From the NCBI RefSeq assembly GCF_008974325.1, contig NZ_BKCG01000001.1:186001-250000 (forward strand): DNA of 64,000 nt, written 5' to 3'. Numbering within the stretch: position 1 is the first letter of the stretch; every line of letters begins with the position of its first letter. The notes beneath the pieces were generated by a model. That model saw nothing but the letters and a program-made list of their open reading frames with translations. It searched no databases and was not told the DNA's origin. The DNA is from Patiriisocius marinus (GTDB lineage: Bacteria > Bacteroidota > Bacteroidia > Flavobacteriales > Flavobacteriaceae). Of this stretch, positions 1 through 64,000 are shown piece after piece. The position numbers and the translations under genes are program-made.

Positions 1-948
1 AAGAAATATCCACGTAATAAAATACCGCCTTCCATACAGTTCCCAGAAACTAATGATTTTTTCACAGAGGCTAAGGAATATGTCTCAGAACATTTTAAAG
101 AGAACTTAGGGGAAGTTAAACAATTTCCGTTATATCCTATTTCATTTAAAGAAAGTGAAGCTTGGTTAAATCAATTTCTAGAGCAACGTTTTATTGAATT
201 TGGGCCTTATGAAGATGCTATTGTTTCTCATAATTCATTTTTAAACCACAGTATATTAACCCCAATGTTAAATACTGGCTTATTAACTCCCGAGTTAGTA
301 ATTGAAAAAACACTAAGCTTCGCTGCAAATAATGAGATCCCACTAAACTCGACTGAAGGATTTATTAGACAGATTATTGGATGGCGTGAGTTTATGAGAG
401 GTATGTATGTTTCAAAAGGAACCGCTTCAAGAACTTCTAATTTTTGGAAACATACACGTAAAATACCCGCATCATTTTATGACGGAACTACAGGAATTCC
501 AGCATTAGACACTACAATTAAAAAAGTGTTAGCTACAGGGTATTGCCATCACATAGAACGATTAATGGTACTTGGTAATTTTATGTTGTTATGCGAGTTT
601 GACCCAAAAGAAGTATATAAATGGTTTATGGAACTTTTTATTGATGCTTACGATTGGGTAATGGTGCCTAATGTTTATGGAATGAGTCAATTTGCAGATG
701 GCGGATTTTTTGCAACAAAACCCTACATAAGTGCCAGCAATTATATTCTAAAAATGAGTGATTATAAGAAGGGAGATTGGCAAGAAATATGGGATGGACT
801 GTTTTGGAACTTTATGGACAAAAACAGAAACTTTTTTGAACAAAATCCACGAATAGGAATGCTACTTAGGATGTTCGATAAAATGGATCAAGAAAAACGC
901 ACTACTCATTTAGAAAACGCTAGTACCTTTTTAAGCTCGTTAGATTAA
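1..948 (+). CDS. Photolyase/cryptochrome of the FeS-BCP (PhrB-like) family, C-terminal part, cluster ligands missing
   Basis: The frame is open from the first base, so the gene starts left of the window; 315 codons are present and the Met at 265 is internal. The fragment carries the FAD-domain signatures of the bacterial (6-4) photolyase/cryptochrome family: GYCHHIERLMVLGN, VPNVYGMSQFADGG and KPYISASNYILKMSDY. Family members repair UV photoproducts or sense light. In characterised members the segment after MSDY carries cysteines that bind a 4Fe-4S cluster. Here it reads MSDYKKGDWQEIWDGLFWNF with no cysteine, and the usual Cys before the YxHH motif is also absent (IPALDTTI). It is therefore probably a cluster-less member. 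The stop directly abuts the stop of the convergent next gene. Family assignment is firm; activity is not known. Confidence 0.85.
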   Translation, partial: KKYPRNKIPPSIQFPETNDFFTEAKEYVSEHFKENLGEVKQFPLYPISFKESEAWLNQFLEQRFIEFGPYEDAIVSHNSFLNHSILTPMLNTGLLTPELVIEKTLSFAANNEIPLNSTEGFIRQIIGWREFMRGMYVSKGTASRTSNFWKHTRKIPASFYDGTTGIPALDTTIKKVLATGYCHHIERLMVLGNFMLLCEFDPKEVYKWFMELFIDAYDWVMVPNVYGMSQFADGGFFATKPYISASNYILKMSDYKKGDWQEIWDGLFWNFMDKNRNFFEQNPRIGMLLRMFDKMDQEKRTTHLENASTFLSSLD

Positions 949-1410
949 TTATTGTAAAGGTTTATTTCTAGAGCGATCGTAAAGGACTATACTTCCTGCT
1001 ACAGCTACGTTTAGGCTAAACTCAGATGGGAATTGCACCAAAAAATGTGACTTATCAATAGCCTCTTTAGTCATTCCGTGATCCTCTGCTCCTAAAAGAT
1101 ACACACACCTTCGTGGGTGATTAAAATCTTCTAAGTTTTCTGAACGATCATCTTTTTCAATTCCTACAATACGAACCCCTTTTGGCAAGTGTTCGAAAAA
1201 ATCGTTGAAGTCTTTATAATGGAAATAAGGCATTGATTTAACAGCATTATGTGTATCGCTAGCTTGATTTGCATAACGTTTTCCAATGGTGAAAATAAAA
1301 CTTGCTCCTAAGTTTTGAGCTGTCCTCCAGAGTACTCCCAAATTTTCGGGAGTTTTTCCATTCATTATTCCAATGCCAAAATATGTTGTGGTAAAATTAT
1401 CTGGTTGCAT
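949..1410 (-). CDS. SpoU/TrmH-family RNA methyltransferase
   Basis: 153 aa, a minimal SPOUT methyltransferase without an extra RNA-binding domain. The three family motifs are visible: NLGVLWRTAQNLGA near residue 23 (motif 1, with the Arg), YLLGAEDHGMTKEA (motif 2) and FSLNVAVAGSIVLY near the C terminus (motif 3, SAM-binding knot). It probably 2'-O-methylates a tRNA or rRNA ribose in the cytoplasm; the target cannot be read from sequence. A -7 element TATCTTTG lies on the minus strand at 1415-1422, only four bases before the ATG, so the mRNA may have almost no leader. Its stop touches that of the convergent photolyase gene. Confidence 0.88.
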   Translation of the reverse strand: MQPDNFTTTYFGIGIMNGKTPENLGVLWRTAQNLGASFIFTIGKRYANQASDTHNAVKSMPYFHYKDFNDFFEHLPKGVRIVGIEKDDRSENLEDFNHPRRCVYLLGAEDHGMTKEAIDKSHFLVQFPSEFSLNVAVAGSIVLYDRSRNKPLQ

Positions 1411-1457
1411 TTAGCAAAGATATAATTCTTAATATTTCCGAGGAAAACATTTATAAA

Positions 1458-3923
1458 TTAACCTTCAAACTCATCGTCTCCACCACCGTTTTGACTTGGT
1501 CTACCTCGTTTTTTCTTTTCATTAAATCTATATGTAAATGAAAGATTTATAGAACGTTCTCTCCATTGAAACTCACTATCGCTAGTAAATGTAGTAGTGT
1601 CTGTAAATGAACGACGCTTTCTTGAATTTAACAAATCGCTCACATTTAAACCAATGGTTCCATTGTCTGACATAATATCTTTACTGAAAGCTAAACTCAC
1701 TGAAGTGATGCTTTTGTTTTCGGTTTGTGCATTGTTGCTTGGACCTCTATAGAATACATTTGTCTGCCAATCGATTTTGTATGGTAAACTAACTTTAGCA
1801 CTACCTCTAGCAAAATAACTAGTATTTTTTGTACCGTAATCAACACCTCCGAATGCACCTTCTGTTTCGAACTGGAAGAAGTTAAAACTTCCGTTTAAGC
1901 GCAACCATTTGTTTGGGTTATAAAGAATCCCTGCCTCTGCACCTATTCTTTTATTTGTGCTTAGGTTAATAGGAATTGTTCTAATAATTGGAATTCCGTT
2001 AGGTGTTAACTCCCCTGTATCTTCTTGAATTCTTTCGAAAGCATCAGTTTCATATTGGTAATATATTGATGATGTTAAGGTCACTTTACCCCATCTTCTT
2101 AAGTATCCCAAATCGAATGCACTTGCATAAGCAGGGTCGAGATTAGGGTTTCCTTGAAAAACGTTTGCTTCACTAGAACGTGATGGAAATGGATTAATGA
2201 ATCTCCCTCTTGGTCTGTTAATTCGTCTATTATATCCTAAACTTATATTTTCGCTCTCTCCTAATTCGTAGATAAGGTTTAGCGTTGGGAACAATCCTGC
2301 ATAGTTTTTATCAAAATCAATATTTAACTCTTCACTACCCGCTGCTTGTATGGCGTCTACTTTTCCTTTTAACTGAGTATTTTCAAATCGTAAACCAGCT
2401 AAAAATGAAAACTTTCCAAATTTATTACCATATTGCGTATAAACTGCGTGTACGTTTTCATTGTAAGTAAACTCATTAGACAAACTATCGTTTCTAATAA
2501 AAGCGCCTCCTACAATAGCTTGTTCTGTTAACTCATAATCTGTTATAGATTCTTTAAAATTACCACGATATCCTGCTTCAAACTGTGCATTTTCTCCTAT
2601 TGGCCTTACATAATCAATCTGAGCTAAGTATTCATTTTGCGTCTCTTCACTTGTGATAAATTCGGCTGGAAGCTCTAAGTTATTCGGGAAGGTATTTTTT
2701 TCTCCAATGAAAGATGTTTCTTCTTGATCATCATTTTCATATTGTAAATCTGCTGTTAATTCGTGACCATTGGTATCGAATTTAGTAACGTAGTTTAATG
2801 AAAACTGATATCTTTTACCATCGTCAGTTTCATCTTCAGTTCTAAGTCTAAATGTTGATAGGTCATTGTTAGCATCAAATTCTCTTGTTTCATTAATAGT
2901 TTCATCATCATCATTTCCTAATTGAAAAAAACCTGTAGCAGTAATCGAAGTCTTATCTGATAAAAAATATTCAATACCTAAATTAGTATTAAAATTTCGA
3001 CTTAATCTTAAATATTCTCTATCTTCAATTACAAGTGGATTAATCACACTAGCATCTTTATATTGATTGGTGAAATTTGCATTTCCTGGCGCATCTCTAT
3101 ATCGATATCCTGTTGTATTGAAAATATTGAATTTGTTAGTACGTAAGTTAATGTTTCCTGAAATACCAGCACTGTTAGGATACCCTATATTTGTTTGAAT
3201 TGATCCATTAAGACCTAATGTTTTTTCTTTTCTAAGAATAATGTTTAAAATACCGGCAGTACCTTCAGCATCATATCTAGCAGATGGAGATGTTATAACC
3301 TCAACTCGTTCTATCGCTTCAGCGGGTAATTGCCTTAGGGCATCCGTCGAACCAAATCCAGCAATTGCAGATGGTTTGCCGTTTATTAAAATTCTAACAT
3401 TTTCATTTCCTCGAAGTGCAATTGCCCCATCAACATCTACTGTAACCGCAGGAACATTTGAAAGTGCATCACTTACTGTTGCTCCACTAGTTGTTAAATC
3501 CTTACCTATATTATAAATTTTCTTGTCTAATCTAACTTGAACTTCAGTTGTTTCTGCTCTAATTACTACCTCGTCTAAGCTTTGTGCATCCTCTGCTAAA
3601 TACTGCACAGGTAAGGTTGTGTTTTTCTGAAATTTTTGAGCTTCAAGCACTTTAGTTTCAAAACCAATAAACTCATACGATACTACATAAGTACCAGATG
3701 AAACTTCTACATTATATTGACCAGTTGCATCTGTTATCCCACCTGTCACAATACTTCCAGCTGTATTAGTTATTACCACAGTTGCATACTCTAAAGGAGC
3801 ATTTGTTTCCTTTTCTAAAATTTTACCTGAAATAGTGATGTCAATTGATGGTGAAGAACCTCTTTCTTGACCAAAAGATAAAATGCTACATAGAAGAAAA
3901 ATAGCAGTAGTGATTACTCTCAT
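1458..3923 (-). CDS. TonB-dependent outer-membrane receptor, beta-barrel family 3
   Basis: 821 aa. A signal peptide (MRVITTAIFLLCSILSFG) is followed by a carboxypeptidase-regulatory-like beta-sandwich domain (about residues 28-110: ISGKILEKETNAPLEYATVV), a plug domain (about 115-235: NVPAVTVDVDGAIALRGNEN, ending with LRKEKTLG) and an outer-membrane beta-barrel of the OMP_b-brl_3 type. It imports a ligand across the outer membrane using TonB energy. The ligand is not evident; siderophore, metal or peptide are all possible. The C-terminal tail is unusual: basic KKKRGRP followed by a Gly/Asp/Glu-rich end. The gene lies 118 bases downstream of the HTTM gene on the same strand, but a perfect palindrome in the gap suggests its own regulation. 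Confidence 0.88.
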   Translation of the reverse strand: MRVITTAIFLLCSILSFGQERGSSPSIDITISGKILEKETNAPLEYATVVITNTAGSIVTGGITDATGQYNVEVSSGTYVVSYEFIGFETKVLEAQKFQKNTTLPVQYLAEDAQSLDEVVIRAETTEVQVRLDKKIYNIGKDLTTSGATVSDALSNVPAVTVDVDGAIALRGNENVRILINGKPSAIAGFGSTDALRQLPAEAIERVEVITSPSARYDAEGTAGILNIILRKEKTLGLNGSIQTNIGYPNSAGISGNINLRTNKFNIFNTTGYRYRDAPGNANFTNQYKDASVINPLVIEDREYLRLSRNFNTNLGIEYFLSDKTSITATGFFQLGNDDDETINETREFDANNDLSTFRLRTEDETDDGKRYQFSLNYVTKFDTNGHELTADLQYENDDQEETSFIGEKNTFPNNLELPAEFITSEETQNEYLAQIDYVRPIGENAQFEAGYRGNFKESITDYELTEQAIVGGAFIRNDSLSNEFTYNENVHAVYTQYGNKFGKFSFLAGLRFENTQLKGKVDAIQAAGSEELNIDFDKNYAGLFPTLNLIYELGESENISLGYNRRINRPRGRFINPFPSRSSEANVFQGNPNLDPAYASAFDLGYLRRWGKVTLTSSIYYQYETDAFERIQEDTGELTPNGIPIIRTIPINLSTNKRIGAEAGILYNPNKWLRLNGSFNFFQFETEGAFGGVDYGTKNTSYFARGSAKVSLPYKIDWQTNVFYRGPSNNAQTENKSITSVSLAFSKDIMSDNGTIGLNVSDLLNSRKRRSFTDTTTFTSDSEFQWRERSINLSFTYRFNEKKKRGRPSQNGGGDDEFEG

Positions 3924-3988
3924 AATAAATAAATTTTGGGCAAGGTATTTACTTGTAAGAAATTGTTCTACTAATGCCTACTTAATCT

Positions 3989-4008
3989 TTTGTTAATTAA
4001 CAAAGGTT
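3989..4008 (-). promoter_or_regulatory. Candidate operator/promoter of the TonB-dependent receptor
   Basis: A perfect 16-base palindrome TTTGTTAATTAACAAA spans 3989-4004, between the HTTM stop and the receptor start. On the minus strand a -7-like element AACCTTTG (4008-4001) overlaps its edge, which places the transcription start inside the palindrome. No good -33 TTG is seen at 19-20 bases. It could be a repressor operator or simply a short hairpin; there is no second copy in the window to support it. Confidence 0.35.
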
Positions 4009-4041
4009 TAAATGTAACGCAATTTAAAACACGGGAGCGAC

Positions 4042-5367
4042 TTAACGTAACGGACTAATATACTTATAAATAGCATTCGAATTATTCAATTGAGTTAAAT
4101 CCAAATTCTCATCAATGTATTGTTGAGAAGGCCTACCGTTTAATGAAACTCTAGAAAATACAGAAATAGATGGATTTTCAACACCCTTTACTTTATAAGT
4201 ATTCTCTAAATATTTAGCATATTGCCATATCATATCAGGCTGAAAACTCATTTGTGTTTCTTGAATTTTAGTAAGGCGTTGAGAAGGATACTCTACCCAC
4301 TTTTTCCCTGAAACAGGATCTTTTACAGTAAACTTGACAATTCCAGTTTTCTCCATTACCATTACGTGCCAAGAAAATCTAAAACCGCGTTCAGTCCATA
4401 ATACGTTATCAGTTAATAAGAAATGACGTAGTGGAGCTAAAATTTGGATAGTGACAAATACAACGAACACTCCTTTTATTAATAAATTCCTTGAAGTTTT
4501 TAAAGCCGAAAATTTAATGGTTGAAATATTTGGCGAAAGTCCAAAAAGCCTCCTCCATTCGTTAGATTCAATAAAAATCAACGAACCAAATATCATCAAC
4601 CAAGGAAACATACCTATATTAAATAGTATATGAGTAAGAATATGAAACACTAATACTAGAATAAAACCTATTGGTCTTGATTTACGATTCCATAATAAAA
4701 ATGGTATTATCAAATCATACAGAAATCCACCCCAAGCAAAAACAAAAGGTGTTAATTCGTTTTCAAATATTACCCCTATTAATGGTATATCTGTTTTAGC
4801 ATTGAGCCATATTTTTAATGGTTGTGCTTCTATCAACCAGTCATGTTTCAGCTTTGCTATTGCTCCGTAGAAATAAACAATACTAAGTTGAAATTTAATA
4901 ATAGCAATAGTCCAAGTAGGAACGGTTGCCTTTTTTAATGATTTGAATATTGAAGAATCGCACGAATACTTTCCATTGGCTGGTAACCAAATAAGAAGAA
5001 ATGCTATTAATGAAACAAAATAATAGTGGTTTAAATACCAGGATTTTTCAATAAGTTCTAAGTAGGTGAATAACAGAAAAAAGCTCACCGTGGCAATACG
5101 ATAAAACAAGCCTATACTTATTAAAAAAGCAGCTACAGCACACAGTACAACTAAAATATACATTGTAGAAGCACTAAAAGGTTGTATCCATTCAAAATTA
5201 GTATACGTAAAATGAAATGTAGGATTTACATATGCTTCTTCAATCCACCCATTACGCATAAAACGCAACATTGATAAACCCATTATAAAACCGAATGCCA
5301 TTCTAAAAATGGCAAGCGGTAAAATTGATGTAGGATTGTTTAGATATGCAGAAACCTTATTAATCAC
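4042..5367 (-). CDS. HTTM-domain membrane protein (vitamin K gamma-carboxylase-like)
   Basis: 441 aa integral membrane protein. The first ~290 residues match the HTTM fold shared with eukaryotic vitamin K-dependent gamma-carboxylase: several hydrophobic helices with conserved-looking segments ESWYLNHYYFVSL-like (residues about 107-120), KFQLSIVYFYGAIAKLKHDWL and VFHILTHILFNIGMFPWL. A soluble ~150-residue tail follows (RGFRFSWHVMVMEKTG). Bacterial HTTM proteins have no settled function. It is the last gene of an operon: its start overlaps the upstream imelysin gene by 8 bases. In Bacteroidota the combination imelysin, di-haem protein and HTTM recurs, which suggests a role in periplasmic iron or redox handling; that role is inference. 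Confidence 0.8.
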   Translation of the reverse strand: MINKVSAYLNNPTSILPLAIFRMAFGFIMGLSMLRFMRNGWIEEAYVNPTFHFTYTNFEWIQPFSASTMYILVVLCAVAAFLISIGLFYRIATVSFFLLFTYLELIEKSWYLNHYYFVSLIAFLLIWLPANGKYSCDSSIFKSLKKATVPTWTIAIIKFQLSIVYFYGAIAKLKHDWLIEAQPLKIWLNAKTDIPLIGVIFENELTPFVFAWGGFLYDLIIPFLLWNRKSRPIGFILVLVFHILTHILFNIGMFPWLMIFGSLIFIESNEWRRLFGLSPNISTIKFSALKTSRNLLIKGVFVVFVTIQILAPLRHFLLTDNVLWTERGFRFSWHVMVMEKTGIVKFTVKDPVSGKKWVEYPSQRLTKIQETQMSFQPDMIWQYAKYLENTYKVKGVENPSISVFSRVSLNGRPSQQYIDENLDLTQLNNSNAIYKYISPLR

Positions 5368-6484
5368 CGTCGTTACTATTTACGGTTACAGTAGCCCCAA
5401 TAGCATTAGACATATCTACCTTAATAAGAACCTCTAATTCATTTAATGCTTCTTGCAACTCAAGTACCTTTGTAGTATCTACTACGATTTCATTTTCTAA
5501 ACTTCCAGTAATGGCATTTAACTTTTGAGTACATTCTTCAAAGCTTAGTTCAATTACATCACTTAAAACCTCAGCACCAACAAGATCCAAATAATCATTA
5601 AACCCAAGTGTAATAGCACCCTGTCCATAATTACCAGTATAACAATTACTTAACGTCTGTAAATTTTCTTTTAATGAAAGTAACGATGATTTGCTTCTAT
5701 TATTTTCTAATGCAGTTATATCAACAACTCCTCCATTAGCTTCACCCAATGCATTTCCTAGTTTTCTAATTACCATTTGTTCAGACAACGTTACCATTGC
5801 ATTTGCTAATTGATTTTGAGATCCACTTAAACCGTTTTGCAACAAATTTGTAAATTTTGTTTCATAGCCCAACCATAACGCCTCTAGCTCAATAGCTTTA
5901 GTTGATAAATTTTCAGTAAGCGCTATTAGATATTGCATTTGCCTAGCCGCATTTGGAGTACTTGTAAAGGTGTTTAATGTTTCAGTAGTAGTTTCCTGAG
6001 AAAACAATAAATATTCAATTGCCGAAATACCCTTAGTTGAAGATCCATTACCAGTAACAAACGCTTCATTTATTGTTTCATCACTTGCTATAAAATTATC
6101 GATAGTCTCAGTATTTGAAGGCCATCTATTTATTTCAAAATGTATAAAACTATCTTCAATAACACCCACATTATAGAGCTCCATATTTTTCCAAACTTTC
6201 AACACCTCAACCCATTGGGCTTGAGTAGCTTCTAAATTTGTTACCGTAGGAGACTCAGAAAACAATCTTGCTATTTGATTTAAATTTGACGTTTCAGCAA
6301 TAAACTGATTATTCAATACAGCAATTCCATTTTTATAAACATTGGTTAGTTGCGCTTGCCTTCTATATTGAACTTCTTGTTCATTTACAGAAATACTTCC
6401 TTCGTCACAACCCATAAAAGCCAATGTTATGATTGCAGCAAATAGAATCGTTAGTTTGGCAAATTTATTTTTATTTAATTTCAT
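5360..6484 (-). CDS. Imelysin-family periplasmic protein, variant motif
   Basis: 374 aa with a lipoprotein-type signal ending at Cys26 (LAFMGC), so probably membrane-anchored in the periplasm. The body is the alpha-helical imelysin fold (peptidase M75 family, related to iron-regulated IrpA and to EfeO). The family's GxHxxE motif appears here as GISAIEYLLF, with Ser in place of the metal-site His; the paralogue at 7983-9152 keeps the His. The two imelysins flank the di-haem gene, so they may bind different partners or the variant may have lost metal binding. It follows the di-haem gene by 9 bases and overlaps the HTTM start by 8, so it is translated from the same mRNA. Confidence 0.82.
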   Translation of the reverse strand: MKLNKNKFAKLTILFAAIITLAFMGCDEGSISVNEQEVQYRRQAQLTNVYKNGIAVLNNQFIAETSNLNQIARLFSESPTVTNLEATQAQWVEVLKVWKNMELYNVGVIEDSFIHFEINRWPSNTETIDNFIASDETINEAFVTGNGSSTKGISAIEYLLFSQETTTETLNTFTSTPNAARQMQYLIALTENLSTKAIELEALWLGYETKFTNLLQNGLSGSQNQLANAMVTLSEQMVIRKLGNALGEANGGVVDITALENNRSKSSLLSLKENLQTLSNCYTGNYGQGAITLGFNDYLDLVGAEVLSDVIELSFEECTQKLNAITGSLENEIVVDTTKVLELQEALNELEVLIKVDMSNAIGATVTVNSNDGD

Positions 6485-6493
6485 AGTTTACTA

Positions 6494-7903
6494 TTATAAA
6501 GACTCTAAAAATTTAAGCACTTGTGCTCTTTCTACATTTGTTAATGCAGTGAATTCTTGTTTAGAAGTTTCAGCTTCACCACCGTGCCATAATATTGCTT
6601 CTTCTATTGTACGTGCTCTACCATCGTGCAATAAATTACTATGACCGTTTACAGTTTCAATCAAACCAATTCCCCATAAAGGTGGAGTTCGCCATTCAGT
6701 TCCAGTAGCTTTAAAATCTGTAACATTATCTGCTAGACCTTGGCCCATATCGTGTAAAAGTAAATCTGTATATGGTCTAATAGTTTGATTCGCTAATGCT
6801 GAAATAGCGTGCGAACCTGTTACAATTTTAGGCTTATGACAAGAAATACATTGCATATTATTAAATAATGTTTTCCCTTCTAACACATCCTGATCATTTA
6901 CATTACGTCTAGCCGGAACGGCAAGTGCACTAGAGTATAGTGCTACTTTATCTAAATTCTCATCTGTAATTTCAGGAGTCCCTCCGTTGGGAAAGTCATT
7001 ACAATCAACACCTGTGGGACAGTTCTCATCCATAAAAAGTGACGATGTTATACCTATATCACCAGCAAAAGCTGCTGCCACTTGCTGGCGAATATTTGGT
7101 TGATTTGCTTTCCACCCAAAACGCCCAATAGCATTAGACTGAGTTTCAAAATCCCAAACAATGTTCACTTTTCCTGAAATTCCATCACCATCAGCATCAG
7201 TTTCATCTGCAAAACTTAGTAATGTACTCTCTTCAATAGCATCAAGCAATCCTAAACCAATCATCTGGTTAGCAACTCTAGGAGATATTTTCAAATCGCT
7301 TCCAGGAGCACCGTAAGCTAAATCAGTTAAAGTATAATTAGGTTTCCTTAAGTTCACAGTAGTTCCATCTGCATATACTACTGGTACTGTTTCAAAAAGA
7401 ATTTTAAAATTACCCTCTGTTTCTGCATTAAGCACAGATTGATCTTGAAGTTGTCCTCCATAAACAGGGTCTGGATAATTAGCTCCATTTTCCTGAATAC
7501 CTGAAGCACTTAATCTCAATAAAAGGCCGTGATTAATTTCTCCATCAAAAGCTGGCATTCTACCACGTCCATCTTTAAAGTGACAAGCCGAACAAGATTT
7601 TGCATTAAAGTATGGTCCTAGTCCATCTCTTGCGGTTGTTGATGCAGGGGCAGTAACCCAATTTTGATTAAATAATGAGTTTCCTGTAAAGAAAAACAAA
7701 GCATCATCTCCTTCAAGATTTGCAGCTTGAAATCCAAAAGCATTTTCTGAGACATCAAATATTGTTGTTGCACCACCAGATAATTCTTCTCCATCCTCTG
7801 CTGAAAGTGGCACATATACATCTTCATCATTATTACAACTTGTAAAAAACAATACTGAAATTGTAAATAATAAAGGCAAGTATTTTTTCTTCTGAAATGT
7901 CAT
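6494..7903 (-). CDS. Di-haem oxidoreductase (DHOR, c-type cytochrome), lipoprotein
   Basis: 469 aa. A lipoprotein signal ends at Cys23 (FFTSC). Two haem c attachment motifs are present: CSACH at residues 104-108 and CISCH at 352-356, the arrangement of the DHOR/DUF1111 'thiol oxidoreductase' family. Other family features are GPYFNAKSCSACHFKDGRGR and the C-terminal HDGRARTIEEAILWHGGEA. It should act as a periplasmic redox enzyme, perhaps changing the oxidation state of iron or haem carried by the neighbouring imelysins. The last point is inferred from the operon. Two further Cys (295 and 301) lie between the haem motifs in a GVDCND-type loop. Confidence 0.88.
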   Translation of the reverse strand: MTFQKKKYLPLLFTISVLFFTSCNNDEDVYVPLSAEDGEELSGGATTIFDVSENAFGFQAANLEGDDALFFFTGNSLFNQNWVTAPASTTARDGLGPYFNAKSCSACHFKDGRGRMPAFDGEINHGLLLRLSASGIQENGANYPDPVYGGQLQDQSVLNAETEGNFKILFETVPVVYADGTTVNLRKPNYTLTDLAYGAPGSDLKISPRVANQMIGLGLLDAIEESTLLSFADETDADGDGISGKVNIVWDFETQSNAIGRFGWKANQPNIRQQVAAAFAGDIGITSSLFMDENCPTGVDCNDFPNGGTPEITDENLDKVALYSSALAVPARRNVNDQDVLEGKTLFNNMQCISCHKPKIVTGSHAISALANQTIRPYTDLLLHDMGQGLADNVTDFKATGTEWRTPPLWGIGLIETVNGHSNLLHDGRARTIEEAILWHGGEAETSKQEFTALTNVERAQVLKFLESL

Positions 7904-7982
7904 AAATTTATAAAATATAGAAAATCAGAATCTACAAATTAAGTAGATTCTGATTTTTAAACTATCAATGTAATTCTATTAT

Positions 7983-9152
7983 TTATTCTGCTGTAATTGA
8001 AAGTCCAATGGCAGACCCACCTTCAACAAAACCATCACCTAAATCCTGTAATGCATTTACTGCAGCTAATACTGCAGGACGTTGTGTAGGGTTAGATATC
8101 GCTAAATCAAATGGAATTCCAGTTGCATCAACAGCCGCCTCAGCGCTAGCTAATAAAGCTGAAACCTCTGCACCTAAAGTTGGATTCTCCTCCGTAATTA
8201 AATCTTCAAATGAAGCCCCACTAATAACTCCGTAACTACCTCTAAAAACGTTTGCAATACCTTCAAGATTTAAACGAATATCACGGTGTGTATTATCACT
8301 AAAACAAGAATGTTCATCCTCTTGATCTTGGTTATCATAAGCAACAAAAATACGCTCACCACCTAATTCAGATTTAGATAGTGTAGCAATTGCAGTTAAC
8401 ATATTTTTTAATGCAACATCTGTATCAAGACTTAAAAAAGTATTACGATATGCTCCACCTACTTGCCATTCATTAATCATTAATTGCAAATGATCTGTCA
8501 ATAGATCACCACAAGCAGCTAAATATTGTCTACGTCTGTCTTGATTTGCAGCAGTTCCTCCGTCAATAAAATCAGTATATGGACGTTGTCCAGCTAGCAT
8601 TTGATCTGGAGCCGTTAAATCTTGTCCCCAAAGTAAAAATTCAATTGCATGGTAACCAACACTAATATTAGCTTCTCCACCTACTTCATTCAATCCTTCT
8701 AAAATTGCTTTATCAATTACAGGAAAAGTGGTTGGGTTATTAATAATTCCCGAATTTGCATCACCATCTACATAATCAACATAGTTTTCATCAAGAGGCC
8801 AAGCATTTAATAATCCCTCTGGCCCATCACTATCATCAATTGGTCCATTTGCAAAACGATAAGCTTCAGTAGGACCGTAACTTTCTCTAGCTGTTAACCA
8901 AGCTGCTTTAGTAGCTGTAAAATTAGACTCCGTTGGGTCTGCAACAAATGTGTTAATAGCATTCTCTAGTGCAGTTGCATCAGTTAATGCGTCATTGTAA
9001 CTAGCAAATACTATACTCGCATAGTTCTCAGTCACTGAAGATCTCTCAATAGTATTTTCTTGAATTATTACGTTATCGTCATCTGAATCACAAGCAACAA
9101 AAGTTGCGGCAAATACAGTTAATAATCCTAGAGCTTTAAGTTGTTTTCTCAT
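7983..9152 (-). CDS. Imelysin-family lipoprotein, intact GxHxxE motif
   Basis: 389 aa, first gene of the four-gene leftward operon. A lipobox is visible (FAATFVACDSD, Cys21). The body is the imelysin-like helical domain with the intact motif GYHAIEFLLWGQD and the following region GQRPYTDF. A conserved late segment ERIFVAYDNQDQEDEHSCFSD is typical of this branch. Family members are periplasmic, often iron-regulated, and are thought to bind iron or haem; IrpA and ICMP are examples. The gap to the di-haem gene is 79 bases. The upstream region carries a strong promoter flanked by two AT-rich palindromes (see separate entries). Confidence 0.88.
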   Translation of the reverse strand: MRKQLKALGLLTVFAATFVACDSDDDNVIIQENTIERSSVTENYASIVFASYNDALTDATALENAINTFVADPTESNFTATKAAWLTARESYGPTEAYRFANGPIDDSDGPEGLLNAWPLDENYVDYVDGDANSGIINNPTTFPVIDKAILEGLNEVGGEANISVGYHAIEFLLWGQDLTAPDQMLAGQRPYTDFIDGGTAANQDRRRQYLAACGDLLTDHLQLMINEWQVGGAYRNTFLSLDTDVALKNMLTAIATLSKSELGGERIFVAYDNQDQEDEHSCFSDNTHRDIRLNLEGIANVFRGSYGVISGASFEDLITEENPTLGAEVSALLASAEAAVDATGIPFDLAISNPTQRPAVLAAVNALQDLGDGFVEGGSAIGLSITAE

Positions 9153-9169
9153 CTGTTTTATAATTATCC

Positions 9170-9192
9170 TTATTTAGACTTGATTTAAATAA
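9170..9192. promoter_or_regulatory. AT-rich inverted repeat downstream of the imelysin promoter, possible iron-regulator site
   Basis: Arms TTATTTA (9170-9176) and TAAATAA (9186-9192) are separated by nine bases and lie between the -7 element and the imelysin ATG. A second repeat with the same arms lies on the other side of the promoter at 9235-9251. Fur-type boxes in this phylum are AT-rich palindromes of this general kind, so iron control is plausible, but I cannot score the sites. Confidence 0.35.
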
Positions 9193-9196
9193 AGCG

Positions 9197-9227
9197 CAAA
9201 TATATAAAGTGAATACGAATAATCAAA
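9197..9227 (-). promoter_or_regulatory. Promoter of the imelysin/di-haem/HTTM operon
   Basis: On the minus strand TTTG (9227-9224), exactly 19 bases, then TATATTTG (9204-9197): a textbook Bacteroidota -33/-7 promoter. The inferred start of transcription is near 9190, about 40 bases before the ATG at 9152. Confidence 0.7.
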
Positions 9228-9234
9228 GCTATTT

Positions 9235-9251
9235 TTATTTATTCTAAATAA
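9235..9251. promoter_or_regulatory. AT-rich palindrome upstream of the imelysin promoter
   Basis: TTATTTATTCTAAATAA: arms TTATTTA and TAAATAA around a 3-base centre, ending eight bases upstream of the -33 element. It shares its arms with the repeat at 9170-9192, so the core promoter is bracketed by two copies, as for a regulator that binds both sides. Confidence 0.35.
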
Positions 9252-9324
9252 GCATAGTGTTGAACACAAGAAATCCACTGGTAATGATTAGTAGATCAAC
9301 AAATTAAGTAGTACGAATTTTTGG

Positions 9325-9540
9325 TTATTTTTTCACAAAAAGATAATAACCATTTACTAGAAGTATAGCAACGTTTGTAATAACGATAGGAATACTCACT
9401 AATAAAACTCCATAAGTAACAAATAGTGCACAACCTACTGAATTTACTATGCGCAACTTGCGCATATCCTTATTAAAGAAAGATAGTAATACAAAGAAAC
9501 TTGCAAGGTAACCAACTAGTTCGGTAGGATTAAGCTCCAT
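9325..9540 (-). CDS. Small SemiSWEET/YgjV-like membrane protein
   Basis: 71 aa with three predicted membrane helices (about 9-22, 29-47 and 51-68). The pattern VGYLASFFVLLSFFNKDMRKLRIVNSVGCALF resembles a single unit of the small SemiSWEET/YgjV superfamily, whose members move sugars or have unknown roles. The substrate cannot be assigned. A -7-like element TATTTTTG is on the minus strand at 9579-9572. It stands alone, divergent from the export operon. Confidence 0.6.
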   Translation of the reverse strand: MELNPTELVGYLASFFVLLSFFNKDMRKLRIVNSVGCALFVTYGVLLVSIPIVITNVAILLVNGYYLFVKK

Positions 9541-9635
9541 AAAATATAAAGTTTATTAAAAATATTATTTACAAAAATAGCCCATTTACCCTCCTTCTGA
9601 ACTCTAATCTAACACAAATAGTAAAATAAAAAATG

Positions 9636-9663
9636 GTTTAACTTTCATAAATAAAAGTTAAAC
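9636..9663. promoter_or_regulatory. Long inverted repeat upstream of the export operon
   Basis: Perfect 10-base arms GTTTAACTTT (9636-9645) and AAAGTTAAAC (9654-9663) with an 8-base spacer, ending just upstream of the -33 element of the ABC gene. It could be an activator or repressor site or a terminator-like hairpin; no second copy precedes the TetR gene. Confidence 0.45.
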
Positions 9664-9664
9664 A

Positions 9665-9695
9665 TTGTTTAATGATAGTAATACTATTATATTTG
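9665..9695 (+). promoter_or_regulatory. Promoter and putative TetR operator of the ABC/HlyD/TolC operon
   Basis: TTG (9665-9667), 20 bases, then TATATTTG (9688-9695). Inside the spacer is the small palindrome TAGTAATACTA (9676-9686). The stretch AGTAATACTATTATATTTG (9677-9695) occurs again, base for base, in front of the TetR gene at 14211-14229, which makes it the likely TetR binding site. The implied transcription start (about 9702) lies after the GTG at 9697, so translation must begin at the ATG at 9718. Confidence 0.65.
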
Positions 9696-9717
9696 CGTGG
9701 TAAAAAATATTCAGTTT

Positions 9718-11391
9718 ATGAAAGAAGTGATGTCACCTTGGAAACGGTTTATGAGTTTATTAAAACTCGACAAAAAAGATATTCGCCAAATTTTCTATTA
9801 TGCCATATTCGCTGGTATTGTTGCCCTCTCACTTCCGCTAGGAATACAAGCAATCATTAATCTAATTCAAGGTGCTCAAGTATCTAGTTCTTGGATTGTA
9901 TTAGTAGTACTTGTAACTCTAGGCGTCGCTTTTCAAGGTATATTACAATTAATGCAGATTCGCATTTTAGAAAATATGCAACAGAAAATATTCACTCGAG
10001 CTTCATTTGAATTTGCATACAGATTTCCTAAAATCAAAATGGAAGAATTACGTAATTACTATCCACCAGAATTAGCCAACAGGTTTTTTGATGTTTTGAC
10101 AATCCAAAAAGGTCTTTCTAAAATATTATTAGACTTTCCTGCTGCAGTTTTACAAATTGTTTTTGGGCTTGCGCTACTTTCATTTTACCACCCTTTCTTT
10201 ATTATTTATGGTTTTTTACTTGTACTACTAATCTACTTAGTATTCACATTTACCGCAAAAAGAGGGTTAGACACCAGCTTGATGGAGTCTAAAAAGAAAT
10301 ACAAAGTTGTTCACTGGATACAGGAAGTTTCTCGCTCTTTAATTAGTTTCAAACTATCTGGAAGCACTAATTTAGCAATGAATAGAAATGATCATTTAAC
10401 ATCCGATTATTTAGAAGCTCGCGAAAGTCATTTTAGGATTTTAGTTATTCAGTTTATCCAGCTTATTGGTTTCAAGGTTCTTGTTACTGCAGGACTTTTA
10501 GTAATAGGTGGTTTATTAGTACTAAATCAAAAAATGAATATTGGGCAATTTGTAGCTGCTGAAATTATCATTCTTTTAGTAATTAGCTCAGTTGAAAAAT
10601 TAATTCAGGGATTAGAATCCTTTTATGACGTACTTACATCTCTTGAAAAAATAGGCCAAATTGTAGATAAAGAATTAGAAATGCAAGAAGGTGAAAACCC
10701 TTTTGATTCACAACAACCTTTTACGGTTGAACTTGAGAACTTAAAATATGTTTCGCAAGAAGGACAAGAAATATTATCAGATATTGACTTTATCATCAAT
10801 AGTAATGACCGTATTTTATTTGATGGAGCTTCGGGAAGTGGTAAAACAACTTTGCTAAAAATACTATCTGGGCTTATCAGGCCAACAAGTGGTTCATTAT
10901 ATATTAATGATGTTTCTATCAAAGGAATTTGGCCCAATAAATACAGAGCAAACATAGGTCAAGTATTACCTGATCAACTTCCGTTTGAAGGAACTATTTT
11001 AGAAAACATCACTTTTGGTCGTAAGGATATTTCTCAAGAACACTTACATAATGTACTTAGAGAAGTGGGCTTAAACAGTTTTATTAAACAGCAACCTAAC
11101 GGAATAAATACACTCTTATATCCTGAAGGACAACAAATTCCGTTTACCGTATCAAAGCGAATTGTTCTTGCTCGTGCAATTATTCACAGCCCTAAACTTC
11201 TGTTACTTAAAGATCCTTTAGAGCATTTTGAAAAAGAAGAGACTGAAAAAATTATAACTTATCTAACAGCTCCAGAAAGACCTTGGGCACTTGTAGTTTC
11301 AAGCCGAAATGTGCAATGGAAAAAGCACTGTGGACAAACCATTAAAATTTCAGAAGGAATAATAACATCTAAAAACAGTACAAATGCTTAA
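9718..11391 (+). CDS. ABC transporter, fused permease and degenerate ATPase domain
   Basis: 557 aa from the ATG at 9718; a GTG at 9697 is in frame but lies upstream of the inferred transcription start. The N-terminal ~300 residues form an ABC type-1 exporter membrane domain (helices beginning IRQIFYYAIFAGIVALSLPL). The nucleotide-binding domain has a good Walker A, GASGSGKTT (residues 370-378). Other motifs deviate: the signature region reads PFTVSKRIVLARAI instead of an LSGGQ core, the Walker B reads LLLLKDP instead of LLLLDEP, and the H-loop His is Ser (VVSSRN). With HlyD and TolC partners it resembles type I secretion or efflux systems. It may hydrolyse ATP poorly, or act through one site only. 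Confidence 0.85.
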   Translation: MKEVMSPWKRFMSLLKLDKKDIRQIFYYAIFAGIVALSLPLGIQAIINLIQGAQVSSSWIVLVVLVTLGVAFQGILQLMQIRILENMQQKIFTRASFEFAYRFPKIKMEELRNYYPPELANRFFDVLTIQKGLSKILLDFPAAVLQIVFGLALLSFYHPFFIIYGFLLVLLIYLVFTFTAKRGLDTSLMESKKKYKVVHWIQEVSRSLISFKLSGSTNLAMNRNDHLTSDYLEARESHFRILVIQFIQLIGFKVLVTAGLLVIGGLLVLNQKMNIGQFVAAEIIILLVISSVEKLIQGLESFYDVLTSLEKIGQIVDKELEMQEGENPFDSQQPFTVELENLKYVSQEGQEILSDIDFIINSNDRILFDGASGSGKTTLLKILSGLIRPTSGSLYINDVSIKGIWPNKYRANIGQVLPDQLPFEGTILENITFGRKDISQEHLHNVLREVGLNSFIKQQPNGINTLLYPEGQQIPFTVSKRIVLARAIIHSPKLLLLKDPLEHFEKEETEKIITYLTAPERPWALVVSSRNVQWKKHCGQTIKISEGIITSKNSTNA

Positions 11392-12736
11392 TATTTCTCA
11401 TAACCAATTAAATAAAAAGGTTTCGCTGGAAGGGTACACATCTTTCAACAAAGTATTTAAGTCTAAATACAACAACTTATTTAGCAGATTTCTTGGAGTA
11501 TTTGCGATTATTGTAATTATTATCCTGTTTTTACCGTGGACTCAAAATGTTAGCGGAAACGGTTTTGTTACCACATTAACACCAGATCAAAGACCTCAAA
11601 CTATCCAATCTCCTATTCCTGGAAGATTAGAAAAGTGGTTTGTAAAGGAAGGTGATTTTGTCACCAAAGGAGATACCATTTTATTTATTTCGGAAATAAA
11701 AACCGAATATCAAGATCCACGATTAGTGGAGCGCACTAATCAACAAAGAGATGCTAAAAGCAGATCGGTTGGATCTTATAAAGAAAAAATAAAAGCACTT
11801 GAAAACCAAGTTGGAGCACTTACAAACGAACGCCAATTAAAGTTATCTCAAGCGCAAAACAAACTCAAACAATCGCGTTATAAGGTAAAAAGTGATAGTA
11901 TTGATTTTCAAGCAGCTAAAACTAATTTAGAAATTGCGCAACGCCAGTTTGACCGTACAGTTACCTTACAAAACGAAGGCTTAAAAGCAATGACTGATGT
12001 TGAATCTAAACGATTAAAACTACAAGAAACTCAGGCGAAATTAATAGGACAAGAAAATAAATTACTGGCTAGTAAGAACGAAATTATTAATGCACAATTA
12101 GAAATAAACCGCATTAGTGCTGAGTATGCAGATAAAATATCTAAGTCGAGAAGCGATCGTTTTACAGCAGAATCAAATCAATTTGAGGCTGAAGCACAAG
12201 TTTCTAAATTAGAGAATCAATCTGCTAATTATGAAATTCGAAATGCTATGTATTATATAACTGCTCCACAAAATGGTTACATAAATAAAGCTATAAAAGG
12301 TGGTCTTGGCGAGACTTTTAAAGAAGGGGAACGTCTTGTAGGTATTATGCCTTCTAACTATGACCTTGCTGTTGAAACTTTTGTAGACCCCATCGATTTA
12401 CCTTTAATGCACATAGGTGAAAATGTTCGAATTCAATTTGATGGTTGGCCTGCAATTTTCTTTAGTGGTTGGCCTAATGCTTCATTTGGAACCTACGCAG
12501 GTAAAGTTGTAGCAATCGAAACATTTATTAGTGAAAACGGAAAATTCAGAATGTTAATTGCTCCAGACACAGAAGAAAATGAGTGGCCTAAAAATGTTCG
12601 AGTAGGATCTGGAGCATACACTATTTCATTACTAGAAGATGTGCCTATTTGGTTTGAAATATGGAGACAACTTAATGGCTTCCCTCCTAACTATTACACA
12701 CCAGAAACCACTGGTACTAAAACTGCAAAAAAATGA
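11384..12736 (+). CDS. HlyD-family membrane fusion protein
   Basis: 450 aa. One N-terminal membrane helix (about residues 34-55, VFAIIVIIILFLPW) is followed by a biotinyl-lipoyl-like half (PIPGRLEKWFVKEGDFVTKGDT), a long alpha-hairpin of about 160 residues rich in Lys, Gln and Glu, the second lipoyl half (YYITAPQNGYINKAIKGGLG) and a beta-barrel segment. This is the periplasmic adaptor that joins an inner-membrane ABC exporter to a TolC channel. The start overlaps the ABC gene by 8 bases and the end overlaps the TolC gene by 4, indicating coupled translation in one operon. Confidence 0.92.
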   Translation: MLNISHNQLNKKVSLEGYTSFNKVFKSKYNNLFSRFLGVFAIIVIIILFLPWTQNVSGNGFVTTLTPDQRPQTIQSPIPGRLEKWFVKEGDFVTKGDTILFISEIKTEYQDPRLVERTNQQRDAKSRSVGSYKEKIKALENQVGALTNERQLKLSQAQNKLKQSRYKVKSDSIDFQAAKTNLEIAQRQFDRTVTLQNEGLKAMTDVESKRLKLQETQAKLIGQENKLLASKNEIINAQLEINRISAEYADKISKSRSDRFTAESNQFEAEAQVSKLENQSANYEIRNAMYYITAPQNGYINKAIKGGLGETFKEGERLVGIMPSNYDLAVETFVDPIDLPLMHIGENVRIQFDGWPAIFFSGWPNASFGTYAGKVVAIETFISENGKFRMLIAPDTEENEWPKNVRVGSGAYTISLLEDVPIWFEIWRQLNGFPPNYYTPETTGTKTAKK

Positions 12737-14163
12737 TAAAAAGCATATTTAACCATACATTATTAATGCTTTGTTTGTTTTTATCCGAAATATTAATAGG
12801 GCAAACAACGGCAACAAATTTACAAAACACCCTCACTTTTGAAGAGTATTTGGGTTATGTGAAGATGCACCACCCTTTAATGAAACAAGCTGAACTCACT
12901 TTAAAAATGGGTGAAGCTAACTTACTAAAATCTAGAGGTGGTTTCGACCCTAAAATTGAAGTGGATTACGATCGTAAGAAGTTTAAAGACACAGAGTATT
13001 ACGATCAATTAAACGCAACATTCAAATTACCTACTTGGTACGGAATAGAGTTTAAGGCTAATTTTGAAGAAAATTCAGGACAGTTTTTAAACCCAAGTTT
13101 AACTGTTCCTGAAGATGGATTGTATAGTGCTGGAGTTTCGTTTTCATTAGCCCAAGGGTTACTAATAAACGAACGAATGGCCACTTTAAAGCAAGCACGT
13201 TTTTTTAAAGAACAAACTAAAGCTGATAGAGATTTATTAGTCAACAACCTTTTATTTGAAGCGAGTCAAGCTTATTTTAATTGGATTGAAGCTACTAATG
13301 AACAAACCATTTATCAAAATTTTTTAGACAACGCTACTACTAGACTTAAAGCTATAGAGCGCAGTGTAGAAACCGGAGACAAAGCTGCAATAGACATTAC
13401 AGAAGCTCGTATAATTTTACAAACTCGACAATTAAACTTAGAAGCTGCTACATTAAAAAAACAAAAAGCAGTTTTAGCAGCTAGCAACTTTATTTGGTTA
13501 AACGACATCCCAATGGAAATTGAAAGTACAATCTCTCCATCATTGCCTTCAATTGAAACTTTAGAAACATCCCTTTTAATAGATGGTATTACTAATATAG
13601 AAATGGTATTAGCGACACATCCAAAATTGAAAAGTTTAGACGCGAAAATTGAAAGTTTACATGTGGCTAGATCTTTAAAACGAAACAAGCTTCTGCCAAA
13701 ACTTGATCTACAATATAATTTTCTATCACAAGATTACGATCAACTTAATAATTTTAACACAGCAAATTATAAAGCGTTTGTCAATTTTAGTATCCCTTTA
13801 TTTTTAAGGAAAGAGCGAGGTGATGTACAATTAGCTACATTGAAAATAAATGATGTTTCATTTGAAAGAAAATCAACAAACTTAGCTCTCAAAAATAAAA
13901 TTGAAGCCACACAAGCCGAAATAGTTTCACTAGAAAAACAAACACTATTAATTGATTCGATTGTTACAGACTACATTGCTTTAGTGAATGCAGAAGAACG
14001 CAAATTTAGCTTAGGAGAAAGCTCGTTATTTTTAATAAATTCAAGAGAGCAAAAATTGATTGATGCCCAATTAAAAGAAAATAAATTACAAGTTAAAAAC
14101 CTGTATGCAACTGCTAATTTATACAACGCTTTAGGGATTGTTGAACCTATTTTAACTAACTAA
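12733..14163 (+). CDS. TolC-family outer-membrane efflux protein
   Basis: 476 aa with a signal peptide ending near LIGQ (residue 24). Long amphipathic helices in two halves are typical of the TolC trimer, for example HPLMKQAELTLKMGEANLLKSRG-like near the N terminus and FSLGESSLFLINSREQKLID near the C terminus, a hallmark of the family. It forms the outer-membrane exit duct for the ABC/HlyD pair encoded just upstream (4-base overlap). The substrate is not known. Confidence 0.92.
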   Translation: MIKSIFNHTLLMLCLFLSEILIGQTTATNLQNTLTFEEYLGYVKMHHPLMKQAELTLKMGEANLLKSRGGFDPKIEVDYDRKKFKDTEYYDQLNATFKLPTWYGIEFKANFEENSGQFLNPSLTVPEDGLYSAGVSFSLAQGLLINERMATLKQARFFKEQTKADRDLLVNNLLFEASQAYFNWIEATNEQTIYQNFLDNATTRLKAIERSVETGDKAAIDITEARIILQTRQLNLEAATLKKQKAVLAASNFIWLNDIPMEIESTISPSLPSIETLETSLLIDGITNIEMVLATHPKLKSLDAKIESLHVARSLKRNKLLPKLDLQYNFLSQDYDQLNNFNTANYKAFVNFSIPLFLRKERGDVQLATLKINDVSFERKSTNLALKNKIEATQAEIVSLEKQTLLIDSIVTDYIALVNAEERKFSLGESSLFLINSREQKLIDAQLKENKLQVKNLYATANLYNALGIVEPILTN

Positions 14164-14210
14164 AATTACATATAAATCTTAAAATTAATATAAATACTTT
14201 TTAAGATGAA

Positions 14211-14229
14211 AGTAATACTATTATATTTG
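14211..14229 (+). promoter_or_regulatory. Promoter/operator of the TetR gene, identical 19-base copy
   Basis: AGTAATACTATTATATTTG is identical to the core of the export-operon promoter. It contains a -7 element TATATTTG (14222-14229) and the half-palindrome AGTA-A-TACT. No -33 TTG is found at the right distance. The -7 element ends eight bases before the ATG, so the TetR mRNA may have almost no leader. The repeat implies autoregulation. Confidence 0.6.
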
Positions 14230-14237
14230 TCTGATAA

Positions 14238-14906
14238 ATGCAAGCACTTAATATAAATATCACGATTGAACCACACTTTTTCACTAAGGATCCCGCTTCT
14301 ACGGACTTAGGTAAAAAAATTGTGCGTCATAGTATTGAAATGATTAACGAATTAGGTTTCGAAGCATTTACATTTAGAAAACTTGGTGTAGCGATAGGAT
14401 CTAACGAAAGTTCGATATATCGTTATTTTGAAAGCAAGCACGCATTATTAGTTTATTTAATAAATTGGTATTGGAGTTGGATTGAGTACAAACTAGTCTT
14501 TGTAACTACTAATATACCTTCGGCTAAAGAAAAATTAAATAATGCTATTGTTCTTCTAACACAAGAAACAATAGAAGATACTAATGTGTCTTTTATTAAT
14601 GAGGTATTGTTACATAAAATTATTATTTCAGAATCATCTAAAGCATACCACACTTGCGATATTGATGCTGAAAATGAGAAAGGATTTTACAAAACCTATA
14701 AACGAGTTGTACAACGTGTTAGCAGTATGGTTCTTGAAATCAACCCTTCCTTTGAATTTCCTCATATGCTAGTTTCTACAGTTATTGAAGGAGCTCATCA
14801 TCAGCGTTATTTTTCAGAACACATTCCTGCTTTAACAGACGTAGTTAAAGGTAAAAATAACATTGTTCGTTTTTACACAGATTTAGTATTTAAGTCAATT
14901 TCGTAA
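14238..14906 (+). CDS. TetR/AcrR-family transcriptional regulator
   Basis: 222 aa. The DNA-binding helix-turn-helix is at about residues 26-75: IVRHSIEMINELGFEAFTFR, then VAIGSNESSIYRYFESKHAL, the characteristic YRYF recognition helix of TetR proteins. The C-terminal ligand domain is not similar to a family I recognise. The position after the ABC/HlyD/TolC operon and the shared 19-base operator indicate that it represses both the operon and itself, probably in response to the exported compound. The start is the only ATG that keeps the whole HTH. Confidence 0.88.
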   Translation: MQALNINITIEPHFFTKDPASTDLGKKIVRHSIEMINELGFEAFTFRKLGVAIGSNESSIYRYFESKHALLVYLINWYWSWIEYKLVFVTTNIPSAKEKLNNAIVLLTQETIEDTNVSFINEVLLHKIIISESSKAYHTCDIDAENEKGFYKTYKRVVQRVSSMVLEINPSFEFPHMLVSTVIEGAHHQRYFSEHIPALTDVVKGKNNIVRFYTDLVFKSIS

Positions 14907-15232
14907 TGAGAGAACAGCAAGAACATATTTCAATAGTTAACTATGCGATGATAATCGTTATGGTTTTTGGAGTCATGTTTTTATCTACATTTCAAACGAT
15001 ATCCCTTTTATTAGATATCAATGTAGATAACATTGCTATGAGTGCTGAGGAGGAACCTGAAGAGGAAAAACGTACAGAGAAAAAAATTAAAGACATTAGA
15101 ATAAGCCCAAGTTCAAATACGGACTTAACTGATAATGCTCCATATACCGCGTTAAAATCACTTTTTAAAGCTGATGAAAACGTATTGGATTATACCTTAG
15201 AAATACAAATCCCCCCTCCTAAATACGTATAG
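14906..15232 (+). CDS. Small membrane protein of unknown function, coupled to TetR gene
   Basis: 108 aa, not recognised. One hydrophobic helix (about residues 12-36: MIIVMVFGVMFLSTF and following) precedes an acidic segment with six Glu in eight residues (EEEPEEEK), then a Lys/Glu-rich and Ser/Asn-rich tail. The start codon overlaps the TetR stop by one base (TAATG), so it is very likely co-translated with the regulator and may be part of the same export or stress response. A single-pass protein with a soluble acidic tail is all that can be said. Confidence 0.6.
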   Translation: MREQQEHISIVNYAMIIVMVFGVMFLSTFQTISLLLDINVDNIAMSAEEEPEEEKRTEKKIKDIRISPSSNTDLTDNAPYTALKSLFKADENVLDYTLEIQIPPPKYV

Positions 15233-15362
15233 TTGAAATTTTAGTTTAGCATTAATACTAATGTTAAACAACGTTCCTTCCATTACAGGGAGAACAATTT
15301 TTAGCTTATTAACTAATGCGACTTCGTTAAATAAAACAGAAGCGCATTATATCATTTTACGT

Positions 15363-16958
15363 ATGAATAATTCAAACCCATTTAAAAATTTTAAGTCGGA
15401 TATTCCGGCTAGTATTGTAGTATTTTTTGTTGCCCTCCCATTATGCCTTGGTATTGCATTAGCTAGTGGAGCACCATTATTCTCAGGTCTAATTGCTGGA
15501 ATTATTGGTGGTGTTGTTGTGGGATCTTTAAGTGGATCACCATTAGGGGTAAGTGGACCAGCAGCGGGTCTTGCTGCAATTGTATTAACCGCAATAGGCT
15601 CTCTAGGCGGATTTGAAAACTTCCTTTTAGCTGTTGTTCTTGGAGGTGTAATTCAAATAATTTTTGGTTTTTTAAAAGCCGGAGTAATTGGATATTATTT
15701 TCCTTCTTCAGTAATTAAAGGGATGCTAACTGGAATTGGAATTATTATTATTCTAAAACAAATTCCACACTTTTTTGGATATGATGCAGATCCAGAAGGA
15801 GATTTCGCATTTTTCCAAATAGATGGAGAAAATACTTTTTCTGAAATTTTCAACACATTTAACTTCATTAGTCCAGGAGCAACTATTATAGCAATAATTG
15901 GACTTGGTATTTTATTATTATGGAGTAACTACCTTTCTAAAAAAGGAAAAATTTTCACTTTAATCCAAGGACCGCTTGTTGCTGTTGCTGCAGGTATTAT
16001 CTATTTTATTGTTACTAAGGATAATGAAACTTGGGGTATTTCATCTGAACATTTAGTTAGTGTTCCAGTACCAGATAGTGTAGATTCATTTTTAGGACAA
16101 TTCAGCTCACCTAATTTTGGTGCTATTACAAATCCTGCAATATGGGTTACTGCATTTACAATAGCACTTGTAGCAAGTTTAGAAACACTATTGTGTGTTG
16201 AAGCTACTGATAAATTAGACCCTAGAAAAAGAGTAACACCCACAAATCGCGAATTACTTGCTCAAGGAGCTGGTAATATTTTATCAGGTATGGTAGGTGG
16301 ATTACCAATTACACAAGTAATTGTACGTAGTTCAGCAAATATCCAATCTGGAGGTAAAACAAAAATGTCAGCTATTATTCACGGTGGATTATTATTGATA
16401 TCAGTAATATTAATTCCTAATCTATTAAACAAAATACCACTTTCAGTATTAGCAGCTATATTATTAATTGTAGGGTACAAACTTGCAAAACCTGCACTTT
16501 TCAAGCAAATGTATCAGTTAGGATGGAAACAATTTGTTCCTTTTATTGTTACTGTAGTAGGTATTGTTTTTACAGACTTGCTTGTTGGAATTGGTTTAGG
16601 ACTTGCTGTAGGTATTGTTGTTATTCTTATTAAGAGTTTCCAGAATTCACATTTCTTACATATTGAAGACAAGAGTAATGGGGTTCATAAAATTAAAATG
16701 ACACTAGCCGAAGAAGTAACTTTCTTCAATAAAGGAGCTATTTTAAAGGAGTTAGACAGTTTACCTCGTGATACGTTTTTAGAATTAGATGTTAGAAAAA
16801 CACGATTTTTAGACAATGATATTGTAGAAATTCTTGAAGATTTTTCTGAAAAAGCAAGAAACAGAAATATTGATATTACGATTATTTCAGAAAGAGGAAG
16901 TGTAACGAACCCTGATAGTTTTATCCAGTTTTTCAAATTGAGACCAAAAACAGCTTAA
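15363..16958 (+). CDS. SulP-family anion permease with STAS domain
   Basis: 531 aa from the ATG at 15363, which starts the usual SulP N terminus (NPFKNFKSDIPASIVVFFVA). The frame stays open upstream to 15261, but that extension does not look like the family. Ten or more membrane helices include LGVSGPAAGLAAIVLTAIGS and a SulP core LASLETLLCVEATDKLDPRK; a C-terminal STAS domain begins at about residue 430. SulP proteins carry sulfate, bicarbonate or other anions. With a universal stress protein and a beta-carbonic anhydrase directly downstream in the same direction, bicarbonate or CO2 handling is the likely role. Confidence 0.88.
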   Translation: MNNSNPFKNFKSDIPASIVVFFVALPLCLGIALASGAPLFSGLIAGIIGGVVVGSLSGSPLGVSGPAAGLAAIVLTAIGSLGGFENFLLAVVLGGVIQIIFGFLKAGVIGYYFPSSVIKGMLTGIGIIIILKQIPHFFGYDADPEGDFAFFQIDGENTFSEIFNTFNFISPGATIIAIIGLGILLLWSNYLSKKGKIFTLIQGPLVAVAAGIIYFIVTKDNETWGISSEHLVSVPVPDSVDSFLGQFSSPNFGAITNPAIWVTAFTIALVASLETLLCVEATDKLDPRKRVTPTNRELLAQGAGNILSGMVGGLPITQVIVRSSANIQSGGKTKMSAIIHGGLLLISVILIPNLLNKIPLSVLAAILLIVGYKLAKPALFKQMYQLGWKQFVPFIVTVVGIVFTDLLVGIGLGLAVGIVVILIKSFQNSHFLHIEDKSNGVHKIKMTLAEEVTFFNKGAILKELDSLPRDTFLELDVRKTRFLDNDIVEILEDFSEKARNRNIDITIISERGSVTNPDSFIQFFKLRPKTA

Positions 16959-16973
16959 TCAAAAACGGAAATT

Positions 16974-17819
16974 ATGAATTCAGATAAAACAACATCGAAG
17001 TATAAGTTTTTGGTACTAATTGATAAATCAAAAGCATCGTATAACGGACTCAAAAATGCTGTTAGCCTTGCTAAATTAATTAACGGTAGTATTGATATAT
17101 TGCAAGTAACATCACCTACAAGCGTTGTTACTCAGGAAAATCAAATTGCTTCAATGGCAGCTATAGGTGAAGAAGCTTCAAAGCAAAAAAAAGAGCTTCA
17201 GCAACTTGTTGATACCATTGCAAACAAAGATAAGAATGTAGCGATTAACTATAGTTTTACTATCGGAAACGTGAAAAACGAAATCAAAAAGCATATAGAT
17301 AAAACGAAGCCAGACATCATCGTTTTAGGAAAGCGCAAAAACAAGATCATAAACATTTTGGGAGATCAAGTAACTGAAGAATTGCTTAAAACTCATAATG
17401 GTGGAATATTAATATGTAGCAAAAAAGAAGTTCCTACTTCATATAGCGATCAATCTATTGGATTTTTAAATAACCATTACGGATTAGAAAAGCTATCATT
17501 TGTTGAAGATATTAGAAGGCTTACCGAAAAACCTTTGAAAATATTTAGAAACAAGGATCCTGGTAACTTAACTAATGTAGATTTAACTTTAGAATCTGGC
17601 AGTACCCAAACAGCTAACAAGGATAACATTATCTTTGAGTTTGACGCAAATAAAAGCACGGATGATATGGCTAATTTTATTTCAAAAAACAATCTAGCCT
17701 TGTTATGTATAAATAATAATGAGGAAAAAAATCAATCTTTTTTAAGTACATTAAACAATACTTTAACAAAAACAATCGAAAAAACGAACACTCCCGTTCT
17801 AGTATTAAACAACAACTAA
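16974..17819 (+). CDS. Universal stress protein (UspA-like), tandem-domain
   Basis: 281 aa. The N-terminal UspA domain (KYKFLVLIDKSKASYNGLKN) contains a hydrophobic beta strand followed by IIVLGKRKNKI, near the usual nucleotide-binding GxxGxxxxG loop, which is not well conserved here. The second half (from about 155) is a more divergent Usp-like repeat ending TNTPVLVLNNN. It sits 15 bases after the SulP gene and 11 before the carbonic anhydrase gene, so it is in the same operon. It may regulate the transporter; this is inference from position. Confidence 0.75.
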   Translation: MNSDKTTSKYKFLVLIDKSKASYNGLKNAVSLAKLINGSIDILQVTSPTSVVTQENQIASMAAIGEEASKQKKELQQLVDTIANKDKNVAINYSFTIGNVKNEIKKHIDKTKPDIIVLGKRKNKIINILGDQVTEELLKTHNGGILICSKKEVPTSYSDQSIGFLNNHYGLEKLSFVEDIRRLTEKPLKIFRNKDPGNLTNVDLTLESGSTQTANKDNIIFEFDANKSTDDMANFISKNNLALLCINNNEEKNQSFLSTLNNTLTKTIEKTNTPVLVLNNN

Positions 17820-17830
17820 AAATAAATTAT

Positions 17831-18457
17831 ATGAAAGCACATACTAAAGAAACTCAAGCAACAATGACACCTGCTAAAGCGGTGCAATTTTTAAAAGAAG
17901 GAAACGAGCGTTTTCAACAAAACTTAAAAGCAAATCGTAATTTACTAGAACAAGTTAATGATACATCAGATGGTCAATATCCATTTGCTACTATTCTAAG
18001 TTGTATTGACTCTAGAGTTTCAGCAGAGCTAGTATTTGACCAAGGATTAGGTGATATTTTTAGTATTCGTATTGCTGGAAATTTTGTGAATGAAGATATC
18101 CTAGGTAGTATGGAGTTTGGTTGTAAACTAGCAGGTACTAAAGTAATTGTAGTTTTAGGCCATACAGCTTGTGGAGCAATCAAAGGAGCTTGCGATCACG
18201 CGAGACTAGGTAATCTAACTGCACTTATCAATAAAATTGAGCCTGCAGTAGAAGCAGTAAAAGAACCTGCTGACGAAAGCTTAAGAAATTCTAAAAACAT
18301 GGAATTTGTTGATGAAGTTTCTGCTAAAAATGTTTTAATGACTATCGAAAACATTCGTTCAAGAAGTGAAGTTCTTGCCGAAATGGAGAAAAATGGAGAG
18401 ATTACTATTGTAGGTGGAATGTATGACATTTCAACAGGAGTTGTAGATTTCTACTAA
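17831..18457 (+). CDS. Beta-class carbonic anhydrase
   Basis: 208 aa cytoplasmic enzyme for CO2/bicarbonate interconversion. Zinc ligands and the catalytic dyad are visible: SCIDSRVSAELVFDQGLGD (Cys, Asp, Arg) and GHTACGAIKGA (His and Cys). IRIAGNFV is the conserved strand between them. The length is normal for the clade. The gene is last in the SulP-Usp-CA operon and is followed by a strong terminator. Together with SulP it would make a bicarbonate uptake and supply module. Confidence 0.94.
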   Translation: MKAHTKETQATMTPAKAVQFLKEGNERFQQNLKANRNLLEQVNDTSDGQYPFATILSCIDSRVSAELVFDQGLGDIFSIRIAGNFVNEDILGSMEFGCKLAGTKVIVVLGHTACGAIKGACDHARLGNLTALINKIEPAVEAVKEPADESLRNSKNMEFVDEVSAKNVLMTIENIRSRSEVLAEMEKNGEITIVGGMYDISTGVVDFY

Positions 18458-18480
18458 ATACTTCGCAAATATATACTTCT

Positions 18481-18510
18481 AAAAACCACGCTATTTGCGT
18501 GGTTTTTTTT
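18481..18510 (+). terminator. Intrinsic terminator after carbonic anhydrase gene
   Basis: Stem AAAAACCACGC / GCGTGGTTTTT with a 5-base loop (TATTT), ending in eight T. It closes the SulP-Usp-CA operon. Confidence 0.9.
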
Positions 18511-18588
18511 ATTTGTAATTATTAAGATTAAAACAGAAAAAACCATCCTACTGTTAAAACTTATGTCATAAAATTTCTTCATATTAAC

Positions 18589-18640
18589 TTGTCTGTTTGA
18601 TAATTAATCCTAGTTTTGGTAAACCAATTTGGTTAACCAA
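18589..18640 (+). promoter_or_regulatory. PL6 promoter with tandem alginate operators
   Basis: TTG (18589-18591), exactly 19 bases, then TAGTTTTG (18611-18618). Two palindromes follow: TTGGTAAACCAA (18616-18627) and TTGGTTAACCAA (18629-18640), start-to-start 13 bases. The first overlaps the -7 element and the second covers the likely transcription start, so a bound protein would block transcription. The same sites precede the PL17, susC and FadR-type genes. Confidence 0.8.
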
Positions 18641-18658
18641 TTATAAATATCTCTAAAA

Positions 18659-20974
18659 ATGCCAATTAAGACAGCCATATTTTACCTTTTAATAATTACC
18701 AGCGGATTATTTATTTCCTGCGACAAAGCCAATAACAATGGAACTTTAGTAGAAGATATATCAGCATTTAACAATGCTGTTTCTAATGCTAAACCTGGTG
18801 ATGTTATTATATTAAAAAATGGAATTTGGAAAGATGCTGAATTAATTTTTAAAGGAGAAGGAACTGAAAAAAAACCTATAACTCTTAAAGCAGAAATTGC
18901 TGGAGAAGTATTTATAGAAGGTGTTTCTAACTTACAAATTAGCGGTAATCACTTAGAAGTACATGGCTTGTTTTTCAGAAATGGACATTCTCCTTCTGAA
19001 AATGTTATTTCATTTAGAACAAATGAAAAAGAGGTTGCAAATTATGCTAAAGTAACAAACTGTGTAATTCTAGACTTTAATAATCTTGAACGAGATCAAG
19101 ATAATTTATGGGTACAATTTTACGGAAAACACAATGAATTAAGTAATTGTTATATCGCTGGAAAAACGAATGGAGGACCAACCGTAAGAGTTGATTTAAA
19201 AGGAAATCAAAGCATAAGAAATTTCCACAAGATTAGTAATAATCATTTTGGACCTAGACCAAGAAAAGGTGGAGCTAGAGGAGAAACAATTCAATTAGGA
19301 AGTAGCTTTACATCTATGTCGCCAAGTAATACCACTATCGCAAACAACTTATTTGAAGAGTGTAATGGTGAAGTTGAAATTATTTCAAGTAAGACAAATT
19401 TTAATATCATTAAAAACAATGTGTTTTACAAAAGCGAAGGCTCTGTAGTTACTCGTCACGGAAATTATGTTACTATCGATGGAAACTACTTTATTGGTGA
19501 TGGGGTAAACGAGCAATATGGAGGTATTCGTATTATTAACACGGGTCATTGGGTTACAAATAACCTTTTCTACAAATTGAAAGGAAAGAGTTTTAGAAGT
19601 CCTTTAGCAGTAATGAATGGTATTCCTAAATCGCCATTAAATAGATACAACCAAGTTACAGATGTTGTGGTTGCCTACAATACTTATGTTGATTCAAGCT
19701 CGCCTTGGCAGTTTGGGGTAGGTACAAATATTGCACAAGCCGATGTTTTACCAAAATCTGAAATTCGTTCTGCAAGACCTTTAAGAACTGAGGTCGTAAA
19801 CAACGTAATTTATAATTCAGAAGGAGATCCAAATCCTATTATTGAACACGATAAAGCAGACGGAGTTACTTTTGAAAGTAATATTATTTATAACAACGGA
19901 GTAGCAATAGCAAATGATCACGGTTTAATAGCAAAAGAATTAAGTTTAACTGAAATAGGGAAAGACCTTTCAGTTCCTATAACTGGGTTTGATGATGTAG
20001 TCATTTACGAGGGTTTCGACTTTGAGTCTATCACAAACGATTTATTAGGTAATTCTAGAAATGAATCAAATAAAATTGGAGCAATTTTAAATGCAGCAAA
20101 TGTAAATTTAGACCTACTAGATAAATCGAAATATGGTGCATATTGGTTTTCTGATGTAAAAGAATCTAAGGAAGTAAAAACATTTAATGTAAAATCTACT
20201 GAAGCATTAGTTACTGCACTTAATGAAGCTGAAAGCGGAGATATTATTAACTTAATTAATGAAACTTACCAACTTCCTAAATCTTTAGTGATTAATAAAA
20301 CAATCACTATTAAATCTGAAGGCAAAGCCGAAATAATATATAACGGTGCAGCAAGTACTCCGGCAATAGAATTACATCCTTACGGAAAATTAACACTTCA
20401 AAATATAAACCTAAAAGGGACTACTACTCAATTTGCTTTTGCGAGTTTGAAAGAAAATATGTCTAATCATTTTGGACTAGCTGTTATTGATTCTGAAATT
20501 AGCAATTTCAATTATGCTTTGAAGGTTTACAAACAGTCTTTTTCTGAAGAAATCATTTTTAAAAATACAACAATTTCTAATTGTGAAAACGGAATAGAAT
20601 TATCCGAAGAAACAAATGACAGAGGAGATTATAACACAGAGTATTTAACTATTGATAACTGCCTATTTACAGATATAAAACAAAACGTAATAGACTACTA
20701 CAGAGGCGGATATGATGAGTCCACCATAGGCGGAAACCTTTTAGTTACCAACAGTACATTTACTAATTGTGGCGCAAAAGAGCAAAATAAAACTCTTCTA
20801 AACCATAGAGGTATTATTAACGTTAACATTACTAAAAACACCTTCGAAAACAATCCTGTCCAATTTATATCTACTTTATGGGGAGCGAAAAATAATGTAG
20901 CATCTGATAACCAAATTTCTAATTCTGGAAAGATTGCAACCGAAGAGAATTTGAAACAGAAGTTAATGTATTAA
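18659..20974 (+). CDS. PL6-family alginate lyase, lipoprotein
   Basis: 771 aa. The lipobox is LFISC (Cys21), so the protein is membrane-anchored, probably at the cell surface or in the periplasm. Residues 30-450 form the parallel beta-helix of polysaccharide lyase family 6 (chondroitinase B-like): AKPGDVIILKNGIWKDAELI, then HLEVHGLFFRNGHSPSENVI, then GARGETIQLGSSF. A second beta-helix follows (about 500-770: LVTALNEAESGDIINL), as in the long PL6 subgroup. It cleaves alginate by beta-elimination; many PL6 enzymes prefer alternating or MG-rich stretches, but specificity is not readable here. It is first gene of the PL6-PL7-gntK/gnd-Nramp-PL7-SDR run. Confidence 0.9.
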   Translation: MPIKTAIFYLLIITSGLFISCDKANNNGTLVEDISAFNNAVSNAKPGDVIILKNGIWKDAELIFKGEGTEKKPITLKAEIAGEVFIEGVSNLQISGNHLEVHGLFFRNGHSPSENVISFRTNEKEVANYAKVTNCVILDFNNLERDQDNLWVQFYGKHNELSNCYIAGKTNGGPTVRVDLKGNQSIRNFHKISNNHFGPRPRKGGARGETIQLGSSFTSMSPSNTTIANNLFEECNGEVEIISSKTNFNIIKNNVFYKSEGSVVTRHGNYVTIDGNYFIGDGVNEQYGGIRIINTGHWVTNNLFYKLKGKSFRSPLAVMNGIPKSPLNRYNQVTDVVVAYNTYVDSSSPWQFGVGTNIAQADVLPKSEIRSARPLRTEVVNNVIYNSEGDPNPIIEHDKADGVTFESNIIYNNGVAIANDHGLIAKELSLTEIGKDLSVPITGFDDVVIYEGFDFESITNDLLGNSRNESNKIGAILNAANVNLDLLDKSKYGAYWFSDVKESKEVKTFNVKSTEALVTALNEAESGDIINLINETYQLPKSLVINKTITIKSEGKAEIIYNGAASTPAIELHPYGKLTLQNINLKGTTTQFAFASLKENMSNHFGLAVIDSEISNFNYALKVYKQSFSEEIIFKNTTISNCENGIELSEETNDRGDYNTEYLTIDNCLFTDIKQNVIDYYRGGYDESTIGGNLLVTNSTFTNCGAKEQNKTLLNHRGIINVNITKNTFENNPVQFISTLWGAKNNVASDNQISNSGKIATEENLKQKLMY

Positions 20975-20984
20975 TAAAACAAAG

Positions 20985-22031
20985 ATGAAAAAATCATTAT
21001 TTACATTAGTGGCACTTATGGCCATCGTAGCGTGCAAAAATAAAACGGAGAACATTTCCGAAGAAAACATAAAAACAGAAGCTGTTGCAACTTTTCCAAG
21101 CGACGTTATTTCGTTTATGGACGAGTGGAAAATATTATTAGGCGATGGCACTTATAAAAACACATTAACAAATTATGAGAAGCAAAATTTCTTCTATGTT
21201 GAAAATGAAAATGGCACTGATTGGGTAGTGTACAAAACACCTAATGCCGGAATTACATCTAGAACTTCAAGTAATACAAGGACCGAGTTAGGTCAAAAAG
21301 CGCATTGGATTCCTGAAACAGGTGGCAAACTAACTGGTACATTAAAGGTACAACACGTTTCAACCTCTGGAGATGCCAGAGTTGCTGCTTCATATTCTGT
21401 GGTGGTAGGTCAAATACATAGCGATGAAGGTCACGAAAATGAACCAATAAAAATATTTTATAAGAAATTTCCAGGGCATACCAAAGGTTCTGTTTTTTGG
21501 AACTATGAAATAAATACCAAAGGAGCTAATTCTAAAAGGTGGGACTACTCTACTGCAGTTTGGGGAAATGACATGTCAGTTGTTGGTACAAGTCCAAGCG
21601 AATATCCTCAAGAACCTAAAGATGGTATTGAATTAGGAGAAGAGTTTAGTTATGAAATAAATGTTTACAAAGGTATTATGTACCTCACATTTTCAAGCGA
21701 GGGTCATGACACAGTAAAGTTTACAAAGAATTTATTGAAATCAGATTTTGCTCAAAAAACTGATATACCTCAACAAATATGGTCGTTATATGCCTCTATA
21801 GGTCGTGATGGTGTTGAAAGAGAAAATGCATACGCAGGAGAGATACAATACTTTAAACAAGGTGCGTATAATCAAACCAACGGTAAAAATCCAGAAGATA
21901 ATATAGTGTGGAGTACGGGTTCAGAAACCTATGGTGGTGACATCGCAAAGCAATATGCAAATGGATGTTATGCAGAAGTTTGGTTTAAAGAAGCAACTGT
22001 TGGCGCTGGTAGTGAACCTACTAACAAGTAG
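20985..22031 (+). CDS. PL7-family alginate lyase, lipoprotein (copy 1)
   Basis: 348 aa. The lipobox is AIVAC (Cys17). The jelly-roll catalytic domain shows the three PL7 signatures: NTRTEL (residues 98-102, catalytic Arg), QIH (143-145) and YFKQGAYNQ (289-297, catalytic Tyr). A QIH triplet, rather than QVH, is associated in the literature with activity on guluronate-containing alginate. The gene starts 10 bases after PL6. It is closely related to the second PL7 at 25259-26347 (shared HENEP, KIFYKKFPGHTKGSVFW), so the two look like an old duplication. Confidence 0.93.
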   Translation: MKKSLFTLVALMAIVACKNKTENISEENIKTEAVATFPSDVISFMDEWKILLGDGTYKNTLTNYEKQNFFYVENENGTDWVVYKTPNAGITSRTSSNTRTELGQKAHWIPETGGKLTGTLKVQHVSTSGDARVAASYSVVVGQIHSDEGHENEPIKIFYKKFPGHTKGSVFWNYEINTKGANSKRWDYSTAVWGNDMSVVGTSPSEYPQEPKDGIELGEEFSYEINVYKGIMYLTFSSEGHDTVKFTKNLLKSDFAQKTDIPQQIWSLYASIGRDGVERENAYAGEIQYFKQGAYNQTNGKNPEDNIVWSTGSETYGGDIAKQYANGCYAEVWFKEATVGAGSEPTNK

Positions 22032-22040
22032 TTTTTAACC

Positions 22041-23927
22041 ATGACAAATAGCATTATATATGTAATGGGAGTTTCTGGATGTGGAAAAAGCACCATAGGA
22101 AAACTACTAGCCAAAGAATTAAATATTTCATTCTTTGATGGTGATGATTTTCATCCTGAAAGTAATATAAAAAAAATGTCCAATGGCGAATCGCTAAACG
22201 ACACTGACAGACAAGGCTGGTTAGAAACACTTAATGATTTAGCGAAAAAACAATTGTCTAATGGCGGTTGTGTAATAGCCTGTTCTGCATTAAAACAAAA
22301 GTATCGTGATACATTGAGTAACGAAGTTCAAAACGATATTAAATGGGTATTTCTATCAGGATCTATGGAGCAAATTTTTGATAGACTACAAAGTAGATCT
22401 AATCATTTTATGCCTTCTGCATTATTAAAATCGCAATTTGATACACTAGAAGAACCTAATGATTCATTAAAAGTTGATATTAGTTTATCTCCAGAAAACA
22501 TTATTAAAATTATTAAATCAGATATCATGGATACATCTCAATTTGGACTTTTTGGATTAGGTGTTATGGGAAAAAGTTTATGTAGAAACCTAGCCAACAA
22601 TGGCTTTAAAATATCCATGTACAATAGACATGTTGAAGGTGTTGAAGAAAATGTCGCTCAAAATTTCAAAGCACAGTTTGCTGAGTTGTCAAGTGCAGCT
22701 GCTTTTGATGACCTAGCGGCTTTTGTAAATTCTTTGCAACAACCTAGAAAGATTATGTTAATGGTTAATGCAGGTAAAACAATAGACTTTGTAATAGAAG
22801 ATTTACTCCCACATTTATTTGAAAATGATATTTTAATTGATGGAGGAAATTCTAACTATTTAAAAACTAAAGAACGGTTTGATTATTTAAAAACAAAAGG
22901 TATTCACTTTATAGGAACTGGAGTTTCTGGTGGAGAAGAAGGTGCATTAATAGGTCCATCAATAATGCCTAGTGGAGATTTAAACGCTTATAACAATGTA
23001 AAACCATTTTTAGAAACGATTGCTGCAAAGGATCAAAATAATTTGCCTTGTTGTACCTATATAGGGCCTGAAGGAAGTGGCCAATTTATTAAAATGGTTC
23101 ACAATGGTGTAGAGTACGTTGAGATGCAATTACTTGCTGAAGTAAGTTCAATATTAGAACTATCAGGCAGAAATCTGGATGAAGTTGCTAATACTTTAGA
23201 GTACTGGAAAACAAGCTCTTATAGTTATTTACTAGAAATCACTATTGACATACTTCGGAAAAAAGAAGGTAATGACTATTTAGTCAAAAAGATCTTAGAT
23301 AAGGCAGGTAATAAAGGTACCGGAAACTGGACTACAATTGCTTCAGCAGAACTAGGTGTTCCAAGCACTTTAATAGCCTCTGCCCTATTTGCCCGTTATA
23401 CTTCATTTCATAAAGAAGAGCGAGTTTCAAATGCTGAAAATTTCAGAAACACTAATAATACAATAGGCAATATTAACATTGAAGTCGTACATGAAGCATA
23501 TCAATTTGCCAGAATAATAAATCATTATCAAGGTTTTAAATTGATCTCTCAAGCATCAAAAACTTATTCTTGGGATTTAAACTTGAGTGAGATTGCTAGA
23601 ATATGGACTGGCGGTTGCATTATTAAATCTACTTTAATGCAAGAGCTAGTTAGCGTCTTTAAAGAGACGCCAAATATATTGAACGATGCTACATTTATAG
23701 CCACACTTAGCCAATACAAACCCTCAATAAAAAAAGTGGTTTCACAATGTGTACTTAATGATATAGCTGTACCCTGTTTAGGTGAATCTATTCAATTTTT
23801 TAACGGGATTACAACTAAAAATTCTTCAGCAAATATACTACAAGCCCAGCGTGATTATTTTGGAGCTCACACCTACAAAAGAAACGATGATAATGGAATA
23901 ATGAATCATCACACCAACTGGAAATAA
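22041..23927 (+). CDS. gnd: Fused gluconokinase and 6-phosphogluconate dehydrogenase
   Basis: 628 aa. Residues 1-160 are a complete gluconokinase: Walker A MGVSGCGKST, DGDDFHPESNIKKMSNG and ACSALKQKYRD. From about residue 163 a complete decarboxylating 6-phosphogluconate dehydrogenase follows: Rossmann GLFGLGVMGKSL, GGEEGALIGPSIMPSG and KMVHNGVEY, about 466 residues, close to the normal 470-480. No stop or frameshift separates them. The product would phosphorylate gluconate and oxidise the result to ribulose 5-phosphate, CO2 and NADPH. This is not part of the standard alginate route (through KDG and KDPG), yet the gene lies inside the lyase run, 9 bases after PL7. It may supply NADPH for the reductases or handle an aldonate by-product; both are inference. 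Confidence 0.9.
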   Translation: MTNSIIYVMGVSGCGKSTIGKLLAKELNISFFDGDDFHPESNIKKMSNGESLNDTDRQGWLETLNDLAKKQLSNGGCVIACSALKQKYRDTLSNEVQNDIKWVFLSGSMEQIFDRLQSRSNHFMPSALLKSQFDTLEEPNDSLKVDISLSPENIIKIIKSDIMDTSQFGLFGLGVMGKSLCRNLANNGFKISMYNRHVEGVEENVAQNFKAQFAELSSAAAFDDLAAFVNSLQQPRKIMLMVNAGKTIDFVIEDLLPHLFENDILIDGGNSNYLKTKERFDYLKTKGIHFIGTGVSGGEEGALIGPSIMPSGDLNAYNNVKPFLETIAAKDQNNLPCCTYIGPEGSGQFIKMVHNGVEYVEMQLLAEVSSILELSGRNLDEVANTLEYWKTSSYSYLLEITIDILRKKEGNDYLVKKILDKAGNKGTGNWTTIASAELGVPSTLIASALFARYTSFHKEERVSNAENFRNTNNTIGNINIEVVHEAYQFARIINHYQGFKLISQASKTYSWDLNLSEIARIWTGGCIIKSTLMQELVSVFKETPNILNDATFIATLSQYKPSIKKVVSQCVLNDIAVPCLGESIQFFNGITTKNSSANILQAQRDYFGAHTYKRNDDNGIMNHHTNWK

Positions 23928-23948
23928 TAACAAACCAACAATAACATT

Positions 23949-25223
23949 ATGGAAGCGTCTGCCCCTAATAAATCATTTTTGAAGAAAATACTAGCCGTCA
24001 TTTTAGGTTTTGGTCCTGGTATTTTTGCCATAGGTTATACTATAGGTACAGGAAGTGTAACCTCTATGATTGTTGCTGGAAGCAAGTTTAATATGGAGCT
24101 TTTATGGGTACTATTGTTAAGCTGTATTTTTTCCGGAGTCTTAATGTTTGCATACGGAAATTATGCTCTTTTAACAGGTGACACAGCGTTGTTTGGGTTT
24201 AAAAAACATTTAAAATACGGTAAAGCTTTAGCAATATTAATAATTATAGGGATTACGTTTGGACAATGGAACTCGCTAATGGGTATTTTAGGAATTTCAT
24301 CAAATATTATATATGAAATACTTGCTATCAATTTTGATGGGTTAGGCGCCTATAAATATGAAACGGTTTTAGCTATTGCAGTTATAATCATTGTAACATT
24401 TTACTTATTAATGCTAGTAGGTAAGTATACCTTTTTCGAGAAAATACTTGTTGTTTTTGTTACACTAATGGGGTTCTCTTTTATCCTTTCCTTATGTTTT
24501 GTGCAGCCACTACCATTAGATGTGGTTAAAGGATTAATACCAACTATTCCTGATGTTCCTGGAGGAAAAATGCTAGTCGCAGCGTTTGTGGGGACTACTA
24601 TGGCTTCAGCTACGTTTTTATCACGCCCATTATTTGTAAAAGGAAAAGGTTGGACTATTAAAAATTTAAACCAACAAAAGAAAGATTCTATTACGGCTGC
24701 TATGCTAATTTTTGTTATTAGTGGAGTTATTATGGCTGTAGCTGCAGGAGCTTTATATTATCAAGGAAAAGAAGTTACACAAGTACTAGATATGGCGAAC
24801 ACTTTAGAGCCAGTTGCTGGTAAATGGGCTGTAACTATTTTCTTTTTTGGAGCGCTTAGTGCAGGCTTGTCATCTATTTTTCCATGTTTATTAATCGCAC
24901 CATTATTAGTAGCAGATTATCAATCTGGAACTTTAGACACTAGCTCACGCCAGTTTAGAGTTATTACTGGTATTGCTTGTTTTGTAGCACTAATTGGCCC
25001 TGCTTTTGGTGCAAATCCTGTTGAAGTTCAAATCCTGTCACAAGTATTTAACGTGTTTGTACTGCCCGCTGTAGTACTAGGAATTATTCTAATGCTTAGC
25101 AGTAAAAAAGTAATGAAAGATTACAAAACTAGCACGGGAGTTTACATCGGGTTATATGCTGCTCTATTTTTCGCACTAGTCATATCATATACTGGAATAG
25201 TGGCATTGTTAGAGTATTTCTAG
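23949..25223 (+). CDS. Nramp-fold transporter lacking the metal-binding motifs
   Basis: 424 aa with about 11 membrane helices. The overall fold follows the Nramp/SLC11 family (FGPGIFAIGY in helix 1, FVGTTMASATFLSRPLF in helix 6). In metal carriers helix 1 has a DPGN motif and helix 6 an MPH motif that bind the ion. Here helix 1 reads GYTIGTGSV, and helix 6 has no MPH. It is therefore probably not a divalent-metal importer. Its position between a gluconokinase/Gnd fusion and a PL7 lyase suggests a sugar-acid or other organic substrate. The start is 21 bases after the fusion gene. Confidence 0.75.
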   Translation: MEASAPNKSFLKKILAVILGFGPGIFAIGYTIGTGSVTSMIVAGSKFNMELLWVLLLSCIFSGVLMFAYGNYALLTGDTALFGFKKHLKYGKALAILIIIGITFGQWNSLMGILGISSNIIYEILAINFDGLGAYKYETVLAIAVIIIVTFYLLMLVGKYTFFEKILVVFVTLMGFSFILSLCFVQPLPLDVVKGLIPTIPDVPGGKMLVAAFVGTTMASATFLSRPLFVKGKGWTIKNLNQQKKDSITAAMLIFVISGVIMAVAAGALYYQGKEVTQVLDMANTLEPVAGKWAVTIFFFGALSAGLSSIFPCLLIAPLLVADYQSGTLDTSSRQFRVITGIACFVALIGPAFGANPVEVQILSQVFNVFVLPAVVLGIILMLSSKKVMKDYKTSTGVYIGLYAALFFALVISYTGIVALLEYF

Positions 25224-25258
25224 GAATCAATTAAAATAAAAAACTAAATTATCATACT

Positions 25259-26347
25259 ATGAAAAAAAGAAACATCTCACCAACGTTATCACTTATAATA
25301 CTTAGTCTTATTCTAGTATTTACTAGCTGCAAGAATGAAGCTAAAAAAACAAACAACAAGGAGGTTGCAAAAACAGCTTATGCAAATGACGTGATACCAT
25401 TTTTTGATCACTGGAAATTAATATTAGGTGACGGCTCTAATGCAGGAATTATAAATAATTTTGAAAACAAAGACTACTTTTATACTACAAACGATGGAAC
25501 AACAAATTGGGTTGTTTTTAAATCACCAAATGGAGGTGATACTCACGGAACCTCTAATAATACCAGAACCGAATTAGCACAAACAAAAAAATGGTATCCT
25601 AAAACAGCCAATGATAAATTGACCGCTACTCTTAAAGTAATGAATGTTTCGGCAACAGGTGATGCTCGCGTTGCAGCTTCTCACTCGGTGGTTGTTGGTC
25701 AAATACATAGTGCGGACAAACACGAAAATGAACCTCTAAAAATATTTTATAAGAAATTCCCAGGGCACACTAAAGGTTCTGTTTTTTGGCATTATGAAAT
25801 CAACACTGCAGGTGATGATAACTCTGGAAGATGGGATTACTCTACAGCCGTTTGGGGTAACGATTTTTCGATAGTTGGTACTGAAGCAAATACATCTCCA
25901 GAAGAACCAAAAGAAGGTATTGAATTAGGAGAAGCGTTCAGTTATGAAATTGAAGTTAAAAATGGTATTATGACATTAAAGTTTATGAGCGATGGCCACG
26001 AAACAAAAACATTCACAAAAAACCTGATTAAATCTGAATACACCACAACTGCTGACATTCCTGAACAAACAAAAAACTTATTTGTACCTATTGGTCAAGA
26101 TGGCGTAGAACGTGAAGAAGCTTACACAGGTGAAGGATGTTTTTTCAAGCTTGGTTGCTACAATCAAACCAACGGAAAATCTCCCGAAGTAAACAAAAAC
26201 TGGTGTTCTGGTGCTGAAACACATGATGGCGATATTATAAAACAATATGCAGACGGAAACTATGCAGAAGTATGGTTTAAAACTGGCAGCATTTCAGTAA
26301 GTGATAATGCAGTTTCAAACGAAGGTTATTTCACTAAAAACGATTAA
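25259..26347 (+). CDS. PL7-family alginate lyase, lipoprotein (copy 2)
   Basis: 362 aa. The lipobox is LVFTSC (Cys24). Motifs are NTRTEL (residues 101-106), QIH (148-150) and a C-terminal FFKLGCYNQTNG with the catalytic Tyr. It aligns along its length with copy 1 (20985-22031). Differences include extra Cys residues (GCFFKLGCYNQ and WCSG) that could form a disulfide outside the cell. Both copies have Ile in the QxH triplet, so they may differ in endo/exo mode or chain length rather than in M/G preference. Confidence 0.93.
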   Translation: MKKRNISPTLSLIILSLILVFTSCKNEAKKTNNKEVAKTAYANDVIPFFDHWKLILGDGSNAGIINNFENKDYFYTTNDGTTNWVVFKSPNGGDTHGTSNNTRTELAQTKKWYPKTANDKLTATLKVMNVSATGDARVAASHSVVVGQIHSADKHENEPLKIFYKKFPGHTKGSVFWHYEINTAGDDNSGRWDYSTAVWGNDFSIVGTEANTSPEEPKEGIELGEAFSYEIEVKNGIMTLKFMSDGHETKTFTKNLIKSEYTTTADIPEQTKNLFVPIGQDGVEREEAYTGEGCFFKLGCYNQTNGKSPEVNKNWCSGAETHDGDIIKQYADGNYAEVWFKTGSISVSDNAVSNEGYFTKND

Positions 26348-26367
26348 ATTAATTAATTAAGAATATT

Positions 26368-27135
26368 ATGAACAACAATAAACTAGCTGGTAAAAATGTA
26401 TTAATCACTGCTGGCGCACAAGGAATTGGAGAATCAATTACCAAACATTTTATTGATTGCGGTGCAAATGTTGCCATACACTATTTTTCTAGTGCTGAAA
26501 CAGCAAACCAATTAGTTGATTATGCAACGAGTAAAGGTCAAAAAGCAATTGCTATAGGTGGCGACTTAACAAAAGAAGCCGACGCAAACACCATGGTTGA
26601 CAAAACAGTTGAAACGTTTGGAAAACTTGATATATTAATTAATAATGCTGGTTCACTCGTTGCTCGTAAAATGCTTAACGAAATGGAGACGGACTTTTGG
26701 AGAAAAGTGATGGATATCAACCTTACTTCGATGATGTTTGTCACAAGAGCAGCAGCACCATATCTAGCTAAAAATGAAAATAGTAGCATAGTCAACTTAG
26801 CATCACTCGCTGGACGTAAAGGTGGTCACCCAGGTTCACTTGCTTATTCAACAAGTAAAGGCGCTATCTTAACATTTACAAGAGCATTATCTGCTGAGTT
26901 AGGACCACAAGGAACTAGAGTAAACGCAGTTTCTCCAGGATTAATCCTTGGAACTTCATTCCATAATACGCACACTACAAAAGAGTCCGCAGATAAAACA
27001 ACCGCAGGGATTCCTATTCAAAGAGCAGGAAACGCAGATGATGTTGCAAGAGCAATAATCTATTTAGCCTCAGAATACGATGGCTTTATTACAGGCGCTA
27101 CACTAGATATCAATGGTGGTGTTTACAACATGTAA
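26368..27135 (+). CDS. Short-chain dehydrogenase/reductase, candidate DEH reductase
   Basis: 255 aa classical SDR. The nucleotide motif is AGAQGIG (residues 17-23), NNAG is present (LINNAGSL), the catalytic Tyr and Lys are in YSTSKGA, and the C terminus is ITGATLDINGG. In alginate catabolism an SDR reduces 4-deoxy-L-erythro-5-hexoseulose uronate (DEH) to 2-keto-3-deoxygluconate with NADH or NADPH. The locus has a second SDR (37427-38191) next to kdgK and kdgA, so it is not clear which is the main DEH reductase. This one follows PL7 copy 2 by 20 bases and could use NADPH made by the fused Gnd. Confidence 0.82.
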   Translation: MNNNKLAGKNVLITAGAQGIGESITKHFIDCGANVAIHYFSSAETANQLVDYATSKGQKAIAIGGDLTKEADANTMVDKTVETFGKLDILINNAGSLVARKMLNEMETDFWRKVMDINLTSMMFVTRAAAPYLAKNENSSIVNLASLAGRKGGHPGSLAYSTSKGAILTFTRALSAELGPQGTRVNAVSPGLILGTSFHNTHTTKESADKTTAGIPIQRAGNADDVARAIIYLASEYDGFITGATLDINGGVYNM

Positions 27136-27207
27136 ACATACGTACAATTGATTTTTGAAAAACGTAACACCTAGACAGCTTTAAGAGTAAAGTTGATATC
27201 CAAATTA

Positions 27208-27259
27208 TTGGTCAGTAATAATATATGTGTATATTTGGTTTACCAATCTGGTTTACCAA
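27208..27259 (+). promoter_or_regulatory. PL17 promoter with tandem alginate operators
   Basis: TTG (27208-27210), exactly 19 bases, then TATATTTG (27230-27237). Operators TTGGTTTACCAA (27235-27246) and CTGGTTTACCAA (27248-27259) follow, again 13 bases apart, with the first overlapping the -7 element. The arrangement is the same as at PL6. The transcript leader is about 130 bases to the ATG at 27379. Confidence 0.8.
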
Positions 27260-27378
27260 TTTATTATACTATTAATATTTAGTATTAAATCAGCTTGTTA
27301 AAGCATTTTTAGATGCTACTTTATTTTAGCAGAGGTACTAACTCAATTGGGCCTAGGTGTTATTTCAAAATCAATAAA

Positions 27379-29655
27379 ATGAGTATTTTTAAGTATCGTG
27401 TACAAGCAATTTTCATTTCAATTCTATTTACTCTTATTTCTTGTTCAAAAGAAAAAACATCCTCCCCTACACTTTCTTCTTCGGAAATATCAAACAACCA
27501 ACATCCTTCATTAATTATAACTAAAGCAGGGGTTGAAAAAATACGCGCTAACTTAGGAAGCATTCCAATATTTGATGAAACACTAGAAAAAGTTAAAGCC
27601 GAAATTGATGCTGAAATTGCACTTGGAATTGAAGTTCCTATTCCAAAAGATTATTCAGGTGGATACACTCATTCTAGACATAAGAGGAATTGGCAAACAC
27701 TTCAAAAAGCAGGAGTTTTATACCAAATTCTAGATGATGAAAAGTATGCCAAGTATGTAAAAGACATGCTTATGGAATATGAGGAAATGTACAAAACATT
27801 ACCCGTACACCCTAAAACAAGATCATACGCTAGAGGTAAACTGTTTTGGCAATGCTTAAACGATTCTAACTGGTTAGTATATGTAAGTCAAGCATATGAT
27901 TGTATCTATAATTACTTATCAAAAGAAGAACGCAACAAATTAGAGACTAATTTATTTAGACCTTTTGCAGATTACATTTCTGTTGAAAACCCTCAATTTT
28001 ATAATAGAGTACACAACCACAGTACTTGGGGTAATGCAGCTGTTGGGATGATTGGTTTAGTAATGAACGATTCCGTTTTAATTGACCGTGCACTTTTCGG
28101 AATTAAAGGAGCAGAATTAGATAAAACAGCTAAAGATAACGATGGTGGATTTATTAATAAAGATGGTAAAGCTGGTTTCCTAGCCAATATAGAAGAACCT
28201 TTCTCACCAGATGGTTATTATAACGAAGGACCCTACTATCAGCGTTATGCTATGTATCCATTTTTAGTTTTTGCTGAAGGACTCAACAATGTTAAACCTG
28301 AATATAAAATATTTGACTATAAAGAAGGTGTATTACTTAAATCAATTAATGCACTATTAAATTTAACAGATGCAGATGGTGACTTTTTCCCACTTAATGA
28401 TGGTCAAAAAGGAATGTCTTATTACACCTCTGCTCTAGTTACAGCCGTAGACATATCATACAAATATGGTAACAAAGACCCTGGATTATTAAGTATTGCT
28501 AAAGAACAAAACCGTGTTTTATTAGACGACTCTGGATTAGCAGTTGCTCTTGGCATTAAAAACGGAGAAACAAAACCATTCAATAAAAAGTCAATAAATT
28601 TAGCTGATGGGCCAAAAGGTACTCAAGGTGGTGTAAGTATTTTAAGAAATGAAGACATTGAGCTTGTATTTAAATATGCAGCACAAGGCTCAAGTCATGG
28701 TCATTATGACAAGCTTTCATATTCATTATATGAAAAAGGTGAAGAGGTACTTCAAGATTACGGCTTAGCTCGTTTTGTAAATATAGAACAAAAAGGTGGC
28801 GGTAATTATTTAAAAGAAAATAAGACTTGGGCAAAACAAACAATTGCACATAACACAGTAACACAAAATGAAACTTCTCATTTTGAAGGGAAATATGAAA
28901 TAGGAAGTAAACATCATTCTATATTACATTATTTTTCTTCGGAAAATGAAAACGTCCATGTAGTAAGTGCAAAAGAAGACAATGCCTATCCTGGAACCGA
29001 AATGCTTCGAACTATGGCTATCATAAAAGATGAAGATTTTGAAAAACCCTATTTATTAGATATTATGAAGATAACTTCTAGTAAAGCAAATCAATATGAC
29101 TTCCCATTTTACTTTTTTGGCCAAGTGTTAGCTGCTAATTTTGAGTATAATACTCCAAAAACCTTAAAAGCTTTAGGAAGCAAGAACGGTTACCAACATT
29201 TATATCTAGAAGGTTCAGCAAAACCAAAGAATAACAACACTAAATTTTCTTGGTTAAACAAAGGGAAGTTTTATAGTCTAACATCTGTAGCCAATACTAA
29301 TGATGAAATACTCTTTACAAGAATAGGCGCAAATGATCCAGACTTCAATCTAAGAAGAGAAGCGGCTTTAATGCTAAGAAGAAAAAATACAAAAAACACA
29401 ACTTTTGTTTCTATTATAGAAGCACATGGTAATTATAGTCCAGTTACAGAATCCGCAGTAAATTCTAACAGTAGTATAAAGGAGTTAAAAGTCGTTATAG
29501 ATACAATAGACTATACAGCAGTAACAATAACTAATGAAGATGGAAAAACTAAATTGTTTATTACATCAAACATTAACGCTTCAAAAGATGCAGAACATAT
29601 TTTAAAAATTAATGATACTAATTACCAGTGGACTGGTACTTATTATTTCAAATAA
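27379..29655 (+). CDS. PL17-family oligoalginate lyase, lipoprotein
   Basis: 758 aa from the ATG at 27379. An upstream in-frame ATG at 27313 would add 22 residues ahead of the signal peptide and is rejected because the lipoprotein signal starts here (MSIFKYRVQAIFISILFTLI, Cys22). An alpha/alpha-barrel alginate_lyase domain (NHSTWGNAAVGMIGLVMN, PDGYYNEGPYYQRYAMYPF) is followed by a heparinase II/III-like beta-sandwich (GSSHGHYDKLSYSLYEKG, IAHNTVTQNETSHFEG). PL17 enzymes are exolytic and release DEH monomers from the oligomers made by PL6 and PL7. The gene starts a new unit with its own promoter, and KdgF follows 24 bases later. Confidence 0.93.
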   Translation: MSIFKYRVQAIFISILFTLISCSKEKTSSPTLSSSEISNNQHPSLIITKAGVEKIRANLGSIPIFDETLEKVKAEIDAEIALGIEVPIPKDYSGGYTHSRHKRNWQTLQKAGVLYQILDDEKYAKYVKDMLMEYEEMYKTLPVHPKTRSYARGKLFWQCLNDSNWLVYVSQAYDCIYNYLSKEERNKLETNLFRPFADYISVENPQFYNRVHNHSTWGNAAVGMIGLVMNDSVLIDRALFGIKGAELDKTAKDNDGGFINKDGKAGFLANIEEPFSPDGYYNEGPYYQRYAMYPFLVFAEGLNNVKPEYKIFDYKEGVLLKSINALLNLTDADGDFFPLNDGQKGMSYYTSALVTAVDISYKYGNKDPGLLSIAKEQNRVLLDDSGLAVALGIKNGETKPFNKKSINLADGPKGTQGGVSILRNEDIELVFKYAAQGSSHGHYDKLSYSLYEKGEEVLQDYGLARFVNIEQKGGGNYLKENKTWAKQTIAHNTVTQNETSHFEGKYEIGSKHHSILHYFSSENENVHVVSAKEDNAYPGTEMLRTMAIIKDEDFEKPYLLDIMKITSSKANQYDFPFYFFGQVLAANFEYNTPKTLKALGSKNGYQHLYLEGSAKPKNNNTKFSWLNKGKFYSLTSVANTNDEILFTRIGANDPDFNLRREAALMLRRKNTKNTTFVSIIEAHGNYSPVTESAVNSNSSIKELKVVIDTIDYTAVTITNEDGKTKLFITSNINASKDAEHILKINDTNYQWTGTYYFK

Positions 29656-29679
29656 CTAAAAACGAATAAAATATACATT

Positions 29680-30051
29680 ATGAAAAGATTTAGCGAAAAA
29701 TACATCATTACAAAAGAAATGCAATGGGAAGAACTCGGAGGAGGAGTTTCAAGAAAATTTTTAGGGTATGATAACCAAATAATGATGGTTAAAGTAAAAT
29801 TTGAAAAAGGTGCATTAGGTTCTCCACATCAACATTTTCATACACAGGCAACTTTTTGTGTGTCTGGGAAATTTGAATTTGAAATTGATGGAGTGAAGAA
29901 AATTGTTGAAGCAGGTGACGGGGTCTATATTGAGCCAAATCTATTACATAGCGCAGTCTGTCTTGAGGAAGGAATGTTAATAGATACATTTAGTCCAGTT
30001 AGAGAAGATTTCTTAACTGGAGGTGAAGTTTCGTATTTTGGTAATAAATGA
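29680..30051 (+). CDS. kdgF: KdgF, cupin that linearises 4,5-unsaturated uronates
   Basis: 123 aa single-domain cupin. Metal ligands are visible in GSPHQHFHTQATFCVSG (His, His, His or Gln) and NLLHSAV, with the second cupin motif around VEAGDGVYIEPN. KdgF opens the unsaturated uronate monomer released by alginate or pectin lyases to DEH, the substrate of the SDR. Its location next to PL17 fits the order of reactions. Confidence 0.9.
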   Translation: MKRFSEKYIITKEMQWEELGGGVSRKFLGYDNQIMMVKVKFEKGALGSPHQHFHTQATFCVSGKFEFEIDGVKKIVEAGDGVYIEPNLLHSAVCLEEGMLIDTFSPVREDFLTGGEVSYFGNK

Positions 30052-30136
30052 TAGTATAAATTATACAATCCGCAAAAATCTTGCGAAATAAAATGAAAAT
30101 AAACTTAATATTATTTTTTTGTTAAATAAAACTTAA

Positions 30137-30179
30137 TATATTTGGTTTACCAAAGTGGTTTACCAATTTGGTAAACCAA
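30137..30179 (+). promoter_or_regulatory. susC -7 element with three tandem alginate operators
   Basis: TATATTTG (30137-30144) is overlapped by TTGGTTTACCAA (30142-30153), followed by GTGGTTTACCAA (30155-30166) and TTGGTAAACCAA (30168-30179). Each copy starts exactly 13 bases after the last. The -33 TTG is not well placed (TTG at 30119-30121 is only 15 bases upstream). This is the densest operator array in the locus. Confidence 0.75.
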
Positions 30180-30180
30180 A

Positions 30181-30210
30181 AAAAAGGACAGGTGCACACC
30201 TATCCTTTTT
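30181..30210 (+). terminator. Terminator-like hairpin between operators and susC (possible attenuator)
   Basis: Arms AAAAAGGACAGGTG (30181-30194) and CACCTATCCTTTTT (30197-30210) pair with one mismatch around a 2-base loop and end in five T. It lies downstream of the inferred susC transcription start (about 30150). It could end read-through from kdgF or act as an attenuator in the susC leader. Confidence 0.7.
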
Positions 30211-30225
30211 AACAAAATACTTCTT

Positions 30226-30282
30226 TGGAGGGAAGTAAAATTTCACGTAGTAGCTTACTAATACATGATTCGTAAAATTACT
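30226..30282 (+). promoter_or_regulatory. Candidate structured leader of susC, related to the one before the MFS gene
   Basis: TGGAGGGAAGTAAAA (30226-30240) matches 13 of 15 bases at 35953-35967. It is followed by an inner hairpin GTAGTAG/CTAATAC (one mismatch, loop CTTA) and an outer 3' strand CGTAAAATTACT that can pair back with AGTAAAATTTCACG. The copy before the MFS gene folds the same way with different stem bases. Confidence 0.4.
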
Positions 30283-30363
30283 AATTAGTTTTAACAATAA
30301 ACGCAATCTGTATTATTAAGTTTCTATGATTAACTAATCATTAAAAATTTAAATTATTCGATT

Positions 30364-33300
30364 ATGAATTTAAAAACGAAGCTAACTTTAATCATGATGC
30401 TCTTTAGCAGCATTGTAATTATTGCACAAGAAAACTACACCCTCTCAGGTACTGTAGTTTCAGCTGCCGATCAAATGAGTATTCCCGGAGCTAACGTTAT
30501 TGTAAAAGGAACCTCTACTGGTGCAATTACAGACTTTGATGGAAATTTTTCTGTAAGTGTAAAGAGCGGAGATGTATTATCAGTTTCATATGTAGGTTTT
30601 TTAACACAAGAAGTCAAAATAACAAATCAAACAACATTAAATGTAAGTTTGAAACAAGATGAAAATACACTTGATGAAGTGTTAGTAGTTGGTTATGGAA
30701 CACAGAGAAAAAGTCACGTGACTGGATCAGTTGCTAAAGTAGTTGGTGAAGATCTTGCTGCTATTCAATCTAGTCGTGTAGATGACGCACTTGCAGGTAA
30801 ACTTGCCGGTGTTTTAATTCAAAATCAAGATGGAGCTCCTGGTGCAGATCCTAAGATCCAAGTTAGAGCTGCGTCATCTATTAATGGTAATTCTAGCCCA
30901 TTAATTGTAGTTGATGGATATCCTATTTCAGGAAGTTTAGCTACAGTTAACCCTAACGACATTGAAAGCATTGAAGTATTGAAAGATGCTGCTTCTGCAG
31001 CCATATACGGTTCAAGAGGTGCAAATGGTGTTATATTAGTTACCACAAAGAAAGGTAAAACTGGAGAGCCTACTTTTAGCTACAATGCTTACACCAGTAT
31101 TTCAAGTAGATATAGAAGAGACAATATAAATATGACAGCTGGAGAATGGGCTAACACATTAGAAACAGGTATTGCAAATGGTACTTATGATGTTTCTGAA
31201 TTAGACCCAGACTTCGTAAATTATAAAATTAACGCATACAGAAACGCACCAGATGTTGTAGCTGTAGAAGATTGGTTATTCCAAAATGGATACAGTACTA
31301 ACCACGACTTTAGTTATAGTGGAGGTACTGAAAAAGCAAACTACTTTGCTTCAGTTGGATACCAAAACACAGAAGGTATTGTTCAAACTCAAGCTTATGA
31401 AAGACTTAATGCTCGTTTAAATGTTGAAGCTAAACTAGGCGACAAATTTGAAACAGGATTAAACTTTAATGGTTTTACCTCGGACAGAGATATAGTAGGT
31501 CACGATATGAGAGATTTACTTAGAGCATATAGCATCAGTCCTATTTATCACACTGCAGCTTCTATTGCATACGTACAAGGTTTAGATCAACAAGCACAAG
31601 GTTTAGGTCTTGATCCTTTTGATGACGGTTACAGAGGTGGCGATGCTCCTTTCAACAACAGTATTTACACATTACAACCTGGTGATACTGCACAAGACTG
31701 GCATTATGGAAGAAGCGGAAATGGTATTGGTGGATCTGGAGATGCAGGACCAGCAACCAAATTAGACAACACAGACAGATGGCAAAAAACTTTCTTTGCT
31801 AATGTTACTTCATATTTGAAATTCAACATTACAGAGGATTTAAATATTAAAGCTGTTTTAGGTGCTGACATTAGAGATACAAAAGATTATTTCTACAGAG
31901 GTCTAGAATTTGATTCAAGAGCACGATCTAATCAAACTGCTTTAGATGAAACTGATGTAAAACAAACTTCAACTTTAAGTGAAACTACACTTAACTATGC
32001 TAAACAAATAGGCAACCACGATGTTTCTGGTGTTGCGGGAATTGAATTTCAAAAAATCAAATTTAAAGGAACTTCTATAAGCGGTACTAACGTTCCATTT
32101 AGCGCAATTATTAACTACAACCTTTTAGACCCAGAAGATATCACTGTAACCGAAAGAGATGAAGCAATCTCAAGATGGAGTGTTTTCGGTAGAATTAACT
32201 ACGCATATGACAATCGTTACTTAATATCAGCATCTGTGAGAAGAGATGGTGATTCACGTTTTGGAGCTAATAATAGATACAAAACATTCCCAGCACTTTC
32301 ATTAGGATGGAATGTACATAACGAATCTTTCTATAACTTAGAATTTTTAAGCTTATTAAAACCAAGATTTAGTACTGGTTCTTTAGGAACTACATCAGAT
32401 TTAGGAGCCTATAGTTCATTGAGTTTATTAAACCCTCAATCTACGGAATTAGGAACAGGATTCTTAATTCCTTCGGAAGTTGCTAACTCAGATTTAACTT
32501 GGCAAACAAACACAGAAACTAACTACGGTATTGATTTAGGATTTATCAACAATCGTATTAAATTAGGAATGGATTACTACACATCTGATATTGAAGATAT
32601 CCTAATTAACCAAAGTGTTTCTGAAGTATTCGGTACTACATCAATTAGACTTAACTCTGGAGATGTTAGAAGTTCAGGTTTTGAACTTGAATTAAATGCT
32701 GCAGTTGTACGTGGAGATGATTTCACTTGGGACTTTGGAGCTAACATTTCTACAGTAAATACCGAAATTACAGATCTTGGTGGTCTTACTGAATTACCAC
32801 AAACTATCTATGGTCAAAGTGGTAGAGGTCCCGTATTTAGAAATTATGTAGGTGGAGAAATTGGTGAAATGTGGGGATTAGAAACAACTGGAGCTGTTGA
32901 AGATAGTTTCATTGAAGATCCAACAAGAGCAATTGGTATTAATAGTTCAGAATACTATGTTGTTGATCAAAATGGTGATGGAGTAATTGACAGAACTAAA
33001 ACTGTTGAAGAAGGTGGAGATTTAGTTAAAATAGGTCAAAACACACCAGATTTCTACTATGGTTTCAATAGTACATTTAGCTATAAAGATTTTGATATGT
33101 CATTCCAGGTTCAAGGATCACAAGGTGGTGATGTATTTAATGTAGACCCTATCTACTATAACTCAGAATTTGGAGGAAGATTACGTGATAGTTTTGATGA
33201 AAATGGTGATGGTATTGCAGATCACAATGGATTACACTACACACAATCAAGAAATCAATTAGATGCACAAATTCAAGACGCATCATACTTAGCATTAAGA

Positions 33301-33543
33301 AACTTAACTGTAGGGTATACACTAAGAGAAGATTTAGTTAGCAAAGTTGGTATTAGTTCAGCAAGAGTATATGTTGCATCAACTAACTTACTTTACCTAT
33401 GGGGAGATGATTATACATCTTTCAACCCAGAAGGTGTTGAAACTTCAAATGGTGGTTACTTAGGACCTACTACATACGGAGTTCAAGTAGGTGCAAGTCC
33501 AATTGTAAGAAGCTTTACGTTTGGTATTAATGTTAATTTTTAA
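30364..33543 (+). CDS. susC: SusC-type TonB-dependent transporter for alginate oligosaccharides
   Basis: 1059 aa. Signal peptide (MNLKTKLTLIMMLFSSIVIIA), a carboxypeptidase-regulatory-like domain (GTVVSAADQMSIPGANVIVK), a TonB-contact segment (LDEVLVVGYGTQRKSHVTGS), a plug with the SusC/RagA signature (VLKDAASAAIYGSRGANGVI, residues about 200-220) and a large beta-barrel ending in FTFGINVNF. With SusD it forms the outer-membrane importer that passes lyase-cut oligomers to the periplasm. The gap to susD is 12 bases. It is controlled by the operator array and leader upstream. Confidence 0.95.
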   Translation: MNLKTKLTLIMMLFSSIVIIAQENYTLSGTVVSAADQMSIPGANVIVKGTSTGAITDFDGNFSVSVKSGDVLSVSYVGFLTQEVKITNQTTLNVSLKQDENTLDEVLVVGYGTQRKSHVTGSVAKVVGEDLAAIQSSRVDDALAGKLAGVLIQNQDGAPGADPKIQVRAASSINGNSSPLIVVDGYPISGSLATVNPNDIESIEVLKDAASAAIYGSRGANGVILVTTKKGKTGEPTFSYNAYTSISSRYRRDNINMTAGEWANTLETGIANGTYDVSELDPDFVNYKINAYRNAPDVVAVEDWLFQNGYSTNHDFSYSGGTEKANYFASVGYQNTEGIVQTQAYERLNARLNVEAKLGDKFETGLNFNGFTSDRDIVGHDMRDLLRAYSISPIYHTAASIAYVQGLDQQAQGLGLDPFDDGYRGGDAPFNNSIYTLQPGDTAQDWHYGRSGNGIGGSGDAGPATKLDNTDRWQKTFFANVTSYLKFNITEDLNIKAVLGADIRDTKDYFYRGLEFDSRARSNQTALDETDVKQTSTLSETTLNYAKQIGNHDVSGVAGIEFQKIKFKGTSISGTNVPFSAIINYNLLDPEDITVTERDEAISRWSVFGRINYAYDNRYLISASVRRDGDSRFGANNRYKTFPALSLGWNVHNESFYNLEFLSLLKPRFSTGSLGTTSDLGAYSSLSLLNPQSTELGTGFLIPSEVANSDLTWQTNTETNYGIDLGFINNRIKLGMDYYTSDIEDILINQSVSEVFGTTSIRLNSGDVRSSGFELELNAAVVRGDDFTWDFGANISTVNTEITDLGGLTELPQTIYGQSGRGPVFRNYVGGEIGEMWGLETTGAVEDSFIEDPTRAIGINSSEYYVVDQNGDGVIDRTKTVEEGGDLVKIGQNTPDFYYGFNSTFSYKDFDMSFQVQGSQGGDVFNVDPIYYNSEFGGRLRDSFDENGDGIADHNGLHYTQSRNQLDAQIQDASYLALRNLTVGYTLREDLVSKVGISSARVYVASTNLLYLWGDDYTSFNPEGVETSNGGYLGPTTYGVQVGASPIVRSFTFGINVNF

Positions 33544-33555
33544 ATTAAAGACAAG

Positions 33556-34869
33556 ATGAAAAAAGTATATATATTATTATTAGGATCATTGTTTTTAACA
33601 ATGTCATGCAGTACAGATTTAGATGAAGTTCCATCTAATGTTGCTAGTGCAGATTCCTTAACAGATTTTGAAGGAGTTTTAAATGCTGCATATTACTATC
33701 AACTAGGAGCAGTTACTCCAATGGCAGTAATGGGAGACTTTAGAGCAGATAATGCACTTATGGATGAATCTCCTTATACAGAATTTGATGAATACGGACC
33801 AGATTTAACTGTAATGGAGGATCAATTTTTTGGACCTTTCTACACAGCTTTATATAAATCTATATTGAGTGCAAATAATGTAATTGAAAACTCAACAGAT
33901 GCTACACATGTTGCTGAAGCTAAATTTCTAAGAGGACTTTCATATTTTAAACTAGTCCAAGTATTTGGTGATGTTACTGTAATACTTACTACTGCAAATA
34001 TTGATATCATCCCTACTTTCGATTTAACTAGACAACCAGCTATTGAAGTATATAATGATGTAATCATTCCAGATTTACAAGATGCTATTAATACTTTAGG
34101 TGTTACAATTGAAAACGGAAGAGCTTCTAGAATTGCTGCTCAAGCATTATTAGGTAAAGTTTATGTGCATATGGGTAATTTTGCTAGTGCAGAACCACTT
34201 TTAGCTAGTGTAATTAGTGGAGCTGATGATGCAGATGTAAGCTTACAAGAAAACTTCGCTGATATCTTTGTTAACGATTTAAATTCAGAAATTATCTTCT
34301 CAACACAAGTTTCTAGTTCAGTAGAAGATGAGTATGGTTTCTCTGAATTTTGGGAATGGTTTTTTGGTCTAGACACAAAAGCATTAGATCCATTAGATTC
34401 TGATTTAATTGCAGCATTTGATGCTAGCCCAGGAGATTTAAGGAGAGCTGTTACTATCGATGAGACAGTTTCGGCTTCGCCAAAATATCCTCAAACGGGA
34501 GGTGCTGATGTTGATTGGATTGAAATAAGATTAGCAGATGTTATCCTTTTATATGCTGAAACTTTAAATGAAAATGGAACTGATGCTGAAGAAGTACTTG
34601 ACCTTTTAGATCCTATTAGAACAAGAGCTGGAGTTGATCCATTAGATGATACAGTAATTAATACCCAAGAGTTAGTTAGACAAGCTATCCAAGATGAAAG
34701 AAGACTAGAATTAGCTTTTGAAGGACAAAGATGGTTTGATTTAGTTAGAACTGGAACTGTAGATGCTGAAATGGGACAAGTAATAAACCCTAATTATCAT
34801 TTATTTCCAGTGCCTATTTCTGAAGTACTTGCAAGTGACGGAGTTATTACTCAAAACGCTGGTTACTAA
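33556..34869 (+). CDS. susD: SusD/RagB-type glycan-binding lipoprotein
   Basis: 437 aa surface lipoprotein (LFLTMSC, Cys18) that caps the SusC barrel and captures oligosaccharides. The TPR-rich SusD fold is recognisable from ATHVAEAKFLRGLSYFKLVQ, SRIAAQALLGKVYVHMGNFA and the C-terminal RRLELAFEGQRWFDLVRTG. At 437 residues it is shorter than the roughly 500-residue average, as expected for a SusD with fewer binding-loop insertions. It directly follows susC. Confidence 0.94.
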   Translation: MKKVYILLLGSLFLTMSCSTDLDEVPSNVASADSLTDFEGVLNAAYYYQLGAVTPMAVMGDFRADNALMDESPYTEFDEYGPDLTVMEDQFFGPFYTALYKSILSANNVIENSTDATHVAEAKFLRGLSYFKLVQVFGDVTVILTTANIDIIPTFDLTRQPAIEVYNDVIIPDLQDAINTLGVTIENGRASRIAAQALLGKVYVHMGNFASAEPLLASVISGADDADVSLQENFADIFVNDLNSEIIFSTQVSSSVEDEYGFSEFWEWFFGLDTKALDPLDSDLIAAFDASPGDLRRAVTIDETVSASPKYPQTGGADVDWIEIRLADVILLYAETLNENGTDAEEVLDLLDPIRTRAGVDPLDDTVINTQELVRQAIQDERRLELAFEGQRWFDLVRTGTVDAEMGQVINPNYHLFPVPISEVLASDGVITQNAGY

Positions 34870-35043
34870 AAAAAATGAAAAGATATTGTTGTGAGTTTGT
34901 TTTGATGTGAGTAAGTATAAATAATCAGTGTTATCAGAACTATAATACTAAAAGCATCAAAACAATTTTTTAAATCATTTACAGTATACTAAATCAAAAA
35001 AATATAAATAACAGTTATTTAATTAGTCGTTGAATTTTGTTAA

Positions 35044-35083
35044 AAGTTTTACTGATCTTCTATAGATCAGTAAAACTTATTTT
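35044..35083 (+). terminator. Terminator after susCD
   Basis: A perfect 15-base stem AAGTTTTACTGATCT (35044-35058) / AGATCAGTAAAACTT (35064-35078) with loop TCTAT and a short T-rich tail. It lies 175 bases after susD and separates it from the regulator gene. Confidence 0.75.
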
Positions 35084-35150
35084 AAGATTAAAGTATATAG
35101 TATTATAATTATTAATTAGTTCATTTTAGTTTTTATAACTTTAAACAATA

Positions 35151-35167
35151 TAAATTTGGTTAACCAA
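35151..35167 (+). promoter_or_regulatory. Operator and -7 element of the FadR-type regulator gene
   Basis: TAAATTTG (35151-35158) is overlapped by the perfect palindrome TTGGTTAACCAA (35156-35167), a single copy of the locus operator, 20 bases before the ATG. No -33 TTG is seen at the right distance. This is consistent with weak, self-repressed expression. Confidence 0.7.
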
Positions 35168-35187
35168 TTATCGAAGAAATAAAATTT

Positions 35188-35895
35188 ATGAAAGTAGAAG
35201 TTCTTAACGTAAACGAAAACTACTCTCTTCAGAAGCAAGTAATAGTTAAAATCAGGAATCTGATAAATAATAAAAATCTTGAGCCTGGAGATAAACTTCC
35301 TTCTGAAAGAATGCTTTCTGAAAAGTTTGAGGTTTCTAGAAATATGGTTCGTGAGTCAATTCAGAAGTTAGAATTATACGGCTTATTAAAATCTATTCCT
35401 CAAAGTGGAACTTTCGTGGCAAATATTGGCGTTGTTGCTATGAACGGAATGATAGACGATATTTTACGTCTTGAAGACCCAGATTTCAAATCGCTTGTTG
35501 AAACAAGAATTTTACTTGAATTAAAAACGTCAAGATTAGCAGCTATTAGAAGAACTGAAGAAGACCTGATAAGTATGAAAAATGCTCTTGATGCTTATGC
35601 TTCAAAAGTTAATAATGGTGAAGATGCAGTTCAAGAAGATTTACTTTTCCACTTAGCTATTGCTAAAGCGAGCGGAAATAGTACAATGAATACATTTATG
35701 TTAATTATTACTCCGGAAATAATAACAAATTTTGAAAAATATCATGTTTGTGATAAAACATTAGCACAATCTGGAATTGAAGAGCATAGACAAATTTACA
35801 TGGCTATTAAAGAACAAAACCCACAGCTTGCAAAGAAAAGAATGAAGCAGCACTTTAAAGAGCTTTACAAATATTGCTATAATGTAGAGTTATAG
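35188..35895 (+). CDS. GntR/FadR-family regulator of the alginate locus
   Basis: 235 aa. The N-terminal winged HTH of the GntR family is clear (LEPGDKLPSERMLSEKFEVS, then RNMVRESIQKLELYGLLKSI; residues about 30-75). The C-terminal FCD helical ligand domain follows (LVETRILLELKTSRLAAIRR, HLAIAKASGNSTMN, EEHRQIYMAIKEQNPQLAKK) with the His residues that bind metal in this family. The effector is probably a late intermediate such as KDG or KDPG. It is the natural candidate to bind the eight TTGGTWWACCAA sites, one of which precedes its own gene. Confidence 0.88.
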   Translation: MKVEVLNVNENYSLQKQVIVKIRNLINNKNLEPGDKLPSERMLSEKFEVSRNMVRESIQKLELYGLLKSIPQSGTFVANIGVVAMNGMIDDILRLEDPDFKSLVETRILLELKTSRLAAIRRTEEDLISMKNALDAYASKVNNGEDAVQEDLLFHLAIAKASGNSTMNTFMLIITPEIITNFEKYHVCDKTLAQSGIEEHRQIYMAIKEQNPQLAKKRMKQHFKELYKYCYNVEL

Positions 35896-35952
35896 GTTAA
35901 ACACTGAAACACTGATGCACACTTTGTTTCACGAATTAGAAAAAAAAAAAAA

Positions 35953-36009
35953 TGGAGGGAGGTAAAGTTCACTATGTAGAATAATTTTCTACTCAAAAGT
36001 AAACTTTCC
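35953..36009 (+). promoter_or_regulatory. Long imperfect hairpin upstream of the MFS gene, shared leader motif
   Basis: TGGAGGGAGGTAAAG opens the element (13 of 15 bases as before susC). An inner perfect hairpin GTAGAA (35976-35981) / TTCTAC (35987-35992) is enclosed by an outer stem in which GGTAAAGTTCACT pairs with AGTAAACTTTCC (35998-36009), with one bulge and one wobble or mismatch. It could be the FadR-type gene's 3' end structure or a leader element of the MFS operon; there is no T-run after it, so it is not a standard terminator. Confidence 0.45.
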
Positions 36010-36055
36010 TTAAGTATTTAATTTACCCCCTTAATCGAACTATAAATATAGTTTG

Positions 36056-36070
36056 ACATAATAATTATGT
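36056..36070. promoter_or_regulatory. Palindrome in the MFS-SDR-kdgK-kdgA promoter region
   Basis: ACATAATAATTATGT is a perfect 15-base palindrome (7-base arms, central A) starting one base after a -7-like ATAGTTTG (36048-36055). A looser inverted repeat, CATATA and TATATG, follows at 36073-36090. The TTGGTWWACCAA operator is absent here, so this operon may answer to a different regulator. Confidence 0.4.
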
Positions 36071-36113
36071 GCCATATATTAAATTATATGACATTTAATT
36101 CAACAAAAAAAAA

Positions 36114-37397
36114 ATGAAAGTAAAAGGACTTAGATGGTGGATTATCGGCTTGATATTTATTGCCACCGTAATTAATTACATTGACAGAACAGCATTTGCT
36201 TTGTTATGGCCTCAAATGGGGAAAGATTTAGGAATGGATAATTCAGATTATGCATTAATGCTAAATATCTTTATGGTAACATATGCAGCAAGTAAGTTTT
36301 TATCAGGTAGATTGTATGATCAAATAGGAACAAGACTAGGTTTTGTTGTCTCTATTGTAGTTTGGTCTGCAGCAGCAGCATTTCACGCACTAGCAAGAGG
36401 TATTGTAACACTATCAATAGTTCGTGGACTTCTAGGGCTCGGTGAAGCTGGATTATGGCCAGGAGCCGTTAAAAATAATGGAGAATGGTTTCCAGTAAAA
36501 CAAAGGGCTTTAGCACAAGGTATTTTTAACTCAGGTGCATCTATTGGTAATGTTATTGCACCAGTTGTAATTGTTTATTTATATGCCCATTTTGGATGGA
36601 AATCAACCTATATCATATTAGGAGTTTTAGGATTATTATGGATTATTCCTTGGTTAATACTTAATAAATCAAAACCAAAAGATCACCCTTGGATTACAGA
36701 AGACGAAAGAAATTTATTGCTGAATGATCGTATTAAAAACAACAACGTAGATATTGAAGGAGCTAAAAGTTTAAGTGTAGGAAAAATTTTAAGCTACAAA
36801 CAACCTTGGGGTGTTTTATTATGTAGATTTTTCATCGAACCAATATGGTGGTTCTTTGCTGGGTGGATGCCAATTTACTTACACGCAAAATTCGACATGA
36901 GTATTGAAGAAATAGGAAAAACAATGTGGATATCTTATTTAATGGCAGCAGCAGGAGGAATTTTAGGTGGTCTATTTACAGGAGCTATAATCAAACGTAC
37001 AAATGTAGATATTGGAAGAAAAGCAAGTATTGTTTTAGGAAGTCTAATGATTATCATTGGGTTTGTTTCAATTATACTCTTCGTTGACGATTCTAATTAT
37101 ATGACATTTATATACTTAGCCGGACTAGCGTTATTTGGATTTCAATTCGCTATCGGAAATATTCAAACATTATCAAGTGATTTATTTAGAGGACCTTCAG
37201 TAGGTACATTAGCAGGATTGGCTGGAACTATTGCAGCAATATCTCCTATAATAATGAATTGGTTTATTGGAAGAATAACAACAGAAGGATCATATACTCC
37301 CGCATTTATAGCCATTACAGTATCAGTTATACTTGGAGTGTTATCAATATTCTTTTTAATAAGAAAAGTAAAATTAGTAGTAAATACAGAACATTAA
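36114..37397 (+). CDS. MFS transporter, hexuronate (ExuT)-type
   Basis: 427 aa with 12 predicted membrane helices. The family hallmark near the N terminus is VINYIDRTAFALLWPQMGKD, followed by the loop motif SGRLYDQIGTRLGF. It belongs to the anion:cation/hexuronate branch of the MFS. It probably carries the unsaturated monomer or DEH from the periplasm into the cytoplasm. It is the first gene of a four-gene run with SDR, kdgK and kdgA. Confidence 0.88.
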   Translation: MKVKGLRWWIIGLIFIATVINYIDRTAFALLWPQMGKDLGMDNSDYALMLNIFMVTYAASKFLSGRLYDQIGTRLGFVVSIVVWSAAAAFHALARGIVTLSIVRGLLGLGEAGLWPGAVKNNGEWFPVKQRALAQGIFNSGASIGNVIAPVVIVYLYAHFGWKSTYIILGVLGLLWIIPWLILNKSKPKDHPWITEDERNLLLNDRIKNNNVDIEGAKSLSVGKILSYKQPWGVLLCRFFIEPIWWFFAGWMPIYLHAKFDMSIEEIGKTMWISYLMAAAGGILGGLFTGAIIKRTNVDIGRKASIVLGSLMIIIGFVSIILFVDDSNYMTFIYLAGLALFGFQFAIGNIQTLSSDLFRGPSVGTLAGLAGTIAAISPIIMNWFIGRITTEGSYTPAFIAITVSVILGVLSIFFLIRKVKLVVNTEH

Positions 37398-37426
37398 ACG
37401 AATTAAAACTAGCAAAAAAAATAATT

Positions 37427-38191
37427 ATGAGTAAAACGGAAAATAAAGTAGCGATTGTAACTGGAGCAACTGGTGGAATTGGTTTTGAAGTAGCTAAAAG
37501 ATTAGGAAAAGATGGATATACTGTTATTTTAAATGGTATCGATACTGAAAAAGGACCTGAAAAAATTAAGGAACTTACTAATGAAGGTATCACAGCTGAA
37601 TTCTATCCATTTGATGTGACTAATGAGGAACAAGTATCTTCAAACATAAAAGCAATTGGTGACAAATATGGCCGTATTGACGTATTAGTAAACAATGCAG
37701 GTGGACTAGGTGGAAGATCAAGATTTGAAGAAATGACAACGGAATTTTACAGAAATGTAATGGCGTTAAATTTAGACTCTGTATTTTTTGCTTCAAGAGC
37801 TGCTATACCTTACTTAAAAAACGGTGAACACCCAACAATAATTAACTATACGTCAAATGCAGGATGGAATGCTGGTGGACCAGGTGCAGGGATATATGGA
37901 ACGTCTAAAGCTGGAGTTCATGCAATTACAAGAGCATTAGCTAAAGATTTAGCTGAATACGGAATTAGAGTAAATGCAGTATCTCCTGGTACAATTGACA
38001 CTCCTTTCCACGCACAAATAAAATCTACTAAGCCAGAAGTGTTTGCTTCTTGGAAAAACAATATTATGCTAGGTAGATTAGGTCAACCTGAAGAGGTTGC
38101 TTCTGTAGTTGCTTTTTTAGCAAGCAAAGATGCTGCCTTTATTACTGCTGAAACTATCCAAATTGGTGGTGGACAAGCGTTAGGAATTTAA
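37427..38191 (+). CDS. Short-chain dehydrogenase/reductase, second candidate DEH reductase
   Basis: 254 aa from the ATG at 37427; the longer frame from 37259 overlaps the MFS gene and has no SDR features. Motifs are TGATGGIG (cofactor), NNAGG, and YGTSKAG with the catalytic Tyr and Lys; the C terminus is ITAETIQIGGG. It is similar to, but clearly different from, the SDR at 26368-27135. The position directly before kdgK and kdgA makes it the best candidate for reducing DEH to 2-keto-3-deoxygluconate. The gap to the MFS gene is 29 bases. Confidence 0.85.
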   Translation: MSKTENKVAIVTGATGGIGFEVAKRLGKDGYTVILNGIDTEKGPEKIKELTNEGITAEFYPFDVTNEEQVSSNIKAIGDKYGRIDVLVNNAGGLGGRSRFEEMTTEFYRNVMALNLDSVFFASRAAIPYLKNGEHPTIINYTSNAGWNAGGPGAGIYGTSKAGVHAITRALAKDLAEYGIRVNAVSPGTIDTPFHAQIKSTKPEVFASWKNNIMLGRLGQPEEVASVVAFLASKDAAFITAETIQIGGGQALGI

Positions 38192-38313
38192 TTTTAGGTC
38201 TAACCATTCTAATTTCTTTTAAAAGTGTAATTGTTAAACTAAAAGGTTTTACGTACACCTAAAGAAATAATAAATTTTTGTTGCTAATAAACTAAAAACA
38301 AAAAAGTTTAAAA

Positions 38314-38379
38314 GTGGCTGTAAAAAATATTGATATCAACGGAAATCACGCATTTAGCTTGATTCCACAAAAAATATAA
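38314..38379 (+). CDS. Possible 21-residue leader ORF before kdgK
   Basis: A GTG-started frame of 21 codons (VAVKNIDINGNHAFSLIPQK and one more residue) ends in TAA whose last base is the first base of the kdgK ATG (TAATG). The 187-base gap is otherwise non-coding, and GC and codon use in the short frame look like coding sequence. It could be a translated leader that couples kdgK translation, or the remnant of a deleted gene. I recognise no family. Confidence 0.25.
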   Translation: MAVKNIDINGNHAFSLIPQKI

Positions 38380-39422
38380 TGATGAGTAAAGTTGTAACTT
38401 TTGGAGAAATTATGCTTCGGTTATCTCCACCTGGTTTTCTAAGATTTTCACAAACAAATACATTTGATGTTGTATACGGTGGTGGTGAATCAAATGTAGC
38501 AGTATCCCTAGCTAACTATGGCGTTCCTGTAGATTTTGTAACAAGATTACCCCAAAATGATATTGGGCAATGTGCCATGATGGAAATGCGCAAAAGGGGT
38601 GTTGGAGTAGATAAAATAATATACGGTGGTGATCGCTTAGGTATTTATTTTCTTGAAACTGGTGCTGTTAGTAGAGGTAGTAAAGTTGTTTATGATCGTG
38701 CACACTCGGCTATTTCAGAAATTACACCTGGAATGATTGATTGGAAAAAAGCATTTGAAGGAGTTAGCTGGTTCCATTGGACAGGTATTACTCCTGCAAT
38801 TTCGCAAGGAGCAGCAGATGCCTGTTTAGAAGCAGTCAAAGTAGCTAGCGAAATGGGAATTACAATTTCTACAGACCTGAACTACAGAGCCAAACTTTGG
38901 AAATATGGCGTTGAACCAGAAGCAATAATGACAGAGCTTACCTCTTACTGTGACATCATTTTAGGAAATGAAGAAGATGCCGAAAAGCATTTTGGAATTA
39001 AACCTGAAGGACTTGATATTACAACACAAGGTCAACATGTAAAAGCTGAAGCTTTTCTATCTGTTTGTCAACAAATGATGGAAAAATTTCCGAAAGCTAA
39101 AAAAGTAATTACAACTTTAAGAGGATCTATTTCAGCATCACATAATACGTGGGCTGGCGTTTTATATGACGGAAAGCAAATGTACAAATCTAATGAATAT
39201 CAAATCACCGATATTGTTGATAGAGTTGGTGGTGGAGATTCATTTATGGGAGGTCTAATTTATGGACTTTTAAAATACCCAGAAGATGATCAAAATGCAT
39301 TAGATTTTGCAGTTGCTGCTTCGTGCCTAAAGCACACTATTAAAGGAGATGCAAACTTAGCAACAGTTGCAGAAGTAGAAAAATTAATGGGTGGCGACTC
39401 TTCAGGTCGTGTAGCCAGATAA
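38379..39422 (+). CDS. kdgK: 2-keto-3-deoxygluconate kinase
   Basis: 347 aa PfkB-family sugar kinase. N-terminal VVTFGEIMLRLSPPGFLRFS and GGGESNVAVSLANYGVPVDF form the substrate region; the C-terminal DRVGGGDSFMGGLIYGLLKY carries the catalytic Asp and the anion hole. It phosphorylates KDG to KDPG. Two ATG codons are adjacent (38379 and 38382); either is possible. kdgA follows 18 bases later. Confidence 0.93.
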   Translation: MMSKVVTFGEIMLRLSPPGFLRFSQTNTFDVVYGGGESNVAVSLANYGVPVDFVTRLPQNDIGQCAMMEMRKRGVGVDKIIYGGDRLGIYFLETGAVSRGSKVVYDRAHSAISEITPGMIDWKKAFEGVSWFHWTGITPAISQGAADACLEAVKVASEMGITISTDLNYRAKLWKYGVEPEAIMTELTSYCDIILGNEEDAEKHFGIKPEGLDITTQGQHVKAEAFLSVCQQMMEKFPKAKKVITTLRGSISASHNTWAGVLYDGKQMYKSNEYQITDIVDRVGGGDSFMGGLIYGLLKYPEDDQNALDFAVAASCLKHTIKGDANLATVAEVEKLMGGDSSGRVAR

Positions 39423-39440
39423 TAAAATAACACTAAAACT

Positions 39441-40118
39441 ATGGCTCAATACTCAAGACTAGAAGTTTCACAAACGATGCAAACTACTGGTATGGTACCA
39501 CTTTTTTATAATAAGGATGTTGAAATTGGAAAACAAGTTTTAAAAGCTTGTTATGACGGTGGTGCACGTTTAATGGAATTTACAAGTAGAGGTGATTTTG
39601 CATTTGAAGTTTTTACTTCATTAATAAAATATGCAAACGCAGAATTACCAGGAATGATAATGGGTGTAGGTTCTGTAACTGATGCAGCAGCGGCTTCATT
39701 ATATATGCAGTTAGGTGCAAATTTTATTGTGACTCCTGTGCTAAGAGAAGATATTGCTTTAGTATGCAATAGAAGAAAAGTGCTTTGGTCTCCAGGATGT
39801 GGATCTTTAACTGAAATAGCAAGAGCCGAAGAATTAGGCTGTGAAATCGTTAAACTATTTCCTGGTGGTATTTATGGTCCTGACTTTGTTAAAGCTATAA
39901 AAGGACCTTGTCAATGGACTAGTATAATGCCTACGGGTGGTGTATCGCCTACTAAAGAAAATCTTACAGGTTGGTTCAATGCTGGTGTTACTTGTGTAGG
40001 AATGGGCTCTAAATTGATGATTAAAGATTCTGAAGGAAACTTTGATTATCCTAAAATTAAGGCACTTACGAAAGAGGCGATGGAAATAATTTCAGAGCTT
40101 AAACAGAAGAACTCTTAA
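39441..40118 (+). CDS. kdgA: KDPG/KHG aldolase
   Basis: 225 aa class I aldolase that splits KDPG to pyruvate and glyceraldehyde 3-phosphate, the last step of the alginate pathway. The Schiff-base Lys is in EIVKLFPGG; MEFTSRG, PGCGSLTE and MPTGGVSP are the other family segments. It is the final gene of the locus and is followed by a strong terminator. Confidence 0.94.
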   Translation: MAQYSRLEVSQTMQTTGMVPLFYNKDVEIGKQVLKACYDGGARLMEFTSRGDFAFEVFTSLIKYANAELPGMIMGVGSVTDAAAASLYMQLGANFIVTPVLREDIALVCNRRKVLWSPGCGSLTEIARAEELGCEIVKLFPGGIYGPDFVKAIKGPCQWTSIMPTGGVSPTKENLTGWFNAGVTCVGMGSKLMIKDSEGNFDYPKIKALTKEAMEIISELKQKNS

Positions 40119-40128
40119 CTAAATATTT

Positions 40129-40165
40129 AAAGCCATAACTTAAAAGTTATGGCTTTTCTTTTTTA
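40129..40165. terminator. Bidirectional terminator between kdgA and the cbb3 operon
   Basis: A perfect 13-base stem AAAGCCATAACTT (40129-40141) / AAGTTATGGCTTT (40144-40156) with T-rich tail on the plus strand. The A-run on the other side lets it also serve the leftward cbb3 operon that ends at 40219. Confidence 0.88.
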
Positions 40166-40218
40166 ATAAAATTTTCTTAATCAAACAGCTTAATTATTGA
40201 AAGCTGAAATTGCTAAAA

Positions 40219-40374
40219 TTAATGAGATTCTTCTGAAGAATCTTTTGCTTTTTTATCGCTACTAGCCATGCTGTAAACAACAAAAACCAACACAACGCAA
40301 ACTAGTGCAAAAACACCAATAATAGCCGCTCCCATTCCCCAATTAACCAATGGTGTTACTAATAGATTTTTCAT
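40219..40374 (-). CDS. Small membrane protein at the end of the cbb3 operon
   Basis: 51 aa, below common length cut-offs. A short N terminus (MKNLLVTPLVNWG) is followed by one hydrophobic helix (about residues 14-36, GAAIIGVFALVCVVLVFVVY) and a charged tail (SSDKKAKDSSEESH). It lies 24 bases downstream of the TauE-like gene on the same strand. Size and position suggest a small accessory subunit of the oxidase or its maturation system, but no family is recognised. Confidence 0.65.
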   Translation of the reverse strand: MKNLLVTPLVNWGMGAAIIGVFALVCVVLVFVVYSMASSDKKAKDSSEESH

Positions 40375-40398
40375 ATAAATAATATTTTAAGGTTAGTT

Positions 40399-41106
40399 TT
40401 AATGACAATTATAATTTCCTGAAACCTGCTCTACTGCTACCATTTTAGATGGTGACAAATAAGGGATATCTAAGCCTAGGCCTCTTACTATAAATAGCGC
40501 ACCAACAATAACAACAAATACAGGAATCATTTTTACTATTCGTTGTTTTACATTGCTTGTTAAGAAATTTCCCAAATAAATCGCAGTAGTCATTAATGGT
40601 ACTGTACCAAGCCCAAAGAGTGCCATATACAAACCACCTTCCCAAGGACTACTACTTGCTAAGGCACCAAATATAGCCATATAGACTAATCCACAAGGCA
40701 ATAATCCATTAAGGTATCCCATTGTAAAGAAAGTGCCAGGGTCTTTCTTTTTTAGCTGTGTTCCCATTGCACTTTTTAACTTTCCAACTAGCTTGTAAAT
40801 AGGTTTAGAAAAGTTATAGCGGTTAAAAAGTTTTGTAGGTATAAGTATTGTAATAATCATTAAAACCCCTATCCCGATTGACAACTGTTGTTGTATTCCA
40901 AATAGATTTAAACTTCTACCCACAAAACCGAATATAACCCCTAAAAAAGAATACATTAAAATACGGCCTAGATGATAACTTGATAATTGAAAGGCACGCT
41001 TAAGAGGATCTTTACGATCTACCGGTAATAAAAATGCGATAGGTCCGCACATTCCCACACAGTGAAAACTACCTAAAAGACCAAATATGAGCGCCGAAAG
41101 TAACAT
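40399..41106 (-). CDS. TauE/SafE- or DsbD-like membrane protein of the cbb3 cluster
   Basis: 235 aa with six predicted membrane helices. The N-terminal GLLGSFHCVGMCGPIAFLLP and the internal GYLNGLLPCGLVYMAIFGAL carry conserved Cys, His and Met of the kind that suggests copper or thiol chemistry; this family is a standard neighbour of cbb3 oxidase genes. It probably helps deliver copper or electrons to oxidase maturation. Its start shares the base with the ccoH stop. Confidence 0.82.
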   Translation of the reverse strand: MLLSALIFGLLGSFHCVGMCGPIAFLLPVDRKDPLKRAFQLSSYHLGRILMYSFLGVIFGFVGRSLNLFGIQQQLSIGIGVLMIITILIPTKLFNRYNFSKPIYKLVGKLKSAMGTQLKKKDPGTFFTMGYLNGLLPCGLVYMAIFGALASSSPWEGGLYMALFGLGTVPLMTTAIYLGNFLTSNVKQRIVKMIPVFVVIVGALFIVRGLGLDIPYLSPSKMVAVEQVSGNYNCH

Positions 41107-41552
41107 TAATAAGTTATCGATTTTTTGTATAAATATTCTGTTCCGTTTTGTTCAAACTCAATCGTAATGTTCCAACGACCGCCTATCAGCTTATTGTCAG
41201 GTATGAGCAAATTAGACCCTGAAAGTACTAATGGTAAATCAAAATCTAGTTTCTGATTAGACGGTCTATATAGGAACACTTTTCCTTTAACTTTAGATGC
41301 TTCTATCTCATTTGGAAAAGTAAGCAACCATCCATCTTTTGTTTTTTTACCTTCAAATTGACCACTGAGGTCATTTATATTTGTTTCAGCATCAATTTCG
41401 GTTTGATATGCCATTTCTTTCGCGTAATACTCTTCAGTTACTAAATCATAACTGAACTTTTTGTTGGTACTCATTGTAATTACCATATATAATATGAAAG
41501 CCATAAATGCTACCATTCCCACTACAATACCAGTTCCCCAATTCCATTTCAT
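41106..41552 (-). CDS. ccoH: FixH/CcoH-family cbb3 oxidase assembly protein
   Basis: 148 aa with one N-terminal membrane helix (MKWNWGTGIVVGMVAFMAFI) and a periplasmic beta-rich domain (VFLYRPSNQKLDFDLPLVLS). CcoH stabilises the CcoN-CcoO-CcoP complex. The start overlaps the stop of the small Cys-rich gene (ATGA), and the stop abuts the TauE-like gene, so translation is coupled across all three. Confidence 0.85.
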   Translation of the reverse strand: MKWNWGTGIVVGMVAFMAFILYMVITMSTNKKFSYDLVTEEYYAKEMAYQTEIDAETNINDLSGQFEGKKTKDGWLLTFPNEIEASKVKGKVFLYRPSNQKLDFDLPLVLSGSNLLIPDNKLIGGRWNITIEFEQNGTEYLYKKSITY

Positions 41553-41686
41553 AAGACTTCAGATTTATTAGTTTCTACTTTTTGTTTAATACTATCGAGT
41601 ATCAATTTTGCTGCACAACTTTCATTCTGTCCTGGGTTTCCGTTTTCACAATCTTGACAACAATTCTCTTTTTTTGATGTTTCCAT
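41549..41686 (-). CDS. Small Cys-rich protein coupled to ccoH
   Basis: 45 aa. Its four Cys fall in a short segment (NCCQDCENGNPGQNESC: residues 9, 10, 13 and 24), followed by a Lys/Glu-rich helix. Its TGA stop overlaps the ccoH ATG (ATGA), a strong sign of real translation. It lies between ccoG and ccoH in the oxidase operon. The Cys pattern could bind copper, zinc or an Fe-S centre. No family recognised. Confidence 0.6.
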   Translation of the reverse strand: METSKKENCCQDCENGNPGQNESCAAKLILDSIKQKVETNKSEVL

Positions 41687-41765
41687 AGCTTACTATTTTA
41701 TTATGCTTCGCTTCAGATTTTGGTATATTAAAATTTCAGAAAAAAGAAGCTTTCATTTTATTGGT

Positions 41766-43187
41766 CTATTTGTAACTACGTGGGCCCAAAAATGCCGCTG
41801 TAGTTGTTTCTATTAGGTCATCTCCACTGTATATTCCAATTTCTAAACGATCTTTATCGCCACTTAAAGCTCTTGCATCAACTTCAACAAATAGTGTTCC
41901 TTCGGCTAAACCTTGACCTGCTATAGTAAAATCATCATGAGAAACTAACTTAATTGTTCCTTTATGAGATAACAGTTCAAAATGTATATTTTCGATATCG
42001 TCAACCGTTTTATTTACTAGTTTAAAGGTGTATACATTACTAATTATATTATCTCCTTTGTGCTCATAAAGTTGACCAGGTAATCTGAGTATTCGTGCTT
42101 CAACGTCGTTACGTAAAAATAGCATTCCTATCAAAACTGCAATTAATATCCCTAAAACAGCTGTATAACCCTTTAATCGAGGTGTGAATTTGAATTTTTC
42201 TTTCTTCTCAATATTGTCTTCACTTGCATAGCGTATTAAGCCTTTAGGTAGATTTACTGCTTCCATCATATGGTCGCAAGCATCAATACAAGCGGTACAG
42301 TTTACACATTCAAGTTGTGTACCGTTACGAATATCAATTCCTGTAGGGCAAACGTGAACACAAGCAAAACAATCGATACAATCACCTTTTCCAGTAGATG
42401 GTCTATCTTCGTTTTTCTTAAATTTAGCACGACCCTCTTCTTTCTCTCCACGTTTGTGGTCGTAAGCAACTACGATTGATTTATTATCTAGTAAAACTCC
42501 TTGTAATCTTCCGTAAGGACACGCTATTATGCAAACTTGCTCTCTAAACCAAGCGAATATAAAATAGAAAACACCCGTGAAAATTAGTAATGAAATTAAA
42601 GTACTAAAGTGTTTAGTAGGACCATCTGAAATGTATCTAAGTAACTGATCACTTCCTATCAAGTATGCCAAAAACACATTTGCTATTATAAACGAAATGA
42701 TGAAAAATATCGTCCATTTAAGTACTCTTTTTTTTATTTTCTCCTTATTCCAAGGCATTTTTTGCAAACGAATTTGCTTACCTCGATCTCCATCAATCCA
42801 GTATTCTATACGTCGAAATACCATTTCTAAGAAGATAGTTTGAGGACAAATCCATCCACAAAATAAACGTCCAAATGCTACTGTAAAAAGGATGATAAAT
42901 ACAACTCCAATAATCATCATTATTACAAACAAATGAAAATCCTGAGGCCAAAATGGGAATCCAAAAATATTAAACCTACGCTCAAGAACATTGAACATTA
43001 AAAACTGGTTTCCTCCTATTTTAATGAATGGTGCAGCTAAAAAGAATGTTAATAAAACATAGCTAACATATTTTCTATATTCGTACCATTTACCATCAGG
43101 TTTTTTAGGGAAAACCCAAGCACGTTTTCCATCCTTGTTAAGCGTCCCTATTGAATCTCTAAAATTATCTTGATCTTGTTCTGCCAT
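41766..43187 (-). CDS. ccoG: CcoG/FixG-type polyferredoxin, cbb3 oxidase accessory
   Basis: 473 aa with several membrane helices and a ferredoxin domain with two 4Fe-4S motifs: CIDCFACVHVCP and CVNCTACIDACD; a further Cys-rich site is FGRLFCGWICPQ. A C-terminal immunoglobulin-like domain follows (about 370-473). CcoG is needed to reduce copper for the CuB site of cbb3 oxidase. The start shares a base with the stop of the haemoglobin gene. Confidence 0.93.
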   Translation of the reverse strand: MAEQDQDNFRDSIGTLNKDGKRAWVFPKKPDGKWYEYRKYVSYVLLTFFLAAPFIKIGGNQFLMFNVLERRFNIFGFPFWPQDFHLFVIMMIIGVVFIILFTVAFGRLFCGWICPQTIFLEMVFRRIEYWIDGDRGKQIRLQKMPWNKEKIKKRVLKWTIFFIISFIIANVFLAYLIGSDQLLRYISDGPTKHFSTLISLLIFTGVFYFIFAWFREQVCIIACPYGRLQGVLLDNKSIVVAYDHKRGEKEEGRAKFKKNEDRPSTGKGDCIDCFACVHVCPTGIDIRNGTQLECVNCTACIDACDHMMEAVNLPKGLIRYASEDNIEKKEKFKFTPRLKGYTAVLGILIAVLIGMLFLRNDVEARILRLPGQLYEHKGDNIISNVYTFKLVNKTVDDIENIHFELLSHKGTIKLVSHDDFTIAGQGLAEGTLFVEVDARALSGDKDRLEIGIYSGDDLIETTTAAFLGPRSYK

Positions 43188-43558
43188 TAGTTATTCTGAA
43201 TTTTATATAACATAACTCCTGCTATATTTTTACCTCGCTGTTTAGCATTAGATGCTCTTTCTCCTTTGAAGTGGGCATCTATTGTCTGTTCCCATAATAA
43301 TAACCACTTATCAAAATGTTCCGACGCTATAGTAGTTTTTTTACTAAGTACTATATGTGCTGACATAGGGTTTCCTTTAAATGAAGCTACATTGAATAAT
43401 ATAGATTCCCAAAAGGAATACATTTTAGGTAAATGATCATCCCAATTAACTTTAGCTACATCATTAAATATGTATCCAATAGTAGGGTCCTTCTTTACTT
43501 TAAAATAGAAAGAATTCACTAATAATTCAATATCTGCTCTACTAGTGATGTCTTTCAT
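43187..43558 (-). CDS. Group 3 truncated haemoglobin
   Basis: 123 aa. The family pattern is clear: FYFKVKKDPTIGYIF (B/E region), HLPKMYSFWESILF and SEHFDKWLLLWEQTIDAHF with the proximal His. Group 3 (P) globins bind oxygen or NO, and this class is frequent in microaerobic and denitrifying bacteria. It is inserted between the ccoP-side cupin and ccoG, in the same operon, so it may protect or feed the oxidase. Confidence 0.9.
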   Translation of the reverse strand: MKDITSRADIELLVNSFYFKVKKDPTIGYIFNDVAKVNWDDHLPKMYSFWESILFNVASFKGNPMSAHIVLSKKTTIASEHFDKWLLLWEQTIDAHFKGERASNAKQRGKNIAGVMLYKIQNN

Positions 43559-43564
43559 TTCTTA

Positions 43565-43870
43565 TTATTTAGATAGTATTAGAAGAAAAAGTGCATCTTC
43601 AAAAGCTCGTACTGAGTGCATTTCGTCTAGAGGAATCTCTAGGCTGTCTGGCACTGCAAGACGATAACTTTTAGTTAAAGTATTAAAATCTATTTCTCCT
43701 TTTATCAGCATTAATTTTGCTCTAGATGGTGCTTTATGATCTGGCAATTCCACCCCTTTTTTCATGGCAATAGCAATCAATTTAGTACCTTCATTAGTAT
43801 AGATATTCTCTACTATTGGTTTGTTAGATTCTAGCGACGCCTTTTCAATATCAAAGAGATTCATAAGCAC
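43565..43870 (-). CDS. Small cupin-like protein in the cbb3 operon
   Basis: 101 aa with a beta-rich pattern (KLIAIAMKKGVELPDHKAPS, KLMLIKGEIDFNTL, EIPLDEMHSVRAFEDALFLL) typical of a small cupin. The His residues that would bind metal are DHKA and MHSV. It starts on the last base of ccoP and precedes the haemoglobin gene by six bases. A sensor or enzyme role linked to oxygen is possible; no specific function is known to me. Confidence 0.7.
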   Translation of the reverse strand: MLMNLFDIEKASLESNKPIVENIYTNEGTKLIAIAMKKGVELPDHKAPSRAKLMLIKGEIDFNTLTKSYRLAVPDSLEIPLDEMHSVRAFEDALFLLILSK

Positions 43871-44850
43871 TAATTACTTGCTGTTAAATGATCTTTTAAA
43901 GCTTTAACATTTGTTTCTACTGAAATAGAGTCTTGTACTTTATCTACTTGAGTACCTTCAGCTTTAGGCGCATTAGGATCTACCCAAATATCTCCTTCTG
44001 GATCTTTAGGATCAGCTGGCGTTGTTCCTTGAAAACTTAACACGTAACTTGCAACTTGAGCCATCTCTAATGGTTTAAGGTCAGATTTCCAAGAAACCAT
44101 ACCTTTACCATCACGTCCACCTTCAGATATAGTATTAAATACGTTTTTAATACCTCCTCCTAATATCCAATGGTTATCTGTTAGGTTTGGTCCAATACCT
44201 CCACCACCATCTGCTTTGTGACAAGCTACACAGTTACTTTGAAAAATTGCTTGTCCCGTTTTTAAATCTGATGCTTCTGTAAGTAATTCTACTGTATTAA
44301 CATCTACTAAATTTTTAGCAGTTTTTTTCCACTCAGCTATTTCAGCTTTAGCCTCTGTTACAGCAAGTTCATACTCATCGGCTTGATTATACTCTTTAAA
44401 CACCTCAAAACGCACTAAGTAAACTACTGCAAATATGATTGTTGCATAGAACATATATACCCACCAAGGCGGAAGGTTGTTATCTAATTCTTTAATACCA
44501 TCGTAGTTGTGATCTAGAACAATTTCGTGTTCTTCTTCAATAGATTTACTACCTAGTGATGCTTTGTATTTTTCTTTAATCCACTTGAACTGACCTTCTT
44601 TTTCTTTCAATTCATTAGCGACATACGTAGCTTGTTGTTCTTCGGTTAACGTTTTAAAAAGTATTGTTTTTAACGCTTCTAAACAAACTTCAAAAGAAAT
44701 GGCAAATAACATTAGTATTCCTACAATTCCCCAGAAATATGGTTCTGTAAACATTGCCCACTCGGCACCTGTTTCATAAACCCATTCCATTAGGGCCGTA
44801 ATTATTACAAATAATCCTATTATTCTTAAATATGATGCTGTTGTTTTCAT
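43870..44850 (-). CDS. ccoP: cbb3 oxidase subunit III with one haem c
   Basis: 326 aa. Two N-terminal membrane helices (about 7-24 and 39-57), a cytoplasmic loop (DHNYDGIKELDNNLPPWW, residues 113-130), a further membrane helix and a periplasmic cytochrome c domain with a single CVACH (207-211). Proteobacterial CcoP has two haem c groups; a single one is the usual arrangement in this phylum. The tail is rich in Pro, Asp and Glu (TTPADPKDPEGDIW). It delivers electrons to the CcoNO subunit. Translation is coupled to ccoQ and to the downstream cupin. Confidence 0.92.
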   Translation of the reverse strand: MKTTASYLRIIGLFVIITALMEWVYETGAEWAMFTEPYFWGIVGILMLFAISFEVCLEALKTILFKTLTEEQQATYVANELKEKEGQFKWIKEKYKASLGSKSIEEEHEIVLDHNYDGIKELDNNLPPWWVYMFYATIIFAVVYLVRFEVFKEYNQADEYELAVTEAKAEIAEWKKTAKNLVDVNTVELLTEASDLKTGQAIFQSNCVACHKADGGGGIGPNLTDNHWILGGGIKNVFNTISEGGRDGKGMVSWKSDLKPLEMAQVASYVLSFQGTTPADPKDPEGDIWVDPNAPKAEGTQVDKVQDSISVETNVKALKDHLTASN

Positions 44851-45044
44851 TATTCTGTCTCGTTTAGGATTGTATTATCGTCTTCAAGAGGGATGTTGCT
44901 TACTTCAATTATATGTGCTTTTTTTGCTGTGAATACCCAAGCAAAAAGAGCTGTAAAAAAGATGAAGAATATCAACAATGAAATCATTGGATAAATTTCA
45001 ACACCATCTATATTTTCTAAGTTTCCTTTTATAAATTTCAACAT
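44850..45044 (-). CDS. ccoQ: CcoQ-like small cbb3 subunit
   Basis: 64 aa with one membrane helix (about residues 19-40: MISLLIFFIFFTALFAWVFT) and a hydrophilic tail. Size, topology and position between ccoNO and ccoP match CcoQ, which stabilises CcoP. The gap to ccoNO is 4 bases and the stop shares a base with ccoP. Confidence 0.8.
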   Translation of the reverse strand: MLKFIKGNLENIDGVEIYPMISLLIFFIFFTALFAWVFTAKKAHIIEVSNIPLEDDNTILNETE

Positions 45045-45048
45045 AGTG

Positions 45049-47253
45049 TTATTCGTTTAAGTTTGTTGGAGTCTCTTCTTTGTTTTTGATTTTAATATCT
45101 GTTCCTAATCTTTGTAGATATGATATAATAGCTACTACTTCACGATTTCTCATTTCAACAAATTCCACACCATTTTCTTGTGCATATTTTTTATCAGCTT
45201 CATAAGTTTTAGCAAAATCAGGATCTGAATAAAGGTCTTTCTCAATTTTAGTTCCTTGCTCATCCATAGATTGTAAAGCATTTGCAATATCCTCTTCGGT
45301 ATATGGTACTCCTAAAGTTACCATTGCATTTAGCTTATCTATTGTTGCGCTCTTATCTAATTCATTTTGAATAAACCATTTGTAAGATGGCATAATAGAA
45401 CCTGAAGAAGTACTCTGTGGATCATAGAAGTGATTCAAATGCCAGTTATTACTGTACTTACCACCCACACGATGTAAATCTGGACCCGTACGTTTACTAC
45501 CCCATAAAAATGGATGGTCATATACAAATTCTCCTGCTTTAGAGTATTCACCATATCGTTCTACCTCACTTCTAAATGGCCTTACCATTTGAGAGTGACA
45601 GGAAACACAACCTTCTCTAATATATAAATCACGTCCTTCTAATTCTAATGGTGTGTAAGGTTTTACACTAGATATTACAGGCACATAATCATCTACAATT
45701 AGTGATGGTATAATTTGAACCATACCACCAATTAATATTGCTATAGTTGCAAATATGGTAAGTTTAACAGGGCGTCTTTCTAACCAAGTGTGATATCCTT
45801 CAGAGCTTGTACGTTTTTTAGTTACTTTAGCAAGTGGTGCTGCTTCTGCAAGTTCATCAGTTACACTAACTCCAGAACGAGCAGTCATTATAAGGTTATA
45901 AATACCTATTAAAGCACCAGTAATAAACATTGATCCACCAATAGCTCTCATCCAGTACATTGGCATAATCTCACTTACTGTCTCTAAAAAGTTACCGTAA
46001 GTTAACGTACCATCTGGATTAAATTGCTTCCACATTGATGCTTGAACAAATCCTGCAACATACATTGGTAATGCATATAGAATAATACCTAAAGTACCTA
46101 TCCAAAAGTGAACATTTGCAAGTGATGTAGACCATAATTTTGTTTTAAACAATTTTGGAACCATCCAGTACACCATACCAAAAGTTAAAAATCCATTCCA
46201 AGCTAATGCTCCTACGTGAACGTGTGCAATAATCCAATCACTAAAGTGAGCAATTGCATTTACATTTTTAAGTGACAGCATTGGTCCTTCAAAAGTTGCC
46301 ATACCATAACCTGTAATCGCAACAACCATAAACTTTAAAACAGGATCTGTACGTACTTTATCCCAAGCTCCACGCAATGTTAATAAACCATTAATCATTC
46401 CACCCCAAGACGGAGCGATTAACATTACAGAGAAAGCAACACCTAAGTTTTGTGCCCAATCTGGTAATGCTGAATATAATAAGTGGTGAGGTCCTGCCCA
46501 TATATATATAAATATCAATGACCAGAAGTGAACTATAGAAAGTCTGTATGAATATACAGGTCTATTTGCTGCTTTAGGTACAAAGTAATACATTAATCCT
46601 AAGAATGGAGTTGTAAGGAAAAACGCTACTGCATTATGCCCGTACCACCATTGTACAAGTGCATCCTGCACTCCCGCATACATAGAGTAGCTTTTTAAAG
46701 CGCTAATAGGCAGCTCCATACTATTTACAATATGCAATACAGCTACTGTAACAAATGTTGCTAGGTAAAACCAAATTGCAACATATAAGTGACGTTGTCT
46801 CCTTTTTAAAATTGTTCCAATCAAGTTAGCTCCAAAAACAACCCAAATAAGTGCAATAGCAATATCAAAAGGCCATTCTAATTCGGCATATTCTTTTGTT
46901 GTTGTATAACCCAATGGAAGTGTTATTGCAGCTCCTACAATGATAGCTTGCCATCCCCAAAAGTTTAGATTACTCATCCAATCTTTCCACATTCTTGCTT
47001 TAAGCAGTCGTTGTGTTGAATAATAAACCCCTGCAAAAATAGCATTCCCTACAAAGGCAAAAATTACCGCATTGGTATGTAATGGTCTTAAACGACCAAA
47101 ACTTAACCAGGATATACCATCTGTAAGGTTAGGAAATAAAAACATAAAGGCTAATAATAAACCTACACTCATACCAACAACACCCCAAAACATAGTGGCG
47201 ATGATGAATTTGCTTACGATTTTGTTATCGTAGTAAAACTTTTGTACTTCCAT
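45049..47253 (-). CDS. ccoNO: cbb3 oxidase catalytic subunits I and II, fused CcoN-CcoO
   Basis: 734 aa. Residues 1-460 are CcoN with about 12 membrane helices; haem and CuB ligands are visible in RPLHTN (His59), WYGHNA (His206), GPHHLL (His256 and His257) and AHVHVG (His344 and His346). From about residue 495 CcoO follows with one helix and the mono-haem domain CVSCH (549-553), MVRPF and WGSKRTGPDLHRVGGKY. The oxidase reduces oxygen to water at very low oxygen and pumps protons. The N-O fusion is characteristic of Bacteroidota. The gene lies 11 bases after ccoS. Confidence 0.96.
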   Translation of the reverse strand: MEVQKFYYDNKIVSKFIIATMFWGVVGMSVGLLLAFMFLFPNLTDGISWLSFGRLRPLHTNAVIFAFVGNAIFAGVYYSTQRLLKARMWKDWMSNLNFWGWQAIIVGAAITLPLGYTTTKEYAELEWPFDIAIALIWVVFGANLIGTILKRRQRHLYVAIWFYLATFVTVAVLHIVNSMELPISALKSYSMYAGVQDALVQWWYGHNAVAFFLTTPFLGLMYYFVPKAANRPVYSYRLSIVHFWSLIFIYIWAGPHHLLYSALPDWAQNLGVAFSVMLIAPSWGGMINGLLTLRGAWDKVRTDPVLKFMVVAITGYGMATFEGPMLSLKNVNAIAHFSDWIIAHVHVGALAWNGFLTFGMVYWMVPKLFKTKLWSTSLANVHFWIGTLGIILYALPMYVAGFVQASMWKQFNPDGTLTYGNFLETVSEIMPMYWMRAIGGSMFITGALIGIYNLIMTARSGVSVTDELAEAAPLAKVTKKRTSSEGYHTWLERRPVKLTIFATIAILIGGMVQIIPSLIVDDYVPVISSVKPYTPLELEGRDLYIREGCVSCHSQMVRPFRSEVERYGEYSKAGEFVYDHPFLWGSKRTGPDLHRVGGKYSNNWHLNHFYDPQSTSSGSIMPSYKWFIQNELDKSATIDKLNAMVTLGVPYTEEDIANALQSMDEQGTKIEKDLYSDPDFAKTYEADKKYAQENGVEFVEMRNREVVAIISYLQRLGTDIKIKNKEETPTNLNE

Positions 47254-47264
47254 AATTACTTAAG

Positions 47265-47468
47265 TTATTCTTTGGTTTTGATTGATTCCTCTTTTGATGT
47301 AGTTATCGAGGTCTTACTTTCCTTAACAAGTTCGTCGTCAAAAAGCATGCGCACAGATGGCGTATAGGTGTCGTCATACTGTCCGCTTTTTACTGACATA
47401 ACAAATGCCGCAAAAAAGCCGAGTGCAACAACTACACTAATTGCCAAAAGCATATAAATAATACTCAT
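47265..47468 (-). CDS. ccoS: CcoS, cbb3 oxidase assembly protein
   Basis: 67 aa with one membrane helix (MSIIYMLLAISVVVALGFFA) followed by VKSGQYDDTYTPSVRMLFDD, the CcoS family signature. It is needed to insert cofactors into CcoN. It is the first gene of the operon that runs to 40219, with an Fnr-type site and promoter directly upstream. Confidence 0.92.
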   Translation of the reverse strand: MSIIYMLLAISVVVALGFFAAFVMSVKSGQYDDTYTPSVRMLFDDELVKESKTSITTSKEESIKTKE

Positions 47469-47487
47469 ACCTACCTGAATTATATTA

Positions 47488-47535
47488 CAAAACTACCATC
47501 GATGGCACTTTTAAAAGATGACATTTATCATCTTT
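47488..47535 (-). promoter_or_regulatory. Promoter of the cbb3 operon with Crp/Fnr-type site
   Basis: On the minus strand a -7 element TAGTTTTG (47495-47488) has no -33 box. Instead the site TGATAAATGTCA (47530-47519 on the minus strand) sits with its centre 29.5 bases upstream of the -7 element, inside a longer inverted repeat AAAGATGA (47514-47521) / TCATCTTT (47528-47535). The geometry matches the other sites of this type in the window and fits a class II activator. Confidence 0.8.
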
Positions 47536-47624
47536 AGGTTTTGACTCATTGATTTCTGTTAAATAAATGTTATTTAAAATTCACAAAAAGCTGAAAACTA
47601 GCTATTTAAATCAATTATAGCCTG

Positions 47625-50036
47625 TTATTTAGATTCATTAAATCTTCTTCCTAAAATATGGGTCCCAATTGTTGTGAACACCACGATACTTATTGAACTT
47701 AAAGGCATTAGAATCGCAGCCACTACTGGAGCTAAGTTTCCTGTAATTGCAAAACCTAAACCTATTAAATTATAGAAAAGAGAGAAAATGAATGCGTACT
47801 TGATCACTTTAATACCTTTGCGAGATAAATTTAAAAACTGTGTAATTTCTTTAAACTTTGAAGCATCTAAAATTCCATCGCAAGCAGGTGAAAAAACATT
47901 CACATTTTCTGAAATTGATATTCCCACATTACTTTGTGCAAGTGCTCCAGCATCATTAAGTCCATCACCAATCATTAAAACATTCTTACCATTATCTTGA
48001 AGTGTTTTTATGTAATCTAATTTATCTTCAGGTTTTTGATTGAAAAGTATTGTAGTGTTTTTAGGAAGTAACGTAGACAAATGTTCTTTCTCACCATCAT
48101 TATCTCCAGAGAGAATAACAATACCTGTAGTCTTTTTCAAGGTATCGAAAACTTCTTTTACACCTTCGCGATACTCATTATAAAACACATAACATCCCTT
48201 GTAAATATTGTCTGTGCTAATATGCACCGCAGTACGTTGATGCGCATCTTCTTGTGTTTTTTTATGAGAAGCATCTACAAAGCCAAAAGAACCTACCTTA
48301 ATCTTGCGATTATTTATTACTCCAGTAATTCCTTGCCCTACTTCCTCTTTAAAGTTGTCTAGAGTTTGAATATTATTTTTATCAAGTATTGCATACAATG
48401 ATCTACTTAGAGGGTGATTTGAAGCCCTTAAAGTACTAGTTAGCAATGCTTTTTCTTCATCATTTAATGCCACACCCTCATATGTAATAGTGTTTTTAAC
48501 ACTTGTAGTTAGTGTTCCTGTTTTATCAAAAACTACAGTATCAATATGAGCTAATTGCTCAATAACTGAACTATTTTTTAAATACAACTTATGTCTTCCA
48601 AAAATGCGAAGTAAGTTCCCTAAAGTAAAAGGTGCCGCCAGTGCAATAGCACAAGGACAAGCAACTATTAGCACTGCAGTAAAAACATTTAATGCTATTG
48701 ATATGTCAATAAACATCCACACAATTGTTGCTAAAATAGCGATGACTAATAAACTCACAGTAAATCGCCTACTTATACTATCAGTAATATTCTCAAAAGC
48801 ACTTTGTTTGTTTTTGCTAAAAATAACATTAGACCATAATTGGGTTAAATAACTCTGCTCAACTGGCTTTAAAACCTCCACTTCAATTACTCCAGCTTGC
48901 TGTCTACCTCCAGCAAAAAGTTGGTCACCAGAAACTTTATTTACAGGTTCAGCTTCTCCTGTAACAAAACTATAATCTATTAAAGCATTCCCTTTTATTA
49001 ATATAGCATCTACTGGTAACAACTCGCTATTTCGTATTAAAATACGATCTCCTTTTTTTAATTCGTATACCTGTGTTTGCTCTTCTTTTTTAATTGAAGA
49101 ATCATTGGTTTCGTTTTTAACAAGACGAGTTACCGCTATAGGGAAATATGATTTATAGTCGCGCTCAAATGATAAAAATGCATAGGTTTTCTGTTGAAAA
49201 AATTTCCCTAACAATAGGAAGAATACTAGCCCCGCCATACTATCAAAAAAGCCAGATCCCCAATCCATAATAATTTCTACAGTAGACCTTATAAATAATA
49301 CCGAAATACCAATTGCAATTGGTACATCGATATTTAAAATATTAGATCGAAGTCCTTTATACGCTGAAATAAAATAATCACGCCCCGAATAAAAAGCAAC
49401 AGGAAGTGCAAAGCAGAACATTAACCATCTAAAAACATGTTTAAATTTTTCTAACCAAAATTCATTGACTTCGAAATATTCCGGAAAGGAAAGAAACATA
49501 ATATTTCCAAAGGCAAAACCTGCAAGTCCTAATTTGTAAATTAAACTCCTATCAATATTTGATTTTTTTTCGGAAGCATCGTCTAATGAAATATATGGTT
49601 CGTAGCCTATTCTTGATAATAAAATTACCAAATCTTGAAGTGATAATATTTCAGAAGAATATGTGATTCGTACAGTTTTCTTCGGAAAGTTAACTTGTGC
49701 AGTTTTTACAGCTGGATTAAGCTTATTTAAGTTTTCTAATACCCAAATGCACGAACTGCAATGAATTGATGGAATTAGCAGCGAAACAACTTGAGTATCT
49801 TGCTCATCAAATTCAAGCAACTTAGCAACGATTTGTTCATTTTCAAGAAAGTCAAATTTCCCTTCTTGTTCCAATGGAGTTGTTCCTGGAGTACGCTCTA
49901 AATCGTAATAGTACGATAGATCGTTATCGTTTAGAATATCGAAAACAGTTTTACAACCATGACAACAAAAAGTTTTGTCTTGGTGTGAGATTACAGTTGT
50001 TCTGCACTCATCACCACAATGGAAACAAGCTGACAT
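47625..50036 (-). CDS. ccoI: CcoI/FixI-type copper P1B-ATPase
   Basis: 803 aa. A Cys-rich N terminus (CFHCGDEC, residues 4-11, and CCHGC at 24-28) is followed by a heavy-metal-associated domain with CSSC (93-96), eight membrane helices, the CPC ion motif (460-462) and the phosphorylation site DKTGTLT (504-510). It exports copper to the periplasmic side for assembly of cbb3 oxidase. It is transcribed divergently from the Crp/Fnr gene, and both promoters share one regulator site. Confidence 0.93.
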   Translation of the reverse strand: MSACFHCGDECRTTVISHQDKTFCCHGCKTVFDILNDNDLSYYYDLERTPGTTPLEQEGKFDFLENEQIVAKLLEFDEQDTQVVSLLIPSIHCSSCIWVLENLNKLNPAVKTAQVNFPKKTVRITYSSEILSLQDLVILLSRIGYEPYISLDDASEKKSNIDRSLIYKLGLAGFAFGNIMFLSFPEYFEVNEFWLEKFKHVFRWLMFCFALPVAFYSGRDYFISAYKGLRSNILNIDVPIAIGISVLFIRSTVEIIMDWGSGFFDSMAGLVFFLLLGKFFQQKTYAFLSFERDYKSYFPIAVTRLVKNETNDSSIKKEEQTQVYELKKGDRILIRNSELLPVDAILIKGNALIDYSFVTGEAEPVNKVSGDQLFAGGRQQAGVIEVEVLKPVEQSYLTQLWSNVIFSKNKQSAFENITDSISRRFTVSLLVIAILATIVWMFIDISIALNVFTAVLIVACPCAIALAAPFTLGNLLRIFGRHKLYLKNSSVIEQLAHIDTVVFDKTGTLTTSVKNTITYEGVALNDEEKALLTSTLRASNHPLSRSLYAILDKNNIQTLDNFKEEVGQGITGVINNRKIKVGSFGFVDASHKKTQEDAHQRTAVHISTDNIYKGCYVFYNEYREGVKEVFDTLKKTTGIVILSGDNDGEKEHLSTLLPKNTTILFNQKPEDKLDYIKTLQDNGKNVLMIGDGLNDAGALAQSNVGISISENVNVFSPACDGILDASKFKEITQFLNLSRKGIKVIKYAFIFSLFYNLIGLGFAITGNLAPVVAAILMPLSSISIVVFTTIGTHILGRRFNESK

Positions 50037-50081
50037 AAAATATTAATTTGCTCAAGCGCTCAACGCTCATTATACCTACTG

Positions 50082-50155
50082 CAAAGATTGCTAACTAAAA
50101 GCACTCATAAAGTGATATATGTCACATAACTAATTTAATAATGTTAGTTCCTTTG
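50082..50155. promoter_or_regulatory. Divergent promoters of ccoI and the Crp/Fnr gene sharing one site
   Basis: The palindrome AGTGATATATGTCACA (50111-50126, core TGATATATGTCA 50113-50124) is centred at 50118.5. The -7 element for ccoI on the minus strand is AATCTTTG (50089-50082) and that for the Crp/Fnr gene is TTCCTTTG (50148-50155). Both lie exactly 29.5 bases from the centre, so one bound dimer can activate both directions. Confidence 0.8.
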
Positions 50156-50175
50156 TAGATACTAAAAATAATAAA

Positions 50176-50877
50176 ATGAACGATTTCAATGAAAGTCGAT
50201 GTGAAAATTGTGTAGTAAGACAATTGAACACACTTAAGGAACTTAGCAAAGAAGAATTAAAGCGAATTTCCGATAGCAAAACTAGCATGTTTATAAAAAA
50301 AGGAGAAGCTATTTTTAAAGAAGGTGAAAAACTAAACGGTGTTTTTTGTATTCGATCAGGTGTTTCAAAATTGTCTAAACTAAGTGATAACGGAAAAGAC
50401 CAAATATTAAAAATTGCCACTAAAGGGGAAGTGATGGGACATCGCTCAGTTATTACTGAAGAGAAGACAAACCTCAGTGCTGTAGCTTTAAATGATATGG
50501 AAGTTTGTTTTATTCCTAAACAACATCTATATGATAGTTTAAATAGTAATATATCATTCACTAAAGCAGTATTAGTGCAAATGGCTGAAGATTTAAAGTT
50601 TGCTGATGAGCTTGTGGTAAACATGGCGCAGAAAACCGTAAAACAACGTATTGCTGAAACCTTAAGATATCTTGAGAATAATTTTGGATTAGACGATGAT
50701 GGTTACCTAAAACTCATCTTAACTAGAGAAGACATTGCTAATATTGTTGGTACTGCTAAAGAAGCTTGCATTAGAACACTTGCTACTTTCAAAAAAGAAG
50801 GATGGATTGTAACAGATGGAAAACGTATTAAAATAGTAGACGAAAAAGCCCTCTATCGATTGATAGAGGGCCTTTAA
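50176..50877 (+). CDS. Crp/Fnr-family transcriptional regulator
   Basis: 233 aa. A cyclic-nucleotide-binding-like beta-roll (about residues 25-125: IKKGEAIFKEGEKLNGVFCI) is followed by the long dimer helix and a winged HTH (LTREDIANIVGTAKEACIRT, residues 182-201). Cys are at 9, 12 (CENC), 58, 111 and 198; the N-terminal CxxC pair and Cys111 are at places where Fnr proteins bind Fe-S, but the four-Cys pattern of E. coli Fnr is not complete. The recognition helix has Glu197 and Arg200, similar to Crp. It probably activates the oxidase genes under low oxygen. The last codons form a terminator (see next entry). Confidence 0.88.
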   Translation: MNDFNESRCENCVVRQLNTLKELSKEELKRISDSKTSMFIKKGEAIFKEGEKLNGVFCIRSGVSKLSKLSDNGKDQILKIATKGEVMGHRSVITEEKTNLSAVALNDMEVCFIPKQHLYDSLNSNISFTKAVLVQMAEDLKFADELVVNMAQKTVKQRIAETLRYLENNFGLDDDGYLKLILTREDIANIVGTAKEACIRTLATFKKEGWIVTDGKRIKIVDEKALYRLIEGL

Positions 50878-50880
50878 TTT
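50848..50880 (+). terminator. Terminator embedded in the 3' end of the Crp/Fnr gene
   Basis: A perfect 10-base stem GCCCTCTATC (50848-50857) / GATAGAGGGC (50862-50871) with loop GATT, then CTTTAATTT. The stem encodes the last residues (ALYRLIEG) and the stop TAA lies in the T-rich tail. The same hairpin can stop the convergent uspA transcript. Confidence 0.8.
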
Positions 50881-50918
50881 ATGAGTTAAATAATAGCTTA
50901 TTTTCCGTAAGCGTAATC

Positions 50919-51743
50919 TTAAATTTTAACTGTAAGTACTGGTAATTTTGAGTGGTTTACTACATCCTCTCCTATACTTCCAGTGAAAAAATGCGCTAAT
51001 CCTCTTCTACCGTGTGTAGGGATTCCAATAATATCGGCTTTTACTTTTTTAGCATAGTTAAAGATTCCTCTCTCAACATTGTAATCTGAATAAATTGCTA
51101 CATCTTCAGGAAGTAATTTATACCCTGTAAGTTGTACAATGAAGTCTACAATACGCTGATCGATTTCCTTTGTGCTTAAGTATTGCTCTCCAGGTTGATT
51201 GATGAATACATTTTTCACTTCAATATTTAAAGATTCGAAAAATGACATTGCCTTTTTGAAAGAAACAATACTTTCCGTTTTGTAATCGCAAGCAAACACT
51301 GCTTTAGTTGGTGTAAATGTGTCTCCACCTTTAATAACTAATACAGGTACTTTTGAGCTACGAACAACTTTCTCAGTATTTGATCCTACAAATACTTCTT
51401 GAAAACCACTACTACCGTGAGAACCCATTACTATTAAATCTGCTTCATATTCCTGAGCCACATCATCAAGTTCACTAAAAATTTTATAATTTTTTACTGT
51501 GGTATGTATAGTTAAACCCTCTAAATAATCTTTATCTAAAAGTTCTTCAAATCTTTTCTGTGTTAGCTTCACAAAAAACACACCTTCCATTGTATCACTT
51601 TCTTTGGTAAGGTTTGCTTCACTTAAACCCATCATATGCACAGCAACAAGTTCTGCATTTTGTTTTTTAGCTATTTGCGCAGCTACTTTAAGTGCATTTT
51701 CTGAATATTCTGAGAAATCTACGGGTACGATAATTGTTTTCAT
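50919..51743 (-). CDS. Universal stress protein, two-domain
   Basis: 274 aa with two UspA repeats. The first ends DLIVMGSHGSSGFQEVFVGS (the ATP-binding GxxG...GS pattern) and the second ends DIIGIPTHGRRGLAHFFTGS, with the final beta strand VVNHSKLPVLTVKI. Such proteins help survival under energy limitation. A Crp/Fnr-type site precedes it with the same spacing as at the oxidase genes, so it is probably induced at low oxygen. Confidence 0.9.
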   Translation of the reverse strand: MKTIIVPVDFSEYSENALKVAAQIAKKQNAELVAVHMMGLSEANLTKESDTMEGVFFVKLTQKRFEELLDKDYLEGLTIHTTVKNYKIFSELDDVAQEYEADLIVMGSHGSSGFQEVFVGSNTEKVVRSSKVPVLVIKGGDTFTPTKAVFACDYKTESIVSFKKAMSFFESLNIEVKNVFINQPGEQYLSTKEIDQRIVDFIVQLTGYKLLPEDVAIYSDYNVERGIFNYAKKVKADIIGIPTHGRRGLAHFFTGSIGEDVVNHSKLPVLTVKI

Positions 51744-51769
51744 CTTTAATATATTAGAAGGTTATACGC

Positions 51770-51812
51770 CAAAGGTACTTTCTTCATACACTCCTAAAAA
51801 TGATAAAAATCA
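51770..51812 (-). promoter_or_regulatory. uspA promoter with Crp/Fnr-type site
   Basis: On the minus strand TGATTTTTATCA (51812-51801) lies with its centre 29.5 bases from the -7 element TACCTTTG (51777-51770). No -33 box is needed. Confidence 0.75.
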
Positions 51813-51827
51813 TCTTTAATAAACTGT

Positions 51828-54281
51828 TTAATTTATAACACTACTCCTACTTCCTTTTTTACCTCTAAACAAAGCTGGGATTTGGTTATAGTCTAAAAAG
51901 TATTGCAGTTTAATAGATAAAGTATGATTTATGGGCTGATCAAACAAAGTTCCAATACTTTGAGTGTACGAGTCTCTTGCCTCGTTATCTTGATTAAACA
52001 ATTGGTTTCTATAAAGAGCCGTTAGAAAACTACCTGGCGCAAATTGCCAAGAATAACTCAAATCTAAATTCCATGTAGAGAAATTAATATCTGGATTATT
52101 TTCGATACTCTCTGTAGTATATCCTGAAGTTGAAGAAACTGTACCGTCATCATTTAGTGAAAACAATTGTTGATCATACTTTACAACTCCCCAATAATTT
52201 CGCAATGACAATGCTAAAGTATTGTATGGATTAAAGTTATAATTTGCACTTATTGACTGCTCAACTTCAATACGCTTTCGGTCGCCAAAAATTACATCAT
52301 CATCCGTTTTTGTAACAAAACCTCTATCGCCACTATAATACTCTCTATCAATAAAATAAGAAATTAAAAACTTGTCACTTATACGGTACCTTGGTCCAAA
52401 ACCTATCCAGTAATTCACATAATCACGTCCTTCGTCTAAAAAGGTTTCTACCCCACTATACAAGTTTATCGCTAGTTTTTTATTAGCATTTGACTCAAAC
52501 CATAAATTTGTATTTACACCATCTTGAGTAATAAAATAGCTTCCCTGTTTTCGGGGTTCGAAATAATCGTATTGCTTTCCCGGTTGAAGATTTAGACTAA
52601 TCCCAAATGAATTTAACTTAGTTGTTGTTCCGTTAAAATTTCCGCCAAATCCAAATCCAGTAAACGTACTTGGATCAGCCAATCGTGTATAATTAACGTA
52701 TGCTCCTATATAGTAACTATTGAAAATTCCTTCAGGTTCAAAAATTCTATAGCTACCATCAACACCAAAGTTGTTATAATTGTTTCTAAACAACAATCCT
52801 AAATCATTAATATCATAATCCTTATCAGCATAACTATGATCAAAACTATAACGGTATTTACCGTGTATTTTTCTTATGTATAAAAATGAACTATATCCAG
52901 TTTGGGTTCCTGTTTCTAGATTGAGGTTACTCATTTTCACCTCAGCGCGAACATTATAGGTATTACGCTTGTTAGTGATACTTGATATCAAACCTGTAAC
53001 ATTTGCGTCTCTAAAGCTCCCTTCACGCATAACGTTCGTATTAATAATTCCTACAGATGAGTTGCCATTAAATTGTTGGTCTGCAACTAAAATGTTATAG
53101 TTTGCAAATGGTTCCACATCTACTTGTCTAATTTCGCCAGTTATGGCATCTTCTATAGTCGCTCTAGCACGTTCCGTAAATGAGTTAAAAATACCCAAAC
53201 CGAGTCCTTTTTTTGTTCTTCCTGAAACTTTAATTGCATTTAACACTTTCACTGTTTCAGGATATTCAATCACCTCTTCATTTTCATTTAAATCTGGATC
53301 TCTTGTTGGCGAACTACCTACACGTCTTGAAAAAAACAGATTTCCTTTATTAAAAAGATCCACCCCTTCAGTAAAAAACTGTCGTTGCTCACTGAAGGTT
53401 TGCTCAAACGGACCCAAGTTTAGCGACACATCATCAAAACCAGCTTGGCTAAAATCTGGTATTAGTGTGGCATCTAGTGTAAAGTTTTCGGTGATTCCAT
53501 ATTTTATATCTAATCCTGCATTAAAATTAGATTCGTGATCTCCATCATATATATTTTGAACGGTCGAAACAAAAGGATAAAAAGATAGCCTCACTGGAGG
53601 TTCAAGATCTTTAAGTCCATTTAACTCCCCGTGATATAAACCAATATTCCCAATAGTAGGGTCTAATGGATTCCAAGTATACTGCGATTCATCACGTCTA
53701 AATCTCCTATGAAACTGGATTCCCCAAGTTTCTAAATTATTATTGTCAAATCGTAAGCAACGATATGGTATTTTCATTTCAAGTGACCAACCATTATCAT
53801 TAATTTTAACAGCACTATCCCAAACAGCATTCCAACCAAAATCTTCACCTACACTAGGATTTGCAATGGCATCGGCTTGTGTACCGGATGCAAAAACAAA
53901 AAACTCAGTATCATTTTGAGCATCATTATTGGGGTTAATTACAATTCCAAAAAAATCAGCATTCCCAAAATTATCTCTTGACGAAAGCTGTTTATCAATT
54001 TTTAATGGGTCATCATATAGAAAAGCAGATATATAAAGTGCAGCATCATCATACGTCATTTTAACAATTGTTTTATTTGCCTCCGTATCCTCAACTCCTA
54101 CATTGGGTCTAAACTGTGTAAATCCCTTTGCTTCATCTACATTCTTCCACGCAACGTCATCTAAAACACCATCTATTTTAGGCGCATTATCAGTTCTAGA
54201 AATGATAAGCGATTTTTTTTCTTGACCCAGGCTGCTCAAAGAAAACAGCATGGCAAGCGCTAATAAAAAATTGAATTTCAT
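51828..54281 (-). CDS. DUF5916 protein with CBM9-like domain, outer-membrane beta-barrel
   Basis: 817 aa with a signal peptide (MKFNFLLALAMLFSLSSLG). The N-terminal domain (about 28-215: APKIDGVLDDVAWKNVDEAK, EMKIPYRCLRFD) resembles carbohydrate-binding family 9. The rest is DUF5916, predicted to be an outer-membrane barrel (FEQTFSEQRQFFTEGVDLFN, FFSRRVG). The family is common in Bacteroidota with no settled function. Unlike its neighbours it has no Crp/Fnr-type site. Confidence 0.8.
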   Translation of the reverse strand: MKFNFLLALAMLFSLSSLGQEKKSLIISRTDNAPKIDGVLDDVAWKNVDEAKGFTQFRPNVGVEDTEANKTIVKMTYDDAALYISAFLYDDPLKIDKQLSSRDNFGNADFFGIVINPNNDAQNDTEFFVFASGTQADAIANPSVGEDFGWNAVWDSAVKINDNGWSLEMKIPYRCLRFDNNNLETWGIQFHRRFRRDESQYTWNPLDPTIGNIGLYHGELNGLKDLEPPVRLSFYPFVSTVQNIYDGDHESNFNAGLDIKYGITENFTLDATLIPDFSQAGFDDVSLNLGPFEQTFSEQRQFFTEGVDLFNKGNLFFSRRVGSSPTRDPDLNENEEVIEYPETVKVLNAIKVSGRTKKGLGLGIFNSFTERARATIEDAITGEIRQVDVEPFANYNILVADQQFNGNSSVGIINTNVMREGSFRDANVTGLISSITNKRNTYNVRAEVKMSNLNLETGTQTGYSSFLYIRKIHGKYRYSFDHSYADKDYDINDLGLLFRNNYNNFGVDGSYRIFEPEGIFNSYYIGAYVNYTRLADPSTFTGFGFGGNFNGTTTKLNSFGISLNLQPGKQYDYFEPRKQGSYFITQDGVNTNLWFESNANKKLAINLYSGVETFLDEGRDYVNYWIGFGPRYRISDKFLISYFIDREYYSGDRGFVTKTDDDVIFGDRKRIEVEQSISANYNFNPYNTLALSLRNYWGVVKYDQQLFSLNDDGTVSSTSGYTTESIENNPDINFSTWNLDLSYSWQFAPGSFLTALYRNQLFNQDNEARDSYTQSIGTLFDQPINHTLSIKLQYFLDYNQIPALFRGKKGSRSSVIN

Positions 54282-54422
54282 TGGTTTAGTGGTTGGTTGT
54301 TACATTATAGACACTAAAATTCTATTTGTGTTACACTTAAAACCTATATTTCTTTTTAAAAGTTCTTCTGAAATTTTAAGAATTTAACAAATCATATCAT
54401 TCATTTACAATTGTCAAGAGCT

Positions 54423-54453
54423 AAAAAAACCTTCACATTTCTGCGAAAGTTTT
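54423..54453 (-). terminator. Terminator after the cation ATPase gene
   Basis: On the minus strand a stem AAAACTTTCGCA / TGTGAAGGTTTT with two wobble pairs and a GAAA tetraloop, followed by a seven-T run. It ends the leftward ATPase gene that stops at 54496. Confidence 0.75.
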
Positions 54454-54495
54454 CTTTTAACGAGGCTTATTTATGATTAATTTCTAAACTAATTA

Positions 54496-57006
54496 TTAGT
54501 TAATGGTTTTCATCTTTTGACGTTTAATAAACTTGACAATTTCATACCAAATAACTGATAAAAATCCCATCCCAACACTTATAGCTATGAGTGAAATTGG
54601 TAATATTTCGAATTGAAAAAATTGATTTATTGGTTTGAAAAACAATAATAGTACTGCTATAAACACAGTAATTCCAGTTACTATTGGTATCAATTTATTT
54701 TTGTAAGTTATAGTCGTCAATACTGAATAGAAAAAAGAACGATTCACAAAGGTTAGAAATATATTAGCCGAAATAAGTACCGTAAATACCATCGTTCTAG
54801 TAACTGATTCATTAAAACCTTGCGACACTGCATATTGATACGTCAATAACACACCCAAAGTTATCATCAACCCTTGAAAAACACTAGTAGTTAATTCTTT
54901 TCTATTAAAAAAAGACGCTGTAAAAGGTCTTGGTTTTTGGTGCATTGTATTTTTCTCCATTGGTTCATTTTCATACACAATTGAGCAGGTAGGTCCCATT
55001 ATTAACTCTAACAAAATAATATGAACTGGCGATAATATATTAGGAAATACCCATCCTAAAACCAAAGGCATAAACACCGTAAGGATGATTGGTATATGTA
55101 TTGAAATTATATATTGAATTGCCTTTTTTAAATTACTATAAATTTTTCTCCCCATACCAACTGCATCAACCATTTTAGAAAAATCATCATCGACTAATAT
55201 CAGTGACGCTGTATTTTTCGCTATTTCTGTTCCTTTTTTACCCATAGCAATACCTATGTGAGCTGTTTTTAATGCTGGACCATCGTTTACACCATCTCCC
55301 ACCATTGCCACAATTTCTCCGTTCGCTTTTAAGGCATTAACAATTTTAAGTTTCGCATCTGGAAACATTCTTGTAAAAATTTGTTTTTCTAATACAGTCT
55401 TAGATAGTTCCGTTGGCGACAATTTCATTAATTGATCGCCAGAAATACTCCGTTCATAGCCTCTAAAACCTATTTGTTTAGCAATTGCTGTAGTTGTTGC
55501 AGCATTGTCTCCCGTGATAATTTTCACATTGATTCCTGCTTTATGAAAAGCTTCAAAAACTGATTGGATATTCTTTTTTGGTGGATCATAAAAAGCCACT
55601 AACCCAATAAAATCAAATTTAAAATCCTGCTGTTTTTCTGGAAAGTTATCTCCTTCAAAATCAGCTTTACCTACTCCTAAAATACGATACCCGTCACTAG
55701 AGAGTATTGTAATAGCCTGTTGTACTTCCTCCTTTTCCATTGCAGAAAGCTTAGATACTTTTATTAAAGCTTCAGGCGCACCTTTTGCAGCTATTATTCT
55801 ATTTCCGTTATTATTTTGAAAAACGTGTGTCATCATTGGAGGTTTCCCCTCTAATGGATACTCATGATATATATTATAATTTGGTCTTTCATCATTTAAA
55901 AAGTGATTACTATAACTTTCATGCAAAGCAATTTCCATAGGATCAAATGGAATAGGTTCACTCGCCCACATTGAAATTTCAACTAATTTTTTATCCTCTT
56001 TAGTAAAGGTTTCGGAAGTTGAAATTATCTTTTTGTTTTTAAAAGTGTACAATTTAGCGAGCGTCATTTTATTCTCGGTTATTGTACCTGTTTTATCAAC
56101 ACAAATAATAGAAGCACTTCCTAAAGTTTCGACAGTTTTCATTTGTTTTACTACCACTCCCATCCTCATTAATCTCCAGGCTCCCATGGCCATAAACGTT
56201 GTAAACGCAACTGGAATTTCCTCAGGTAAAATACTCATAGCTAGTGTTAGCGCCTTAAGTAAACTATCTAACACGTTAAATGATTTAAAATAATTGATTG
56301 CCCACACTAACACGAAAACCAACACTCCACCAACCACCATTTTCTTTACAAAATTGTTGATTTGAACTTCTAAAGGTGTTTTCTCGTCAAGTACATCTTC
56401 AAGGCTTTTCCCTATTTTTCCTAATTTAGTATTTAGCCCTATACTAGTTACGGTTGCAATCGCTAAACCACTAGTCACCATTGCTCCCATATAAATGGTG
56501 CTATTATCTAAATCAGGATTTTTATAAACCGAAAAAGATTCTCCTGTGAGAATCGACTCATTCACTGAAAAATCATTTGAGTGTACAATTACCCCATCGG
56601 CTGGTATTGTTGTGCCTTCTTCCACCATCATACTATCACCCACTACAATTTCGGTAGTTTTTATTTCGGTTACTTCACCATCTCTTATTACTTTACAATT
56701 AGGATGTGTGTAAATTTTCAGCTTTGCTAAAGCGTCTCTACTTCTCGAATCTTGGTACAATGAAATTGCTGAAACAAATACAATTGCGATGGCTAAAAAA
56801 ATACCATCATCGTAATTTGCTGTAATAAAATAAATTGATGAGGTAACTAAAAGCAACACTACCATTGGCTCTTTTAGCAAGTTTTTTAATGCAAACCACA
56901 ACCCACTTTCTTTTTTAAAATTTAATACATTCTCACCGTGTACTCTACGTGATTCTAGTACTTGGTCACTAGTAAGGCCTTTTATATTTTGATTTTCTAT
57001 GGACAT
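54496..57006 (-). CDS. Cation-transporting P2-type ATPase (Ca-ATPase-like)
   Basis: 836 aa. The order is an N-terminal cation-ATPase segment (IKGLTSDQVLESRRVHGENV), the actuator TGES, the membrane ion site ILPEEIPVAF, the phosphorylation site DKTGTITENK, the nucleotide domain, the hinge GDGVNDGPALK, then C-terminal helices. It resembles bacterial calcium-type ATPases, but the PEEIP sequence of helix 4 differs from the SERCA PEGLP, so the ion is not certain. It lies divergent from the next gene with a shared Crp/Fnr-type site. Confidence 0.87.
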   Translation of the reverse strand: MSIENQNIKGLTSDQVLESRRVHGENVLNFKKESGLWFALKNLLKEPMVVLLLVTSSIYFITANYDDGIFLAIAIVFVSAISLYQDSRSRDALAKLKIYTHPNCKVIRDGEVTEIKTTEIVVGDSMMVEEGTTIPADGVIVHSNDFSVNESILTGESFSVYKNPDLDNSTIYMGAMVTSGLAIATVTSIGLNTKLGKIGKSLEDVLDEKTPLEVQINNFVKKMVVGGVLVFVLVWAINYFKSFNVLDSLLKALTLAMSILPEEIPVAFTTFMAMGAWRLMRMGVVVKQMKTVETLGSASIICVDKTGTITENKMTLAKLYTFKNKKIISTSETFTKEDKKLVEISMWASEPIPFDPMEIALHESYSNHFLNDERPNYNIYHEYPLEGKPPMMTHVFQNNNGNRIIAAKGAPEALIKVSKLSAMEKEEVQQAITILSSDGYRILGVGKADFEGDNFPEKQQDFKFDFIGLVAFYDPPKKNIQSVFEAFHKAGINVKIITGDNAATTTAIAKQIGFRGYERSISGDQLMKLSPTELSKTVLEKQIFTRMFPDAKLKIVNALKANGEIVAMVGDGVNDGPALKTAHIGIAMGKKGTEIAKNTASLILVDDDFSKMVDAVGMGRKIYSNLKKAIQYIISIHIPIILTVFMPLVLGWVFPNILSPVHIILLELIMGPTCSIVYENEPMEKNTMHQKPRPFTASFFNRKELTTSVFQGLMITLGVLLTYQYAVSQGFNESVTRTMVFTVLISANIFLTFVNRSFFYSVLTTITYKNKLIPIVTGITVFIAVLLLFFKPINQFFQFEILPISLIAISVGMGFLSVIWYEIVKFIKRQKMKTIN

Positions 57007-57099
57007 TCACTTCAATATTTTGATTCTAAATAACTAGTGCTATTTGAGTTTGAACCTTTTAATTTCTTGTAACTTTATTTACAAGAAATATTTGCGCAT

Positions 57100-57173
57100 C
57101 AAAATTAGAGATAGCGGCATTACCTTAATATGATTAAAATCAGTTAAAAAAGGCTTTTATATGCTGAAATTTG
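57100..57173. promoter_or_regulatory. Divergent promoters of the cation ATPase and the DUF6134-cls operon, shared site
   Basis: TGATTAAAATCA (57131-57142) is centred at 57136.5. On the minus strand the -7 element TAATTTTG (57107-57100) and on the plus strand GAAATTTG (57166-57173) each lie exactly 29.5 bases from the centre, as at the ccoI/Crp-Fnr pair. Confidence 0.78.
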
Positions 57174-57209
57174 CCTGAGAGAACATTCGCTAAAACCATT
57201 ACTATCACT

Positions 57210-57806
57210 ATGATTTGGAACTTAATATTTATTAATCTTTTCGTGTTTTCGTTAAATCCTATTAGCATTTCAGACAAAACACTTCACTTTGATATTGTTC
57301 ATAAAAACAATATAGTTGGAGATTTAATAGCCTCTAAGCGTGTTTTTGATTCTAAAACCTATTATGAAAGTTCTACAACTATCAAAACTAAAATTATAAG
57401 AGAATTTAGTGTCAACTACACATACAATGTGCAATTTTATAATGAAAATTTAGAAAAAGCTGACGTTCACATTACTGTAAATGATAAGCCACATGCTGAA
57501 ACACTAACAAAATGGAACAACACAAATTACCAAATTGTAAAAGATAACACTGTAGAAAACCCAATAAACAAGACTATTAATTACGCGACTATACAGTTGT
57601 ATTTTAAAGAACCTAAAAACATTAAATCTTGCTACTCAGAGCAAGATGCTAGTTTTAATACCATTGTATCAATGGGAGATCACGTCTATAAAAAAGTGAA
57701 CTCAAAAGGAAATGAAAATCTTTATTTTTATGAAAAAGGGACTTTGAAAAAAGCAACAATTGACGGAGGACTTATAAAGTTTGAAATTATAAGCACTAGA
57801 ATATGA
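57210..57806 (+). CDS. DUF6134-like secreted protein
   Basis: 198 aa from the ATG at 57210. An in-frame TTG at 57171 overlaps the -7 element and is rejected. The N terminus (MIWNLIFINLFVFSLNPI) is a signal sequence. The mature part is beta-rich (LHFDIVHKNNIVGDLIASKR, TIKTKIIREFSVNYTYNVQF), the pattern of the DUF6134 family, which has no known function. Its last four bases overlap the cardiolipin synthase start (ATGA). Confidence 0.7.
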   Translation: MIWNLIFINLFVFSLNPISISDKTLHFDIVHKNNIVGDLIASKRVFDSKTYYESSTTIKTKIIREFSVNYTYNVQFYNENLEKADVHITVNDKPHAETLTKWNNTNYQIVKDNTVENPINKTINYATIQLYFKEPKNIKSCYSEQDASFNTIVSMGDHVYKKVNSKGNENLYFYEKGTLKKATIDGGLIKFEIISTRI

Positions 57807-59239
57807 CGCTCTTTCTTATTTTGTATTTTCTTGTAGCTTTCATAATAATGGGAAAGTTATTACTTTATGGAATAAGGCCTACTAAAACACTCGCCTGGTT
57901 GTTAGCTATATTCACAGTTCCTGTGGGTGGAATGCTTTTTTACTTTATTCTTGGGCGAAATAGAAGAAAAAACAAATTCTATACACTCAAAAAAACCAAA
58001 GAAATATCGCAATACTATAAAAAAGTTGAAACCTATTATAATACTCTTGATAGTGCCAAAAATAGCAATGTACCACTTGCGATTAAAAAACATATTAAAC
58101 TAGCTAAGCTAATTACTAAAGGATCTAAATTTCTTCCATCTCTAGGAAATGAGTTAATTCCATTAAAAAATGGAAAAGCTACCTTCGATGCTATATTTAC
58201 CGCTTTATCAACTGCTAAGAAATTTATACATATTCAGTATTATATTTTTGAAGAAGGCGATTTAGCCGAAAAGTTCAAAACCTTATTAATTAGTAAAGCA
58301 AAAGAAGGTGTAGAGGTACGTTTTCTATATGATGCTTTAGGTAGTAGAACTTTAAGCAACAACTACATAAATAGTATTAAAAAAGAAGGGATAAAGGTTT
58401 ACAGTTTTTTACCGATGCGATTAGGTAGACTCTTATCTTCCATTAATTATAGAAACCATCGAAAAATAATTATAGTCGATGGTATTGTTGGGTTTACGGG
58501 TGGCATCAACGTATCAGACAAATATATAAAAGGTGATCCAGATTTAGGCAATTGGTATGATATGCATCTTCAATTAAGTGGAGCTATTGTTAATAGTTTA
58601 CAAGCTGTTTTCGCAATGGATTGGACTTTTGCAAGTGGAAATGACACTCTTTTAAACACAAAATATATTGTAAAACAGACTACAACAGGAAACGTTATTG
58701 CTCAAATTGTCGCAAGTGGTCCTGACTCTGATTTCTCCTCCATACAACAACTTTATTTTTCAATAATTAATAGTGCTAAAGAGTACGTTTATATTACAAA
58801 CCCATACATCATTCCGGGAGAAGCTCTCTTAGAAGCGTTACAAGTTGCAGCAATGAGTGGTATAGATATTAGGTTATTACTTTCTAAAAATTCAGATAGC
58901 TTTCTAGTTAAATGGAATGTGCGTTCACACTTCGAGCAGTTACTTGAAGCTGGAGTTAAAATATATTTATATCCAGATGGTTTTCTACATAGTAAAGTGA
59001 TCGTTTCAGATAATGCGTTAACGTCCATTGGCACCGCTAATTTAGACATTAGAAGTTTTGAGCAAAACTATGAAGTAAATGCACTTATTTATGATACTAA
59101 AATAACCAAAAAACTTAAAAGTGATTTTTTAAAGGACTGCGATAAAAGTAGTCAGATAGATTATAACCTATATCTAAAGAGGTCAAAAATAGACCGAATA
59201 AAAGAAGGGCTCGCTAAAGTTTTTAGCCCTATATTATAA
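57803..59239 (+). CDS. cls: Cardiolipin synthase
   Basis: 478 aa. Two N-terminal membrane helices (LILYFLVAFIIMGKLLLYGI and LAWLLAIFTVPVGGMLFYFI) and two phospholipase D HKD motifs: NHRKIIIVDGIVGFTGG and LHSKVIVSDNALTSIGTANL. It joins two phosphatidylglycerol molecules at the inner membrane. It is the second gene of a Crp/Fnr-controlled operon, so lipid composition may change at low oxygen. Confidence 0.94.
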   Translation: MTLFLILYFLVAFIIMGKLLLYGIRPTKTLAWLLAIFTVPVGGMLFYFILGRNRRKNKFYTLKKTKEISQYYKKVETYYNTLDSAKNSNVPLAIKKHIKLAKLITKGSKFLPSLGNELIPLKNGKATFDAIFTALSTAKKFIHIQYYIFEEGDLAEKFKTLLISKAKEGVEVRFLYDALGSRTLSNNYINSIKKEGIKVYSFLPMRLGRLLSSINYRNHRKIIIVDGIVGFTGGINVSDKYIKGDPDLGNWYDMHLQLSGAIVNSLQAVFAMDWTFASGNDTLLNTKYIVKQTTTGNVIAQIVASGPDSDFSSIQQLYFSIINSAKEYVYITNPYIIPGEALLEALQVAAMSGIDIRLLLSKNSDSFLVKWNVRSHFEQLLEAGVKIYLYPDGFLHSKVIVSDNALTSIGTANLDIRSFEQNYEVNALIYDTKITKKLKSDFLKDCDKSSQIDYNLYLKRSKIDRIKEGLAKVFSPIL

Positions 59240-59302
59240 TGTAATGTAGCATTTCTTATTAAAATTCAACTTCATATCTTTGAATCACCCAATACCATTA
59301 TA

Positions 59303-60067
59303 ATGAAATTAGGATTAGTACTATCTGGCGGAGGAGCTCGTGGAGCAGCACATATAGGGGCAATTAAAGCATTTGAAGAATACGGTATTTCGCCTACACA
59401 TGTTTCAGGAACAAGTGCAGGAGCGATTGTTGGCGCATTATACGCTGCGGGAATACCTTGGTCTGAAATTTTAAATTTTTTTAAAACCATCTCTATTTTT
59501 CAAACAACTAGATATGCACGGAATATGCCTGGTTTTATAAATTCGGGTAAGTTTTATGATGATTTAAAACAGTTTCTTCCTGATGACAATTTTAATGCAC
59601 TAGGGAAAGAGCTTTTTATAACCGCTGCTAACGTAATTGATGGTACTTCTAAAACTTTTAGCAAAGGACAACTTATAAAACCCATTATAGCTTCAGCTTC
59701 GTTTCCTGGTGTGTTTACTCCTACCGAAATTAATGGGAAGTTTTATATAGACGGTGGGACTTTAAATAATTTTCCTGTAGAACCACTGAAGGAAGAGTGC
59801 GACAAAATAATAGGTATTTACGTCAACCCTTTAAAAAAGATAACAATTAAAGACTTAAAATACTCTTTTGCAGTTGTAGAAAGAGCTTATAAAATTAAAG
59901 TTGCCTCAGAGTCTATGCTAAAATTTCCTGATTGTGATTTAGTAATATACCCTGAAGATTTATTAAAATTTGGGACTTTTGATATGAAAAACGTAGATGC
60001 AATTTTTAACGTAGGTTATACTTCAACAATTAAAATGCTAGAAGAAAACAAGTCCGTGTTTATCTAA
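59303..60067 (+). CDS. Patatin-like phospholipase
   Basis: 254 aa. The oxyanion hole is GGGARGAAHIG (residues 9-19), the nucleophile elbow is GTSAGAIVG (catalytic Ser) and the catalytic Asp is in IDGGTLNN. These define a patatin hydrolase (RssA-like). It lies 63 bases after cls with a -7-like TATCTTTG (59275-59282) between, so it may have a separate promoter. It probably acts on membrane lipids. Confidence 0.92.
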   Translation: MKLGLVLSGGGARGAAHIGAIKAFEEYGISPTHVSGTSAGAIVGALYAAGIPWSEILNFFKTISIFQTTRYARNMPGFINSGKFYDDLKQFLPDDNFNALGKELFITAANVIDGTSKTFSKGQLIKPIIASASFPGVFTPTEINGKFYIDGGTLNNFPVEPLKEECDKIIGIYVNPLKKITIKDLKYSFAVVERAYKIKVASESMLKFPDCDLVIYPEDLLKFGTFDMKNVDAIFNVGYTSTIKMLEENKSVFI

Positions 60068-60130
60068 TATTCAAAAAAAATGTTTTGTAAAAATTGTGAA
60101 ATTTCAGTAATAAAATTCATTTCTAACAGC

Positions 60131-60173
60131 TGATATTTATCATTTATTATATTACAGAAAGTAGTCACCTTTA
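60131..60173 (+). promoter_or_regulatory. Crp/Fnr-type site before the sigma-like gene
   Basis: TGATATTTATCA (60131-60142), centre 60136.5, then a weak -7 element CACCTTTA (60166-60173) at exactly 29.5 bases. The TTTA differs from the TTTG consensus, but the position fits. Confidence 0.6.
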
Positions 60174-60198
60174 TATATAATTTATAAAGTATTTGACT

Positions 60199-60975
60199 AT
60201 GAAACCTAATATCTCACTCTACAAAAACAAACAAGAGTTTCGTTTATCCTTTACAAGAACTTTCCCAGAATTAGTTAAATCTAAAAAGGAAGGCAATCAA
60301 GAATTTTTTAATCAGCAAGTTTTAAAAATTACACCCGATATCCGAAAATATATTAACGGGCAATTTAACACTGCAATTAAAAAAGGTCACTTTCCAAAAA
60401 ACAAGTATAAAGCAGATGATATTATTGATCAGCTTTTTATTGAAATATACAATCATATTGAAGAAGTAAATCATGAGGATGAATTTTATGTTTGGCTTTT
60501 GAAAAAAACAAACGAATTACTTGATGATGTTTTTGTCAATGAGGAATTTGACGAATTGTTTTTCAATAACATTGATGATTACTCTAAACCTGAGTGGGAT
60601 GAGCTACAGGAAAAGTATAGCACTGATGGTGGTGGCGATTTACTAATGATTGAAGACTTAGACGATATGTCATACAACCACAATGACTATAGTTTAAATC
60701 ATGTGTTTGTTGAAGAAAAAGAAAATGATTTAGTTAAAAAAATAGATAAAAATTTAAAAGATGAGGAGGTGCAAAAACACATAGAAATGGTATTACATAA
60801 TCTTCCAACTTCTATGCGGAACATTTTTGAACTTTTCACTAAACAGCATTTGGAAATAGAAGAAATAGCTCAAATTAAAAATATCACTATTGATAAGGCT
60901 AAACAGTTATTAAAAGATGCTAAAAAAGCATTACAACTTAGTCTTTTAAACAGATATCCTAAAGAGGATTATTAA
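60199..60975 (+). CDS. Sigma-70-like regulator with region 4 HTH
   Basis: 258 aa from the ATG at 60199; a TTG six bases upstream is not needed. The C terminus (LPTSMRNIFELFTKQHLEIE, then EIAQIKNITIDKAKQLLKDA) is a sigma region 4 helix-turn-helix. The N-terminal half (ITPDIRKYINGQFNTAIKKG) may be a diverged region 2. An acidic linker separates them (DDYSKPEWDELQEKY). It is an ECF-like sigma factor or a sigma-related protein. No anti-sigma gene is adjacent. A Crp/Fnr-type site lies upstream. Confidence 0.65.
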   Translation: MKPNISLYKNKQEFRLSFTRTFPELVKSKKEGNQEFFNQQVLKITPDIRKYINGQFNTAIKKGHFPKNKYKADDIIDQLFIEIYNHIEEVNHEDEFYVWLLKKTNELLDDVFVNEEFDELFFNNIDDYSKPEWDELQEKYSTDGGGDLLMIEDLDDMSYNHNDYSLNHVFVEEKENDLVKKIDKNLKDEEVQKHIEMVLHNLPTSMRNIFELFTKQHLEIEEIAQIKNITIDKAKQLLKDAKKALQLSLLNRYPKEDY

Positions 60976-60989
60976 GCTAAACTTCTTTA

Positions 60990-62264
60990 TTAAAAGACAC
61001 TAACTAACACCCAAATAACTCCTATTATAATTACGCTACCAAAAGCAAAACCCACATACTTAGCAGTAGTCTTTGAGCCTTTAAATATCGCAATACCTAA
61101 TTTGACAAGCATATTGCTAATGGTTGCTGCTATTATAACAGATGACGCAAGAGCAAGTTTATCTCCTTCGAGAGAGAATTTCGCCATACTAATGGTAATT
61201 GCATCAGTATCTGCTAAACCAGCAATTAAAGCAGAATAATACAATCCGCTTTCACCAAAAAACTGATTGCTATAAAAAACAGCGAAAAGTATGATAACAT
61301 ATACAGCTCCAAATTTTATAGCATTCAGTACATTTAATGGGTTACCTAATTTAATATTGGTATCTGGTTTAGGGTCATCCTTTCTCATTAATAATAAGGT
61401 TGCCGTAACACAAATTACTGTCAAAATCCCAAAAGGGATTGCGAGGTTTATTAAAATAGTATTGTTGAATATATAGGCTAACAAAGCAAGCCTAGGAAAC
61501 ATAATTGCCGATGCGACAATTATTCCTGCACTGTATTTTTTAGAAAGTTCTGGAGACTCTTTACTACTTGAGGCATAATTCCAGGCAACGGCTGTACTAG
61601 ATATGAGTCCTCCAAGGATGGCCGTAAGTATAATGCCTTTTTTTGACCCTACAAATTTCACTAAAAAGTATCCAATAAAGTTTAGAAAGGATACAATTAC
61701 AATTATAGAACCTATCTCAAAAGGGTTTATTAAACCATCTGGCCCATATGGTTTGTCAGGAAGGAAAGGGAGTATTAATAACGCTATAATAGTAAACTTA
61801 ATAAACGCAAAAAGCTCTTGAGAAGTTATATTACTTATAACAGATCTAAACCTTGTTTTTAATGAAAGTAACGTAACAATAATTACTGCTGTTGCAACAG
61901 CATCTCTATAGTATTCAGCCGAGACCATTATCCCTAAAACAAAAGTTGCTATTAAGGCTAAATTAGTCGTTAACCCTTGACCATATTCCTCTTGTTTTTG
62001 AGAAAAATGATAAAGCGCTAAAAATAAAATAAACGTACCTAGGCTTGTTATTAATAGCCAAGGAGTAAATAATTGAGTAAGACTAGCTATTGAGAAACCA
62101 AGGATTGCAACAATAGGGAATGTCCTTATTCCTGCAAATCCCTTTTCCTCTTTAAGTTTGTCGTATTCCCTTTCTAGGCCAATGATAAGGCCTATTCCTA
62201 AGCTTATCAAAACCCCTAACATATAGGGCCCAACTAGTACATTTATATCTTGGTATGTCTGCAT
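60990..62264 (-). CDS. MgtC/SapB-type membrane protein with DUF4010 domain
   Basis: 424 aa with about 11 membrane helices. The N terminus is MgtC/SapB-like (LGVLISLGIGLIIGLEREYD), followed by a DUF4010 segment (GLADTDAITISMAKFSLEGD). The function is not settled; MgtC relatives help growth in low magnesium. It is transcribed together with the small gene upstream (6-base gap) and converges on the sigma-like gene. Confidence 0.82.
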   Translation of the reverse strand: MQTYQDINVLVGPYMLGVLISLGIGLIIGLEREYDKLKEEKGFAGIRTFPIVAILGFSIASLTQLFTPWLLITSLGTFILFLALYHFSQKQEEYGQGLTTNLALIATFVLGIMVSAEYYRDAVATAVIIVTLLSLKTRFRSVISNITSQELFAFIKFTIIALLILPFLPDKPYGPDGLINPFEIGSIIVIVSFLNFIGYFLVKFVGSKKGIILTAILGGLISSTAVAWNYASSSKESPELSKKYSAGIIVASAIMFPRLALLAYIFNNTILINLAIPFGILTVICVTATLLLMRKDDPKPDTNIKLGNPLNVLNAIKFGAVYVIILFAVFYSNQFFGESGLYYSALIAGLADTDAITISMAKFSLEGDKLALASSVIIAATISNMLVKLGIAIFKGSKTTAKYVGFAFGSVIIIGVIWVLVSVF

Positions 62265-62270
62265 CTAGTA

Positions 62271-62657
62271 TTACATATACTTCTCAAGAAACCTGAAAAA
62301 CTCTTTTTTAAGCTCAGAGTATATATGTCTTTGTGTTTCTATTTTATTTCTAAACGCCACATGCTCTTTTGTTAAATGTATATCAAGCGCATCTTCACCT
62401 GTTTTGCTTTGTCCAGCAATACGAGTTTCGTGTTTATCTATAGTTTCCTGTAAATCTTGAATTACTCCTCCGTGAAGTATAAACTCGTTTTGATAGTGCT
62501 CTAATTGCGCAAGAACATCCTTATTTGTCCATCGTGAAACAAGTTCACTTAACTTGCTATTGAAAAACTTTAACTCATCTTTCCAAAATGCAAGTTCCCC
62601 TTTCCACTGCTCGTGTTCAAAGTGCATACTCGCATTTTCTAAAACATCTTTTTTCAT
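62271..62657 (-). CDS. Hypothetical helical protein, first gene of the DUF4010 operon
   Basis: 128 aa, soluble and almost entirely alpha-helical (HFEHEQWKGELAFWKDELKF, LQETIDKHETRIAGQ, FRNKIETQRHIYSELKKEFF), probably a coiled-coil bundle. No signal peptide, no known motif. It starts the operon with the MgtC/DUF4010 gene and is preceded by a perfect 18-base palindrome of the Crp/Fnr type. Confidence 0.7.
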   Translation of the reverse strand: MKKDVLENASMHFEHEQWKGELAFWKDELKFFNSKLSELVSRWTNKDVLAQLEHYQNEFILHGGVIQDLQETIDKHETRIAGQSKTGEDALDIHLTKEHVAFRNKIETQRHIYSELKKEFFRFLEKYM

Positions 62658-62705
62658 ATTAATTGTATTTAAAATTAAACTTTAGAATCACTTTAAAAAG
62701 CAACG

Positions 62706-62751
62706 TAAAGGTTTGTAATAAAAACAATATATAAACTGATTTAAATCAGTT
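62706..62751 (-). promoter_or_regulatory. Crp/Fnr-type site before the DUF4010 operon
   Basis: AACTGATTTAAATCAGTT (62734-62751) is a perfect 18-base palindrome with core TGATTTAAATCA, centre 62742.5. A weak -7 element AACCTTTA (62713-62706, minus strand) lies 29.5 bases away, the same spacing and nearly the same sequence as CACCTTTA before the sigma-like gene. Confidence 0.6.
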
Positions 62752-62773
62752 CGCTAAAGTTGTTTCAGCGGTA

Positions 62774-63604
62774 TTAGTATGACGTAATTTTCTTTCTTCG
62801 AATTGAATCTTTCTGAAATGTGCTCCATTTATAGTTTCCTTCATAAACTCCATTAGTCTCCCAATCACCATATAAAGGATTTGGCAGCACAATGAATTTT
62901 TTTCCGAAGTCTAATCTTAAACTATCAGCATTTTTATTTCTGATCTCTGTGGTACTTTTTTCAAACACAATTGAAAAATCGGATAAATTATCCCCTAGAA
63001 ACATCACGATATTATGTGATTTCATAACCTCAAGACGCCTGTCTAATTTTCCACTAGTGGCATCTTTTAAAAATACATGTGATTGATCTGCAAAAGGAAA
63101 ACCTACTTTTATTAGATTAGCAATTGTTTCCTTTTTCTGAAGTGTTTTTCTGTTTGAAATGTAAAAAACCTCAACTCCTTTACTCTTTGCATACTGGAAA
63201 AAATCAACCGCACCCGGAATTGCTTTTGCATTTTTAAGTGTTACCCATTCTTTCCATCGTGATGAGGTGTACTCTTCATCTAGCTCAACTTGTTTACCAC
63301 TATATGGACTATTATCTAAAATAGTTTCATCAATATCTGTTACGATAGCAATTGGTTTATCAAACTCGTTTTTAGCATTTAAAATATTGTCTAACTGTAA
63401 TCTCGCTAAGTTAAAAGCTTGATATGTTAAAGCTCTATACTCAGCTGATTGTTGTTGCCAAAGTATTGCTTGAATGGAGTGCTCACGAACAGGAATATTC
63501 GTGTTTATAGTTGTTATTTTGCTACTTTCGGTTTGTGTTACTTGAGTTTTGCAACCTATAAGTAATCCAAAACTAAAAAGGGTAATGAGCAATTTCTGTT
63601 TCAT
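62774..63604 (-). CDS. e(P4)-family acid phosphatase/5'-nucleotidase, lipoprotein
   Basis: 276 aa. The lipobox is GLLIGC (Cys18). HAD-type class C acid phosphatase motifs: AIVTDIDETILDNSPYSGKQ with the two catalytic Asp, FYISNRK (motif 2) and the C-terminal LFLGDNLSDF-like (MFLGDNLSDFS). Such outer-membrane lipoproteins remove phosphate from nucleotides such as NMN so that the nucleosides can be taken up. A -7 element TAATTTTG is on the minus strand at 63625-63618; no regulator site seen. Confidence 0.88.
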   Translation of the reverse strand: MKQKLLITLFSFGLLIGCKTQVTQTESSKITTINTNIPVREHSIQAILWQQQSAEYRALTYQAFNLARLQLDNILNAKNEFDKPIAIVTDIDETILDNSPYSGKQVELDEEYTSSRWKEWVTLKNAKAIPGAVDFFQYAKSKGVEVFYISNRKTLQKKETIANLIKVGFPFADQSHVFLKDATSGKLDRRLEVMKSHNIVMFLGDNLSDFSIVFEKSTTEIRNKNADSLRLDFGKKFIVLPNPLYGDWETNGVYEGNYKWSTFQKDSIRRKKITSY

Positions 63605-63698
63605 AGTATTTTTAATTCAAAATTATAAAAACTGACATCCTTTTGAAAAACTCAATATCTATAATTCACATAAATAACTGAGCTGTAATTTAAAAAAG

Positions 63699-64000
63699 TT
63701 AGTGTATTAATTTATAAGCTTGTTTCGCTATTTCTAATTCTTCATTAGTAGGGACCACTATAATTTTAACTTTAGATGCCGTGGTATTGATTTCGTTTAT
63801 CCCACTAGATCTTTGTTCGTTTTTAGATTCATCTAGCGCAATTCCGAAGTATTCCATTTCATCACAAACTAGTGTACGAATCACACTTGAGTTTTCTCCT
63901 ATACCGGCTGTGAATACAATTGCATCTAATCCATTCATTGACGCCGCGTAAGCCCCAATGTATTTTTTAATTCGGTAAGCATTCATTTGCAAAGCTAAAA
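63699..64000 (-). CDS. ackA: Acetate kinase, C-terminal part
   Basis: The frame continues past the right edge of the window; about 100 codons at the C terminus are present. AYRIKKYIGAYAASMNGLDA and IVFTAGIGENSSVIR are hallmark segments of acetate kinase. The enzyme interconverts acetyl phosphate and acetate with ATP formation, useful when oxygen is low. The apparent TTG start at 63992 is not the real start, which lies outside the window. Confidence 0.93.
   Translation of the reverse strand, partial: LALQMNAYRIKKYIGAYAASMNGLDAIVFTAGIGENSSVIRTLVCDEMEYFGIALDESKNEQRSSGINEINTTASKVKIIVVPTNEELEIAKQAYKLIH

Follow-up and report, generated by a model that had tools for sequence, protein, structure and literature searches.

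The window, the whole 64,000-nucleotide stretch of Patiriisocius marinus DNA analysed here, carries a cbb3 oxidase operon, the ccoI gene and a gene for a Crp/Fnr-type regulator (hereafter the 50176 regulator, from its start position), together with six palindromic operators and eight promoters:

45049-47253, minus strand: ccoNO fusion gene, gene 1 of the cbb3 operon (COX1 and FixO matches)
47488-47495, minus strand: -7 element TAGTTTTG of the cbb3 operon (29.5 bases from centre)
47519-47530, minus strand: operator TGATAAATGTCA of the cbb3 operon (palindrome scan and spacing)
47625-50036, minus strand: ccoI, copper P-type ATPase (reading frame and family match)
50082-50089, minus strand: -7 element AATCTTTG of ccoI (29.5-base spacing)
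50113-50124, no single strand: operator common to ccoI and the regulator gene (palindrome and spacing; kept in relatives)
50148-50155, plus strand: -7 element TTCCTTTG of the regulator gene (29.5-base spacing)
50176-50877, plus strand: Crp/Fnr-type regulator with invariant C9, C12, C58 and C111 (Pfam, alignment, fold match)
50919-51743, minus strand: uspA, universal stress protein (reading frame and family match)
51770-51777, minus strand: -7 element TACCTTTG of uspA (29.5-base spacing)
51801-51812, minus strand: operator of uspA (palindrome and spacing)
57100-57107, minus strand: -7 element TAATTTTG of the cation ATPase gene (29.5-base spacing)
57131-57142, no single strand: operator common to the cation ATPase and DUF6134-cls (palindrome and spacing)
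57166-57173, plus strand: -7 element GAAATTTG of DUF6134-cls (29.5-base spacing)
60131-60142, plus strand: operator of the sigma-like gene (palindrome and spacing)
60166-60173, plus strand: -7 element CACCTTTA of the sigma-like gene (29.5-base spacing)
62706-62713, minus strand: -7 element AACCTTTA of the DUF4010 operon (29.5-base spacing)
62737-62748, minus strand: operator of the DUF4010 operon (palindrome and spacing)

Each of the eight promoters has its -7 element at one fixed distance from a palindrome, exactly 29.5 bases separating the palindrome centre from the outer edge of the element. A preliminary description of this DNA had proposed this geometry, and we re-found its six palindromes and eight -7 elements at the same positions. 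The two operators it placed midway between divergent promoters (50113-50124 and 57131-57142) do have a -7 element at 29.5 bases on both sides, and a reading of the eight 8-mers agrees with its count of six TTTG and two TTTA; the full TAnnTTTG is present in only three of the eight. The start of DUF6134 is likelier to be the ATG at 57210, the frame from the TTG at 57171 overlapping the -7 element. The sigma-like protein (60193-60975) shows region-4-type similarity only, below the Pfam cut-off, and its long N-terminal part is unmatched.

How often does such spacing occur elsewhere? The window holds nine TGAYN4RTCA palindromes, giving 18 flanks; 8 of these 18 have TTTR at an offset of 33.5 bases, whereas other offsets average 0.46 such flanks and never exceed 3. 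The three remaining palindromes (26708, 26732 and 53536, the last inside a listed reading frame) have no TTTR at this offset. In the complete genome (3.56 Mb), 12 of the 95 matches to TGATN4RTCA-N12..42-TTTG fall at the 29.5-base spacing, the 30 other spacings having a mean of 2.77 and a maximum of 6 (Poisson P of 3e-5 for the 12). For two of the 12 (C3:343181 and C5:159752), the fit of the neighbours is not clear, and about 2.8 would be expected by chance. With the pattern TANNTTTG, half of the 16 matches (8) have this spacing. Among the 14 relatives, out of 38 searched, whose matches were listed in full, the same spacing accounts for 41 of 146 matches (other spacings: mean 3.5, maximum 8), and a spacing of 24 is slightly raised (7 against the mean of 3.5). 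Finally, 120 genomes of the family, from 119 genera, yielded 510 matches to the exact pattern against 27.6 per neighbouring spacing, about an 18-fold excess; the next twenty spacings together sum to 551, neighbouring spacings average 0.20-0.24 matches per genome, and the backward control gave 10. The geometry of the window promoters is not due to chance, as the preliminary description had surmised from its precision, and the whole-genome scan did not find the same spacing equally often near unrelated genes.

The site between ccoI and the regulator gene could be followed in relatives. A scan with the regulator protein produced 80 loci, mostly from Flavobacteriaceae genera, of which three lack the site. 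In each of the remaining 77, one palindrome lies upstream of the regulator gene, with ccoI across it in 76 and a contig start in the last. This set is rich in Maribacter, Allomuricauda, Flagellimonas and Arenibacter, so the 77 loci are not independent events. On the ccoI side, TTTG is found at exactly 33.5 bases in 76 loci and TTTA in one, hence in 77 of 77, a conservation that goes beyond the preliminary description. The regulator side has TTTG at 33.5 in 46 loci and TTTA in three (49 of 77), leaving 28 relatives in which the regulator's own promoter lacks the geometry; no other offset exceeded five. The symmetric arrangement proposed for this site is therefore frequent but not universal. A smaller set of 30 loci (27 parsed, one without the site) had TTTR on the far side in 25 of 26 cases and on the regulator side in 7 of 26. 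Six of the 77 loci have a gap of at least 300 bases, and there the site is near ccoI.

Operators with TTTG on both sides number 121, in 91 of 397 family genomes, against 7 in 5 genomes for the backward control. Thirty of these two-sided loci were checked. Fifteen have ccoI on one side, and the regulator is opposite in 14 of those (12 within 100 bases, 2 about 800 bases away). Two further loci recall the window, with the cation ATPase in one and the sigma-like gene in the other; other pairs include Rrf2 with cytochrome c, ferredoxin with a 2-oxoacid:ferredoxin oxidoreductase-type protein, and ResB. Twelve of the 30 had no probe match, and one (L249) a weak match; in the 12, flanking frames were examined by reading, and a family scan covered ten proteins drawn from six of these loci. 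In five loci (L080, L115, L120, L238 and L239), a two-sided operator adjoins ccoI and the regulator is about 800 bases off.

Among the first 102 of the 510 family sites, A and T dominate the N4 core; the base after RTCA is T in 76% of cases, and T-rich positions come next. Does this stretch conceal a -33 box? If a TTTG sat at -33 with a spacer of 19 bases, its last position would be G, which is found in only 4% of these 102 sites, so the preliminary statement that -33 boxes are missing holds; a weak or absent upstream box is a class II trait. The hidden-box explanation was rejected, as a T-rich stretch (T in 64-79% at offsets 8.5-11.5) also flanks 28 one-sided operators on the side that has no promoter. 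Being present there as well, the T-rich flank would instead be part of an extended operator, roughly AAAA-N2-TGAY-N4-RTCA-N2-TTTT.

The 50176 regulator has a Crp/Fnr fold with cNMP-like and HTH domains (Pfam; fold match to 2gau and to Aliivibrio fischeri FNR, 5e44; predicted structure with mean pLDDT 78.8 and pTM 0.61). Its cysteines C9, C12, C58 and C111 are invariant in 81 of 81 sequences. In the alignment with A. fischeri FNR, C9, C12 and C111 align with three cysteines known as cluster ligands; an invariant Asn occupies the position of the fourth, and C58 is an additional cysteine. The four invariant cysteines are thus not arranged like the cluster cysteines of E. coli-type FNR, a feature that the preliminary description does not mention. 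The protein is probably an oxygen-labile Fe-S sensor, and it is a fair guess that its cluster would have a changed ligand set. Of the 72 genomes with a four-cysteine relative, two have no exact site; these two (G022 and G124) have relatives at 65% and 60% identity and no exact N23 site.

Is this protein the sole regulator? Forty-two family genomes have no close relative of it; 24 of these give a weaker match, which in 20 lies within a frame of 350-385 residues. The copy in our own genome (C5:165832-166875) is a receiver-cNMP-HTH_Crp fusion. Its recognition helix (ATESLIR) resembles those of the relatives (ATESAIR or ATESCIR) and of the 50176 regulator itself (TAKEACIR). We compared 21 receiver-Crp loci, namely our own and 20 from the 53 other genomes with a match. 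A histidine kinase gene is located just upstream in 21 of 21, and a correctly spaced operator occurs 12-73 bases past the matched end of the receiver-Crp gene in 20 of 21. In our own genome, the gene for a PAS-PAS histidine kinase (L055:8316-10879, contig C5), whose first PAS domain matches FixL (1d06, E 1.2e-15), adjoins the fusion gene, and a correctly spaced operator follows. All 21 of the 21 kinases keep the proximal His of FixL-type PAS domains, and 18 keep the distal Arg; PAS domains that are not known to bind heme can carry such motifs as well.

Site numbers follow the presence of the two regulators (at least 39% identity, at E 1e-30 for the four-cysteine protein or E 1e-60 for receiver-Crp; raw genome counts, kinship ignored). 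Exact sites average 6.79 in the 28 genomes with both regulators (no zero), 3.98 in the 44 with the four-cysteine protein only (2 zeros), 5.15 in the 26 with receiver-Crp only (no zero) and 0.50 in the 22 with neither (16 zeros). In this last group, 6 of the 11 sites are in one genome, G073 (82% complete, 6% contaminated); many of its genomes are small, and the seven of at least 3.0 Mb hold one site altogether.

The receiver-Crp fusion, paired with a FixL-like kinase, thus probably uses the same operator as the 50176 regulator, and a second regulator of this kind is also new relative to the preliminary description. The latter had pointed to the gene at 50176 as the regulator, which is supported insofar as a Crp/Fnr regulon is concerned, but this gene is probably not alone, since the receiver-Crp-only genomes keep sites in 26 of 26 cases. 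The alternative, in which the four-cysteine protein alone runs the regulon and receiver-Crp has other targets, draws on the operator upstream of the 50176 gene itself and on the sites retained where this protein occurs by itself. We consider it unlikely in view of the weaker receiver-Crp matches and the site counts by regulator presence, the alike recognition helices, and the operator that follows the receiver-Crp gene at nearly every locus.

The predicted second system recalls the FixL-FixJ-FixK cascade of rhizobia, in which a FixL PAS kinase, a receiver and a Crp/Fnr-type output control cbb3 targets. The same elements are found here, namely a FixL-like PAS kinase, a receiver domain, a Crp/Fnr-type output and cbb3 genes among the targets. 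However, receiver and Crp/Fnr output are here in one protein, and heme binding is putative.

What does the distance of 29.5 bases mean? Mapped starts in Flavobacterium psychrophilum place the sigma-A box TAnnTTTG at -12 to -5 (PMC9723704). If the -7 box of our promoters sits there too, the operator centre, 29.5 bases outward from -12, is at -41.5. Crp/Fnr proteins classically occupy this position at class II promoters, so the mechanism would be of a known kind: of the 23 FNR-activated E. coli promoters whose start is known, 19 have a site within 4 bases of -41.5 (PMC3688515). The regulon with fixed geometry and divergent pairs that had been proposed is thus well supported, but its geometry is not new. 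The layout itself is known, but its base-exact form and its pairing with promoters that lack a -33 box are unusual. In common with the class II promoters of E. coli FNR, our promoters would have a Crp/Fnr dimer site at or near -41.5, and the regulator aligns with FNR. They differ in their TAnnTTTG-like partner promoter lacking a -33 box, their base-exact spacing at 77 of 77 orthologous sites, their operator (TGAY-N4-RTCA with T-rich flanks, against TTGAT-N4-ATCAA) and the cysteine set of the regulator. The divergent pairs have a counterpart in the Alphaproteobacterium Dinoroseobacter shibae, where one Fnr/Dnr site between divergent genes (nirS-nosR2, hemA3-dnrE) was shown to activate two divergent promoters; unlike here, the two starts lie at unequal distances from the site (39.5 and 41.5 bases), and several Crp/Fnr regulators use these sites (PMC5398030).

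The data of the preliminary description do not tell activation from repression, and in some one-sided relatives the site is 41-49 bases from the regulator start codon, where a dimer could hinder the regulator gene. That the sites are repressor operators is nevertheless quite improbable: an exact -41.5 position ahead of a -7 element with no -33 box is an activator layout, and repression would not call for a distance kept to the base at several hundred sites. We give practically no credit to a chance selection of fitting palindromes and TTTR motifs, both common in A/T-rich DNA (TGATN4RTCA alone has 395 strand matches in our genome against 329 for the backward control), which the spacing histograms already contradict, with one of 31 spacings standing out in our own genome and about 18-fold over its neighbours in the family, as does the unbroken spacing on the ccoI side.

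We thus favor a low-oxygen activation regulon with class II operators at -41.5 and two regulators probably feeding them, a reading we hold to be likely on the strength of the sequence comparisons. These establish the geometry, its recurrence in the family, its link to regulator presence, the resemblance of the recognition helices and the target genes; binding, activation, the oxygen signal, the Fe-S cluster and heme are inferred. The two four-cysteine genomes that have no exact site, and the 28 relatives without the geometry at the regulator's own promoter, count against this reading. A Crp/Fnr-type dimer would bind (A-rich)-TGAY-N4-RTCA-(T-rich) centred at -41.5, where contacts with sigma and the RNA polymerase alpha subunit could make up for the lack of a -33 box in these TAnnTTTG-type promoters of Bacteroidota. 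Given the symmetry of the dimer, a single midway operator could activate two divergent promoters. Two inputs would converge on the same operators, the four-cysteine FNR-like protein and the receiver-Crp fusion coupled to the FixL-like PAS kinase. More tentatively, and with somewhat less than even confidence, we propose a general model for Flavobacteriaceae: a single low-oxygen regulon built on a rigid class II operator that two sensors share, where one symmetric dimer may serve two divergent promoters at once. One sensor would be an FNR relative whose cluster is held by new ligands (C9, C12, C58, C111), the other a FixL/FixJ-FixK system condensed so that a single protein combines receiver and Crp output.

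Oxygen control in Bacteroidota is little described. Searches aimed at it in open-licence literature listed no title or abstract on an Fnr regulon that responds to oxygen in a flavobacterium; the closest report concerns a CRP/FNR homologue from Flavobacteriales, regarded there as a carbon sensor of MalR-like type (PMC8510549). With a base-exact operator-promoter rule, candidate low-oxygen genes, including nosZ, could be recognised in the sequences of many species; the rule also points to class II activation at promoters lacking a -33 box. Both the four-cysteine protein and the receiver-Crp/kinase pair stand out as sensor candidates open to testing.

Most targets, together with cbb3 and ccoI, fit a coherent low-oxygen set. 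Consistently, oxygen limitation strongly induces the cbb3 oxidase in F. psychrophilum (PMC9723704). Outside the window, the operator past the receiver-Crp gene precedes five usp genes. Another, at C9:126032-126074 (L058), is correctly spaced ahead of a run with a Sec-dependent nosZ (TIGR04246, 930 bits) and cytochrome c-like and fasciclin-like genes (both by eye). Further targets are a Pyr_redox_2 oxidoreductase with a ferredoxin-like frame behind it (the latter by eye), and a thioredoxin-type gene, after which come frames resembling OsmC and a permease (both by eye). The small protein at C12:20706, behind a site, gave no family match. One TTTA-type target run comprises an ArsC-like gene (below cut-off), a pta-like gene (AAA_26 and DRTGG) and acetate kinase. 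The TTTA-type site heading this acetate kinase run is at C1:253764-253806, outside the window; the run begins in L053 (C1:250001-258000), and the frame 63699-63992, at the right end of the window, looks like the end of the acetate kinase gene of this run.
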